Positions 1-47,451 of a stretch of DNA of 47,451 bases are shown piece by piece (the first letter of the stretch is position 1; each line of letters begins with the position of its first letter). The DNA comes from Alistipes senegalensis (GTDB lineage Bacteria > Bacteroidota > Bacteroidia > Bacteroidales > Rikenellaceae). The notes beneath the pieces are model-generated. The model had not been told where the DNA came from. It saw only the letters and a program-made list of their open reading frames with translations, and ran no database searches. Location: the NCBI GenBank assembly GCA_023664045.1, contig JAMPGH010000001.1, forward strand, positions 295,078-342,528, read 5' to 3'. The translations under genes and the position numbers were made by a program.

Positions 1-506
1 GGAGCGCGGAGGCCGCGGCCCCCGAGCCGCCGCAGCGGCGCGAAGCGGAGGTGGGCTCGAAAGTCCGCATGAAGGGGCAGGAGATGGTGGGCGAGGTGCG
101 CTCGCTGAAGGGCCGCAAGGTGCAGGTGGCCTTCGGACAGATCCTGACGACCGTGGACCGCGAGCAACTGACGGTGGTCTCGAACAACGAATACCGCGAA
201 GCGACGCGCCCGACGACGGCGCGGACGGTGGTGTCGGCGGATATTTCGGCCCGCAAACTTGCGTTCCGCGACCGCATCGACGTACGGGGCATGCGCGCCG
301 CGGAGGCGCTGGACGCCGTGCAACAATTCATCGACGACGCCCTGATGGTGGGTGTGGGGACGGTAACGATCCTCCACGGCAAAGGAACCGGAGCCCTCAA
401 GGAAGAGATTCGCCGCTATCTTCGCACCGTACCCGAAGTGGAGTCGGCCGTGGACGAACATGCCGACCGCGGGGGAGCGGGGATTACGATCGTAACGTTG
501 TCGTAG
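1..506 (+). CDS. mutS2: MutS2 family protein, C-terminal part (5' truncated by window edge)
   Basis: The reading frame is open from base 3, so the gene starts upstream of the window. What remains is the tail of MutS2: an Ala/Pro/Arg-rich linker, a KOW-like beta segment (GSKVRMKGQEMVGEV), then a complete Smr domain with the hallmark IDVRGMR and HGKGTGALK motifs. MutS2 proteins bind branched DNA or collided ribosomes; the Smr domain is the nuclease or nucleic-acid-binding module. The ATPase and clamp domains are outside the window. A GTG at 51 is in frame but lies inside the linker and is unlikely to be the real start. A hairpin terminator follows at 541-561. Family assignment rests on the KOW-Smr pairing; a stand-alone Smr protein is the less likely alternative. 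Confidence 0.88.
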   Translation, partial: SAEAAAPEPPQRREAEVGSKVRMKGQEMVGEVRSLKGRKVQVAFGQILTTVDREQLTVVSNNEYREATRPTTARTVVSADISARKLAFRDRIDVRGMRAAEALDAVQQFIDDALMVGVGTVTILHGKGTGALKEEIRRYLRTVPEVESAVDEHADRGGAGITIVTLS

Positions 507-540
507 GCGTGGCTTTGCCGTGATAGCGGGCGCATTTCCG

Positions 541-561
541 CCCCGCGAAGAGCGGGGTTTT
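541..561 (+). terminator. Intrinsic terminator after mutS2
   Basis: The stem CCCCGC / GCGGGG (541-546 / 552-557) has a 5-base loop and is followed by TTTT. It lies 35 bases after the mutS2 stop codon. Confidence 0.7.
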
Positions 562-783
562 AGGGGCTGCGCGACGCCGGCTGCGAGAGGGGGGGGATTG
601 AAGATCGATGCGGACGGGCGGATTCTTCACTGCGTTCAGAATGACAGAGGGAAATGTTCGGAATGATACTCTATATTTATATGCGGCTTATATATGCGGC
701 AGCCGGATAATTTATATGCGGCAGCCGGATTTTTGCTCTCGATCGGAAGATAATTTTTAATTCTTAATTTTTCATTTTTCATT
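562..783. repeat. Gene-free spacer with short tandem and AT-rich interspersed repeats
   Basis: No credible coding sequence is seen between mutS2 and murF-alr. Between about 675 and 732 a short motif (TATATGCGGC, twice extended by AGCCGGAT) is repeated three times. At 751-783 there is an AT-rich stretch built from TTAATTTTTCATT-like words. A closely similar stretch occurs in opposite orientation at 42349-42384, so it looks like an interspersed family in this genome. The spacer also has a run of 8 G near 589-596. A promoter for murF-alr is not obvious. Confidence 0.6.
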
Positions 784-810
784 GAAAGCCAATCCTTTCA
801 CCCTGAGAAG

Positions 811-3180
811 ATGGAATACAGACTTTCGCAAATAGCCGCCATCTGCGGCGGAAAGCACCGGGGCGCCGATCCCGAGGTGCGCTCGGTAGTTACCGACAGC
901 CGCTCGCTCACGTGCGAAATGGGCAGCAGCCCGATGTTCGTGGCCCTGCGCGGCGCCAACCACGACTCGCACCGCTTCGTGGAGGAGATGTACGACCGCG
1001 GCGTACGCGCCTTTCTGGTCGAACGCGACGTCCAGCTGCCGGCCGACTGCGGCTATGTGGTGGCGGAGCATGCGATCGGGGCCCTGCAGTCGCTGGCGGC
1101 CTATCACCGGGCGCGCTTCAAGGGCACGGTGGTGGGCATCACGGGCTCGAACGGCAAGACGGTCATCAAGGAGTGGATCGCCGAAGAACTGCCCGCGGGC
1201 ATGAAGTTCTACCGCTCGCCCAAGAGTTACAATTCGCAGTTGGGAGTGCCCCTCTCGGTGCTGATGCTCGAAGGCGACGAGGAGCTGGCGATCTTCGAAG
1301 CCGGGATTTCGGAGCCGGGCGAAATGGAGCGGCTGGAGCGCATCATCCGCCCCGATGTGGCGATCTTCACCTCGATCGGCGACGCCCATCAGGAACATTT
1401 CCTCAATCTGGAACAGAAGTGCGACGAAAAGATGATTCTGGCGCGCAGTGCGACGAAGATCATATACCATAGCTATTATGAACCGCTGGGGCGGCTGGTG
1501 GCGGCGCGCTATGCCGACCGCAAGCCCCTCGACGCGGCGACGATGCCCGAGGTCTCCGAAGCGGTGATCGGCAATGCGGCGTCGCGGCGCAACGCGCAGA
1601 TCGTCGAGGCGTTCTGTGCGGCGATGGGCTACGGAGCCCCGGCCTTCTCGGCGGCGCCCCATGTGGCGATGCGTCTGGAAGTGAAGGACGGCATCAACGA
1701 CTCGATCCTTATCAACGACGCCTACAATCTGGATCTCAACTCGCTGGCGCTGGCCCTCGACTACCTGCACACGGTGGCGCTCGGCCGGCGGCGGACGCTC
1801 GTGCTGTCGGACATCGCGCAGAGCGGCCTCTCGGACGAGGAACTTTATGCCCGGGTGGCGGGCATGGCGGCCCGGGCGGGCGTAGACTTTCTGGTGGGCA
1901 TCGGGCCCAAGCTGAAACGCCATGCGTCGCTGTTCGAGTGCGGGAAAGAGTTCTACGCCTCGGTCGACGAGTGCATCGGACGGCTGAGCCGCGAAGCGGT
2001 GGCCGGGCGAGCCGTGCTGCTGAAAGGCGCGCGCGACTACCGTTTCGAGAAGCTGGCCCATGCGCTGGCGCGGCAGAGCCACACCACGGTGCTGGAGGTC
2101 GACCTCGACGCGATGACCCGCAATCTCAACGTTTTCCGCTCGAAGCTCCGCCGCGGGACGCGGCTGGTGGCGATGGTCAAGGCCGGGTCGTACGGTGCGG
2201 GCGACTTCGAAGTGGCGCAGCTGCTGCAACATCAGGGGGTGGACTACCTGGCCGTGGCGTTCGCCGACGAAGGGGTGCTGCTGCGCGAGCGTGGCATCAC
2301 GATGCCGATCGTGGTGCTCAACGCCGATGCCGACAGTTTCGATCAGATGATCGCCGACCGGCTGGAGCCGGAGATCTACAGTTTCCATTCGCTGGAAGCC
2401 TTCGCCGCGGCCGCAGCCCATGCGGGCGAGACGCGCTATCCGATTCATGTGAAGCTCGACACGGGGATGCACCGGCTGGGATTCGTGGAGGAAGAGATCG
2501 CGCGGCTGGGCGAGGTGCTGGCAGAGCGGCCCGAAGTCAAGGTGGCGACGATCTTCTCGCACCTGAACTGTGCCGACATGCCCGAAGAAGATGCCTACAC
2601 GCGCGAGCAGATCGCCCGCTACGACCGCATGAGCGGGGCGCTGGCCGACGCTTTGGGCTATCCTGTGATCCGCCACACGGCCAACTCGGCGGCGATCGAC
2701 CGCTTCCCTGAGGCGCAGTTCGACATGTGCCGGCTGGGGCTGGGGCTCTACGGATTCGGATGGAAACACGATCCGGAGCTGCGGCCCGTGTCGACGCTGC
2801 GGACCCGCATCGTGCAGATCAAGCACCTGCCGGCGGGCGACGCCGTGGGGTACGGCCGCGAAGGGAAGCTGACGCGCGAGACCCGGACGGCGACGATTCC
2901 GGTGGGATATGCCGACGGGCTGGACCGCCATTTGGGCTGCGGGAGCTGGTCGGTGCTGGTGGCGGGGCGTCCGGCTCCGATCGTGGGACGCATCTGCATG
3001 GACAGCTGCATGATCGACATCACCGACATCGACGGAGTGAAGGAGGGCGACGAAGCGGTGATCTTCTCGCCCGAGGCGGGCAACGACCTGGAGACGATGG
3101 CCCGCGTGCTGGGGACGATCCCCTACGAGATCCTGACCTCGGTGTCGGCGCGGGTGAAACGGATTTATCTGAAAGAGTAG
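811..3180 (+). CDS. murF-alr: Bifunctional MurF / alanine racemase fusion
   Basis: This 789-residue protein joins two cytoplasmic peptidoglycan enzymes. Residues 1 to about 420 are MurF, which adds D-Ala-D-Ala to UDP-MurNAc-tripeptide; the ATP-binding loop GITGSNGKT has its lysine at residue 116. From about residue 425 to the end is PLP-dependent alanine racemase, with the PLP lysine at 457 (AMVKAGSYG) and the CMDSCMIDIT segment. One enzyme makes D-Ala and the other consumes D-Ala-D-Ala, so the fusion couples substrate supply to use. Such fusions are known in Bacteroidetes. The ATG at 811 is preceded by a GAGAAG purine stretch. The stop codon overlaps the GTG start of the next gene by one base, so the two are probably co-transcribed and translationally coupled. 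Long open frames on the opposite strand are composition shadows. Confidence 0.95.
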   Translation: MEYRLSQIAAICGGKHRGADPEVRSVVTDSRSLTCEMGSSPMFVALRGANHDSHRFVEEMYDRGVRAFLVERDVQLPADCGYVVAEHAIGALQSLAAYHRARFKGTVVGITGSNGKTVIKEWIAEELPAGMKFYRSPKSYNSQLGVPLSVLMLEGDEELAIFEAGISEPGEMERLERIIRPDVAIFTSIGDAHQEHFLNLEQKCDEKMILARSATKIIYHSYYEPLGRLVAARYADRKPLDAATMPEVSEAVIGNAASRRNAQIVEAFCAAMGYGAPAFSAAPHVAMRLEVKDGINDSILINDAYNLDLNSLALALDYLHTVALGRRRTLVLSDIAQSGLSDEELYARVAGMAARAGVDFLVGIGPKLKRHASLFECGKEFYASVDECIGRLSREAVAGRAVLLKGARDYRFEKLAHALARQSHTTVLEVDLDAMTRNLNVFRSKLRRGTRLVAMVKAGSYGAGDFEVAQLLQHQGVDYLAVAFADEGVLLRERGITMPIVVLNADADSFDQMIADRLEPEIYSFHSLEAFAAAAAHAGETRYPIHVKLDTGMHRLGFVEEEIARLGEVLAERPEVKVATIFSHLNCADMPEEDAYTREQIARYDRMSGALADALGYPVIRHTANSAAIDRFPEAQFDMCRLGLGLYGFGWKHDPELRPVSTLRTRIVQIKHLPAGDAVGYGREGKLTRETRTATIPVGYADGLDRHLGCGSWSVLVAGRPAPIVGRICMDSCMIDITDIDGVKEGDEAVIFSPEAGNDLETMARVLGTIPYEILTSVSARVKRIYLKE

Positions 3181-3890
3181 TGAAAGGAACATTATACCTG
3201 ATTCCGTGTCCGATTTCGGACGAGACGGAGGTGTGGGACGTGCTGCCGGCGGCGAATCGGGCCGTGCTGGAGGAACTGGACTATTATATAGTAGAGAACA
3301 CCCGCACGGCGCGGCGCTTTCTTTCGAAAGCGGGCATCGCGCGTCCGATCGCCGAACTGGAGTTCCGCGAACTGAACGAACACACGGCGGCGGGGCGCGA
3401 CGTGGAGGAACTGGTGGCGCCGCTACTGGCGGGCCGCTCGGCGGGCGTGATCTCGGAAGCGGGGGTGCCGGGCATCGCCGACCCGGGGGCGCTGGCCGTC
3501 GAGTCATGCCACCGCCACGGCATCCGCGTGGTGCCGCTGGTGGGTCCCTCGTCGATCGTTCTGGCCCTGATGGCCTCGGGGCTCAACGGCCAGTCGTTCG
3601 CCTTCAATGGCTATCTGCCCGTCAAACCGCCCGAGCGGGCGCAGGCGATCCGCCGGCTGGAGCGGCGCGCCCGCAGCGAGGGGCAGTCGCAAGCCTTCAT
3701 CGAAGCGCCCTACCGCAACGAAAAACTGGCGGAGCAGCTGCTGCAGGTGCTCGCTCCGGCGACGCGGCTGACGATCGCCGTGGAGATCACGGCGCCGGGC
3801 GAGTTCATCGCCACGCGCACGGTGGAGGAGTGGCGCCGTGCAGGCCTGCCCGAAATGCGGAAACGTCCGGCGATTTTCATCCTCGGCTGA
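3180..3890 (+). CDS. SAM-dependent methyltransferase, RsmI-like (tetrapyrrole methylase family)
   Basis: The protein is 236 residues long, starting with GTG at 3180, which shares its G with the stop codon of murF-alr. The N-terminus GTLYLIPCPISD corresponds to the SAM-binding first strand of RsmI-type enzymes (usually LYVVATPIGN). EAGVPGIADPGA and VPLVGPSSIVLAL are the other conserved blocks. RsmI methylates the ribose of C1402 in 16S rRNA. Bacteroidetes commonly carry a second, shorter paralogue of this type whose substrate is not settled, and the divergent N-terminal motif here fits that paralogue better than canonical RsmI. I therefore assign the fold and chemistry but not the exact target. 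Confidence 0.85.
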   Translation: MKGTLYLIPCPISDETEVWDVLPAANRAVLEELDYYIVENTRTARRFLSKAGIARPIAELEFRELNEHTAAGRDVEELVAPLLAGRSAGVISEAGVPGIADPGALAVESCHRHGIRVVPLVGPSSIVLALMASGLNGQSFAFNGYLPVKPPERAQAIRRLERRARSEGQSQAFIEAPYRNEKLAEQLLQVLAPATRLTIAVEITAPGEFIATRTVEEWRRAGLPEMRKRPAIFILG

Positions 3891-3955
3891 CACGCCGGGC
3901 CGTTGGTATGCAATTTGCGCGACCTATGGGAAGAATAACCGAAAAAAGAGAAGAT

Positions 3956-4549
3956 ATGGAGAAGGAAAAAGTTTATAACGAGGCGGTTGCGGGCGACGAA
4001 GGTTTCACCGAAGGCGATGCTTATCCCTCGTGCGAGGGACAGCCGTGTGCCAATGTGGCAGACGAAACCGGCGGGGCGACTGACACCTTGTCAGAACCCG
4101 CTGCGTCGGAACCCGACGCGGCGTCCGAGGCGGCGGAGTGGAAAGACAAATACCTGCGTCTGCAAGCCGAATTCGACAACTACCGCAAGCGTACGCTGCG
4201 CGAGAAGATGGAGCTGGTGGAGACGGGCGGCCGCGATGTGCTGCTGGCGATGCTGCCCGTGCGCGACGATGTGCAGCGGGCCGTCGACGCGATGGAGAAG
4301 AGCGACGATCTGGAAGCCCTGCGTGCCGGCGTACGGCTGATCTCGCAGAAGTTCACCGAGGCGCTGCGCCAAAGAGGCGTAACCGAGATCGAGGTGCGCG
4401 ACAAGGAGTTCGACGCCGACCTCTCGGAAGCCGTGGCGCGCTTTGCGGCCGGCGAAGAGAAGAAAGGCCGCGTGATCGACGTCGTGCAGACGGGCTACAT
4501 GCTGGGCGACAAGGTGCTGCGGTTCGCAAAAGTGGTTGTAGGAGAGTAA
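3956..4549 (+). CDS. grpE: Nucleotide exchange factor GrpE
   Basis: This 197-residue co-chaperone of DnaK releases ADP and resets the Hsp70 cycle. The first 55 or so residues are acidic and low in complexity. A long helix follows ([19 protein letters not shown], the typical GrpE coiled coil), then the C-terminal beta domain ending in [21 protein letters not shown] at 3956 is chosen because AGAGAAG lies just upstream; an in-frame ATG 30 bases earlier would add a short non-conserved extension. dnaJ starts 4 bases after its stop, so the two form a chaperone operon. dnaK is not in the window. Confidence 0.95.
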
Positions 4550-4553
4550 GATC

Positions 4554-5711
4554 ATGGCAGAGAAAAGGGACTACTACGAAGTACTGGGCGTCGAGAAGAA
4601 CGCCAACGCAGACGAAATAAAGAAGGCCTATCGCAAGGCGGCCATCCAATACCACCCCGACAAGAACCCCGGGGACAAGGAGGCCGAAGAGAAGTTCAAG
4701 GAGGCGGCCGAAGCCTACGACGTGCTGTCGAATCCCGACAAGCGCGCCCGCTACGACCAGTTCGGCCACGCCGGCATGCACGGCGCGGCGGGGGGCGGAG
4801 CCGGCGACTTCGGCGGTTTCGGGGGCTTCTCGATGGAAGATATCTTCTCGCAGTTCGGCGACATCTTCGGCGGACACTTCGGCGGGGGATTCCGCGCCTC
4901 GTCGGGCGGCCGCCGCGTGAACCGCGGATCGGACATCCGCGTGAAGGTGAAACTGACGCTCGCCGAGATCGCGACGGGCGTAACCAAGAAACTCAAGATC
5001 AACAAGACCGTGGCCTGCGGCAAGTGCGGCGGCTCGGGAGCCAAAGATGCGAACTCCTACTCCACGTGTTCGACGTGCGGCGGCTCGGGCTATGTCGTGC
5101 GGGTCGAAAACTCCTTCTTCGGGCGCGTGCAGACGCAGGGCGTATGTCCCGCGTGCGGCGGCACGGGCAAGGTGATTACCTCTCCGTGCGACGAGTGCAA
5201 GGGCGAAGGGACGGTGCGCGGACAGGAGGTGGTGGAGATCGCCATACCGGCCGGCGTGGGCGAAGGCATGGCCCTGACCGTTGCGGGCAAGGGCAATGCG
5301 GCCCGCCGCGGAGGCGTGAACGGCGACCTGCAGGTGCTCATCGAAGAGGTGCCCGATCCGGAGCTGGTGCGCGACGGCAACGACCTGATACACAACCTGA
5401 ACATCACCGTAACGATGGCCCTTCTGGGCGGAACGGTGGAGGTGCCGACGGTCGACGGCCGCGCGAAGATCAAGATCGCACCGGGCACGCATGCCGGCAA
5501 GGTGCTGCGGCTGGGCGGCAAAGGCATTCCCGACGTCAACGGCTACGGCCGCGGCGACGAGCTGGTGGTGGTGGACATCACCATCCCCTCGAAGCTCAGC
5601 GCCGAGGAGAAGAAACTGGTGGAACAACTGGCCGAGCAACCCGGATTCCGCAAGGCCGAGTCGGTGAAGAACCAGAACATCTTCGAGCGGATGAAGAGCT
5701 TCTTCCGGTAA
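4554..5711 (+). CDS. dnaJ: Chaperone protein DnaJ
   Basis: The 385-residue protein has full DnaJ architecture. The J domain carries HPD at residues 34-36, which stimulates DnaK ATPase. A Gly/Phe-rich linker follows (about residues 75-120). Next is a zinc-finger region with four CxxCxGxG repeats ([32 protein letters not shown]), then two C-terminal substrate-binding beta domains. It lies immediately downstream of grpE, giving a co-transcribed co-chaperone pair. Length and all motifs are normal for the family. Confidence 0.97.
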
Positions 5712-5792
5712 GCGGATTTTGCGCTCGCATCTTTGCAAAAGAGATGCTTTTCGTCTAATTTTTCGTATCTTCACCTCTCAAATAGCGAGACC

Positions 5793-6239
5793 ATGCTGGG
5801 CTTCACTCCGTTCAAGAAACACGCCAACAAGTTCAACTACATACCCCGCTACTACGACCCCGAGAAGGAGGCGCGCGAAGAACGCCGTGCCGAGCTGCGG
5901 GGCGAGCGGGCGGAAGATGCCGGGCGCGAATACCGTCCGGGCCAGTATATCCGTACGCAGCGCGAAGCGCGTGCGGCGCGCCGCACGCGCGAGGAGGCGA
6001 CGGGCCGCGTGCGCATCTGGAAGATGGCGGCGGGAGCCGTGCTGGTGCTGCTGTTCATCTACCTGCTCTATCCGCGGCTGGCCGACATGTTTCTGCGGGC
6101 CCGCACGGCCCCCGCGGCGGCGGAAGCTGCGGCGACGGAGCCCGCCGCGCCGCGCGACGCTTTCGATCAGTCGCACGTGAGCGAGACGGAGTGGCAGGAG
6201 CAGCGCATAGTCATAGTACCCAACGATTACGAAGAATAG
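5793..6239 (+). CDS. Single-pass membrane protein of unknown function
   Basis: This is a predicted 148-residue protein that I recognise only as a conserved Bacteroidales type. It starts MLGFTPFKKHANKFNYIPRY, has a strongly charged Arg/Glu-rich segment (about residues 25-70), one hydrophobic helix (AAGAVLVLLFIYLLYP, about residues 78-95), and an Ala/Pro-rich then acidic tail. The short basic N-terminus followed by a single helix suggests an inner-membrane anchor. Its stop is directly followed by the mutL ATG with no spacing, so the two are probably translationally coupled. An upstream in-frame ATG at 5733 exists but adds residues unlike the conserved start. No enzymatic motif is visible. Confidence 0.75.
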   Translation: MLGFTPFKKHANKFNYIPRYYDPEKEAREERRAELRGERAEDAGREYRPGQYIRTQREARAARRTREEATGRVRIWKMAAGAVLVLLFIYLLYPRLADMFLRARTAPAAAEAAATEPAAPRDAFDQSHVSETEWQEQRIVIVPNDYEE

Positions 6240-8234
6240 ATGGCCGACCGAATCAGACTCTTACCCGAAGTCGTCGCCAACCAGATCGCCGCGGGCGAGG
6301 TGGTCAACCGCCCCGCCTCGGTGGTCAAGGAGATGATGGAGAATGCCATCGACGCCGGAGCGCGCCGCGTGCAGGTCAACTTCCGCGACGGCGGCAAGGA
6401 CCTCATCCAGATCGTCGACGACGGCTGCGGCATGTCGCCCATCGATGCGCGCATGGCCTTCGACCGCCACGCCACGAGCAAGATCGCCTCGGTGGAAGAC
6501 ATATACGCCCTCTCGACGTTCGGATTCCGCGGCGAGGCGCTGGCCTCGATCGCCGCCGTGGCCCAAGTGGAGCTGCGGACGCGGCAGGAGGGCGACGAAG
6601 TGGGTACCTGCACGGAAATCAACGGCGGGCAGTTCGTGTCGCAGACGCCGGTGATGTGTCCGGTGGGATCGCAGTTCTATGTGCGCAACCTCTTCTACAA
6701 CGTGCCGGCGCGCCGCCGCTTTCTGGACAAGAGCACCGCGTCGGCGACGCAGATCCGCACGGAGTTTCAGCGTGTGGCGCTGTGCAACCCCCAGATCGCC
6801 TTCGAGTTGTACTCCAACGATACGCCGGTCCACATGCTGGCGGCCACGTCGCTGGCGGGCCGCATCGTCGACGTGGTGGGGCGCCATATCAAGCAGAACC
6901 TGCTGGAGGTGGAAGCCGATACGTCGATCGCCCGCGTCGAAGGCTTCATCGGCCGTCCGGCGGCCGCCAAGCGCCAGCACAACCCGGAATATTTCTTCGT
7001 CAACGGCCGCTATTTCCGCAGCAGCTATCTGGCGGGCGCCATTCTCAAGGCTTACGAAAAGCTGATACCCGAGAGTTGCAGACCCTCCTATTTTCTCTAT
7101 CTGACGGTCGATCCCTCGCGGGTCGACGTCAACGTCCATCCCCAGAAGACCGAGGTGAAGTTCGCCGACGAGGAGGAGGTGTGGCAGATCGTCCACGCGG
7201 CCGTGCGCGAGACGCTGGCCAAGACCGGCGCCGTGCCGCCGATGGATTTCGACCGTGAGGGCGGGGTGGAGATTCCGGTATTGGAGCGCGGGGCCGTCTA
7301 TGCCGAGCCGCGCGCCATGTCGGACGAGACGTACAACCCATTCCGCGAGGAGTACATCGATCCCTCGGCGCCCGATCCCGATGTCGATTTCACGGGTTTC
7401 GACGTGCCTTGCCGCGGCCGGGGAACGATGGTGTCGGACGTGCCGGCGGACGATTTCGGGTACGGCCGACCCCGCAGCGGCAGTTTTCCCTCGGCGGGCT
7501 TTTCGGCGGCGGGTTTTCCTTCGGCGGGGCCGGGCGGTTTCGAGCTGCCGGGCGGCGGCGAAGATTTCGAAGAGTTCGTATCGGGCGGGCTGCCGCAGTC
7601 GGAGAGCGAACTCGAATTCATTCCCTCGGCCGAAGGGGCCGAGCAACAGCTTCCGGAGATCGAGTCGCAGCCCGGATTTTCGGAGCCGCTGCCCCTCGCG
7701 GGCGGCTATGCGGCGGCGACGCTGGGCGGGCGGCTGGTGGTGGTCGACGTGCGGAGAGCCCGCGAGCGGGTGCTCTACGAAGAGTATCTGCGCACGCTCT
7801 CGGACGGCGCGGCGGCCAGTCAACGACTGCTGTTCGCCGAGCGGCTGGTGCTCTCGGACGAAGAATACGCCCTTTTGGAGGAGCATGCCGTGGATGTCGC
7901 GGCGCTGGGATTCGATATCGATTTTCTGGGCGAAAGCACCGTGGAAGTGAAGGCCCTGCCGGCCGAACTGCCGGCCGAAGGTCTCGACGAAATGCTCTAC
8001 GACCTGCTGCAGGTGCTATCGACACCGGTGTCGGCGGGCGATGCGCGCCGCGAGAAGATCGCGGCGGCGATGGCCCGGGGTGCCGTGCGCGGTCCGGTGC
8101 GGATGCTCGCGCGCGAGGAGGCCGCGGCCCTGCTGGAGAGCCTTTCGGCGACGGGCAACATGGCCTACTCGCCCTCGGGAAAGGCCGTGTTCGCCGAGAT
8201 CCTGCCGGAAGAGATCCGCAGCAGGCTGGGATAA
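6240..8234 (+). CDS. mutL: DNA mismatch repair protein MutL
   Basis: The 664-residue mismatch-repair ATPase has an N-terminal GHKL ATPase with NQIAAGEVV, ENAIDAGA, DDGCGM and GFRGEALASI, and a transducer domain to about residue 330. A long poorly conserved linker rich in Gly, Phe, Ser and Pro follows (about 340-470), then a C-terminal dimerisation domain. The usual C-terminal DQHAAHER motif is degenerate: the sequence reads VVDVRRARERVLYE. The CPHGRP-like metal-site motif reads SPSGKAV. It therefore appears to lack the MutL endonuclease and would act as an ATP-driven matchmaker. It starts at the base after the previous stop. Confidence 0.95.
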   Translation: MADRIRLLPEVVANQIAAGEVVNRPASVVKEMMENAIDAGARRVQVNFRDGGKDLIQIVDDGCGMSPIDARMAFDRHATSKIASVEDIYALSTFGFRGEALASIAAVAQVELRTRQEGDEVGTCTEINGGQFVSQTPVMCPVGSQFYVRNLFYNVPARRRFLDKSTASATQIRTEFQRVALCNPQIAFELYSNDTPVHMLAATSLAGRIVDVVGRHIKQNLLEVEADTSIARVEGFIGRPAAAKRQHNPEYFFVNGRYFRSSYLAGAILKAYEKLIPESCRPSYFLYLTVDPSRVDVNVHPQKTEVKFADEEEVWQIVHAAVRETLAKTGAVPPMDFDREGGVEIPVLERGAVYAEPRAMSDETYNPFREEYIDPSAPDPDVDFTGFDVPCRGRGTMVSDVPADDFGYGRPRSGSFPSAGFSAAGFPSAGPGGFELPGGGEDFEEFVSGGLPQSESELEFIPSAEGAEQQLPEIESQPGFSEPLPLAGGYAAATLGGRLVVVDVRRARERVLYEEYLRTLSDGAAASQRLLFAERLVLSDEEYALLEEHAVDVAALGFDIDFLGESTVEVKALPAELPAEGLDEMLYDLLQVLSTPVSAGDARREKIAAAMARGAVRGPVRMLAREEAAALLESLSATGNMAYSPSGKAVFAEILPEEIRSRLG

Positions 8235-8248
8235 TCCGACGAAAAGAG

Positions 8249-8256
8249 TACCTTTG
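8249..8256 (+). promoter_or_regulatory. Candidate Bacteroidetes -7 element for the rhomboid gene
   Basis: TACCTTTG matches the TAnnTTTG consensus 17 bases before the rhomboid ATG. No clear -33 TTTG is seen at the right spacing, so the call is tentative. Confidence 0.45.
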
Positions 8257-8273
8257 CAAAAAAGAACGAACGC

Positions 8274-8873
8274 ATGAACCGTTATTTTCAAACCCCGCCG
8301 GCGGTCAAGAACCTGATAATCATCAATGTGCTGATCTTCATGGCGACGGCCCTGCTGCCCGTAGGCAATGCGATCGAGAGATACTGCGCCCTGTGGGTGG
8401 AATGGCCCTTTTTCCGCACCTATCAGTTCGTAACCTACATGTTCCTGCACGCCAACTTCGAACATCTGTTTTTCAACATGTTCGCCCTGTGGATGTTCGG
8501 CCGCACGCTCGAATACGAACTGGGCTCGAAGCGCTTCCTGATCTACTACATGGCGTGCGGCGTGGGGGCGGCCCTCATTCAGGCGGGAATCGCCTACGGG
8601 ATGCACGAAGCGATGACGCTGGTCGGCGCGTCGGGTGCCGTGATGGGACTGCTGCTGGCTTTCGGCGTGCTGCATCCCAATGCGGTCATCATGCTGATAT
8701 TCCCGCCCATTCCGATGAAAGCCAAGTGGTTCGTCGTCATCTACGGAGTGATCGAACTCTTCCTGGGCTGGCGCGGCGCGGGCAACGTGGCCCACTTCGC
8801 CCATGTGGGCGGCATGCTGTGGGGACTGCTGCTGCTCTATTGGTGGAAGCGGCGCGGCATAATCCGGTTCTGA
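8274..8873 (+). CDS. Rhomboid family intramembrane serine protease
   Basis: The 199-residue polytopic membrane protein has six predicted transmembrane helices. The catalytic serine motif GASG puts Ser at residue 120, and the catalytic histidine is in HFAHVGGM (His177). HANFEHLFFNM is the conserved N-terminal rhomboid block. Rhomboids cleave transmembrane segments within the inner membrane; the substrate here is unknown. The gene is followed after one base by the next ATG, so it likely forms a two-gene operon with the downstream EEP protein. Confidence 0.93.
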   Translation: MNRYFQTPPAVKNLIIINVLIFMATALLPVGNAIERYCALWVEWPFFRTYQFVTYMFLHANFEHLFFNMFALWMFGRTLEYELGSKRFLIYYMACGVGAALIQAGIAYGMHEAMTLVGASGAVMGLLLAFGVLHPNAVIMLIFPPIPMKAKWFVVIYGVIELFLGWRGAGNVAHFAHVGGMLWGLLLLYWWKRRGIIRF

Positions 8874-8874
8874 G

Positions 8875-10011
8875 ATGGAGGAGGAGAAGTACATCGAATA
8901 CAAGGGCGGCTCGCAGCGTCCGCACCGCAGCGTGTGGATGTGGTTCGTCGACGGAGCGCTCACGCTCCTGACCGCGATCATGGGCATCGCGATGCCCATG
9001 ATCTATCTGGTGCCCTATGTCGACCCGGCGCGCATGTGGATCTTTCCGGTGCTGGCGACGGCCGTGCCGGCGCTCTACGTGCTGACCGTGCTGCTGGCCT
9101 GCTACTGGATCGTGCGCTGGCGCCTGCTGCGGGCGGGGTGGATGGTCGTGCTGGTCGCGGCGGGGCTGTTCGGGGTGTCGCTCTTCTGGAAACCCCAGTT
9201 GGGCCGCACGTACGGCGAGGGCGTCTCCGAACGCGGCACCTTCCGTCTGATGAGCTACAACGTCCGCTCCTTTCGGGATGCGGAGGGCGCCAGCAGCGTC
9301 GACCGCATCGCGGAGCTGATCGACAGCCTCAAACCCGACGTGATCTGCTTTCAGGAGTTCAACGCCCGGCTGGCGGGGCAGAGCGAACGTTTCGCCGAAC
9401 TGCGGAAACGCTACGAAAGCGCGCGTTTCGAGCTGGCGGAAGATGCCGAGCCGCAGCAGGCGATTCTGAGCCGCCACCGCATCGTGCGCTCGGGGGTGCT
9501 GCTGACGCCCGAATCCTCGGTCTGGGCCGACGTGGCGATAGGCGACGACACGGTGCGCTTCTACAACCACCACCTCCGCTCCACGGCGATCAAGGCCGCG
9601 GACAACGACTACATCGTACACCGCGGATTCATCGGCGACACGGCCCGCGAAGTGAAGTTCCGCAGCATGGCGGGACGCCTGCGCCGCAACGGCGTGCTGC
9701 GCGCGGAGCAGGTCGACTCGATCGTGCGGGCGATGGACCCGGCGCCGGAGCTGCGGATCGTCTGCGGCGATTTCAACGACACGCCCCTGTCGTACGTCTA
9801 CCGCACGATGTCGCGCGGACTGAAAGATGCTTTCTCGGAGTGCGGCTCGGGCTATTCGCATACCTACCGCGGCTTTTTCGACATGCTGCGCATCGACTAC
9901 GTTCTGGGGGCGTCCGGGCTGCAGGCGGTCTCCTACGAGGTGCCCGCGATCGAGTGCTCGGATCACTACCCGGTGGTCGCGCGCTTCAAATCCCTGACAG
10001 GCAGAAACTAA
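8875..10011 (+). CDS. Membrane-anchored endonuclease/exonuclease/phosphatase family protein
   Basis: The protein has 378 residues. After a short charged N-terminus come three hydrophobic helices (about residues 20-105), then an EEP (DNase I-like) domain. The domain shows SYNVRSF, the metal-binding Glu in CFQEFNAR, CGDFNDTP and the C-terminal SDHYPVVARF, so the catalytic set (Asn, Glu, Asp/Asn, Asp/His) looks complete. The substrate could be nucleic acid or a phosphoester; sequence alone does not decide. It follows the rhomboid gene with one base between them. Confidence 0.9.
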   Translation: MEEEKYIEYKGGSQRPHRSVWMWFVDGALTLLTAIMGIAMPMIYLVPYVDPARMWIFPVLATAVPALYVLTVLLACYWIVRWRLLRAGWMVVLVAAGLFGVSLFWKPQLGRTYGEGVSERGTFRLMSYNVRSFRDAEGASSVDRIAELIDSLKPDVICFQEFNARLAGQSERFAELRKRYESARFELAEDAEPQQAILSRHRIVRSGVLLTPESSVWADVAIGDDTVRFYNHHLRSTAIKAADNDYIVHRGFIGDTAREVKFRSMAGRLRRNGVLRAEQVDSIVRAMDPAPELRIVCGDFNDTPLSYVYRTMSRGLKDAFSECGSGYSHTYRGFFDMLRIDYVLGASGLQAVSYEVPAIECSDHYPVVARFKSLTGRN

Positions 10012-10025
10012 ACACCCATACAATC

Positions 10026-10475
10026 ATGATTTTCGATTCTCTGAAGAACAGCGCGCGCTACGAAAACGTGCATCCGCGCATGAAACGGGCTTTCGAACTG
10101 CTCGCTTCGACCGACTGGACCCGCATGGAGCCGGGTATTCATGAACTGGAAGGCCGCGACATCTATGCCAACGTGATGGAGCGCGACCTGAAGAAAAAGG
10201 GCGACGCCAAGCTGGAGGTACACAACGACTACATCGACATCCAGCTGCTGGTCGACGGTGCCGCCGAGACGTTCGGCTGGAGCGAACGCAAGGATCTGAA
10301 GCGACCGCAGGGCCCGTTCAACCCCGAGAAGGACATCCAGCTTTTCGAAGACGAGCCCCAGACCTACTATACGATGCGGCCGGGGCAGTTCTCGATCCTC
10401 TTTCCTGAGGACGGCCATGCGCCGATGGTCGGCGAGGGCAAGGTCCGCAAGGTGATCGTCAAGGTCCGCATCTGA
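10026..10475 (+). CDS. YhcH/YjgK/YiaL family protein (DUF386)
   Basis: This 149-residue cupin-like protein belongs to the family that includes NanQ and EbgC, thought to act on sugars such as N-acetylneuraminate anomers or to assist beta-galactosidase. Recognisable blocks are MIFDSLKN, HELEGRDIYANV, EVHNDYIDIQLLVDG and the C-terminal GQFSILFPEDGHAPM, which carries likely metal-binding residues. ATG at 10026 lies 15 bases after the EEP stop. No sugar-catabolic neighbours are present, so the physiological substrate is open. A strong palindromic terminator follows. Confidence 0.92.
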   Translation: MIFDSLKNSARYENVHPRMKRAFELLASTDWTRMEPGIHELEGRDIYANVMERDLKKKGDAKLEVHNDYIDIQLLVDGAAETFGWSERKDLKRPQGPFNPEKDIQLFEDEPQTYYTMRPGQFSILFPEDGHAPMVGEGKVRKVIVKVRI

Positions 10476-10493
10476 CTTTCCGGACCGGCGAGA

Positions 10494-10527
10494 AAAAATC
10501 CCGGAGCTGCGCAGCTCCGGGATTTTT
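10494..10527. terminator. Bidirectional terminator between convergent genes
   Basis: A perfect 34-base palindrome is centred between 10510 and 10511: A-tract, GC-rich arm ATCCCGGAGCTGC, its complement, then a T-tract. Reading either way gives a hairpin followed by U residues. It sits between the YhcH gene and the convergent flavodiiron gene. Confidence 0.9.
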
Positions 10528-10657
10528 CGTATGGGCGGGCGACGGTGTCCGGGCGGTGCGGATCTGCGAACGGCCCGGCCGGATCGGAAAGCAGGGATGG
10601 CCGCCGGGTATGCGGGCCGGAAGAGGCGCCGCAAGCCGGGATCCGGGGGCTCGCCGG

Positions 10658-11881
10658 CTATTTCTGCGACATGCGGGCGGCGAGCCGCTGGGCCAGCGTG
10701 CGGCAGGCGGCGTCGGCATCGTCGGTGAAGCCCTGTTTCATCTCCACGGGGTCGCAGGCCGCCTCCCACTTCATCCGCTGCGCGAAGTCGGCGATCTGCC
10801 GCACGGCGCAGCCGGCCCAGCAGAACGACCCGAAGAATGCGAAGCGGCGCTGGGGGATGCAGCGTGCGGCGACCATCTCCAGAAGCTGCGCCACGGGCGG
10901 GAAGAGGGCTCCGTTATAGGTGGGGCTGCCGACGACGAGGGTGTCGTAGCGGAAGATGTCGCGCAAGACGTACGACGGATCGGAGTAGGAGAGGTTGTGG
11001 ACGACGATCTTCTTGATGCCCGCCTCGGCCAGATGCCGCGCGATGCGCTCGGCCATCTGCTCGGTGTTGCCGTACATCGAGCCGTAGGCGATCACGGCGC
11101 CGGGTTCGCCCGCGTAGCGGCTCAGGCGGTCGTAGAGCCCCAGTACCTGCGGGATCTGCTGCTGCCAGACGGGTCCGTGCGTGGGGCAGATGGTGCCCAG
11201 ATCGAGGCTGCGGACCTTCTGCAGCGCCTTCTGCACGGGAGCGCCGTACTTGCCGACGATCGAGGCGTAGTAACGCCGCATCTCGTCCCAATACTGCGCG
11301 GGGTCGATCTGTGTGTCGGTGATGCCGCCGTTCAAGGCGCCGAACGTGCCGAACGCGTCGCCCGAAAAGAGCGTACGCCGCTCGGGGCACCACGTAACCA
11401 TCGTCTCGGGCCAGTGGACCATCGGGATCATGTGGAACGAGAGCGTCGGGCCGCCCAGATCGAGCGTGTCGCCCTCCTTGACCTCGAGCGTCGCGGCGTT
11501 GAGCCCGTAGAAACCCTCGACCATTTGCAGCGCTTTGGCGTTGCCGACGATGCGCACGCCCGGATAGCGCAGGCACAGCGCCTCGATGGACGACGAGTGG
11601 TCGGGCTCCATGTGGTCGATGACCAGGTAGTCGATCTTGCGGTCGCCGATTTCGCGGCGGATATTCTCGAACAGCCGGCCGGAGAAGTGCGACTCGACGG
11701 TGTCGATCAGCGCGATGCGCTCGCCCACGACCAGATAGGCGTTGTACGAAACGCCCGCAGGCAGGGGCCACAGTCCCTCGAAGCGGGTGGTGGTGCGGTC
11801 GTTGACGCCCACGTAACGGATGCCGGGCTGGATTTCCGGAATATTCATGGCGGGTAGTTTTGTATGGGTTTCCTGATTCAT
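10658..11881 (-). CDS. FprA-type flavodiiron protein (A-type flavoprotein)
   Basis: The 407-residue cytoplasmic enzyme reduces O2 and/or NO to protect an anaerobe. The N-terminal metallo-beta-lactamase-like domain has the full di-iron set: HMEPDH (His90, Glu92, Asp94, His95), MVHWPE, SGDAFG and PTHGP. The C-terminal flavodoxin domain binds FMN through YGSMYGNTEQ. No rubredoxin domain is fused, so electrons come from separate carriers. The start is uncertain: ATG at 11881 gives MNQETH, while ATG at 11848 gives MNIPEI and would remove 11 poorly conserved residues; neither has a convincing ribosome-binding site. The gene is monocistronic and convergent with the YhcH gene. Confidence 0.94.
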   Translation of the reverse strand: MNQETHTKLPAMNIPEIQPGIRYVGVNDRTTTRFEGLWPLPAGVSYNAYLVVGERIALIDTVESHFSGRLFENIRREIGDRKIDYLVIDHMEPDHSSSIEALCLRYPGVRIVGNAKALQMVEGFYGLNAATLEVKEGDTLDLGGPTLSFHMIPMVHWPETMVTWCPERRTLFSGDAFGTFGALNGGITDTQIDPAQYWDEMRRYYASIVGKYGAPVQKALQKVRSLDLGTICPTHGPVWQQQIPQVLGLYDRLSRYAGEPGAVIAYGSMYGNTEQMAERIARHLAEAGIKKIVVHNLSYSDPSYVLRDIFRYDTLVVGSPTYNGALFPPVAQLLEMVAARCIPQRRFAFFGSFCWAGCAVRQIADFAQRMKWEAACDPVEMKQGFTDDADAACRTLAQRLAARMSQK

Positions 11882-11940
11882 CGGCGAAATTACAAAAAAA
11901 ACGGATTTGTCGCAAATAGCAGGATTTGTGCCGCAAACGA

Positions 11941-11971
11941 AAAAAAGAGCTCCCGGTGAAAGGGAGCTCTT
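11941..11971 (-). terminator. Terminator of the left SusC/SusD operon
   Basis: The stem AAGAGCTCCC / GGGAGCTCTT (11945-11954 / 11962-11971) is followed on the minus strand by a run of T. It lies 25 bases after the SusD stop codon. Confidence 0.85.
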
Positions 11972-11995
11972 CGCTTACGGGATGCAGGCGTCGGA

Positions 11996-13612
11996 TCAGT
12001 AGGTCTGGCCAGCCTGAGGCACCCCCGGGATCGGGTTGTTGGTGCAGGCGGGGTTGACGTTGGTCTCGGCCTCGGGGATGATGAGCGGGAAGACGGGAGC
12101 CTCGGCGGGCAGGTTCCATGCGACGGTCTGCTCGAAGTTGGCGCCCAGACGGTGTACGGGCTTCTTCAGGCGCATGATGTCGAACCACGACAGACCCTCG
12201 CCCCAAAGCTCGATGCGGCGCTGGAACCAGACGGCGTCGACGAACTCCTCTTTGGACGAAGCCCCGCAGGTGTAGGAGGGGTCGCGGTAGCTCTGCACGA
12301 AGTTCTCCAGAATGGCCTTGCCCTCGGCGATGGAGCCGTTCTGGCTCAGGCCTTTGGCCTCGGCCTGAATGAGGATCATCTCCTCGACGCGCATCAGGGG
12401 GATGTCGCAGGCGTTGGTCGCGTTGTTGTAGATGTCGTTGTAGGCGCCGAACTTCACGTTGAGGTAGGGAGCCTGCCATTCGAGCCATTCGGCGATGTCG
12501 AAGGGGGTACCCTGATAGGTGAAGCTCCACGTCCAGTCGACGTAGGGTGCGACCCACTCGCCCGCGTCGTCGACCGTGGCCCACCACCCCTTGCGGACGT
12601 CGGTGTCGGCGATCCGGTCGTAGAGCGCGCTGTTGATGTAGCGGCCCGAGTAACCGGGGGCATAGCCGTTGCCGGTGAACGAACACATGTGCGCCGGGAA
12701 GTTGACGATGCCCGACTGCACGACGTCGTTCGATTCGCCGATGACGTTGCCCCACAACCATGCGTGGTTGAAGGCGTTGAACGAGGGTTTCGACACCTCG
12801 GCGATCGAGTAGGGGGTGTAGCCCCGGGCTGCGGCCACGGCATCGTCGTAGGCCTCGTCGTAACGCTGCATCACGAGGTGGGCACGGGCCCGCAGACCGT
12901 AGGCGACATGGCGGTCGACCTGTCCGGCGATACCCGTTTCGGGCAGGATGGCGATCGCCTCCCCGAGGTCGGCCAGAATCTGCCCGTAGATCTCGGCGAC
13001 CGTGGCGCGGGGGTTGTTCGTGGCCTCCTCGGCGGTCGTGGTGTCCAGCACGAGCGGCACGGCGGGCTCGTTTTCATGCCCGACGTAGGTGTACTGGTAG
13101 AGCTGCACGAGGTTCAGGTAGTCGAACGCCCGGACGGCGAGCGCCTGACCGCGGAAGTTGAGCATCGTGGCGTCCTCGCTGTCGGCCGGGGCCGTGGCGA
13201 TGACCTGATTGGCCAGACCCATCTGCTTGTAGAGGTTGTTCCAGATGAAGTAGCCGTATTCGGATGTCTGGGTGCGGTCTTCCATCGCCAGATTGGAAGC
13301 GAACCAGTTGTAACCGCTGTCCTCGGAGGGCATGTCCTGGCCCCACGAATCCATCATCAGCATGATGGCGGCGTACCCGAAATCGTAGTGGCGCTGCGCG
13401 CCGACCCAGTCCTCGATGGCGAGGAGCTCGATCATCGACGAATAGAGCGAGAGCACGTCGGCCTCCAGCTTCTCGGGATCCTGCTCGTAGATCTCCTGCT
13501 TCTGATCGTCGGTGATCGTATCTCCCTCGGGGACGGTGTTGAGGTCGTCGCCGCAGGAGGCGATCGTCAGCAGCGAGAGCACGACCGCGATGAACTTATC
13601 GATTGTTTTCAT
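11996..13612 (-). CDS. SusD/RagB family nutrient-binding outer-membrane lipoprotein (left locus)
   Basis: This 538-residue surface lipoprotein carries a signal peptide with lipobox TIASC (Cys20). TPR-like helical SusD features follow, including NPRATVAEIYGQILADL, the C-terminal PLMRVEEMILIQAEAKGL and WGEGLSWFDIMRLKKPV. SusD proteins cap the SusC porin and capture glycans or peptides. It follows the left susC by 22 bases. No glycosidase, protease or regulator accompanies this pair, so the substrate is unknown. The gene uses mostly G/C-ending codons. Expression is expected to depend on whatever drives the left susC, which as written has no visible promoter. Confidence 0.95.
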   Translation of the reverse strand: MKTIDKFIAVVLSLLTIASCGDDLNTVPEGDTITDDQKQEIYEQDPEKLEADVLSLYSSMIELLAIEDWVGAQRHYDFGYAAIMLMMDSWGQDMPSEDSGYNWFASNLAMEDRTQTSEYGYFIWNNLYKQMGLANQVIATAPADSEDATMLNFRGQALAVRAFDYLNLVQLYQYTYVGHENEPAVPLVLDTTTAEEATNNPRATVAEIYGQILADLGEAIAILPETGIAGQVDRHVAYGLRARAHLVMQRYDEAYDDAVAAARGYTPYSIAEVSKPSFNAFNHAWLWGNVIGESNDVVQSGIVNFPAHMCSFTGNGYAPGYSGRYINSALYDRIADTDVRKGWWATVDDAGEWVAPYVDWTWSFTYQGTPFDIAEWLEWQAPYLNVKFGAYNDIYNNATNACDIPLMRVEEMILIQAEAKGLSQNGSIAEGKAILENFVQSYRDPSYTCGASSKEEFVDAVWFQRRIELWGEGLSWFDIMRLKKPVHRLGANFEQTVAWNLPAEAPVFPLIIPEAETNVNPACTNNPIPGVPQAGQTY

Positions 13613-13634
13613 AATCAGTACTTGTTTTTAACGA

Positions 13635-16600
13635 TTAGAACGTGAGGTTGATACCGCCCGAGATCGTACGGATCGGAGCGTAGCGGTAGCTGCCCGCCGC
13701 GGTGTAGGACTGACGCGGGTCGAGGCCCCGACGCTTGGTGAAGAGCGCCACGTTGTCGGCGGCCATGTAGAGGCGCAGCTTGGAGAGACGGATCTTGCGG
13801 GTCCACTTGGCCGGCAACGTGTAACCTACGGTGATGTTGGTGATGTCGAGGTAGTTCGAGCTGGTGAGGAAACGGTCCGACATGCCGTTAGCGTAGTTGT
13901 CGGCCGTGTAGAGACGGGGAACGTCGGTCGAACCGGCCTCGTCGCCGATCTTCCAGGCCCGGAGGATGTCCTTGTGCCAGCCCGTACCGGCCGTGGAGGC
14001 CGTACCGGCGTGCATGAGCGAAGCGTAGGTGTTGTCGTAGACCTTGCCGCCCAACTGGTAGGCGAAGGCGATCGAGAAGTCGACCCCGAAGAACTCCAGC
14101 GCGGTGCCGAAGCCGCCGTAGACCTCGGGCAGGATGTCGCCCGTGGCGAAGCGGTCGGCCTGAGCGTACTCCGTGGTGGTCGTGCCGTCGGCCATGTACC
14201 ATGTCGACTGTCCGTTCCCGTTGACCCCGGCGTACTTGCGCATGTAGAACTGGTACATCGACTCGCCCTCGCGGTAGATGCGCGAACCGTCGATCCACTC
14301 GCCGCCGAGCGACTTGTCGAGCTCGAGGATCTTGTTCTTGAGGTAGGTGAGGTTGACATCGAGCGTCCACGTTACGTTCTTGGTGCGGAAGACCGTGCTG
14401 CGGAGGTCGACCTCGACGCCCGAGTTGCGCACCGAACCCACGTTGGTCGGGAAGTAGGCGTAGCCGATCGAGTTGGGCGACGGCATGTAGTAGAGCATGT
14501 CCGAGGTTTTGCGCGAGAAGTACTCGACGCTGCCGGCCAGCCGTCCGTTCCAGAAGCTGAACTCCACGCCGGCGTTGACCGAGTGGCTGGTCTCCCACGT
14601 GATATCCTTGTTGCCCTTGTAGGAGAGGGCCGTGGCGAACTCGCCGTCGAGCTCGGTCAGCGTGTACTGGTCGGCGTAGGGATAGTAGTTGACGTAACCT
14701 GTCTGGTAGAGCAGGTTGTCGTTGCCCTGCACGCCGTACGAAGCCTTGATTTTCAAGAGGTCGATCCACGCGGCGTCGGCGAGGAAGCGCTCTTTGGAGA
14801 GGATCCAGCTCGCACCCACCGAACCGAAGTTGCCCCAGCGGTGATCTTTGTGGAAGCGCGACGAAGCATCGCGACGGTAGGAACCCGAAATGAAGTACTT
14901 GCCGTCGTAGTCGTAGTTGACCTGCGCGAAATAACCCTCGGTCGAGTAGTTGTTCGTATAGGACTCGTTCGACTGCTGGCTGATGGCGTTGTTGAGCTCC
15001 ACGACATCGGGGTTGAAGAGCTTCTCGCGGCCGCCCTCCAGATAGGAGTACTTCCACTTGTAGCTTTCATGACCGACGAGGATGTCGAGGTTGTGCTTGT
15101 CGGCGAAGGTGCCCGCATAGTTGAGCAACTGCTGCTGGTTGAGGGCCAGTTCGCGCTTGTTGGCGACGTAGACGATACCGCCGACTTTGGAGTACTGTCC
15201 GTAGTAGGGGTTGTAGAGCCGCTGGTAGCGGTAGGTCGAGAGGTCGACGCCGAGGTTATAGGTGAACTTCAGGCCTTTGTAGATGTCGACCGTGGCGTAG
15301 TAGCGCGAGGTGAAGTCGTCGTAGGTATAGGTCGCCTTGTCGAGCTCCCACATCGACGCGGGGTTCGAACCCGACATGAACGTACGCTTGTAGGGCATGC
15401 CCGTGGAGGTGTCGCCGAAGTCGTACATCGTGTAGCCGTGGCTGTCCTTGGCGACGGCGCCCTCGGCGTTGCGGATGTAGAGCGGGTAGATCGGGGCGAT
15501 CATGCCGGTCAGGTAGAAGAGGTTGCCCGACGAACCGTTCGCAGTCTGGTTGACCGGGTTGTTGTTCACGACGTTCGCATAGGACATGTTGGCGCCGAAC
15601 TTCAGCCACTTCTTGGCCTGATAGTCGGCCTTCAGACGGGTGGAGTAGCGCGAGAAACCCGAGTTGGACATGATGCCCGAGTCGTCGAGGTAGCCCAGCG
15701 ATGCGTAGTAGTTGATCTTGTCGGAGTTGCCCGAGATCGAGACGTTGTACTCCTGACGCAGGTTGCCCTTGTCGAAGAGTTCGTCGTACCAGTCGTCGGG
15801 CAGGAAGAGGTTGTCGCCGACGACGTAACCCGGCGTGGCGTTGGGATTGAGCTTGCCGTCGGCGCCGATCAGCGTCTCGCCCTCGGGGTAGTCGAAGACG
15901 CGGTAGCCTACGCCGCCGGCGCTGTTGGTGTAGACCTTGCTTTCGATGTACTGGGCCGCCTGCTCGGGCGTGTATCCGCCGAGAAGCTGCGCGTAGGTGC
16001 TCATGGACTGGCCCACGAGCTCCATGTACTGGCCCGGATCCTTGATGACGTCGTACTGCGGCACGGCGCGCGAGTTGGAACCCCACTTGGCGTCGACCGT
16101 GATGACGGCCTCGCTGCTCTTGCCGCGCTTGGTGTTGATGAGGATGACGCCGTTGGCGCCGCGGGCACCGTAGATGGCCGAAGCGGCGGCGTCCTTCAAT
16201 ACGGTCAGCGACTCGATGTCGGCCGAGTTGATCGACGAGATCGCACCGTCGTAGGGCACGCCGTCGACTACGTACAGAGGCTTGTTGCTGGCCGAGAAAG
16301 AACCGATGCCGCGGATGCGGATCGTCGCCTCGGTGCCGGGCTGGCCGTTCGAACTGGTTACCTGCACGCCCGACGTTACGCCCGAGAGGGCGTTGGTAAC
16401 GTTGGAGACCTGACGCTTGGCGATCTCCTCGGTCTTGATGACCGACGCCGAGCCGGTGAAAGTCTCTTTTTTGGCGGTGCCGTATGCCACGACGATCACG
16501 TCGTCGATAGCCTGCGAATCCTCCTCCAGCGAGATGTCGATGCGCGTCTTGCCGGCGATGGCGACCTGTCGGGGCATGTAGCCGATGAACGAGATCGACA

Positions 16601-16811
16601 GCGTGCCGTCGGCCGGAGCCGCGATGGAATACGAACCGTCGGAGGCGGTCGTCGTACCGATCGCCGTACCCTCTACCAGCACCGTGGCTCCCGCGATCGG
16701 CTGCCCGTCGTGGCCCGTAACCGTACCGGATATTTGCCGGTTCTGAGCCGAAGCGAGCAGCATCCCGCCTCCCAGAACGGCAATTAACGATAGTACAAGT
16801 TTTCTTACCAT
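13635..16811 (-). CDS. SusC/RagA family TonB-dependent outer-membrane transporter (left locus)
   Basis: The 1058-residue protein starts at ATG 16811 (MVRKLVLSLIA). A longer frame to 16916 adds non-conserved residues. After the signal peptide (ending near SAQNRQ) comes a carboxypeptidase-regulatory-like domain (ISGTVTGHDGQPIAGATVLV), then a DDVIVVAYGTAKK TonB-box-like segment. The plug domain has YGARGANGVILINT, and a C-terminal beta barrel ends in GINLTF. It is a clear paralogue of the right susC. The first 32 bases are identical to that gene and AT-rich, while the rest is GC-rich. No TAnnTTTG promoter faces it between its start and the recombinase gene, suggesting it is silent in this orientation and switched on by inversion. 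Confidence 0.96.
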   Translation of the reverse strand: MVRKLVLSLIAVLGGGMLLASAQNRQISGTVTGHDGQPIAGATVLVEGTAIGTTTASDGSYSIAAPADGTLSISFIGYMPRQVAIAGKTRIDISLEEDSQAIDDVIVVAYGTAKKETFTGSASVIKTEEIAKRQVSNVTNALSGVTSGVQVTSSNGQPGTEATIRIRGIGSFSASNKPLYVVDGVPYDGAISSINSADIESLTVLKDAAASAIYGARGANGVILINTKRGKSSEAVITVDAKWGSNSRAVPQYDVIKDPGQYMELVGQSMSTYAQLLGGYTPEQAAQYIESKVYTNSAGGVGYRVFDYPEGETLIGADGKLNPNATPGYVVGDNLFLPDDWYDELFDKGNLRQEYNVSISGNSDKINYYASLGYLDDSGIMSNSGFSRYSTRLKADYQAKKWLKFGANMSYANVVNNNPVNQTANGSSGNLFYLTGMIAPIYPLYIRNAEGAVAKDSHGYTMYDFGDTSTGMPYKRTFMSGSNPASMWELDKATYTYDDFTSRYYATVDIYKGLKFTYNLGVDLSTYRYQRLYNPYYGQYSKVGGIVYVANKRELALNQQQLLNYAGTFADKHNLDILVGHESYKWKYSYLEGGREKLFNPDVVELNNAISQQSNESYTNNYSTEGYFAQVNYDYDGKYFISGSYRRDASSRFHKDHRWGNFGSVGASWILSKERFLADAAWIDLLKIKASYGVQGNDNLLYQTGYVNYYPYADQYTLTELDGEFATALSYKGNKDITWETSHSVNAGVEFSFWNGRLAGSVEYFSRKTSDMLYYMPSPNSIGYAYFPTNVGSVRNSGVEVDLRSTVFRTKNVTWTLDVNLTYLKNKILELDKSLGGEWIDGSRIYREGESMYQFYMRKYAGVNGNGQSTWYMADGTTTTEYAQADRFATGDILPEVYGGFGTALEFFGVDFSIAFAYQLGGKVYDNTYASLMHAGTASTAGTGWHKDILRAWKIGDEAGSTDVPRLYTADNYANGMSDRFLTSSNYLDITNITVGYTLPAKWTRKIRLSKLRLYMAADNVALFTKRRGLDPRQSYTAAGSYRYAPIRTISGGINLTF

Positions 16812-16847
16812 AAACGTTGATTTTAGTTGAGTTTTTAAAATAAAAAA
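16780..16847. repeat. Left arm of inverted repeat spanning the susC start codon
   Basis: Bases 16780-16818 are the perfect reverse complement of 18637-18675 (39 bp, including the first 32 bases of both susC genes and AACGTTT before them). The match continues imperfectly to 16847, where a 17-base T/A block (16831-16847) is again identical to 18609-18625. This is a candidate recombination site for the tyrosine recombinase between the arms. Confidence 0.9.
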
Positions 16848-17127
16848 CGAACTGTAGAAACGGAAATGGTCGAAACGCCTGATTGGCAGTAGTTTGCGCG
16901 AAAGGCCGGCCGGCATCGGACCGGCTGGAGCCCAACCGATTGGAAATCAGGAATCCGCGGGTCTTCCGTCATGGAATACGCGGTCCGCAGCGGTTGCCAG
17001 AGAGTTACCGGAGCGATCGGTTCAAGAGCCGGAAAATAAGCTGTTTGGACCGATTCGTATATCGAAAGGGGGTCGCTTTATCGTTACCTTTAGCGCGGAT
17101 TATCGATCTAAACAAGTCGGAAGCAGC
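16848..17127. other. Spacer between left susC and recombinase: no leftward promoter seen
   Basis: This stretch contains no CAAAnnTA on the plus strand, that is, no TAnnTTTG facing the left susC; not even a CAAA tetramer occurs from 16812 to 17127. A weak rightward element, TACCTTTA at 17084-17091, could serve the recombinase gene (one mismatch, no good -33). Nothing else is recognised. Confidence 0.6.
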
Positions 17128-18366
17128 ATGAGAAATACCTTCAGAATACTATTCTACCTTAAGAAGAATGCGCCCCTCAGAAACGGTCTTGTCCCGGTCA
17201 TGGCCCGCATCACGATCTGCGGGCAGCGGACGCAGCTCTCCACGCATCTGTCGGTGGATCCGCGATGCTGGTGCGCGGCGACGGGGCGGCTTGCGGGGCG
17301 CGGCCGTGCGGCCGACGAGGCGAACCGGCAACTGGCGGAGATCCGGTTCCGGATCGAACAATGCTACCGGACGCTCTTTTTCAACGGAGCGTTCGTTACG
17401 CCGGTCATGGTCAAGGAGGCCTATTTCGGCATCGCGCATCCTCGATGCCGGCTGCTCGAATTTTTCCGCGAACACAACGACGAGTTCCGCCGGATGGTCG
17501 GTGTGAGCCGCTGTCAGGCTACCTATAATAAATACCGCTGCGTCTATCGGCATCTGGAGCGCTATGTCGAGCAAGATTACCGCCGGGCCGATCTGGCGTT
17601 CGACGAACTCGACAAAGGCTTCGTAACGGGATTCCATGCCTACATCGTCCGGCAGTGCGGCCATAAGAAGAATACGGCGTGGATCTACCTGATCGCGCTC
17701 AAACATATTCTGATGCTGGCCCGCAGCAAGGGGTATCTTAGCTGCGATCCGTTCGCGGGCTACAAGCTCCGGAGCGAATTCGTGGACCGCAACTATCTGA
17801 CGCTCTCCGAACTGAACGATCTGATCGGACTCGAACTTCCGGTCGGCACCGGGCGTCTCGTGCGCGATGCGTTCGTCTTTTGCTGTTTCACGGGGCTGTC
17901 GTATGTGGATGTCTGCAGTCTTACGCGGCAACATATCCGGCGAAGCTGCGACCAGCTGTGGATCGACATGGCGCGCCGCAAGACGGGGACCCGAATCAGC
18001 GTGCGGCTCTTCGCGCTGCCGCAGGCCATTCTGCGCCGCTATCTGCCGGAGGCGGGCGACGACCGGATATTCGATCTGCCCGGCAACGGCTGGTGCAACA
18101 AGTGTCTGGAGCGCATCGCGTCGTCGGTCGGCCTGTCGAAGCGGATCACCTTCCATGCTGCCCGCCACACCTTCGCCACGACGATCACCCTTTCGCAGGG
18201 CGTTGCGATCGAAACGATCAGCAAACTGCTGGGACACAAGAGTATAAGGACGACGCAGATCTATGCCGTCGTTACCCATTCCACGCTCGACGGCGAGATG
18301 AACCGCCTCTCGGAACGGATCGACTCGCTCTATCCGCGGCCAGCGGTGGCCGAACGCTGCGAATAA
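17128..18366 (+). CDS. Bacteroidetes-type tyrosine recombinase/integrase (candidate DNA invertase)
   Basis: This 412-residue site-specific recombinase has an N-terminal arm-binding domain (MRNTFRILFYLKK...), a SAM-like core-binding domain (about 100-200) and a C-terminal catalytic domain. Catalytic residues are Lys285 (RRKTG), His343 and Arg346 (HAARH), His370 (LGHKS) and the nucleophile Tyr379 (TTQIYA). The usual first arginine is Ser258 (FTGLSYVDV), as in the IntDOT-like recombinases of Bacteroidetes. ATG at 17128 is chosen because it begins the conserved arm domain; a longer in-frame extension upstream is not conserved. It lies alone between two divergent susC genes whose start regions form an inverted repeat, which points to promoter or operon inversion rather than phage integration. 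No excisionase, relaxase or phage genes are nearby. Confidence 0.93.
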   Translation: MRNTFRILFYLKKNAPLRNGLVPVMARITICGQRTQLSTHLSVDPRCWCAATGRLAGRGRAADEANRQLAEIRFRIEQCYRTLFFNGAFVTPVMVKEAYFGIAHPRCRLLEFFREHNDEFRRMVGVSRCQATYNKYRCVYRHLERYVEQDYRRADLAFDELDKGFVTGFHAYIVRQCGHKKNTAWIYLIALKHILMLARSKGYLSCDPFAGYKLRSEFVDRNYLTLSELNDLIGLELPVGTGRLVRDAFVFCCFTGLSYVDVCSLTRQHIRRSCDQLWIDMARRKTGTRISVRLFALPQAILRRYLPEAGDDRIFDLPGNGWCNKCLERIASSVGLSKRITFHAARHTFATTITLSQGVAIETISKLLGHKSIRTTQIYAVVTHSTLDGEMNRLSERIDSLYPRPAVAERCE

Positions 18367-18417
18367 ATCCCCGTGGCGACGGCATGCAGCGGCTCCGGAA
18401 ACCCTCCCGAGCCCGTT

Positions 18418-18446
18418 CGGCCGACGGATTTTTCAAAATCGGCCGG
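18418..18446 (+). terminator. Possible terminator hairpin after the recombinase
   Basis: CGGCCG arms flank an inner ATTTT/AAAAT pairing, with a small bulge, about 50 bases after the recombinase stop. It has no strong T-run after it, so it may be a hairpin with another role. Confidence 0.4.
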
Positions 18447-18568
18447 AAAAAGTCCCGAAAGGAACATTACGAATCGAAAGCGCATCCTTAAAAATTTCGA
18501 CAATATGTAACTATAAATTTACTTTTTATTTACCGATCATTATATTACTAAATTTTCTTATAAATATT

Positions 18569-18600
18569 CTTGCTTTTTACGATTCGATCGCCTATCTTTG
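18569..18600 (+). promoter_or_regulatory. Promoter of the right susC operon, inside the invertible segment
   Basis: TTGC (18569-18572), a 19-base spacer and TATCTTTG (18593-18600) fit the Bacteroidetes consensus closely. The surrounding 18490-18640 is strongly AT-rich in a GC-rich chromosome, as expected of an active promoter region. It lies just inside the right inverted-repeat arm, so inversion would place it 43 or 44 bases before the left susC ATG instead. Confidence 0.8.
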
Positions 18601-18608
18601 TCTTGAAC

Positions 18609-18675
18609 TTTTTTATTTTAAAAACCTACTAAAATTAACGTTTATGGTAAGAAAACTTGTACTATCGTTAATTGC
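18609..18675. repeat. Right arm of inverted repeat spanning the susC start codon
   Basis: This is the partner of 16780-16847. 18637-18675 is identical (inverted) to 16780-16818, and 18609-18625 to 16831-16847; the stretch between differs by one indel and a few substitutions. The arms are 1761 bp apart and enclose the recombinase gene and the rightward promoter. Confidence 0.9.
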
Positions 18676-21600
18676 GATTCTGGGGGCTGGCGCGATGTTC
18701 GTCCAGGCTCAGAACCGGCAGGTGTCCGGTACTGTCTCGGGCCCCGATGGTGCGCCTGTGGCAGGTGCGACCGTCATGGTCGATGGTACACTTGTCGGTA
18801 CGACCTCGAATGCGGACGGCAGCTTTACCATTCTGGCTCCCGTAGACGGCGCGCTGACCGTGTCTTTCATCGGTTACCGGCCCAAAACGGTCGCCGTAGC
18901 CGGCAAGACGCGTATCGACGTCTCGCTGGAGGAGGATTCGCAGGCTATCGACGACGTGATCGTCGTGGCGTTCGGTACGGCCAAGAAAGAGGCCTTCACC
19001 GGTTCGGCCAAGATGATTCAGTCGGACGATCTGATTAAAACCCAGTCTTCGAACGTGCAGGATGCACTCGTCGGCAAGGTTTCCGGCGTACAGTTCGCAT
19101 CGCCCTCCGGTCGTCCGGGTTCGGGTCAGAATATCTACGTCCGCGGCTACGGTTCCATGTCGGCCGGCAATACGCCGCTGTGGGTGGTCGACGGCGTACC
19201 TTACGAGGGCGATATCAACAACATCAACTCGGCCGATATCGAGTCGATTTCGGTGCTGAAAGATGCTGCCTCGAACGCGCTGTACGGTGCCCGCGGTGCC
19301 AACGGCGTGATCATGGTAACCACGAAGCGCGCCAAAGCCGGCGATGCGACCGTTACTTTCGACGGCAAGTGGGGTATCAATACCCGTGCCCTGCGGACCT
19401 ACGACATCGTGGAAGATGCCGGCGAATACTATGAAATGCACTACAAGGCGCTTTACAACTATTATACGCTGGAACAGAATTACGATGCCCTTTCGGCCAA
19501 CGCCGCAGCCAACCGGTTGCTGACGTCGAATACGGCCGGAGGTCTGGGCTACAATGTCTTCACGGTGCCCGAAGGTCAGAATCTCATCGGCGAGAACGGT
19601 CGTCTGAACCCGCTCGCCAAAGAGGGGCGTCTGGTCGACTACAATGGAAAGCAGTATTATCTGAAGGCCGACAACTGGCTCGACGAGATCTACAAGTCGT
19701 CGTCGTTCCGTCAGGAGTACAACGTGAGCGTGTCGGGCGCTACCGAGCGATCCAATTTCTATGCGTCGCTGGGCTATCTGGACAACACGGGTATCATCGA
19801 CGGTTCGGACATGGAGCGTTACACGGCCCGTCTGCGTGCCGACTATCAGGCCAAGAAGTGGCTGAAGGTCGGCGGCAATATGTCCTACAGCCATTTCGTA
19901 TGGAACAACGGCAACAACATCGAGGATGAAGGCGAAGCCGACGGCGGAAACGCATTCGTCAATGCCATTCAGATGGCGCCGATCTATCCCGTATACATGC
20001 GCGACGGCAACGGCAACATCATGATCGACCAGTACGGGTTCAAACTTTACGATACCGGCGACGGCCGCAACGGCGGTGCCCTGCGTTCCAACGGCGGTGT
20101 GAGCAACTCGCTGCAGGACATTCAGCTGAACCGCTACATCAACGAGGGCAACGCTTTCATGGCCAGCGGTTTCGCGGATTTCCAGCTTTACAAGGGGCTG
20201 AAAGTTACGTTGAACGGTAACGTAACGCTCGACGAAACGCGCACCACGGAGATGTTGAACCCCTATTACGGCCAGTTCGCTCAGTCGGGCGGTGCGATTT
20301 ACAAGAGCCATTCGCGCGACATCGCCTACAACCTGCAGCAGCTGATCTCCTACAACAATACGTTCGCCGACAAGCACAATCTCGATATTCTCTTAGGTCA
20401 TGAAATGTACAACCGCAAGCAATACGGTCTGTACGCCAACCGCAGCGTCATGTTCTCGCCGGACAATCTGGAGCTCAGCGGCGCTACGGTCGACTCTTCG
20501 AAATCGGGTTCGTCGGTTCTGGAGTACAACAACGAAGGTTACTTCTTCCGTGCCCAGTACGATTACGACGGCAAGTACTATGTTTCGGGATCGTATCGCC
20601 GTGATGCCTCGTCGCGCTTCCATCCCGACCACCGCTGGGGTAACTTCTGGTCGGCAGGTGCCGCGTGGATCATCTCCAAAGAGTCGTTCATGGCCGGTAC
20701 GCAAAACTGGCTCGACATGTTGAAACTCAAGGTTTCCTACGGTTCGCAGGGTAACGACAACTTGGGCGATACCGCTGCCAGCTACTATCGTTATACCGAT
20801 TATTTCAGCGTCGAGAGCGACGGTAACGGCGGCGTAACGAGCGTACTTGCGCAGAAAGGCAATCCCGAACTGACGTGGGAAACCAACTCGAACCTCAATG
20901 TCGGCGTCGAGTTCGGTTTCTGGAAAAACCGGCTGACCGGTAGCATCGACTTCTTCAACCGCAAGACCTCCGACATGCTCTTCCAGCTCGCTACGCCGGT
21001 GGAAGCGGGTTATACTTCGATCTGGACCAACATCGGCGACATGGTCAACCGCGGCGTCGAGATCGAGCTGAATGCCGATCTGATCCGTACGAAGAACCTC
21101 GTGTGGGATTTCTCGGTCAACATGACCCACTACAAGAACAAACTGGTCAAGCTGCCCGAGCAGTATAAGAACAACACCTCCACCGACGGCAAGGCCGGTC
21201 GTCAGAGCGGCAGCCGCTTCTATACCGAGGGCCAGTCCGTCTTCTCGTTCTACATGCCGACCTACGCCGGCGTTTCGGAGTCCGGTAAGTCGCAGTGGTA
21301 TACTTATGAGACCGATGAAAACGGCAACGTGAAGCGCGTAACGACCGAGGATTATTCGACCGCTTCGGCCGAAGGCCGTGAAATGCAGGGCGATGCACTG
21401 CCCGATCTCTACGGCGGTTTCAGCACGTCGCTGCGCTTCTACGGCGTCGACTTCTCGATCGGTTTCACCTATCAGATCGGCGGTCAGGTGCTCGACTCGG
21501 GCTACCAGTTCTACATGAATTCTCCGCAGGGTACCTCGACCGGCAACAACTACCACCGCGACCTGCTCAAGTCGTGGACGCCCGAAAACAAGGGTTCGGA

Positions 21601-21892
21601 TATTCCCCGTTTCGCCTATGCCGACCCCAATCAGGCCGCCACGTCGAGCCGCTTCCTGACCGACGCTTCGTATCTGAATATTCAGAACATCACGCTCGGT
21701 TATACGCTGCCCCAGCGCATCACGCGCAAGTTCCTCGTCGAGAAGCTGCGTGTCTATCTGGCCTGCGACAACGTATGGTACTGGTCGCAGCGTCAGGGTC
21801 TGGATCCCCGTCAGAGCATCAACGGTGCGACGAATCCCTACTATTACGCCCCGATTCGTACGTTCTCGGGCGGTTTGACGGTAACGTTCTAA
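18644..21892 (+). CDS. SusC/RagA family TonB-dependent outer-membrane transporter (right locus)
   Basis: The 1082-residue protein starts MVRKLVLSLIA, the same first 32 bases as the left susC. The domain order is the same: signal peptide, carboxypeptidase-regulatory-like domain (VSGTVSGPDGAPVAGATVMV), DDVIVVAFGTAKK, plug with YGARGANGVIMVTT, and barrel ending GGLTVTF. The two proteins align along their length but diverge strongly in the barrel loops, so they likely import different ligands. A good promoter lies 43 bases upstream. Third codon positions are noticeably richer in T than in the left copy (GGT and CGT are frequent), which may reflect high expression or a different origin. susD follows after 19 bases. 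Confidence 0.96.
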   Translation: MVRKLVLSLIAILGAGAMFVQAQNRQVSGTVSGPDGAPVAGATVMVDGTLVGTTSNADGSFTILAPVDGALTVSFIGYRPKTVAVAGKTRIDVSLEEDSQAIDDVIVVAFGTAKKEAFTGSAKMIQSDDLIKTQSSNVQDALVGKVSGVQFASPSGRPGSGQNIYVRGYGSMSAGNTPLWVVDGVPYEGDINNINSADIESISVLKDAASNALYGARGANGVIMVTTKRAKAGDATVTFDGKWGINTRALRTYDIVEDAGEYYEMHYKALYNYYTLEQNYDALSANAAANRLLTSNTAGGLGYNVFTVPEGQNLIGENGRLNPLAKEGRLVDYNGKQYYLKADNWLDEIYKSSSFRQEYNVSVSGATERSNFYASLGYLDNTGIIDGSDMERYTARLRADYQAKKWLKVGGNMSYSHFVWNNGNNIEDEGEADGGNAFVNAIQMAPIYPVYMRDGNGNIMIDQYGFKLYDTGDGRNGGALRSNGGVSNSLQDIQLNRYINEGNAFMASGFADFQLYKGLKVTLNGNVTLDETRTTEMLNPYYGQFAQSGGAIYKSHSRDIAYNLQQLISYNNTFADKHNLDILLGHEMYNRKQYGLYANRSVMFSPDNLELSGATVDSSKSGSSVLEYNNEGYFFRAQYDYDGKYYVSGSYRRDASSRFHPDHRWGNFWSAGAAWIISKESFMAGTQNWLDMLKLKVSYGSQGNDNLGDTAASYYRYTDYFSVESDGNGGVTSVLAQKGNPELTWETNSNLNVGVEFGFWKNRLTGSIDFFNRKTSDMLFQLATPVEAGYTSIWTNIGDMVNRGVEIELNADLIRTKNLVWDFSVNMTHYKNKLVKLPEQYKNNTSTDGKAGRQSGSRFYTEGQSVFSFYMPTYAGVSESGKSQWYTYETDENGNVKRVTTEDYSTASAEGREMQGDALPDLYGGFSTSLRFYGVDFSIGFTYQIGGQVLDSGYQFYMNSPQGTSTGNNYHRDLLKSWTPENKGSDIPRFAYADPNQAATSSRFLTDASYLNIQNITLGYTLPQRITRKFLVEKLRVYLACDNVWYWSQRQGLDPRQSINGATNPYYYAPIRTFSGGLTVTF

Positions 21893-21911
21893 TTTTAAAT
21901 GACGAATAGTT

Positions 21912-23591
21912 ATGAAAATGAATCAGATCATAAAATCCACAGCCGTTTTTCTCGGATCCGCTCTGTTGTTCTCGGGGTGTATCGAGGAGACTTTCCCCGA
22001 GAGCGGGTATGCTACCGGCGGGCAGATTTCCGACTCGCCGTTCGCACAGGACGGTGTCGTTTCCGCCATGCCGACGATTCTTATCACCAGCTACATAGAT
22101 CTCGGCGAACACATCGATTTCGGTTATCCGGGCATGCTGGGCGCCAACGACCGGATGGCCGGAGAAGTATTCCCCGTGAGCGGTAACATGCCGGGCGGCA
22201 ACCAGTATTACGACCGCTGGCAGCCGTGGCTGTATCCCTGCAATTCCACGGGACTGGATGCGACGGGATATACGAATTTCTTCTACAACAATTATTACAA
22301 GTTCATCTATTCGGCCAACGAAGCGATCTCGCTGTTCAGCCAAAGCGAAGCGGCCCGCCATAATCTGGGCGTATCCAAAGTGTTCCGTGCGCTCTGCTAC
22401 CTCGATATGGCCCGGCTCTACGATCCGCTGCCGGCCAAAGCACCCGAGAAACCTTCGTACGAAACCGACGTATTGGCCGTAGCCGGCCTGACGGTTCCCA
22501 TCGTCGTCGAAGGGATGAGCGCCGAGGAGCTGGAGAACAATCCGCGTGCTACGCGCGAAGAGATGTTCACCTTCATTTTCGAAGATCTCGACGATGCCGA
22601 AGATTGCCTTTCCGACTATGCTCCCGCGACGAAAAATCTGCCCTCGCTGGCCGTAGTCTATGGCTTGAAAGCCCGTGCTTACCTTTGGCTGGGCGGTTTC
22701 GAAGAGCAGTATGAGAACATTCCCACCGGCGAAGCCGCTTACAAGCTGGCGGCCGAGTATGCCCGCAAGGCGATCGACGCTTCGGGCGCTTCGATTACGA
22801 CCGAGGCTCAGTGGCTCGACAAGACGATGGGATTCAATACCGTGATCTCCTCGTGGATGTGGGCCATGATCCAGTCGACCGACACCGTGCTCAACAACCT
22901 GCTGTCGTGGACGGCCCATATGTCGCCCGACGCCGTTTGGGGTTACGGAAACGGCGCTCAGCCCGGTATCTCGGTCTTCTCGTACGATCGCATCGCTTCG
23001 GGCGACTTCCGTAAGAAGATCTTCGTCAACGGGGATCGCGACTATGCGGCGATCAGCCCCTACATGAATCTTACCGAGGCGGAATTCAACGGCGAAGACG
23101 GCGCTATGGGTGCCATCGCTCCCTATACGTCGTTCAAGTTCCACACCAACGGCGGCGAGAAGCGCAACTTCACGGTGGGTAACGTAACGAGCATTCCGCT
23201 CATGCGCGTCGAGGAGATGTACCTGATCGAGGCCGAGGCGAAAGCGCATTACGATGCCGCAGAGGGACGTTCGCTGCTCCAGTCGTTCATGGCTGCCCGT
23301 GCGGCCGGTTATACGGTTCCCGCCGGCAACGATCTTGTCGAGGAGATCATCTTCCAGAAGCGGATCGAATTCTGGGGCGAGGGTATCATCCTTTACGACC
23401 TGAAGCGTCTGAACATGAGCATGCACAACGGCGACAACGGCACCAACGCGCCGTCGATGGCCCAGCTGACGACCGACGGACGCGCTCCCTGGTGGAACTG
23501 CGTGATTCCGCTTTCGGCCGTGCAGCAGAACAAGGCTCTGCTCGGCAAAAACAACCCCAACGGTACTTATACTTATAAGTCTGTAAAATAA
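21912..23591 (+). CDS. SusD/RagB family nutrient-binding outer-membrane lipoprotein (right locus)
   Basis: The 559-residue surface lipoprotein has a signal peptide with lipobox LFSGC (Cys23). SusD signatures include YKFIYSANEAI, LCYLDMARLYDPLP, NNPRATREEMFTFIFEDL, PLMRVEEMYLIEAEAKAHY and FWGEGIILYDLKRLN. It should pair with the upstream SusC as the ligand-capturing lid. Cargo downstream (a large lipoprotein and a subtilase) suggests that peptides or proteins rather than glycans may be the substrate, as for RagAB; this is inference. A good upstream promoter exists only before susC. Confidence 0.95.
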   Translation: MKMNQIIKSTAVFLGSALLFSGCIEETFPESGYATGGQISDSPFAQDGVVSAMPTILITSYIDLGEHIDFGYPGMLGANDRMAGEVFPVSGNMPGGNQYYDRWQPWLYPCNSTGLDATGYTNFFYNNYYKFIYSANEAISLFSQSEAARHNLGVSKVFRALCYLDMARLYDPLPAKAPEKPSYETDVLAVAGLTVPIVVEGMSAEELENNPRATREEMFTFIFEDLDDAEDCLSDYAPATKNLPSLAVVYGLKARAYLWLGGFEEQYENIPTGEAAYKLAAEYARKAIDASGASITTEAQWLDKTMGFNTVISSWMWAMIQSTDTVLNNLLSWTAHMSPDAVWGYGNGAQPGISVFSYDRIASGDFRKKIFVNGDRDYAAISPYMNLTEAEFNGEDGAMGAIAPYTSFKFHTNGGEKRNFTVGNVTSIPLMRVEEMYLIEAEAKAHYDAAEGRSLLQSFMAARAAGYTVPAGNDLVEEIIFQKRIEFWGEGIILYDLKRLNMSMHNGDNGTNAPSMAQLTTDGRAPWWNCVIPLSAVQQNKALLGKNNPNGTYTYKSVK

Positions 23592-23595
23592 AAAA

Positions 23596-25947
23596 ATGCG
23601 ATATATGAAAAGTTCGAAGATATTCATTCTGGCGGCCGTCGCCCTCGTTGCCGGGCTCTTCACGGCCTGCAGCGACGATGATTTCGCAGCAGGGCCCGCG
23701 GCTTCCGGCGCACAGGCCTATTTCCCGCAAAGCATCGCTTCCGAATACAGCATCGGCGACGATGTGAACGAGATCGTCATTCCGGTCATGCGTATCGTCG
23801 CCGACGAGGCGCAGACCATTCCTGTCCTTGCCGAGGATGAGTCGGGTCTCTTCTCGGTTCCCGCGGCCGTAACTTTCGCCGCCGGCGAAGAGAAGGCCGA
23901 ACTGAAAATGACTTTCGACCGCACGGCTCTCGAAGACGGTGTGGAGTACCCTGTTTCGCTGCTTCTCAACGACGAGGACAACACCACGCCCTACGGCAAC
24001 CGTTCGCTGGCCCTCAAGATCGTTCCCTGGCCGTGGGAGTCGCTCGGTACGGGTATGTTCCGCGACGACTGGCTTTCCTCCATGTTCAAGGGCAACGAAG
24101 TCGAGATCGAAGTGCAGATCTACAAACATAAGTCGCGCGCAGGTATCTACATGATCGAGGAGATGTACGGCTGGCCTTTCCTGACCGAGTTCTTCGGAGG
24201 TTCGCAGGCGGACATCGAATCGCAGGTGGGTCTTACCTATACGCCTACGAACATTACGCTCAACGCAAGCGATCCGAATGCCGTTTTCTTCCCTCGTCAG
24301 TTTACGGGAATCACGGATAAGGATCCCGACTACGGCGATTATGAAATCGCAACGTTCTCTTCCGGAAACGGCAAATTGGAGACCGGCGTCATCACCTTCC
24401 CGGCTTCGGGTCTTGCATTCGTTTGCGCCGCCGGCAATATGGCAGCCAATAAGAACGGCACTTTCCGCATCCTGTTGCCCGGTGCCGAAATCGTGGATTA
24501 CTCGCTCGAAGTCGAGTACGAGAGCATGCGTATGGATGCCGACGGTGCGACCGCTGCCATTCTGTCGTTCGTCTACGGTGCCGATGTAACGCGCATCGAT
24601 TATGCGGTCGCAGCGACCAACATCTCCGCCGAGGAGCGTGAAACGCTCGCAGCCGCTATTGCTGCCGGTACGGCCGAGCATGTCAACAAGATTGAGAATC
24701 TCGACGGGACGGGTTCCGTGTCGGAGCAGGTCGCTCTGACGGATGCGGGTCCCTATACCGTGGTCGCCGTCGCTTACGACAAGGCCGGCAAGGCTCTTGC
24801 TGCCGATTTCGTGTCGATGAACTTCTTCTTCCCCGGTGCGGGGGGGGGAGGTACGGCTCCCGAGTGCGATGTGGAGGCTCTGCTGGCTTTGCCCAGCGTG
24901 CTGTTCCAGCCGGAAACCGCCGCCCAATATCCCGATGAGAGCAACCTCGGATATAAGATTACGGGTACGGAGGTGAAGTCGATCCGGTATTATTTGAATA
25001 CGACGGATATCGTTGAAAACGGCGGTTTGGAACCCGAGGCCATTGTCGACGGATATGGAAGCGACATGCCTGCCAGTGCAATCGCGACGATCAACGAACA
25101 GGGCGCTTTCGGAAATATCTTCATCAACCTGAATCCGGATACTTCGTATACCCTGATCGTCAAGGCTACGAATGCGTACGGAAAGACCAAACTCGTAACG
25201 GCGGAGTGCTCGACGGGAGCTCCCGATTATAAGGGAGAACTCGTGATCGGAGATTACAAGATGTCCTATACTCTGCCCGCTGAGGATGGCGGCGATCCCG
25301 AGACTTTCGAAAATGTATTCACCGTGAAAGCGGCTTCGAGCGAAAGCGTCGTCGACTTCCTCGTATCGGATTTCGCCCTCGAGGATGGCGGCGTATGGAA
25401 CGGGAAATACGATTCTGCGGCTTCGACGCTGACGCTGACCAGCAGCGATCTGGGCAAGTGGTATTTGCTGAACGAGACGACTGCGTATTCTATCGGTTCG
25501 TATGCGGGCGAAGGCAGTAACGGCACCGATCCCGTGGTTCTGACCGTCGATGCTACGACCAAGCAGCTCAAAGGATTGCAGACCGATATCGAAATAGCTC
25601 TCGGTTCGGTCGAGGGAGGTCAGATAACAGATATCATCGGCGCATTGGGTATTTACTATGCCGACGGTACGACGATCGAACCTTATGCCGGTGCTGCGAC
25701 CTCCTCGGTCAAGTTGCACCGTAGCAACAAGGGCGTGAAAGTTCCGTTCCGCAGCGTGGCCGACATGCAGGCCGTCGTTCGTCGGAACCGCCTGACGTCG
25801 AATGTCGAAATGGCGGACAACGTCGGTCTGACGGTTCCGGTCCGTACGCTGGCGGTGAAGACGGAGCGTTGCGAGCGGCCTGCCAAGACGATCGAACGCA
25901 CGGCCGGAGCATTCATGCTCAACGAGAATCTCCGGTTGGTGAAATAA
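23596..25947 (+). CDS. Large multidomain surface lipoprotein (SusE-position protein)
   Basis: The 783-residue lipoprotein has lipobox LFTAC (Cys25). ATG at 23605 (MKSSKIF) is an equally plausible start, five bases or more from susD. Residues about 35-150 resemble a Calx-beta-like fold (FSVPAAVTFAAGEEKAEL...GVEYPVSLLLND). A FN3-like stretch with TSYTLIVKATNAYGKT lies near residue 515, and the C-terminal 250 residues are of unknown fold. By position it corresponds to the SusE/SusF-like accessory binding proteins that follow SusD. A run of nine G at 24840-24848 encodes the Gly-rich hinge around residue 416; a one-base slip there would truncate the protein. No catalytic motif was recognised. Confidence 0.85.
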   Translation: MRYMKSSKIFILAAVALVAGLFTACSDDDFAAGPAASGAQAYFPQSIASEYSIGDDVNEIVIPVMRIVADEAQTIPVLAEDESGLFSVPAAVTFAAGEEKAELKMTFDRTALEDGVEYPVSLLLNDEDNTTPYGNRSLALKIVPWPWESLGTGMFRDDWLSSMFKGNEVEIEVQIYKHKSRAGIYMIEEMYGWPFLTEFFGGSQADIESQVGLTYTPTNITLNASDPNAVFFPRQFTGITDKDPDYGDYEIATFSSGNGKLETGVITFPASGLAFVCAAGNMAANKNGTFRILLPGAEIVDYSLEVEYESMRMDADGATAAILSFVYGADVTRIDYAVAATNISAEERETLAAAIAAGTAEHVNKIENLDGTGSVSEQVALTDAGPYTVVAVAYDKAGKALAADFVSMNFFFPGAGGGGTAPECDVEALLALPSVLFQPETAAQYPDESNLGYKITGTEVKSIRYYLNTTDIVENGGLEPEAIVDGYGSDMPASAIATINEQGAFGNIFINLNPDTSYTLIVKATNAYGKTKLVTAECSTGAPDYKGELVIGDYKMSYTLPAEDGGDPETFENVFTVKAASSESVVDFLVSDFALEDGGVWNGKYDSAASTLTLTSSDLGKWYLLNETTAYSIGSYAGEGSNGTDPVVLTVDATTKQLKGLQTDIEIALGSVEGGQITDIIGALGIYYADGTTIEPYAGAATSSVKLHRSNKGVKVPFRSVADMQAVVRRNRLTSNVEMADNVGLTVPVRTLAVKTERCERPAKTIERTAGAFMLNENLRLVK

Positions 25948-25971
25948 TCGTTGCCGAACTTTTCAGCACGA

Positions 25972-26006
25972 CCCGACACAGCATAAATTTTGCTGTGCCG
26001 GGTTTG
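25972..26006 (+). terminator. Hairpin between the SusCD-lipoprotein block and the protease gene
   Basis: CCCG-A-CACAGCA pairs with TGCTGTG-C-CGGG (25972-25983 / 25991-26002, one internal mismatch), followed by TTTGTG. It may act as a partial terminator that lowers expression of the downstream protease. Confidence 0.55.
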
Positions 26007-26053
26007 TGCTCTTTGAATCGGAATAATTATATTTATAGCTCAAAGATCATACG

Positions 26054-28018
26054 ATGATGACAACGAAGAGAACTTTCTGGAGTCTGCTGCTCGCTGCGGC
26101 GATCCTTGCCGGGTCGTGCGCTCAGGACGAGATCGGGCAGGCGGCGGAGACCGGTCCCGGCGACGAGATCTCCTCCAAACTGGTCTTTACGGCCGAGAAT
26201 GCCACGCCGGGCGAGCTGCTGGTGTGCTTCGGCGATGAAGCGGTGGCGCGGATCGAAGCCTCGGTCGGTGCCGTAACGCGTGCCGGCGGCATCGCCACCC
26301 GTTCGGGAATCGGCGATTTCGATGCGGTTCTCGACGGCATCGGAGTGAAGTCGCTGCGACGTCTTTTTCCGATCGACAAACGAAACGAGGAGCGTACGCG
26401 CGCTGCAGGATTGCATCGCTGGTACCTTGTCGAATTCGACGTCGACGCCGATCTCGATCGTGCGGCCCGGAATATGGCTGCGATCGCCGAGGTAAGCAAC
26501 GTGGAGTTCAATCAGCGGCTGAAGCATGCGAGCTGCGGTAAGGTCGTACCTCTGACCGAAGACGAAGCCGCTCCCCGGACCCGGACAGCCGTGAATTTCG
26601 ACGATCCCTATCTGGATCGTCAGTGGCACTACATCAATACCGGCGATCCGACGATCTATGCGGAAGCCCGGGCCGGAGCGGATGTCAACTGCGCCGAAGC
26701 GTGGCGTCTCTGTACGGGCGATCCGCGTGTCGTGGTTGCCGTGATCGACGACTGCGTGCAGTGGGATCACCCCGATCTGGCTGCCAACATGTGGATCAAC
26801 TCCGACGAGAAAGAGAACGGTGCCGACAGCGACGGAAACGGTTATGCGGACGATATCCACGGTTACAATTTCGTGGATGACACGCGCCTGACGATCAGCA
26901 CCGGAGAAGACGCCGATCACGGCACGCACGTGGCCGGCACGGTGGCCGCCGTCAATAATAACGGCACGGGGGTCTGCGGCATCGCCGGCGGATCGGGCAA
27001 CAACGACGGCGTGAAAATCATGTCGTGCCAGATATTCTGCGACGATCGGGCCGCTTCGGCCGCTCAGACGGCTCTCGCTTTCAAATATGCGGCCGATAAC
27101 GGTGCTGCGATCGCTCAGTGCAGCTTCGGTTACGATGCCGGAGCGATCCGCTCGGATGAAGCCTATGCCCGCAATGCCAGCGCCGAGAAACAAGCGATCG
27201 ATTACTTCATCGCTACGCAGAATTGTCCTGCCGTGGGCGGAGGCGTGGTGATCTTCGCGGCCGGCAACGACGCTGCCGCCATGTCGGGTTATCCGGGGGC
27301 TTACCGGGATTATGTTTCCGTAACGTCGTTCGCATGCGATTTTACGCCTGCCTACTATACCAACTACGGTCCCGGTTGCAACATCGCCGCTCCCGGAGGC
27401 GATGCCTACCAATCCTATCCGAAAGCTACGTCGCAGATTCTGTCGACGATCACCGACGGCGGATACGGATACATGCAGGGCACGTCGATGGCCTGTCCGC
27501 ATGTTTCCGGAGTGGCGGCGCTGGGTATCTCCTATGCGTTGCAGCTGGGCAAGACCTTCTCGCAGAGCGAGTTCGTGGCTCTTCTGCTCACCTCGGTCAA
27601 CGATCTCAATCCCTATTGTACGGGGAGCGATGCCAAGTATGCGAAGCAGATGGGCAGCGGTTATATCGATGCTTACCGACTGTTGATGAACGTGCGCGGC
27701 ATTACCTGCATTCCCGTACCGGTGGGTACGCAGGCTTCGATCCGCCCGCTGGATTATCTGGGAGACGGCAATCCTTATCTGACGATCGCAGGTGCGGAAA
27801 TCGCGGCCGAAGACAAAGCCCGGCTCGGAATCGCATCGGATCCTACGATTTTCTCCAATCAGGTGCTGTTCAAATGTTCGAAACCGGGCTCGGCGATCAT
27901 TCGGATCCGCCTGCAGGCCGGAACGAACAGCGGCAGCGGAATGAACGGTATGACGATTACCCGGGAATTCGCATTGATAGCCCGGGAAAATCGTTCGTCG
28001 AACGGAGGTTGGTTATAA
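26054..28018 (+). CDS. Subtilisin-like (S8) serine protease lipoprotein
   Basis: The 654-residue secreted protease has a signal peptide with lipobox LAGSC, so it is probably anchored at the cell surface. An N-terminal propeptide-like domain (about 30-170) is followed by the S8 domain with the catalytic triad Asp232 (VIDDCVQWDHPDL), His289 (DHGTHVAG) and Ser478 (GTSMACPHVSG). Asn in FAAGNDAAAMSG is the oxyanion residue. About 130 C-terminal residues have a beta-rich look. It follows a SusC/SusD/lipoprotein block, so it could cut proteins outside the cell to feed peptides to that transporter. A hairpin upstream may allow separate control. Start at ATG 26054; the next Met in frame is adjacent. 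Confidence 0.93.
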   Translation: MMTTKRTFWSLLLAAAILAGSCAQDEIGQAAETGPGDEISSKLVFTAENATPGELLVCFGDEAVARIEASVGAVTRAGGIATRSGIGDFDAVLDGIGVKSLRRLFPIDKRNEERTRAAGLHRWYLVEFDVDADLDRAARNMAAIAEVSNVEFNQRLKHASCGKVVPLTEDEAAPRTRTAVNFDDPYLDRQWHYINTGDPTIYAEARAGADVNCAEAWRLCTGDPRVVVAVIDDCVQWDHPDLAANMWINSDEKENGADSDGNGYADDIHGYNFVDDTRLTISTGEDADHGTHVAGTVAAVNNNGTGVCGIAGGSGNNDGVKIMSCQIFCDDRAASAAQTALAFKYAADNGAAIAQCSFGYDAGAIRSDEAYARNASAEKQAIDYFIATQNCPAVGGGVVIFAAGNDAAAMSGYPGAYRDYVSVTSFACDFTPAYYTNYGPGCNIAAPGGDAYQSYPKATSQILSTITDGGYGYMQGTSMACPHVSGVAALGISYALQLGKTFSQSEFVALLLTSVNDLNPYCTGSDAKYAKQMGSGYIDAYRLLMNVRGITCIPVPVGTQASIRPLDYLGDGNPYLTIAGAEIAAEDKARLGIASDPTIFSNQVLFKCSKPGSAIIRIRLQAGTNSGSGMNGMTITREFALIARENRSSNGGWL

Positions 28019-28034
28019 TAAGAGAAACGCAACT

Positions 28035-28514
28035 ATGAAAAATATCAAATGGTTATGGACCGCGTTGGTCGCGGCGTGCATGTTGACGGCCTGCGGCGGC
28101 GATTCGTCGGACGATCCCGGTACGCAGCCCGGCGACGAAACGAGCGTAGTGGGGGAGTGGCACATGATTTCCTGGGGACAACTTACGGCGGCGGATATTT
28201 ATCTGTCTTTCGATCAGGATGGTACATTCGATCTTTATCAACGACTGACGAAACCTTCCTACGAGCATTTCGACGGAAAGTATTCGTATGTCGGCGGGAA
28301 GCTCAGCGGTGTTTACAGCGATGATGTGCCGTGGGGAAATACCTACGAGGTTTCGTTTGGCGCCGATGGTTCGCAGATGACGTTGACCGGGATAGCCGGA
28401 ACCGACGACGTGGCGGTTTTCGCCCGTATGTCTATTCCGGACGAGATTCTTTCCGGAGAACTGGAGGCCGAGGCTTTGCAGGTCCGGTCGCAAGAGACGC
28501 AGCGGTTCTTGTAG
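28035..28514 (+). CDS. Small lipocalin-like lipoprotein
   Basis: The 159-residue lipoprotein has a lipobox MLTAC (Cys20) and a short Ser/Asp/Gly-rich linker. A beta-strand-rich domain (VVGEWHMISWGQ...FDQDGTFDLYQR...GKYSYVGGKLSGVY) resembles lipocalin-like domains common in Bacteroidales. It starts 16 bases after the protease stop and is probably co-transcribed with it. A role as protease partner, inhibitor or binding protein cannot be decided from sequence. Confidence 0.75.
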   Translation: MKNIKWLWTALVAACMLTACGGDSSDDPGTQPGDETSVVGEWHMISWGQLTAADIYLSFDQDGTFDLYQRLTKPSYEHFDGKYSYVGGKLSGVYSDDVPWGNTYEVSFGADGSQMTLTGIAGTDDVAVFARMSIPDEILSGELEAEALQVRSQETQRFL

Positions 28515-28555
28515 CGGGGCCGATTTGGCTTCGACGATCGCAATCGATCGGAACG

Positions 28556-28579
28556 TGCCCGGATATTGTTTTCCGGGCA
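28556..28579 (+). terminator. Likely terminator of the right locus
   Basis: The stem TGCCCGGA / TCCGGGCA has an 8-base loop and is followed by TGTTCGTTTG. The T-rich tail is interrupted, so termination may be incomplete. Confidence 0.5.
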
Positions 28580-28698
28580 TGTTCGTTTGAGGATGGGGCG
28601 GTTTTCGTCCGGCATGGATTTCGCTCCGTACGCCTTCGGCCGGGGCGTGCACGGAGGGCGGGAGGATATATGAAAACGATATTTTTTTCGCCGAGTGC

Positions 28699-28728
28699 TT
28701 GCAGATTCGAATTTTTTGCTTACCTTTG
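28699..28728 (+). promoter_or_regulatory. Promoter of tRNA-Phe
   Basis: TTGC (28699-28702), 18 bases, then TACCTTTG (28721-28728), 38 bases before the mature tRNA 5' end. Confidence 0.65.
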
Positions 28729-28766
28729 TGCCACGATAATACGGAGTTTTGCCGTGTTGTTGGGAT

Positions 28767-28839
28767 GGTGCCATAGCTCAGTTGGTAGAGCAAAGGACTG
28801 AAAATCCTTGTGTCCCTGGTTCGATTCCCGGTGGTACCA
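28767..28839 (+). tRNA. tRNA-Phe (GAA)
   Basis: The cloverleaf can be drawn by hand. The acceptor is GGTGCCA / TGGTACC with one G-U pair and discriminator A. The D arm is TAGCTCAGTTGGTAGAGC, and the anticodon stem AAGGA / TCCTT has loop CTGAAAA (anticodon GAA). The T loop is TTCGATT. CCA is not encoded. The T stem CCTGG / CCCGG has a central U-C mismatch where a U-A pair would be expected. A promoter and a strong terminator bracket the gene, so it is a single-gene unit. Confidence 0.95.
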
Positions 28840-28847
28840 CAAGCAGA

Positions 28848-28880
28848 CGAGCGTTGCGAGGAGCGACGCTCGCTTTTTTT
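28848..28880 (+). terminator. Terminator of tRNA-Phe
   Basis: The 10-bp stem CGAGCGTTGC / GCGACGCTCG, with one G-U pair and a 5-base loop, is followed by C and seven T. Confidence 0.9.
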
Positions 28881-29032
28881 GTTGTGGCGGGAGGCGCGGA
28901 TCGGATGAAGAGGGGCGGGGGCTGTTTCTCGAGCGGTCCGGCATGGAAGCCTCGGTGGCATGGGAATTGCGGCAGCTCTTGCACCTGCGCGGAGTCGGCG
29001 CGGGTGAAGTAGAACCCTAAAACGACAACATC

Positions 29033-29470
29033 ATGACACCTGCAAGACGCAATCACGGCAACTGGCTGCCGGGGATTTTCAATGATTTACTGACTCCCGA
29101 ATGGCTGGAGCATCGCAACACGACGGCTCCGGCGGTCAATATTCTGGAAGACGACGCGTGCTACCGAGTGGAGGTGGCCGCACCGGGCATGACCCGCGAC
29201 GATTTCAAGGTCCACATCAACGAAGACAACGAACTGATTATTTCGCTGGAGAAGTGTGCCGCTCCCAAAGAGGAGGAGAAGAGAGGCAAGGGCACCTACC
29301 TGCGCCGCGAATTTTCCTACACGCAGTTTCAGCAGAGCCTGCTGCTGCCCGACAACGTCGAGCGCGACAAGATCTCCGCGAAAGTCGAAAACGGCGTGAT
29401 GACGATCGACATACCCAAGAAACCGGTCGCCGAGACGGCGTCGGCGGCCCGGCAGATCGAAGTCAAATAA
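29033..29470 (+). CDS. Small heat shock protein, Hsp20/alpha-crystallin family
   Basis: This 145-residue ATP-independent holdase keeps unfolding proteins soluble. The alpha-crystallin domain spans about residues 30-130 (APAVNILEDDACYRVEVAAPGM..., ending VENGVMTIDIPKK). The last residues AARQIEVK include the short C-terminal IxV anchoring motif, and the N-terminal arm contains FNDLLTPEW. Length is normal. It is a single gene with its own terminator directly downstream; no heat-shock operator was recognised upstream. Confidence 0.95.
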   Translation: MTPARRNHGNWLPGIFNDLLTPEWLEHRNTTAPAVNILEDDACYRVEVAAPGMTRDDFKVHINEDNELIISLEKCAAPKEEEKRGKGTYLRREFSYTQFQQSLLLPDNVERDKISAKVENGVMTIDIPKKPVAETASAARQIEVK

Positions 29471-29491
29471 GGCGGATGCCGCAGTTTGGGC

Positions 29492-29527
29492 AAGAGTTCC
29501 CCGATTCCGGGGAACTCTTTTTTTCGA
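29492..29527 (+). terminator. Terminator of hsp20
   Basis: AAGAGTTCCCCG / CGGGGAACTCTT (29492-29503 / 29508-29519) form a tight stem followed by a long T-run. Confidence 0.9.
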
Positions 29528-29530
29528 TTC

Positions 29531-29791
29531 GACGATTATATACTCTGATGTACCGATAGTCAAGAAAGTGGATAGTTTCGGCTTCCCGACCGAAGTCCCC
29601 TCCGAGGAGGGGGTTGCGTTCCGCTTCTGCTGTGGCGGTTCGGCAATTCGAGCAAGCTCGATTGCACTCACCTGCTGCCGCAGTCTACGGGAGGGTCGGA
29701 CCTGAATACGCAGCCAGAAGCCGCGAACTACAACGGTCGGATTTGAAAATAAGGGGCAATAAACACTGGTACATCAAAGTATATAATCGTC
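29531..29791. mobile_element. 261-bp non-coding element with 24-bp terminal inverted repeats (MITE-like)
   Basis: The ends are 29531-29554 (GACGATTATATACTCTGATG + TACC) and 29768-29791, its reverse complement with one mismatch (23 of 24). The interior has no plausible gene. It contains a CCCCTC / GAGGGG hairpin near 29597-29612 and a near-palindrome CAATTCGAGC / GCTCGATTG near 29645-29663. No target-site duplication is visible. It lies between the hsp20 terminator and the 3' end of the acetyltransferase gene. A small invertible segment is the alternative reading, though no good promoter motif is present inside. Confidence 0.55.
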
Positions 29792-29798
29792 CTCTTTT

Positions 29799-30257
29799 TT
29801 ATGGCCGGCGGCTTGGGTCGTATTCCAGATGCAGGATGGGGTGGGGCCTGCCCGACGGATCGAACGCATCGCGTGAGACGATGCGGAATCCGAGCCGGGC
29901 GTAGAACGCTGCGGCGGGGCGATTCTGCTCGTTGACATCGACGCATCGGACTCCGCAGCATTCCCTGACATGTTCGACCAGCCGCCGTCCCAATCCTCGG
30001 CCCTGCCATGCAGGCCCGACGAAAAGCATTTCGAGTTTGTCGCCCTCGGTGCCGGCGAAAGCGGCGAATTCCCCGGCGGAATCCCGGATAATGTGGAGCG
30101 TTGCGGCGGCAAGCGCCTCTTCGCGCACGAGCCGGCGATAGAAAAGGAGGTCGTCGGCCGTCAGAAAGTCGTGCGTGGCCCGCACGGATGCTTCCCACAG
30201 GTCGGTCAGGGCGTCGAGGTCGGTGCCGGCAGGATGCGGAAGAGGTTCGATCGTCAT
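29799..30257 (-). CDS. GNAT family N-acetyltransferase, YjaB-like
   Basis: This predicted 152-residue acetyl-CoA-dependent transferase closely resembles E. coli YjaB in layout. It has LWEASVRATHDFL near the start, the acetyl-CoA loop FVGPAWQGRGLGRRLVEH, DVNEQNRPAAAFYARLGF and a C-terminal PSGRPHPILHLEY. The start at 30257 (MTIEPLPHP) matches the family start; the open frame continues upstream without conserved sequence. The acetyl acceptor of YjaB-type enzymes is not established here. It is transcribed divergently from the desulfidase gene, with about 70 bases between them holding both promoters. Confidence 0.88.
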   Translation of the reverse strand: MTIEPLPHPAGTDLDALTDLWEASVRATHDFLTADDLLFYRRLVREEALAAATLHIIRDSAGEFAAFAGTEGDKLEMLFVGPAWQGRGLGRRLVEHVRECCGVRCVDVNEQNRPAAAFYARLGFRIVSRDAFDPSGRPHPILHLEYDPSRRP

Positions 30258-30327
30258 AAGGTAAACCGGATTTCTTATGTAAAGATAGAAAAAATTCGTA
30301 TCTTCGACATTGTTTAAAACCTGATTC

Positions 30328-31614
30328 ATGATTTCGGAACCCGAACGTCGACGGATCGTCGAACTGATCCGCCGAGAAGTCGTCCCGGCGATCGGATGCA
30401 CGGAGCCGATCGCCGTGGCCCTGTGCACCGCCCGTGCCGCCGAGCTGCTCGGTGCGCTGCCCGAGAAGATCGCCGTGCGCCTGAGCGCCAATATTCTGAA
30501 AAACGCGATGGGCGTGGGGATTCCCGGCACCGGGATGATCGGCCTGCCGATCGCGGTGGCATCGGGCGCGCTGGTCGGCCGTTCGTCCTACGGTCTCGAA
30601 GTGCTGCGCGACGTAACGCCCGAGGCGGTGGAGCGGGGACGGAAGTATATCGGCGAAAAGCGGATCTGCATTGGACTGAAAGAGGGCATCGACGAGAAAC
30701 TCTATATCGAAGTCGAGGTCGAAGCGGCCGGGCACCGGGCCGTGGCGATCATTGCGGGGGGACATACCCGTTTCGTCTATCTGGAGCGCGACGGCCAGGT
30801 CGAACTCGACGAACGGACGCCTGCCGCCGGGACGGCTGCCGAGTGCGACGTGCCGCTGACGCTGCGGCGCGTGTGGGATTTCGCGACGACGGCACCCGTC
30901 GACGAACTGCGGTTCATTCTTGAAACCCGCCGTTTGAACAAGGCGGCGGCGGAGAAGTCGTTCGCTGGAGAGTACGGCCACTGCGTGGGCCGCACGCTGC
31001 GTCGCGAACGGGAGCTGCAGGTGATCGGCGACAGTGTGTTTTCGCGCATTCTCTCCTATACTTCGGCGGCCTGCGACGCCCGCATGGCCGGGGCGATGAT
31101 CCCCGTGATGAGCAATTCGGGCAGCGGCAATCAGGGTATCGCGGCGACGCTGCCGGTCGTGGTCTACGCCGAGGAGACGGGAGCCGACGAGGAGCGTACG
31201 ATCCGCGCACTGACGCTCAGCCACCTGACCGTGATTCATATCAAGCAGTCGCTGGGGCGCCTGTCGGCCTTGTGCGGCTGCGTTGTCGCGGCTACGGGTT
31301 CGAGCTGCGGCATCGTCTATCTGATGGGCGGCGGTTATGCGCAGACTGCGGCCGCCGTGAAGAACATGATCGCCAACCTTACGGGTATGATCTGCGACGG
31401 CGCCAAGCCGAGTTGCGCCATGAAGCTCACGAGCGGCGTCTCGACGGCCGTGCTTTCGGCCCTGATGGCGATGGACGGTCATTGCGTTACGCCCGTCGAG
31501 GGGATCATCGACGAAGATGTGGACAAGTGCATCCGCAACCTGACGGATATCGGCCGCGACGGCATGAACGAAACCGACCGGCTGGTGCTCGACATCATGA
31601 CGAACAAGTGCTGA
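30328..31614 (+). CDS. cyuA: L-cysteine desulfidase / serine dehydratase alpha-like protein (CyuA/YhaM family)
   Basis: The 428-residue enzyme belongs to UPF0597 (YhaM/CyuA), iron-sulfur lyases that convert L-cysteine to pyruvate, ammonia and sulfide. Conserved blocks are IGCTEPIAVALC with Cys24, GIPGTGMIGLPIA, SNSGSGNQGIAATLPV, CGCVVAATGSSCG and CDGAKPSCAMK; the cysteines are candidates for the 4Fe-4S site. No cysteine transporter (CyuP) or CyuR-like regulator sits next to it. A terminator shared with the convergent waaA follows. L-serine deamination is an alternative activity. Confidence 0.9.
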   Translation: MISEPERRRIVELIRREVVPAIGCTEPIAVALCTARAAELLGALPEKIAVRLSANILKNAMGVGIPGTGMIGLPIAVASGALVGRSSYGLEVLRDVTPEAVERGRKYIGEKRICIGLKEGIDEKLYIEVEVEAAGHRAVAIIAGGHTRFVYLERDGQVELDERTPAAGTAAECDVPLTLRRVWDFATTAPVDELRFILETRRLNKAAAEKSFAGEYGHCVGRTLRRERELQVIGDSVFSRILSYTSAACDARMAGAMIPVMSNSGSGNQGIAATLPVVVYAEETGADEERTIRALTLSHLTVIHIKQSLGRLSALCGCVVAATGSSCGIVYLMGGGYAQTAAAVKNMIANLTGMICDGAKPSCAMKLTSGVSTAVLSALMAMDGHCVTPVEGIIDEDVDKCIRNLTDIGRDGMNETDRLVLDIMTNKC

Positions 31615-31634
31615 GCGCCCGCAGGGGCGGAACG

Positions 31635-31668
31635 AAACGAGGCCCCCGGATGTCCGGGGGCCTCGTTT
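31635..31668. terminator. Bidirectional terminator between cyuA and waaA
   Basis: A 16-bp stem (31635-31650 / 31653-31668) with a 2-base gap is bounded by AAA and TTT. It lies between two convergent genes. Confidence 0.85.
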
Positions 31669-31684
31669 GTCGGGCGCGCGTCGC

Positions 31685-32911
31685 CTATTGGAAGATCGTA
31701 CGGAGAATCAGCGTGGTGGCGCCCTGATGACCGGTGGTATAGTCTTTGGCGATGCGGCTGGTTTTCAGCAGGAAATCGGGGTCGTCGCGCAAGGGGGCGA
31801 ACCACTCCCGAAGCTGCTCGTAGTTCTCGATCGGGCGGGCCGCTCCGAGCGTCGCCAGATCGCGTGCCTCCTTGAACTTGGCGTAATGGGGACCGAAAGC
31901 GATCGGAAGGCCGAACGTAGCGGCCTCCAGCGTGTTGTGGATGCCGACGCCGAATCCGCCGCCGATATAGCCCCATTCGGCGTAGCCGTAGGCCGAGGAG
32001 AGCACTCCTACCGTGTCGAGAATCAGCAGCTGTTTCGAAGCGAAGTCCGTGTCGGACGAACACCGGGTGTAGCGCAGGGCGCCGCCGCGCGTCTGCTCCG
32101 TCAGCCGGCCGATGCGGCTCTCCTCCATTTCGTGGGGTGCGATCAAGAACTTGATGTCGGGGTTGTCGTTCATCAGGCGGATGAGCAACTCTTCGTCGGG
32201 ACCCCATGTCGAGCCGGCGACGAAGAGGCGGGCATCGCCCTTGAAGCGCTCGACGATCTCGATCTTGCGGGCCGCCTGCGCGATTTCGGCTACGCGGTCG
32301 AAGCGCGTGTCGCCGGCGACGACCGCATTGTCGAAGCCCAGTTCGGCCAGCAGCTGTTTCGACTCCTCGTTCTGCACGAACAGGGCGTCGAAGGCTTCGA
32401 GCGCCTGCCGCCACATGCCGCCGTAGGGGCGGAAGAAGATCGAATCGCGGCGGAAGATCGCCGAGACGATGTAGCTGCGGATTTTGCGGCGGTGCAGCTC
32501 CCCGAGCAGGTTGAGCCAGAATTCGTACTTCACGAAGACGGCGATCTCGGGATGGGCGATGTCGAGGAAGCGGCGGGCGTTGCGCGGCGTGTCGATGGGC
32601 AGGTAGAAGATGTAGTCGGCACCCGGGTAGTTCTTGCGGATCTCGTAGCCCGAGGGCGAGAAGAAGGTGAGCAGGATCTTGTATTCGGGGTGTTCGCGGC
32701 GGAGCCGTTCGATGATGGGACGTCCCTGTTCGAACTCGCCGAGCGAGGCGGCATGCACCCAGACGATGCGGGCCTCGGGATCGATCGTCTGCGCCATGCG
32801 CCTGAAGAGATCGCGGCGCCCCTCGATCCATTGCCGGGCTTTCGCACTGCGCAAAGCCGCGAGCCGCACGGCCCAAACGTAGAGCATCAGCCCCAAATCA
32901 TAGATCCACAT
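31685..32911 (-). CDS. waaA: 3-deoxy-D-manno-octulosonic acid (Kdo) transferase
   Basis: This 408-residue inner-membrane GT30 glycosyltransferase transfers Kdo from CMP-Kdo to lipid A precursors. A short N-terminal hydrophobic anchor precedes two GT-B lobes. Recognisable are VWVHAASLGEFEQGRPII, KYEFWLNLLGEL, VAGDTRFDRV, FVAGSTWGPDEELL, IAPHEMEE, YIGGGFGVGIHNTLEAATFG and PIAFGPHYAKFKEA. ATG at 32911 begins the family-typical MWIYDLGL. A perfect promoter lies about 90 bases upstream, and the leader can fold a stable hairpin. No other lipid A genes are adjacent. Confidence 0.95.
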   Translation of the reverse strand: MWIYDLGLMLYVWAVRLAALRSAKARQWIEGRRDLFRRMAQTIDPEARIVWVHAASLGEFEQGRPIIERLRREHPEYKILLTFFSPSGYEIRKNYPGADYIFYLPIDTPRNARRFLDIAHPEIAVFVKYEFWLNLLGELHRRKIRSYIVSAIFRRDSIFFRPYGGMWRQALEAFDALFVQNEESKQLLAELGFDNAVVAGDTRFDRVAEIAQAARKIEIVERFKGDARLFVAGSTWGPDEELLIRLMNDNPDIKFLIAPHEMEESRIGRLTEQTRGGALRYTRCSSDTDFASKQLLILDTVGVLSSAYGYAEWGYIGGGFGVGIHNTLEAATFGLPIAFGPHYAKFKEARDLATLGAARPIENYEQLREWFAPLRDDPDFLLKTSRIAKDYTTGHQGATTLILRTIFQ

Positions 32912-32953
32912 GGACGGGTTGCTGTGTGTAGTTGAAAATCCATAGGTTCGGCT

Positions 32954-32976
32954 CCGGAGGCGTTTCGGCCCTCCGG
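32954..32976 (-). promoter_or_regulatory. Hairpin in the waaA 5' leader
   Basis: CCGGAGG / CCTCCGG (32954-32960 / 32970-32976) lie within the predicted waaA leader, 43 bases before the ATG. No T-run follows, so it is not a plain terminator. Confidence 0.35.
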
Positions 32977-33003
32977 CGGTCGGACGTTTCGTTTTTGCGA
33001 AGA

Positions 33004-33034
33004 CAAAGATAGCATATTTTGGCGGAAATGCAAA
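33004..33034 (-). promoter_or_regulatory. Promoter of waaA
   Basis: On the minus strand: TTTG (33034-33031), 19 bases, TATCTTTG (33011-33004). The -33 box abuts the yraN stop codon. Confidence 0.75.
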
Positions 33035-33035
33035 A

Positions 33036-33398
33036 TCACCAGTTGCACTCCATCGCCTCTTCGACCAGCCGCACCCGCGTCGTGCCGTCGGGCGCGATCT
33101 CTACGGCCGCCAGATCGAACTGGATCTCCGGATCGTCGTCCGTGCATGCCAAAAAGCAGCGGGCCGCGTGGCGCAGCGACCGGAACTTCCGGGGCGTGAT
33201 CGCATCTTCGGGAGTCGTCAGCGAACCCGTGCGGCGGGTCTTGACCTCCACGAAGTGCAGCGTCCGCTCCTTGCGCGCCACGATATCCAGCTCGTAGCGT
33301 CCCGACCGCCAGTTGAGCGCGCAGATTTCGTATCCCTGCCGCCGCAGATACTCCGCTGCCGCCCGTTCGCCGGCCCGGCCTGTTTCGGCTGTCGTCAT
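33036..33398 (-). CDS. yraN: YraN family endonuclease-like protein (UPF0102)
   Basis: The 120-residue protein has the PD-(D/E)xK-like core of the YraN family: TGRAGERAAAEYLRRQG, then RYELDIVARKERTLHFVEVKTRRTGS with the Asp and Glu-x-Lys, and a C-terminal FDLAAVEI strand. Family members are often near holliday-junction or ribosomal genes, and their role is not well defined. It lies 6 bases downstream of pepE, so it probably shares that transcript, and 125 bases upstream of waaA, which has its own promoter. Confidence 0.9.
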   Translation of the reverse strand: MTTAETGRAGERAAAEYLRRQGYEICALNWRSGRYELDIVARKERTLHFVEVKTRRTGSLTTPEDAITPRKFRSLRHAARCFLACTDDDPEIQFDLAAVEIAPDGTTRVRLVEEAMECNW

Positions 33399-33404
33399 AC
33401 CTAT

Positions 33405-34106
33405 TTATAATAGGAACGACAGATCGCCTCCCGGTTCCACTTCGAAGGGCTCGATGCCGTGCTTGAAGATGCGCACGGGCCGCTTGCCCAGCAGCTCGAG
33501 GCGCCCATCGACATAGCGCAGCATGCACCCCTCGCGCAGGCCCGCCACCCAGCGGCGCGGATTGGCCCGGATGTATTCGCGGATGCGCTGCTCGCGCGTC
33601 TCGCCGGCATGCCCCTCGGGATTGGCGTCCAAGTAGTGGGGGTTGATCTGGAACTTCACGGCGCCGACGGCCCGGAACGACGAGGGCTGGACGATGGGCA
33701 TGTCGTTGGTCGTGGAGATCGTCGGGCAGCAGACGTTGCTGCCGGCCGACCATCCCACGTAGGGTATTCCGGCGCCGAGACGACTGCGGATGGCCTGCAT
33801 CAGCCCCTCTTCCTGCATCTTTTTGGCCAGCGCGAAGGTGTTGCCCCCGCCCACGCAGATCGCCTCGGCCCGGCGGATCGCCTTCGCCGGGTCGGCGGCC
33901 CGGTGCACGGACCTTACACGGATGCCGATCTCCGCGAAGCGGGCGGCTACGCGCCGTTCGTATTCGGCGTAGGAGAACGTTACGGCGGCGTAGGGTACGA
34001 AAGCCGCCTCGCGGACCCCTTGCAGGAAGTGTCCGATTTCGGGCAGCGGGTAGCGCAGGTACTCCTCGCCGGCATTGGTGGAATTGGAGATCAGAAGAAG
34101 TTTCAT
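33405..34106 (-). CDS. pepE: Dipeptidase E (alpha-aspartyl dipeptidase)
   Basis: This 233-residue cytoplasmic S51 peptidase cleaves N-terminal Asp-X dipeptides. The nucleophile Ser120 is in GWSAGSN, the same position as in Salmonella PepE; His in FQINPHYLDAN completes the site. ICVGGGNTFALAKKM and the start MKLLLISNSTNAGEEYL are family typical. It is transcribed divergently from acpP. Confidence 0.95.
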   Translation of the reverse strand: MKLLLISNSTNAGEEYLRYPLPEIGHFLQGVREAAFVPYAAVTFSYAEYERRVAARFAEIGIRVRSVHRAADPAKAIRRAEAICVGGGNTFALAKKMQEEGLMQAIRSRLGAGIPYVGWSAGSNVCCPTISTTNDMPIVQPSSFRAVGAVKFQINPHYLDANPEGHAGETREQRIREYIRANPRRWVAGLREGCMLRYVDGRLELLGKRPVRIFKHGIEPFEVEPGGDLSFLL

Positions 34107-34183
34107 AAGGCGGTGGTTCTGAATTTCTTAATTTGGAAAGTGTGCTGAATGTCGAAAATGTTGTGAATAAAAAATATCGGCGT

Positions 34184-34217
34184 TTTGTCAAAAGTAATAA
34201 AAAAAGTGTTACTTTTG
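34184..34217 (+). promoter_or_regulatory. Promoter of acpP-fabF
   Basis: TTTG (34184-34187), 22 bases, TACTTTTG (34210-34217), giving a leader of roughly 60 bases in an AT-rich region. Confidence 0.6.
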
Positions 34218-34283
34218 CGCAAAATCATGTCGGAAATAAAAGTATTGTTTCCAAAATAATTGTTTAACTAAAAACTTAAAATT

Positions 34284-34520
34284 ATGTCTGAAGTTCAAAC
34301 TAAAGTTGTCGAGATCATCGTAGACAAACTGGGTGTCAAGGAGTCGGAGGTAGTACCCGAAGCCAGCTTCACCAACCACCTGGGCGCCGATTCGCTCGAC
34401 ACCGTAGAGCTTATCATGGAGTTCGAGAAGGCTTTCAGTATCGAGATCCCCGACAACGACGCCGAGAAGATCGCTACCGTCGGCGACGCGATCAAGTACA
34501 TCGAGGAGCACAAGAAATAA
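34284..34520 (+). CDS. acpP: Acyl carrier protein
   Basis: The 78-residue acidic helical protein carries acyl chains in type II fatty acid synthesis. The phosphopantetheine attachment serine is Ser37 in [10 protein letters not shown]. fabF starts 49 bases downstream, the usual acpP-fabF arrangement, with rnc after it. Confidence 0.98.
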
Positions 34521-34569
34521 TTTTTCCCATCCATTTTTTCCATTCACGACATTTTAGGTTTCCGTTTTT

Positions 34570-35817
34570 ATGGCAGAAAGAAGAGTAGTCGTTACGGGTA
34601 TCGGTACGATCAACCCGCTCGGCAATAACGTAGAGGAGTATTTTTCGAATCTGGAGAAAGGTGTCAGCGGTGCCGCGCCCATTACTCATTTCGATGCCGA
34701 AAAATTCAAGACCCGCTTTGCCTGTGAAGTGAAAAATTACGACCCGAACCGATATTTCGATCGCAAGGAGGTCCGCAAGTACGACCCCTTTACGCAGTAC
34801 GCTCTGATCGCGGCCACCGAGGCCGTCGAGGATGCGGCGTTCGATTTCGACAAGCTCGACAAGGAGCGCGTCGGCGTGATCTGGGCTTCGGGTATCGGAG
34901 GACTCAAGTCGTTCTTCGATGAATGTCTGGGCTATGCCGAGGGCGGAATGACCCCTCGGTTTAGCCCCTTCTTCATTCCGCGCATGATCTCCGACATCGC
35001 CGCAGGTTTCATCTCCATGAAGTACGGCTTCATGGGGCCGAACTACTGCACCGTGTCGGCCTGCGCCTCCTCCAACCACGGCCTGATCGCCGCGATGGAG
35101 GCCATCCGCTACGGCAAGGCCGACGTCATGGTTACGGGCGGTTCCGAAGCCGCGGTCAACGAACCGTCGGTCGGCGGTTTCAACTCCATGCAGGCGCTCT
35201 CCACGCGCAACGACGATCCCGAGCATGCTTCGCGTCCCTTCGATAAGGACCGCGACGGTTTCGTGGTCGGCGAGGGCGCCGGAGCGCTGATTCTCGAAGA
35301 GCTGGAGCACGCGAAAGCCCGCGGCGCCAAGATCTACTGCGAGTTCGTAGGCGGCGGAGAATCGGCCGACGCCCACCACTTCACGGCTCCCCATCCCGAG
35401 GGTGTCGGCGCCATGAAGTCGATGCGCGACGCCATTGCGGACGCCGGCATCAAACCCGAGGATATCGACTACGTCAACGTGCACGGTACCTCCACGCCGC
35501 TGGGCGACATCGCCGAGCTGAAAGCCGTCAAGGGCGTGCTGGGCGACCACGTTTACGACGCCAACATCTCCTCCACCAAGTCGATGACCGGCCACCTGCT
35601 GGGTGCTACGGGCGCCGTCGAGGCGCTGGCCTGCATCATGGCCATCACCAAAGGCATCGTGCCCCCGACCATCAACTGCGAGAATCTCGATCCGGAGATC
35701 GACTCGAAACTCAACCTCACGCTCGACAAGCCGCAGCACCGCGAGGTGAAGTGCGCCCTGAGCAACACGTTCGGTTTCGGCGGCCACAACGCGACGGTCA
35801 TTTTCCGGAAGTTCTAA
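34570..35817 (+). CDS. fabF: 3-oxoacyl-ACP synthase II
   Basis: This 415-residue condensing enzyme elongates acyl-ACP with malonyl-ACP. The catalytic cysteine is Cys165 (VSACASSNHG), with histidines in VHGTSTPLGD and SMTGHLLGATGAVEAL and the C-terminal NTFGFGGHNATV loop. It has full length and lies in the acpP-fabF-rnc cluster. Confidence 0.98.
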   Translation: MAERRVVVTGIGTINPLGNNVEEYFSNLEKGVSGAAPITHFDAEKFKTRFACEVKNYDPNRYFDRKEVRKYDPFTQYALIAATEAVEDAAFDFDKLDKERVGVIWASGIGGLKSFFDECLGYAEGGMTPRFSPFFIPRMISDIAAGFISMKYGFMGPNYCTVSACASSNHGLIAAMEAIRYGKADVMVTGGSEAAVNEPSVGGFNSMQALSTRNDDPEHASRPFDKDRDGFVVGEGAGALILEELEHAKARGAKIYCEFVGGGESADAHHFTAPHPEGVGAMKSMRDAIADAGIKPEDIDYVNVHGTSTPLGDIAELKAVKGVLGDHVYDANISSTKSMTGHLLGATGAVEALACIMAITKGIVPPTINCENLDPEIDSKLNLTLDKPQHREVKCALSNTFGFGGHNATVIFRKF

Positions 35818-35835
35818 CCTTTCGTCCCGACCGCC

Positions 35836-36609
35836 GTGCTGGATTTTCTGCTGCGACCTCTGCGGAGGAATATCGGCCGGGACAAGGCGTATTACAGAAT
35901 GATCGATGATATGTTCGGGTTCCTCCCGCATAACATCGAACTCTACAAGCTGGCTTTGATTCATAAGTCAGCTTCTTTGGTTTTGGAGAACGGGCAGCCG
36001 GTCAACAATGAGCGGCTGGAGTTTCTGGGCGACGCCGTCATCGAGTCCGTTACTTCCGACTATCTTTTCATCGAGTATCCCGGGCACGACGAGGGTTTCC
36101 TCACGCAGCTGCGCTCCAAAATCGTTTCGCGACAATCGCTCAACGCACTGGCCGTACACCTCGGACTCGACCGTCAGGTGATCTCCAACAGCGGAGCTTC
36201 CATTATTCAGAAGCATATCTACGGCGATGCGTTCGAAGCCATGATGGGGGCCATTTACCTCGATCAGGGCTACGAGTTCGTCAACCGCCTGCTTATCAAC
36301 CGCATCTATGCCCGTTACCTTGATTTGGAGGAGCTGACCTCCTCCGAGACCGACTACAAGAGCCGCTTGATCGAGTGGTGTCAGAAGCATCGGCGGGCGA
36401 TCGCATTCAAAACTGAGCATGACAAGGGCTATGCAGCCAATCATCCGGTATTTTACGCCACGGTGCTGGTCGACGGTCTCGAAGTGGGCCACGGTTCCGG
36501 CGACTCCAAAAAGGAAGCCGAACAACAAGCCGCCTACTCTGTTGCCGAGTACATGAGCGATGAACAATGTGCCTCGCTGCTCGACCGGGTAGATCGGCTT
36601 ATCGACTGA
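35836..36609 (+). CDS. rnc: Ribonuclease III
   Basis: The 257-residue double-strand-specific RNase has a catalytic domain with the signature ERLEFLGDAVIE and the second acidic site GDAFEAMMGAIYLD. A dsRNA-binding domain follows (about 175-245, ending DSKKEAEQQAAYSVAEYM). The start is GTG at 35836, 18 bases after fabF, giving MLDFLLRPLRRN; a later ATG at 35899 would cut into the conserved N-terminal helix. acpP-fabF-rnc is probably one operon. Confidence 0.96.
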   Translation: MLDFLLRPLRRNIGRDKAYYRMIDDMFGFLPHNIELYKLALIHKSASLVLENGQPVNNERLEFLGDAVIESVTSDYLFIEYPGHDEGFLTQLRSKIVSRQSLNALAVHLGLDRQVISNSGASIIQKHIYGDAFEAMMGAIYLDQGYEFVNRLLINRIYARYLDLEELTSSETDYKSRLIEWCQKHRRAIAFKTEHDKGYAANHPVFYATVLVDGLEVGHGSGDSKKEAEQQAAYSVAEYMSDEQCASLLDRVDRLID

Positions 36610-36959
36610 CGGGGGGCCGGGCGAGAAGGGCCGGGACAGAGGCTCGAACAAGGGAGAGCTGAGCGAGGAGGGCTGAGACAGAGGTTCGAACAAGGGGGAG
36701 CTGAGCGAGGAGGGCTGAGACAGAGGCTCGAGCAAGGGGAAGCTGAAAACGAGGGCCGAGACAGAGGCTCGGGCGATGGGAAGCAGAGGGCCGGGACAAA
36801 GCGCGAGCGTGGATCTAAGCCGGAGAATGTCAACGAAGTGGAGCGAGGTGAAGCTGAGCGAGGGGGCTGAAAGAGGAAGAACTGAGCGAAGGAGCCGAGA
36901 GGGGGGGCAGGGAGAAAGCCGGAGAGAAAGAAACGGGAGAAAAAGACGGGGTAGAGAAC
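36610..36959. repeat. Purine-rich gene-free spacer with a 42-bp tandem array
   Basis: No gene is supported. From 36629 to about 36790 there are imperfect tandem units starting GGC(C/T)G(A/G)GACAGAGG: units begin at 36629, 36671, 36713, 36754 and 36789 (42, 42, 41, 35 bp). The rest, to the radC start, is a G/A-rich degenerate continuation (GAGCGAGG, GAGGAAG words). The plus strand is nearly free of pyrimidine runs. Because 42 is divisible by 3, minus-strand frames read as 14-residue repeats, but they look like artefacts. Confidence 0.8.
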
Positions 36960-37598
36960 GTGAAAAATATCCAAGACAAACTGGCATCGCGGGGCGCCGA
37001 ATCCCTGTCCGACCGAGAACTGCTTGCGCTGCTGGTCGAAGATCCCGGGCTGGCCGATACCCTGCTGGAGATGACCGGCGGATCGCTGGTCCGTCTTGCA
37101 GCCGAGGAGCTGCCCCGGTTGCGGATGATGGGCGGGCTGGGGCTGCGACGGGCCCGGGTGCTGGCTGCCGCCGCCGAATTCGGACGCCGCGTTGCGGCCT
37201 CGCAGGCACAGACTCTCGATTCCATGTCCGGTACCGAAGATGTTCTCCGTTTTTTCCGACCCCAACTTGAAAAACTCGATCATGAAGAGTGCTGGGTCGT
37301 CTATCTGTCGTCGTCGAACCGGATTCTGGAACACCGGCGGATCAGTCAGGGCGGCGTGCGGGGTACGATCGTCGATCACCGGCTAATCATCAAACGGGCG
37401 CTGGAGCTGCTGGCCATGCGCCTGATTCTCATCCATAATCATCCCTCGGGAAATGCCGGGCCCAGTCAAGACGACCGGACGCTTACCGAGCGCGTATCGA
37501 AAGCTGCGGCTCTTTTCGACATCCGGCTGGTCGACCATGTCATCATCTCCCGCGAGGGGCATTTCTCATTCTATTCTTCGGGCCTGCTGAAAGAGTAA
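36960..37598 (+). CDS. radC: RadC family JAB-domain protein
   Basis: The 212-residue protein starts with GTG at 36960. It has an N-terminal helix-hairpin-helix-like part and a C-terminal JAB1/MPN metalloprotease-like domain with HNHPSGNAGPSQDD. The family was named for a radiation phenotype, but its role in repair is doubtful. The N-terminus is somewhat shorter than usual. It is flanked on both sides by unrelated G-rich tandem repeats. Confidence 0.93.
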   Translation: MKNIQDKLASRGAESLSDRELLALLVEDPGLADTLLEMTGGSLVRLAAEELPRLRMMGGLGLRRARVLAAAAEFGRRVAASQAQTLDSMSGTEDVLRFFRPQLEKLDHEECWVVYLSSSNRILEHRRISQGGVRGTIVDHRLIIKRALELLAMRLILIHNHPSGNAGPSQDDRTLTERVSKAAALFDIRLVDHVIISREGHFSFYSSGLLKE

Positions 37599-37632
37599 GA
37601 GCGGCTTGGCTTGGAGGGTGGGGCGGTCTGCA

Positions 37633-37757
37633 GTCAGAGTTGGGGCGACCTGCTGTAGAGAGGTAGGTCCGTCTGCGGCCAGAGTTGGGGCGGTCTGCTG
37701 AAAAGAGGTAGGTCCGTCTGCCGGCCAGAGTTGGGCGGCCTGCTGAAAGGTGGGGCG
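37633..37757. repeat. 45/46-bp tandem array downstream of radC
   Basis: Units beginning G(T/C)CAGAGTTGGG start at 37633, 37678 and 37724 (45 and 46 bp, the third partial). They share the words GGTAGGTCCGTCTGC and CTGCTG. The array ends against the ung stop codon and is different in sequence from the array before radC. Confidence 0.8.
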
Positions 37758-37763
37758 GCGAGG

Positions 37764-38426
37764 CTACCACACGATCGGCTCCTTGCCCACCGAGCGGAGG
37801 TATTCGTTGGCGCGCGAGAAGTGGCGGCAGCCGAAAAATCCCCGATAGACCGAGAGCGGCGACGGGTGTACGGCTTTCAGGATGCAGTTGCGCTGCGGAT
37901 CGGCGATAGCCCCTTTGCGCTGGGCGTAGCTGCCCCAAAGCATGTAGACGATGCCCTCCTTGCGTTCGTTGATGACCCTCACGACCGCGTCCGTAAAAGT
38001 CTCCCAGCCGTGCCCTGCATGCGAGGCCGCCTCGTGGGCCCGTACCGTCAATACGGCGTTGAGCAGCAGCACGCCCTGTTCGGCCCAGCGATCGAGGTTG
38101 CCCGAACGGGGAACCGGCGTTCCCGTATCGTCCGAAACCTCCTTGAAGATGTTCTGCAGCGACGGCGGAAAGGGCACGCCGTCGCCGACCGAGAAGCAGA
38201 GGCCGTTGGCCTGCCCGGGACCGTGGTAGGGATCCTGCCCGATAATCACTACCTTGAGTTTGTCGAACGGGCATTTGTCGAACGCCCGGAAGATGTTGCC
38301 GCCCTGCGGGAAGATGCGACGTGCGGCGTACTCCTGCCGCACGAACGTCGTCAGGTCGGTGAAATAGGGCTTCTCGAATTCGGGCGCCAGCAACTCTTTC
38401 CAGTCGGCGGCAATCTTCACATCCAT
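37764..38426 (-). CDS. ung: Uracil-DNA glycosylase
   Basis: The 220-residue base-excision repair enzyme removes uracil from DNA. Catalytic Asp65 and His68 lie in [18 protein letters not shown], and the [14 protein letters not shown] loop is the minor-groove intercalation motif. It has full length and is convergent with radC. Confidence 0.97.
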
Positions 38427-38482
38427 CTTTTCTTAGGGGATTAAATTTTCGTAAATGTAATGAAAAGTTCGCAAAATCCGCT

Positions 38483-38490
38483 TATCTTTG
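38483..38490 (+). promoter_or_regulatory. -7 element before the alkaline phosphatase gene
   Basis: TATCTTTG lies 23 bases before ATG 38514. Because it falls inside the longer open frame that begins at 38460, it supports the shorter start. No clear -33 is present. Confidence 0.6.
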
Positions 38491-38513
38491 TATGGGAATC
38501 TCACTTTACGACA

Positions 38514-39605
38514 ATGAAAAAGACTCTCTTATGGTTGGGGGTATGCCTGCTGAGCGCAGGTTGCGCCCGGTCGGGTTGCGAACAGCCCGAGATACGCAAC
38601 GTGATCTACATGATCGGCGACGGCATGGGACTGTCGCAGGTTTCGATGCTGCAGATCGCCGAGGACTACCGGCCTACGGCGTTCGATCGGGCCGAGCACA
38701 TCGCGCTCATCGCCACGCGGTCGGCCAATAACCGCGTTACCGACTCCGCCGCGGCCGGCACGGCGCTCAGTTGCGGGGCCAAGACCGATAACTCCTGTCT
38801 GGGGCTCGATCCCGACGGCGGGCGGCTCGTGCCGATGACCGAGTGTGCGCAGGCACAGGGCATGCGTACGGGACTGGTGGTTACCAGCTACCTCCACCAC
38901 GCCACGCCTGCGGCTTTCTATGCTCATGTTCCCCACCGCGACGATGCGGCGGATATCACCTGCGACATGGTGGCCAGCGGCATCGATCTTCTGATCGGCG
39001 GAGGCCGCAAGGCCCTGAACGACTCGCTGCCCGAGGGTGGTACGCGTTTCGACGCATTCCGGGCCAAAGGCTATCGTGTGGCGCTGGAGCCGACGCAGAT
39101 CGACACCCTGTCGGGCCTGCCGCTCGTGGCGGCCGTGGCCGACAAACATCTGCCTGCCGCCGCCGAGCGCGGCGATTTCCTCCCGCAGGCGACGCGCAAG
39201 GCGCTGGAGCTCCTTTCGGCGGATAACGACAAGGGGTTCTTCCTGATGGTCGAAGGTTCGCAGATCGACATGTTCTGCCACGGCAACGATGCGCCGCGCG
39301 TACTCGACGAAATGCGCGACTTCGAGCGGGCGATAGCCGCTGCGATGGATTTCGCCGATGCGCATCCCGGAACGCTGGTCGTCGTAACGGCCGACCATGA
39401 GACGGGCGGTCTCACCCTGCCCAGCGGCAATGCCGACTTCACCTTGCCCGAGTCGGGCGTGCAGCCCAAGTTCTCGACCGGCGGACATTCGGCTTCGGTC
39501 GTTCCGGTCTATCTTTACGGTACGGGTTCCGACCGCATCCACGGTTTCATGGACAATACCGACTTGGCCAATGCCTTGAAGCAGATCCTCGGCGGTAAAA
39601 AATAG
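38514..39605 (+). CDS. Alkaline phosphatase family lipoprotein
   Basis: The predicted 363-residue exported phosphomonoesterase has lipobox LLSAGC, so it is probably membrane anchored. Key sites are Asp36 (MIGDGMG), the nucleophile Ser78 in TDSAAAGTA, EGSQIDMFCHGND, ADHETGG and STGGHSA, a complete PhoA-type metal site. The start is taken at ATG 38514, because the TATCTTTG element lies upstream of it and the signal peptide begins there. No Pho regulatory genes are nearby. Confidence 0.93.
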   Translation: MKKTLLWLGVCLLSAGCARSGCEQPEIRNVIYMIGDGMGLSQVSMLQIAEDYRPTAFDRAEHIALIATRSANNRVTDSAAAGTALSCGAKTDNSCLGLDPDGGRLVPMTECAQAQGMRTGLVVTSYLHHATPAAFYAHVPHRDDAADITCDMVASGIDLLIGGGRKALNDSLPEGGTRFDAFRAKGYRVALEPTQIDTLSGLPLVAAVADKHLPAAAERGDFLPQATRKALELLSADNDKGFFLMVEGSQIDMFCHGNDAPRVLDEMRDFERAIAAAMDFADAHPGTLVVVTADHETGGLTLPSGNADFTLPESGVQPKFSTGGHSASVVPVYLYGTGSDRIHGFMDNTDLANALKQILGGKK

Positions 39606-39624
39606 CCGCTCCGCTTCGACGAAA

Positions 39625-39658
39625 CGAACCCCGCAGTGCGCGTGCGCTGCGGGGTTCG
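39625..39658. terminator. Hairpin between convergent phosphatase and M56 genes
   Basis: A 12-bp stem CGAACCCCGCAG / CTGCGGGGTTCG. Neither side has a good T-run, so it may terminate weakly. Confidence 0.5.
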
Positions 39659-39677
39659 GCGTTGAAAGAGGGCAGGG

Positions 39678-41255
39678 TTACTTCCCGGCCGGCTCCGAGG
39701 GCTCCGACGTCATGATCCGGAAGTCGATGGGCAGCGTGTATCTCACCTGCACGGGTTTGCCTTCCTTGTTCCGGCCCGGGGTCCATGCTCCGGAGGGTAC
39801 CGAGCCGAGTATCCGGAGTGCTTCCTGCGTCAGCGCTTCGTCGGGCGATTCCAGCACCTCGATCGAGCCCAGCGAGCCGTCGCGGTCGATGACGAACGTC
39901 GCCACCACCCGGCCTTGAGTTTCGGTCTGAGGGTAGCGCAGCCGCTGCTGCACCCAGGCGCGGAACTGCAACAGACCGCCGCCCTGGAACTCGGGCATCT
40001 TCTCGGTGATCAGCATCGGTTCGTCGTCGGAAGGTTTCGCCGTGCCGTATTTGACGACGGCCACCTCGGGAACGGTCGTCTCTCCGACGGCCGGTGCCGG
40101 TCGTGCATCTTTCGTCTCGGACCGATTCGCCGGTTCATGGTAGGCGGTGATCTCGATCACGCCGTTGCGGCCTTTCTCGCCGTATTTTTGCAGAGCTTCT
40201 TCGCCTGTGAGGTTGCGGATCCGGATGCGGGCGGCATCCTTTTCGGCCTGAGTTCCGGACCTGTCGACCCACTCGCGGAGCTGGCCGTCCGGGGCGAAGA
40301 TCGCCTCTTTGGAGGTCTCGACCCCGTTGAACATATAGATCGGGTCGGCGACTGCGTTTCGGACGGTCGCCGGTTCTGCGATCCGGATTTCTGCGGCCCG
40401 CGAAGTGAGCGAGAACGCGCACAGCAGGCTCGTTGCGGCAAGCATCGAGCCTGCCAGTCGTAGCAGGGCGTACCTGCCGCTGGAGCGGATTGTCATCATT
40501 TGAAAGCGTTTTTTGGTCAAGGAGTCCCGCAGTCCGCTGGCTATGTCCGGACTATAGCCGAAGAGCTGCCTGAACAGAATGTGCATGTAGGATTCGAGAT
40601 CGTAGCCGGCCGTCAGCACGGCGCGGTCGGCTTCGTATTCCTGAGCTTCGGCCAGCCGCCGGGTCGCGAACCAGATGAAGGGATTCCACCACAGCAGGGC
40701 CTTCATGCCCTCCATGAGGATGCGTTCGGCCGAGTGATGGCGCTGCAGATGGCTCATTTCGTGGGCGACGATGGCGCGGCGTTCTTCGGCCGTGGTCCTG
40801 ACCCACAGATAGATCGTGCCGCAAAACGAGAAAGGGGCGATTTGCTCGCGGGTCAGCGCCAGCCGGTAGCGACCCGCCTGCGAGATCGCAGCGTTGCGGC
40901 GCAGTCGCCGGATGATTCGGATCTGCCGGAGCATGGCTCCGAGCAAAACGAGTGCGCCGACCGCCCAGAGAACGATCGCGATCGTCTCGGGGAGCGGCAG
41001 GGCGGCGGACGACGATGCCGCGACCGGAATTTCCTCGGTCAGAGGCAGCTCCTCGAACACGGCCGGCTCGATCGCCGGCGCCGGGAGGAGCGGAATGCGC
41101 AGAAACGGAATCAGCGAGGCGACGGGCGGCAGCAGCAACAGGTAGCGGCGACACCACGACAGCGGTGCCCGCCGGTCGAGCAGCAGTTCGTAGGCGCCCC
41201 ACAGCACGCCGCTGCAGAGGACGATTTTCGCGGCTTCGAAGAGCAGGGTTTTCAT
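39678..41255 (-). CDS. M56 (BlaR1/MecR1-like) metallopeptidase with C-terminal TonB domain
   Basis: The 525-residue membrane protein has N-terminal transmembrane helices (about 5-25, 38-55, 90-110). The M56 zinc-protease domain carries HEMSH (His165, Glu166, His169) and the downstream EAQEYEADRAV Glu. Another helix lies near 285-300. The periplasmic part contains a short stretch resembling a TonB-receptor plug (ALQKYGEKGRNGVIEI, near 365-380), followed by a TonB C-terminal domain (PEFQGGGLLQFRAWVQQRL to the end). In BlaR1 systems the peptidase relays an envelope signal by cleaving the BlaI repressor. The gene overlaps the BlaI-type gene by four bases (ATGA). No beta-lactamase is nearby, so the signal is unknown. 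Confidence 0.92.
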   Translation of the reverse strand: MKTLLFEAAKIVLCSGVLWGAYELLLDRRAPLSWCRRYLLLLPPVASLIPFLRIPLLPAPAIEPAVFEELPLTEEIPVAASSSAALPLPETIAIVLWAVGALVLLGAMLRQIRIIRRLRRNAAISQAGRYRLALTREQIAPFSFCGTIYLWVRTTAEERRAIVAHEMSHLQRHHSAERILMEGMKALLWWNPFIWFATRRLAEAQEYEADRAVLTAGYDLESYMHILFRQLFGYSPDIASGLRDSLTKKRFQMMTIRSSGRYALLRLAGSMLAATSLLCAFSLTSRAAEIRIAEPATVRNAVADPIYMFNGVETSKEAIFAPDGQLREWVDRSGTQAEKDAARIRIRNLTGEEALQKYGEKGRNGVIEITAYHEPANRSETKDARPAPAVGETTVPEVAVVKYGTAKPSDDEPMLITEKMPEFQGGGLLQFRAWVQQRLRYPQTETQGRVVATFVIDRDGSLGSIEVLESPDEALTQEALRILGSVPSGAWTPGRNKEGKPVQVRYTLPIDFRIMTSEPSEPAGK

Positions 41256-41641
41256 GATCGGGCGTTTTTGGCGTTGCGGATGATTTCGAGAATCTCGGCC
41301 TGCTCGTCGGACGAAATTTTCTCGTGGCGCGAGAAGAACGATACCAGTTGCACCAGCGAACCGTCGAAATAGGAGCTCAGCATGGACGACATCACGCTGC
41401 GGGCGTAGCTCTCCCGATCGACGGTCGGGTAGTAGCGGTGGCTCTTCCCTTCGGCCGTATGCGCCACAAAACCCTTGTTTTCCAGAATCTTCAGGAAAGT
41501 GGCTACGGTGGTGTATTTCGGTCGCGGCTCTTCGATGCGGTCGATGATCTCGTTGACCACCGCATCGCCTAATTGCCAGAGGATCCGCATGATCTCTTCT
41601 TCGCCGCGGGTCAGCTCCGGAATCGTTCGTTCGTCTTTCAT
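41252..41641 (-). CDS. BlaI/MecI/CopY family transcriptional repressor
   Basis: The predicted 129-residue winged-helix repressor has an N-terminal DNA-binding domain (LTRGEEEIMRILWQLG...YTTVATFLKILENKGFV), then a dimerisation helix region. The start at ATG 41641 (MKDERT) is chosen because the likely promoter places transcription start near 41656; the longer open frame begins with TTG upstream of that. Two palindromic operators sit at this promoter, suggesting self-repression relieved by cleavage by the partner M56 protease. Confidence 0.93.
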   Translation of the reverse strand: MKDERTIPELTRGEEEIMRILWQLGDAVVNEIIDRIEEPRPKYTTVATFLKILENKGFVAHTAEGKSHRYYPTVDRESYARSVMSSMLSSYFDGSLVQLVSFFSRHEKISSDEQAEILEIIRNAKNARS

Positions 41642-41662
41642 CGTTCGTCGTGTTTCTCGGTG

Positions 41663-41694
41663 CAAGTTTACTACTAAATTTTTAGAAGAACAAA
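41663..41694 (-). promoter_or_regulatory. Promoter of the BlaI-M56 operon
   Basis: On the minus strand: TTTG (41694-41691), 20 bases, TAAACTTG (41670-41663, one mismatch to TAnnTTTG). Confidence 0.65.
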
Positions 41695-41716
41695 TTTTTC
41701 TACTAAAATTTTAGTA
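41674..41716. promoter_or_regulatory. Paired BlaI-type operators
   Basis: A perfect 16-bp palindrome TACTAAAATTTTAGTA (41701-41716) sits just upstream of the -33 box. A second site, CTAAATTTTTAG, lies at about 41674-41685 inside the promoter spacer. The shape resembles BlaI/MecI operators, which are also TACnA-type palindromes, although the core differs. Confidence 0.65.
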
Positions 41717-41830
41717 CTTTCGGCGAAAATTTCGATGCCGGCAGCGGCGAGCGTTTATTGTACTCCGCTTACGGCTCCACCGATGGGCGGGGATTCGCCT
41801 TGCACTTTTCACCTTTGAACTTGAACCTTG

Positions 41831-41860
41831 AAAAACAGCCTGCAGATGCTGGACGCAGCG
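41831..41860. repeat. 30-bp direct repeat, copy 1
   Basis: It is identical to 42097-42126. On the minus strand it encodes RCVQHLQAVF, the tail of the FISUMP remnant found at copy 2, so this copy looks like an orphan 3' end of the same gene type. Confidence 0.8.
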
Positions 41861-42087
41861 AGCATTTGCCGCTTTTTGTTCCGGCAAAAAGCGGCGGAAA
41901 AACCTCTCCGCCCGACTGTCTCCGCCTGCTACGGAGCGGCTAACGCTGCTCCGGGCGCCTATTCGCGGGTTTGCAAGCAAACCGGCCCCTGCGCTGACGC
42001 TTTTAGCCGCTCCTCCGCGGACGGCTCCGACAACGGTGCGGAAGATTTATTATTACAAGAGAGGAGTTGACTAATAATTATTCATTA

Positions 42088-42325
42088 TTAACTGAAAAAA
42101 ACAGCCTGCAGATGCTGGACGCAGCGCACGGGGAAGGCGTATGCCCGAAAATTGCCGTATGTCGGACTCACTTGCTTGGCGTCGAAGAGCAGGTAGCTCG
42201 CGTTGGTGCTGCCTGCGGCGGAGGGCGAGGAGGACCAACACTGGCTATTCGTGCCGACACTCGTCAGGGCTCCCGTCGGGTAGTGGCGGAAGCCCGAAGC
42301 AGGCACGCGAAAGCAATCGCTGGAA
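42088..42325 (-). pseudogene. Remnant of a Fibrobacter-succinogenes-major-paralogous (FISUMP) domain
   Basis: The minus strand reads about 75 residues typical of the C-terminal end of FISUMP/C-type-lectin-like surface proteins. The segments DCFRVPASGFRHYPTGALTS, CWSSSPSAAGSTNASYLLFD and FRAYAFPVRCVQ match the usual RVPASGYR...WSSSP...LLFD...RAYGFSVRCV pattern. Homology stops upstream near 42325, there is no signal peptide or earlier domain, and the nearest ATG is internal. It is best read as a gene fragment or silent cassette rather than a working gene. Confidence 0.6.
42097..42126. repeat. 30-bp direct repeat, copy 2
   Basis: It is identical to 41831-41860 and forms the 3' end of the FISUMP remnant. 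Confidence 0.8.
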
Positions 42326-42646
42326 TGAATACCGCAAAGAGCGCGGCAATTAAGAATGAAAAATTAAAAATGAAGAATTATCGAGGGGCAACGAATTTTC
42401 CGGCATCTCGGAGAACTATTCATTATTAACTCTTAATCGTCGCAGGCTTTCCGGCAGACTGGGATATACACCGACCTTAGGCGGGGCTCGGTTTTTCGAA
42501 AGCACCTTTCTTAAAACCGGCCTCTTAGGCCGAGGATTGCTGAATCTGCGGACCGCGCTGACGGAAGTCGTAGCTTCCGCCACTCCGGGTCGTCGGGCTG
42601 TTGGCAGGTAGAGGGAAAGAACGTGCCGGGTCGAGGGTACGACGGA

Positions 42647-43399
42647 TCAGCGTCGCATGCTCCGTTCGATCTCGTTGTCTTTTTCGAGCTTCTCGTCCTC
42701 CTCCCAGTCGAACCACGGGAATTCGCGGCGCCCGCCCAGCGAGAAGCGGGTGTAGGTGATCGGCAGTCCCATCTCCAGAAAGCGGCTTTCGTAGGCAGTC
42801 TTCACGGAGAGCACTTCGTCGGCATACCCTGTGCCGTAAATATCCGCGTTGGAGACTTCGCACGGCAGGCCGTAGCGGCGGATCGCTTCGGCAGTGTAGC
42901 CGTAGAGGTGCTGCGAGTCGGTCTTGAGGTGGATCTTCCCGTCTCTTCGCAGCAGCCGGGCATAGAGTTCGAGGAAAAAAGGCGACGTCAGGCGTTTCTT
43001 GGCCCGGCGGCTCTTGAGCTGCGGGTCGGGAAAGGTGATCCAGATCTCGGAGACTTCGCCTTCGGCGAAGAGGCCCCCGAGAAATTCGATCCGCGTGCGG
43101 AGGAACCCCGCGTTGGGCATCTGCCGCTGGGTCGCGGTCTTCGCGCCGCGCCACATGCGGGCGCCCTTGATGTCGACGCCTATGTAATTGCGCGAGGGGT
43201 CGCGTTCGGCCAGCGCGACGGTATACTCGCCTTTGCCGCATCCCAATTCGAGCACGATGGGGCGGTCGTTGCGGAAGAAATCGCGGTTCCAGTGCCCCTT
43301 GATCGGGTGGTCGCAGCGGAACACCTCGTCGAATTCCGGTTGCAGGAAGCAGTCGAATCCGAGGTTCTCGCGGAATTTGCGGAGTTTGTCTTTTCCCAT
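42647..43399 (-). CDS. trmB: tRNA (guanine-N7-)-methyltransferase
   Basis: This 250-residue SAM-dependent enzyme methylates G46 of tRNA. The SAM-binding site is ELGCGKGEYTVALAERDP. ITFPDPQLKSRRAKKRL is the family signature, and KTDSQHLYGYT and TRFSLGGRREFPWFDW are also conserved. The N-terminus MGKDKLRKFRENLGF is typical of Bacteroidetes TrmB. It lies 1 base downstream of gldH in a ricT-gldH-trmB operon. Confidence 0.96.
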   Translation of the reverse strand: MGKDKLRKFRENLGFDCFLQPEFDEVFRCDHPIKGHWNRDFFRNDRPIVLELGCGKGEYTVALAERDPSRNYIGVDIKGARMWRGAKTATQRQMPNAGFLRTRIEFLGGLFAEGEVSEIWITFPDPQLKSRRAKKRLTSPFFLELYARLLRRDGKIHLKTDSQHLYGYTAEAIRRYGLPCEVSNADIYGTGYADEVLSVKTAYESRFLEMGLPITYTRFSLGGRREFPWFDWEEDEKLEKDNEIERSMRR

Positions 43400-43400
43400 C

Positions 43401-43838
43401 TTATTCGGTCTCTACGTACAGGCCCACCGCTTCGACGCCCGCGATGGGGCGGACGGGGGCGATCAGGAAACGGTAGCCGCCGCTTCGCGCAAGGACCGCC
43501 CGGCGGCGGTAGGGCAGCGTCGCCTCGCCGTGGATCGCCGGCGGAAGGCGCCTGTGCGGGGCGCAGAACAGAAACGTTTCGGTATGGCTGAGCGAGTCGG
43601 GTGTGCGTACTTCGATGCGGAAGGTCAGCGTGTCTTCCCGGAAATGCGGATCGTAGCGCAGAAAGAGCGACAGGTTGCAGCGGGAGAGCGTATCGTCATT
43701 ATGCAGAAGCAGTTCCGCCGCTTCGCTCCACGCCTCCGGATCGACGTCGGCCGCTACAGACCGATGGTCCATGCGGCAGGCCGTCAGCAGAGCCGCTGCG
43801 GCTGCGATCGCCGCCGTTTTCATCGCCGCCCTCTTCAC
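43401..43838 (-). CDS. gldH: GldH-like lipoprotein
   Basis: This is a predicted 145-residue lipoprotein with lipobox ALLTAC (Cys21); ATG at 43823 (MKTAAIA) is an alternative start. The beta-rich body has NLSLFLRYDPHFREDTLTFRIEVRTPD and a C-terminal VRPIAGVEAVGLYVE, which fit GldH, named for gliding in Flavobacterium but widely kept in non-gliding Bacteroidetes. The position directly after ricT (3-base gap) is the usual one. A role outside gliding is not known. The assignment rests on weak sequence similarity plus synteny. Confidence 0.75.
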   Translation of the reverse strand: MKRAAMKTAAIAAAAALLTACRMDHRSVAADVDPEAWSEAAELLLHNDDTLSRCNLSLFLRYDPHFREDTLTFRIEVRTPDSLSHTETFLFCAPHRRLPPAIHGEATLPYRRRAVLARSGGYRFLIAPVRPIAGVEAVGLYVETE

Positions 43839-43841
43839 CGC

Positions 43842-45302
43842 TTATCGGTTTTCGCCGTTGTTGCCGCCGTTGTTGCCGCCGTTCCCGTTGCTGCCGTTGT
43901 TGTTGCGGTCGGGACGCTCGCCGCCCGGACGGCGGTTGTTGCGATGGCGGTTGCGGTCGCCGTTGCGACGTTCCGGGTTGTTGGGCTGTTGTTCTCCGTT
44001 TTCGCGCGGAGCATGGTTGCGCGGACGGTCCTGACGGCGGGGCCGGCGATCCTGCTGCCGCTCGCCCTCGGGCACTTCCCGGCGTTGCGAGGCTTGGGGC
44101 TCACCTTGTCGCTCCGGCCGGTTCTGCCCGCCCGCTTGTCCTCCTTGCGGACGGTCGCCCCGGTTGTTGCGACCGCGTTTGTTGCGGCGTCGGGCCTTGT
44201 CGAAGCGCGTGATGCTGTCTTCGACCGACTCGGCGCCGTAGGTCGGTTCTTCGGAAGCCGCGGGGATGTCGTCGGCGTGCAGCAGCTGCTCCACCTTCTT
44301 GCCGGCGCGGTTCTGCTCGAGAATATCCTTGACCCGCTCCACGGTGAGCGTCGTGAGGTTGGCCATCGTGTCTTTGGACGACGAGAAAGTCATCGTGCCG
44401 GCCAGCACGTCGCTCTTTACGGGGAACCACTCGCCGTCGATGGTCTGCAGGGGTTCGCGCAGCCGCGGAAAAGCCTTGCGGGCATCGACGTAGGTGTCGT
44501 ATTCGTACATCATGCAGCACTTCAGTTTGGAGCACTGCCCGGCCAGTTTCTGGGGGTTGAGCGAGATGTCCTGCGCCCGGGCGGCGCCGGTCGTTACGCT
44601 CGTGAAGTTGGAGATCCACGACGTGCAGCACAGCTCGCGACCGCAGGCTCCGATGCCGCCGATGCGGCCCGCCTCCTGCCGGGCACCGATCTGCTTCATC
44701 TCGATGCGGATGTGGAAACGCTCGGCGAAGACCTTGATCAGCTCGCGGAAGTCGACGCGTTCGTCGGCGATGTAATAGAAAATGGCCTTGATCTTGTCGC
44801 CCTGATACTCCACGTCGCCGATCTTCATGTTGAGCCCCATGTCGGCGGCGATCTGGCGCGAGGCGATCATCGTCTCGTGCTCCAGTGCGATGGCTTCCTG
44901 CCAGCGTTCGATGTCGTAGGGCTTGGCCTTGCGGTAGATCTTCTTGTACTCTCCGTTGTAGGGGGTGAAACCCGTGCGGCGCATCTGCCGGGCCACCATG
45001 TCGCCCGTCAGCGAGATGATGCCGATGTCGTGGCCGGGCGACGCCTCGACGGCCACGATGTCGCCCTTTTCGAGGGGCAGGTTGTTGACGTTCTGGTAGA
45101 ACGAACGCCGGGTATTCTTGAAGCGCACTTCGAAAATGTCGGTCGGTACGTGGTCGGGGTACTCTTCCAGCCAGTCGGTCTCGTGGAGCTTCATGCAGCC
45201 GCCGCAAGGGCGTGCTTCGACCTCGGAGCCTTCGTTGCAGAAGGCGCAGCCGCGGCCGATTTCGGGTTCGAATTTACAGGTATGCGGTTTTTCGGATTCC
45301 AT
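43842..45302 (-). CDS. ricT: PSP1/RicT-family regulatory iron-sulfur protein with long disordered tail
   Basis: The protein has 486 residues. A Cys-rich N-terminus (CKFEPEIGRGCAFC, CGGC) precedes the PSP1 domain with RIGGIGACGRELCCTSWI and GQCSKLKCCMMYE, candidate Fe-S ligands, as in the B. subtilis Y-complex that affects RNA processing. From about residue 370 to the end the protein is low complexity, made of Arg, Asn, Gly, Pro and Gln (GNGGNNGGNNGENR at the end). Such a tail suggests RNA binding. It leads the ricT-gldH-trmB operon. Confidence 0.9.
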   Translation of the reverse strand: MESEKPHTCKFEPEIGRGCAFCNEGSEVEARPCGGCMKLHETDWLEEYPDHVPTDIFEVRFKNTRRSFYQNVNNLPLEKGDIVAVEASPGHDIGIISLTGDMVARQMRRTGFTPYNGEYKKIYRKAKPYDIERWQEAIALEHETMIASRQIAADMGLNMKIGDVEYQGDKIKAIFYYIADERVDFRELIKVFAERFHIRIEMKQIGARQEAGRIGGIGACGRELCCTSWISNFTSVTTGAARAQDISLNPQKLAGQCSKLKCCMMYEYDTYVDARKAFPRLREPLQTIDGEWFPVKSDVLAGTMTFSSSKDTMANLTTLTVERVKDILEQNRAGKKVEQLLHADDIPAASEEPTYGAESVEDSITRFDKARRRNKRGRNNRGDRPQGGQAGGQNRPERQGEPQASQRREVPEGERQQDRRPRRQDRPRNHAPRENGEQQPNNPERRNGDRNRHRNNRRPGGERPDRNNNGSNGNGGNNGGNNGENR

Positions 45303-45426
45303 GCGAAGATATTTTGCGTAAAGATAGGCAAAAAAAGTGAAAGGTGAAATAATCCTTCCGGTGTCTTCATGCCGCGGCCCTTGTCGCGGTGCCGTTTTCT
45401 GTACCGGCCGAAGGGGAAAAGAGCCG

Positions 45427-46791
45427 TTATGCCTGCCGAGCGTGCAGGCGTCGTACGTCGCGCCGGATTCGGGAGATCATCAGCACGGCGGCGGCCGAGA
45501 GCCCGAACGAATAGCCCAGAAAGAGCCCCGAGGGTCCCATGCCGCAGGTGAACCCGAAGAAGTAGCCTACCGGGAGGTTCAGCAGCCAGTAGGAGATCAG
45601 GGCGATGGGCATGATGATCTTCACGTCCTGAATGCCGCGCAGAATACCTACCGAGACGTTCTGCACGCCGTCCGAGAGCTGGTAGAGCGCTACGAAGAAC
45701 ATGAGTTCGGAGGTGATGGCGATCACCTCGGCGTTGGAGGTGAAGAGCGTCGGGATCCAGTGGCGGAAGGCGATGAATATCAGGGAGGCGAGGGCGTTCC
45801 ATGCCAGTACCAGATGATACGACGCTTTGGCGGCGAGCGAGAGCTCGGCGATGTTGCGGACGCCGTAGCAGTGGGAGATGCGGATCGTGGTGGCCGCACC
45901 GATCGACATCACCACCATGAAGGCGCAGTTGCCCAGCGTGATGGCGATCTGATTGGCGCTGATGGCCTGCGTGCCGAGCCAGCCGATCATCACGCTCGTG
46001 CCGACGAAAGCCGACGATTCGAGAAACATCTGCAGCGAGATCGGCAGACCCATGCGCAGCAGCTGCCGCACGGTGGCCCACGAGTAGTTGCGGAGGGCGA
46101 ACTCTTTCAGGTAGGCTCGGTAGCGCTCCCGGCGGCAGAAGTAGAAGATCATCAGCGCGGGGGCGATGATGCGCGAGAGGAGCGTTCCCAGACCGGCACC
46201 CGCGGCTCCCATTTCGGGGAGTCCGTAGCGGCCGTATATGAAAAGGTAGTTGAATCCCACGTTGGCGATGTTGGCGATGATGGTCGCCGCCATCTCGGCC
46301 CGCGTATTGCCTACGCCTTCGAGAAATTGCTTGAAGGCGAAGAAGAGCATCACGAGGGGCATGCTGCAGATCAGCATGCGGTAGTAGGGGATGGCCATGT
46401 CGACCACTTCGACCGGCTGGCCGAGATGATAGAGCAGCGGAATGGCGGCATACTGGATCAGCATCATCGCCACGCCCAGCAGCGTGTAGAAGAGGATGCC
46501 GTTCTGCAGCAGGGCCGCCGAACGCTTGCGGTCGCCCTGCACGAAGAGTTCGCCCACGAGCGGCGTCATGCCCAGCGCCACGCCGATCGCAGCGATGAAA
46601 AGGATGAAGAATACCGAGCCGCCGAACGATACGGCGGCCAGCGGCAGGGGGTCCTCGCCGCCGTAGCGGCCTACCATCAGGTTGTCGGCCAGCTGGGTCA
46701 GGATCTGACCCAGCTGCGTGAGCACTACGGGCAGGGCCAGCTTCAGGTTGGCCTTGTATTGATTCCGGTATTTCGCGAAGTCGTACAGCAT
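45427..46791 (-). CDS. MATE family efflux transporter
   Basis: The predicted 454-residue polytopic transporter has 12 helices in two related halves; it likely exports cations or drugs using a Na+ or H+ gradient. The start at ATG 46791 (MLYDFAKYRNQYKANLKLAL) is family typical; a longer open frame to 46851 crosses the promoter and is rejected. LADNLMVGRYGG is the conserved first-half motif, and FVGTSVMIGWLGTQAISANQIAIT is its equivalent in the second half. The promoter leaves only about 1-3 leader bases, so the mRNA may be nearly leaderless. Confidence 0.93.
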   Translation of the reverse strand: MLYDFAKYRNQYKANLKLALPVVLTQLGQILTQLADNLMVGRYGGEDPLPLAAVSFGGSVFFILFIAAIGVALGMTPLVGELFVQGDRKRSAALLQNGILFYTLLGVAMMLIQYAAIPLLYHLGQPVEVVDMAIPYYRMLICSMPLVMLFFAFKQFLEGVGNTRAEMAATIIANIANVGFNYLFIYGRYGLPEMGAAGAGLGTLLSRIIAPALMIFYFCRRERYRAYLKEFALRNYSWATVRQLLRMGLPISLQMFLESSAFVGTSVMIGWLGTQAISANQIAITLGNCAFMVVMSIGAATTIRISHCYGVRNIAELSLAAKASYHLVLAWNALASLIFIAFRHWIPTLFTSNAEVIAITSELMFFVALYQLSDGVQNVSVGILRGIQDVKIIMPIALISYWLLNLPVGYFFGFTCGMGPSGLFLGYSFGLSAAAVLMISRIRRDVRRLHARQA

Positions 46792-46799
46792 AGGGGGTG

Positions 46800-46831
46800 C
46801 AAAGATAATGTAAGACGCGTGCAATGCCAAA
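46800..46831 (-). promoter_or_regulatory. Promoter of the MATE gene
   Basis: On the minus strand: TTTG (46831-46828), 20 bases, TATCTTTG (46807-46800), a full consensus match. The ATG begins only 9 bases beyond the -7 box. Confidence 0.8.
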
Positions 46832-46965
46832 TTTATGAGCGATTCTCTCATAGAACCCGGCTCTTAGCCGGGCCGAGGCGCCGCCTGCCTAAGCGGGTGC
46901 GCAGCGCCCGCAAAGTCGCAAGCCGAGCGGAAAAGCAAACTTGGGTCGGGGCGCCGTGGCGGAAA

Positions 46966-46997
46966 TTTCTCTTTTTATGATAAAAAGAGTAACTTCG
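46966..46997 (+). promoter_or_regulatory. Candidate promoter of the FN3 lipoprotein
   Basis: TTTC (46966-46969), 20 bases, TAACTTCG (46990-46997), one mismatch in each box, 43 bases before the ATG. Confidence 0.35.
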
Positions 46998-47040
46998 GGA
47001 CGTCGAAACAGACTGTTTTCGGAATTCCATGCTCCGATCC

Positions 47041-47451
47041 ATGAAAAAAACGATCTTTTGGCTCTGCCTCTTCCTGTCGGCATGGGGGTGCGGTTCGGAC
47101 GGCACCGATCCGGCGATCTCGGCCGCTGCGTTGGAAGCCCCCGTTCCCGTCGTCGCGATGCAGGACAGCCGGGCCACCGTAACATGGCAGGCCGTCGCGC
47201 ATGCGGATCGATATTTTTGGGAACTGACGGAGGGCGAGGATTCCGCGCCCTTAACCGGAACGTCCGTCGTCGCCTACTGCGCTTTTTCGATGGAGGAGGG
47301 AATGACTTACCGTTTCCGCGTCCGGGCGCAGGCTTCGGCCGATTCCGGGTATGCCGACTCTCCGTGGTCGTCGTACGTGAGCTTCACGACGCGTGTCCAC
47401 ACACAGCTGCCGGCCCCGGTTGCCGAGGCTTCCGCGCGCACGGCTTCGGGC
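47041..47451 (+). CDS. Fibronectin-III-like lipoprotein (3' truncated by window edge)
   Basis: The first 137 codons of a longer gene are open to the window end. There is a lipoprotein signal (LFLSAWGC, Cys17), then a fibronectin type III-like domain: VPVVAMQDSRATVTWQAVAHADRYFWEL, MTYRFRVRAQASADSGY and SSYVSFTT. A second similar strand (LPAPVAEASARTASG) begins at the edge. It is a surface protein of unknown role; catalytic or binding domains may lie beyond the edge. Confidence 0.8.
   Translation, partial: MKKTIFWLCLFLSAWGCGSDGTDPAISAAALEAPVPVVAMQDSRATVTWQAVAHADRYFWELTEGEDSAPLTGTSVVAYCAFSMEEGMTYRFRVRAQASADSGYADSPWSSYVSFTTRVHTQLPAPVAEASARTASG

Follow-up and report, generated by a model that had tools for sequence, protein, structure and literature searches.

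The window, the whole 47,451-nucleotide stretch of Alistipes senegalensis DNA that we analysed, contains two divergent susC genes, each followed by a susD gene. The left receptor gene, susC-L, encodes a protein of 1,058 aa (13635..16811, minus strand; SusC/RagA family TIGR04056, 788 bits) and is followed by susD-L (11996..13612, minus strand). The right receptor gene, susC-R, encodes a protein of 1,082 aa (18644..21892, plus strand; TIGR04056, 808 bits) and is followed by susD-R (21912..23591, plus strand). Both susD products match the SusD family, and a SusC/RagA receptor with an adjoining SusD is therefore found on each side of the segment described below. In the PDB, each of the two SusC proteins has matches to several SusC chains and to RagA, and other SusC/RagA chains match better than BT_2264 does.

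On the right, susD-R is followed after 4 bp by a gene for a 783-aa protein (23596..25947, plus strand), which has an N-terminus that appears lipoprotein-like by eye and no Pfam or NCBIfam match at E 0.001. An S8 subtilase gene (26054..28018, plus strand) starts 106 bp after it. The first-pass annotation had described a right-hand SusC/SusD/protease operon. The SusC/SusD pair stands, whereas the protease, given the 106-bp gap to the preceding gene, is not proved to belong to the switched operon and its membership is plausible only. To the left, beyond susD-L, a gene for a flavodiiron-type protein (10658..11881, minus strand) provides a fixed neighbour for scoring the orientation of the segment in relatives.

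Between the two susC genes lies the gene for a 412-aa tyrosine recombinase (17128..18366, plus strand) with Arm-DNA-bind_5, Phage_int_SAM_5 and Phage_integrase domains. The protein contains both the integrase catalytic domain (PF00589) and a C-terminal HxxR...H...Y region, which aligns with IntI4 and XerA chains; we presume that these residues have their generally accepted roles in the window's enzyme. The reading frame is intact. Across 10 pairs of recombinases dN/dS ranges from 0.075 to 0.184 (0.13-0.18 for the window against four relatives), part of these ratios being rough because dS exceeds 1 in some pairs, and these values indicate that the recombinase is under purifying selection. A TACCTTTA box upstream of the start codon (17085..17092, plus strand), which recurs in 9 of 13 loci compared (the window counted), is a candidate for the recombinase's own promoter. 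As the gene moves along with the segment, and probably under a promoter of its own, the enzyme would be made whichever way the segment lies. In one relative (L161, G053:C4), a genome with the segment inverted, the 409-residue recombinase frame is interrupted by a stop at residue 160, which may mean that the inverted state is locked there or else reflect a sequencing error.

The segment is bounded by perfect inverted arms of 17 nt (16831-16847 and 18609-18625) with 1,761 nt in between. These cores sit within an ungapped 421-nt inverted pair of 76% identity, and 18609-18720 and 16735-16847 are 85% identical over 112-113 nt. The left arm (16735..16847, minus strand) and the right arm (18609..18720, plus strand) each comprise the crossover core, the 5' leader and the first codons of the respective susC gene. 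No perfect inverted match between the two noncoding spacers is longer than the 17-nt core, and none of 500 dinucleotide shuffles gives one of that length (mean 8.8, maximum 14); inverted repeats thus flank the segment beyond what chance would give. The right arm has no other good match across the window's genome, the assembly of which is 86% complete and shows a single arrangement of the segment.

To place the locus among its relatives, we considered recombinase matches across the genus, which occur, at an E cut-off of 1e-60, in 90 of 180 genomes (this count includes the genome of the window). Surroundings were compared for 44 related places. The window's genome contributes one of these, a second copy (L152), and other genomes the remaining 43; four similarly scoring genus matches were left out. 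With the switch layout defined as a susC gene that lies within 700 bp of the recombinase and points away from it, half of the places (22/44) have the layout, 17 of them on both sides and five on one side, and the remaining 22 are without it. Four of the one-sided loci (L028, L155, L162 and L169) are close to a contig end and the fifth (L148) is not. Together with the window, the 22 layout loci form the set of 23 loci and 41 arms used for promoter and orientation scoring. The recombinase keeps a constant position inside the segment across these relatives, so the first-pass observation that the recombinase lies within its own segment extends beyond the window. The core or a near variant of it is present at both ends in all 18 two-sided loci, window included. 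Core patterns were broadened after an initial count and one -7 mismatch was then permitted; exact counts are accordingly given beside the looser ones.

Several related loci depart from this arrangement. Five loci (L137, L139, L145, L147 and L148) belong to a separate recombinase clade that shares 40-42% identity with the enzyme of the window. They have the promoter on the same side, variant cores and, in four of the five, the two-sided layout; within the stretches covered, the window's neighbour genes are unmatched there. At L163 (G109:C5c) an inverted repeat of 22 nt (95%, E 0.015) lies at the usual distances from a related recombinase, at ~8970 and ~10705 of the reverse complement of the locus, with no adjoining susC and with a left gene that appears lipoprotein-like by eye. 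Eight related recombinases lacking the switch layout (L165, L166, L170-L174 and L135) directly precede the gene of a conserved protein whose N-terminus, judged by eye, resembles that of a response regulator. Outside Alistipes, the best-scoring recombinase matches listed comprise 75 loci (L030-L104; recombinases mostly 36-41% identical); when these loci were searched with the SusC and SusD proteins of the window (E 1e-6), none of the 75 had susC on both sides. Nor does any of 49 further loci from the order, again among the best-scoring matches listed (29 with only ~1.5 kb of flank; four places are doubled, leaving 45 distinct).

The segment carries an outward promoter at its right end (18570..18600, plus strand), consisting of a TTG at -33 (18570-18572) and a -7 box, TATCTTTG (18593-18600), which ends 8 nt before the right arm. 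We name it as Bacteroidetes type from the TAnnTTTG -7 and the -33 consensus, which we take to be characteristic of such promoters. At the window's left arm there is no TTG/-7 box pair of this type. When the 30 nt preceding the core were scored in every readable arm (41 arms in 23 loci), a TTG at -33 combined with a -7 box (one mismatch allowed) was found in every one of the 21 recombinase-3' arms and in none of the 20 opposite ones. The -7 box alone, with the same tolerance and no demand at -33, occurs in 21/21 and 4/20 arms, respectively. An exact -7 box is present in 18/21 and 0/20 (Fisher p 7.5e-9, related loci being treated as independent), the box being imperfect in three of the 21 promoter arms, and the distance from its end to the core varies from 7 to 10 nt. 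Because the paired elements are confined to recombinase-3' arms, the segment has a single recognisable promoter, which lies within it on one side and points outward past the end of the recombinase gene. The first-pass description of a 1761-bp interval with a tyrosine recombinase and one right-facing promoter, bounded by an inverted repeat at the starts of divergent susC genes, is thus borne out at each point.

Other candidate signals were set aside. Between the recombinase and the promoter there is one weak consensus match to a terminator (18413-18427), and the stretch folds little better than shuffled sequence (35/200 shuffles as good); we therefore claim no terminator. A sigma-70 scan was discarded as unsuited to the phylum. 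A promoter of another type could precede susC-L.

Comparison of relatives reveals that the segment occurs in both orientations. In the closest pair, G198 (L160) and G053 (L161), the importer operons are 98.2% and 94.3% identical but lie the other way round with respect to the recombinase segment, which is itself 91.7% identical. The alignments overlap at the two breakpoints by 21 and 23 nt, around CTTTTTATTTTAAAA, and the flanks align for kilobases on both sides; the G198 genome is one contig. The shared site is this short because one of the two susC genes begins well beyond its core. Breakpoint overlaps between L159 and L161 are 23 nt at both ends, and a second reversed pair is provided by G189 (L167) and G219 (L164), at 89.5% and 92.3% identity.

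A comparison of whole flanks gave both signs in 10 pairs of loci because the importer cassettes themselves have moved, and orientation was therefore scored on fixed neighbour genes. Twelve of the 23 loci could be scored in this way and 11 could not. Five share one orientation (the window, L025, L027, L161 and L164) and seven have the other (L026, L156-L160 and L167). The flavodiiron gene supplied the sole vote in 7 of the 11 scored relatives, and votes were mixed at no locus. On the recombinase tree at least four orientation changes are needed, an approximate figure since 9 of the 29 inner branches are weak; orientation differs between sister rows in L164/L167 (support 100/99), L026/L027 (88/92) and L159/L161 (83/61). 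Both orientations therefore occur between species (12 scored loci, including one close pair), and the first-pass proposal that inversion can re-aim the promoter finds support in these orientations, in the one-sided promoter and in breakpoints at the shared core.

The importer cassettes show a dynamic of their own. At L026 (G007:C11) a third susC has a core site farther out, giving three susC cassettes with core-like sites (4839, 9700 and 11500) and one recombinase; as two of these three sites have the same direction, cassette loss as well as inversion could occur. At L027 (G060:C5) the inverted arms (9337-9686 and 11491-11840) are 100% identical over 350 nt. The two receptors there are 100% identical over the first 300 coding nt and ~25-45% identical as proteins over the remainder, which looks like the product of a recent exchange. 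In a comparison of the window with G009, the first ~360 nt of the right receptor are retained (80-97%) and its remainder differs; in the left receptor it is the remainder that is retained (83-95%), with greater divergence across coding nt 61-300 (65-83%). Such patterns suggest that cassettes have exchanged sequence within the susC coding arms, by whatever means. We tentatively consider a broader reading in which the segment would serve as a conserved read head that chooses among changing importer cassettes, with exchange taking place in the coding arms as well as at the core, passing the signal peptide and N-terminal domain between receptors and so producing chimeric receptors. The hints behind this rather doubtful extension are the third cassette in G007, the identical 300 nt in G060 and the window/G009 mosaics that break near nt 300-360.

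We consider it highly likely that the locus is a two-way promoter-inversion switch between two importer operons, the segment very probably flipping to choose the active importer. The resident tyrosine recombinase would recombine two opposed core sites (TTTTTATTTTAAAA with flanks), each placed between the segment and a susC start, and would thereby turn the segment, whose cargo is the recombinase gene and, at the 3' end of that gene, a single promoter. In the state found in the window, this promoter would drive susC-R/susD-R and the genes behind them (the gene for the 783-aa protein and perhaps the S8 protease gene), and susC-L/susD-L, which has no promoter of Bacteroidetes type, would be off. 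After inversion the same promoter would drive susC-L/susD-L. From the sequence comparisons we infer that this recombinase is the agent of inversion and that inversion happens within a strain. The two importers would presumably be expressed exclusively, one at a time, since there is just one recognisable promoter.

The long similarity between susC 5' ends raises the question of whether ordinary homologous recombination between them turns the segment, with the recombinase as a bystander. The 350-nt arms of G060, identical throughout, and the apparent exchange of receptor N-termini, with breaks near nt 300-360, would fit such a process. An overlap of 21-23 nt is short for RecA-type exchange, however, and this is the whole extent of the overlap around the core between the G198 and G053 alignments. 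The constant position of the recombinase in the segment and the purifying selection acting on it are likewise at odds with a bystander role, and we regard this explanation as unlikely.

It is also conceivable that the inversions took place between species and that the switch has since become locked in the window's genome, where the assembly has a single arrangement; the interrupted recombinase frame of G053 could be read in the same way. We judge this quite improbable, as the window's recombinase is intact, with the low dN/dS against its four relatives given above, and its arms remain perfect over 17 nt. Misassembly deserves mention because several relatives are metagenome-assembled genomes, in which orientation differences could be errors. 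Each state is nonetheless present in several genomes, among them the single-contig G198, and in the closest pair the repeat is short and the flanks extend for kilobases on each side, so that errors of this kind are an extremely improbable source of the pattern.

Such a switch would constitute a compact, self-contained nutrient-receptor toggle in Alistipes. With a defined core, a promoter and naturally inverted relatives, the importer state in the gut could be read from metagenomes through counts of the two junctions. Related systems suggest a wider relevance. SusC/SusD regions with disease-linked orientation have been described and SusC proteins reported to raise T-cell responses (PMC10939037), and B. 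thetaiotaomicron has nutrient-receptor shufflons, with receptor shuffling discussed in phage resistance (PMC12548429); the Alistipes switch could therefore matter beyond feeding. Invertons near TonB/SusD genes have also been reported in a defined community (PMC11892184). Among the open-licence full-text literature matches listed, we found no description of a switch of this type in Alistipes.

For B. fragilis, as the first-pass annotation had noted, inversion of SusC/SusD loci is well established, with the Tsr0667 invertase and with shufflons in which repeats extend over the ragA/susC start codons (PMC4747536, PMC5729914). The Alistipes locus resembles these systems in its SusC/SusD (RagA/RagB-like) operons, in repeats that overlap the susC starts and in the probable use of one invertible promoter for alternative operons with an invertase in charge (PMC4747536, PMC5729914). 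The B. fragilis systems differ in that genes are brought to the promoter on large segments and many regions depend on one invertase (PMC4747536, PMC5729914), whereas the window has one 1.8-kb segment, one promoter and two flanking operons, with a third cassette in one relative. The MAFF locus of B. thetaiotaomicron has BT2263/BT2264, the invertase homologue BT2267 and BT2268/BT2269 in succession; the two pairs change expression in opposite directions, and promoter inversion was proposed as one possible explanation (PMC6080902). The two loci share a pair of opposed SusC/SusD operons and a DNA-invertase homologue, inversion being suspected in B. thetaiotaomicron (PMC6080902). The accessible text of that paper does not state that BT2267 lies inside the inverted segment or define the sites (PMC6080902). 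We thus liken the window to the Tsr0667/BT2267 type by its layout of divergent SusC/SusD pairs with an invertase at the locus.

A further parallel is found outside the Bacteroidetes importers. The Salmonella Hin switch uses a serine recombinase, and the promoter there, directed outward in a short invertible segment, serves one side. The Alistipes locus similarly combines a recombinase gene and an outward promoter in a short invertible segment. The likeness to Hin is one of layout only, as the window has a tyrosine rather than a serine recombinase and serves two import operons. Hin exemplifies a recombinase encoded inside its own segment, an arrangement that occurs only occasionally (PMC5903667). 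Taken together, these comparisons indicate that the Alistipes locus is a version of the known SusC/SusD inversion switches, built on a Hin-like plan in which the recombinase lies inside the segment it would invert.
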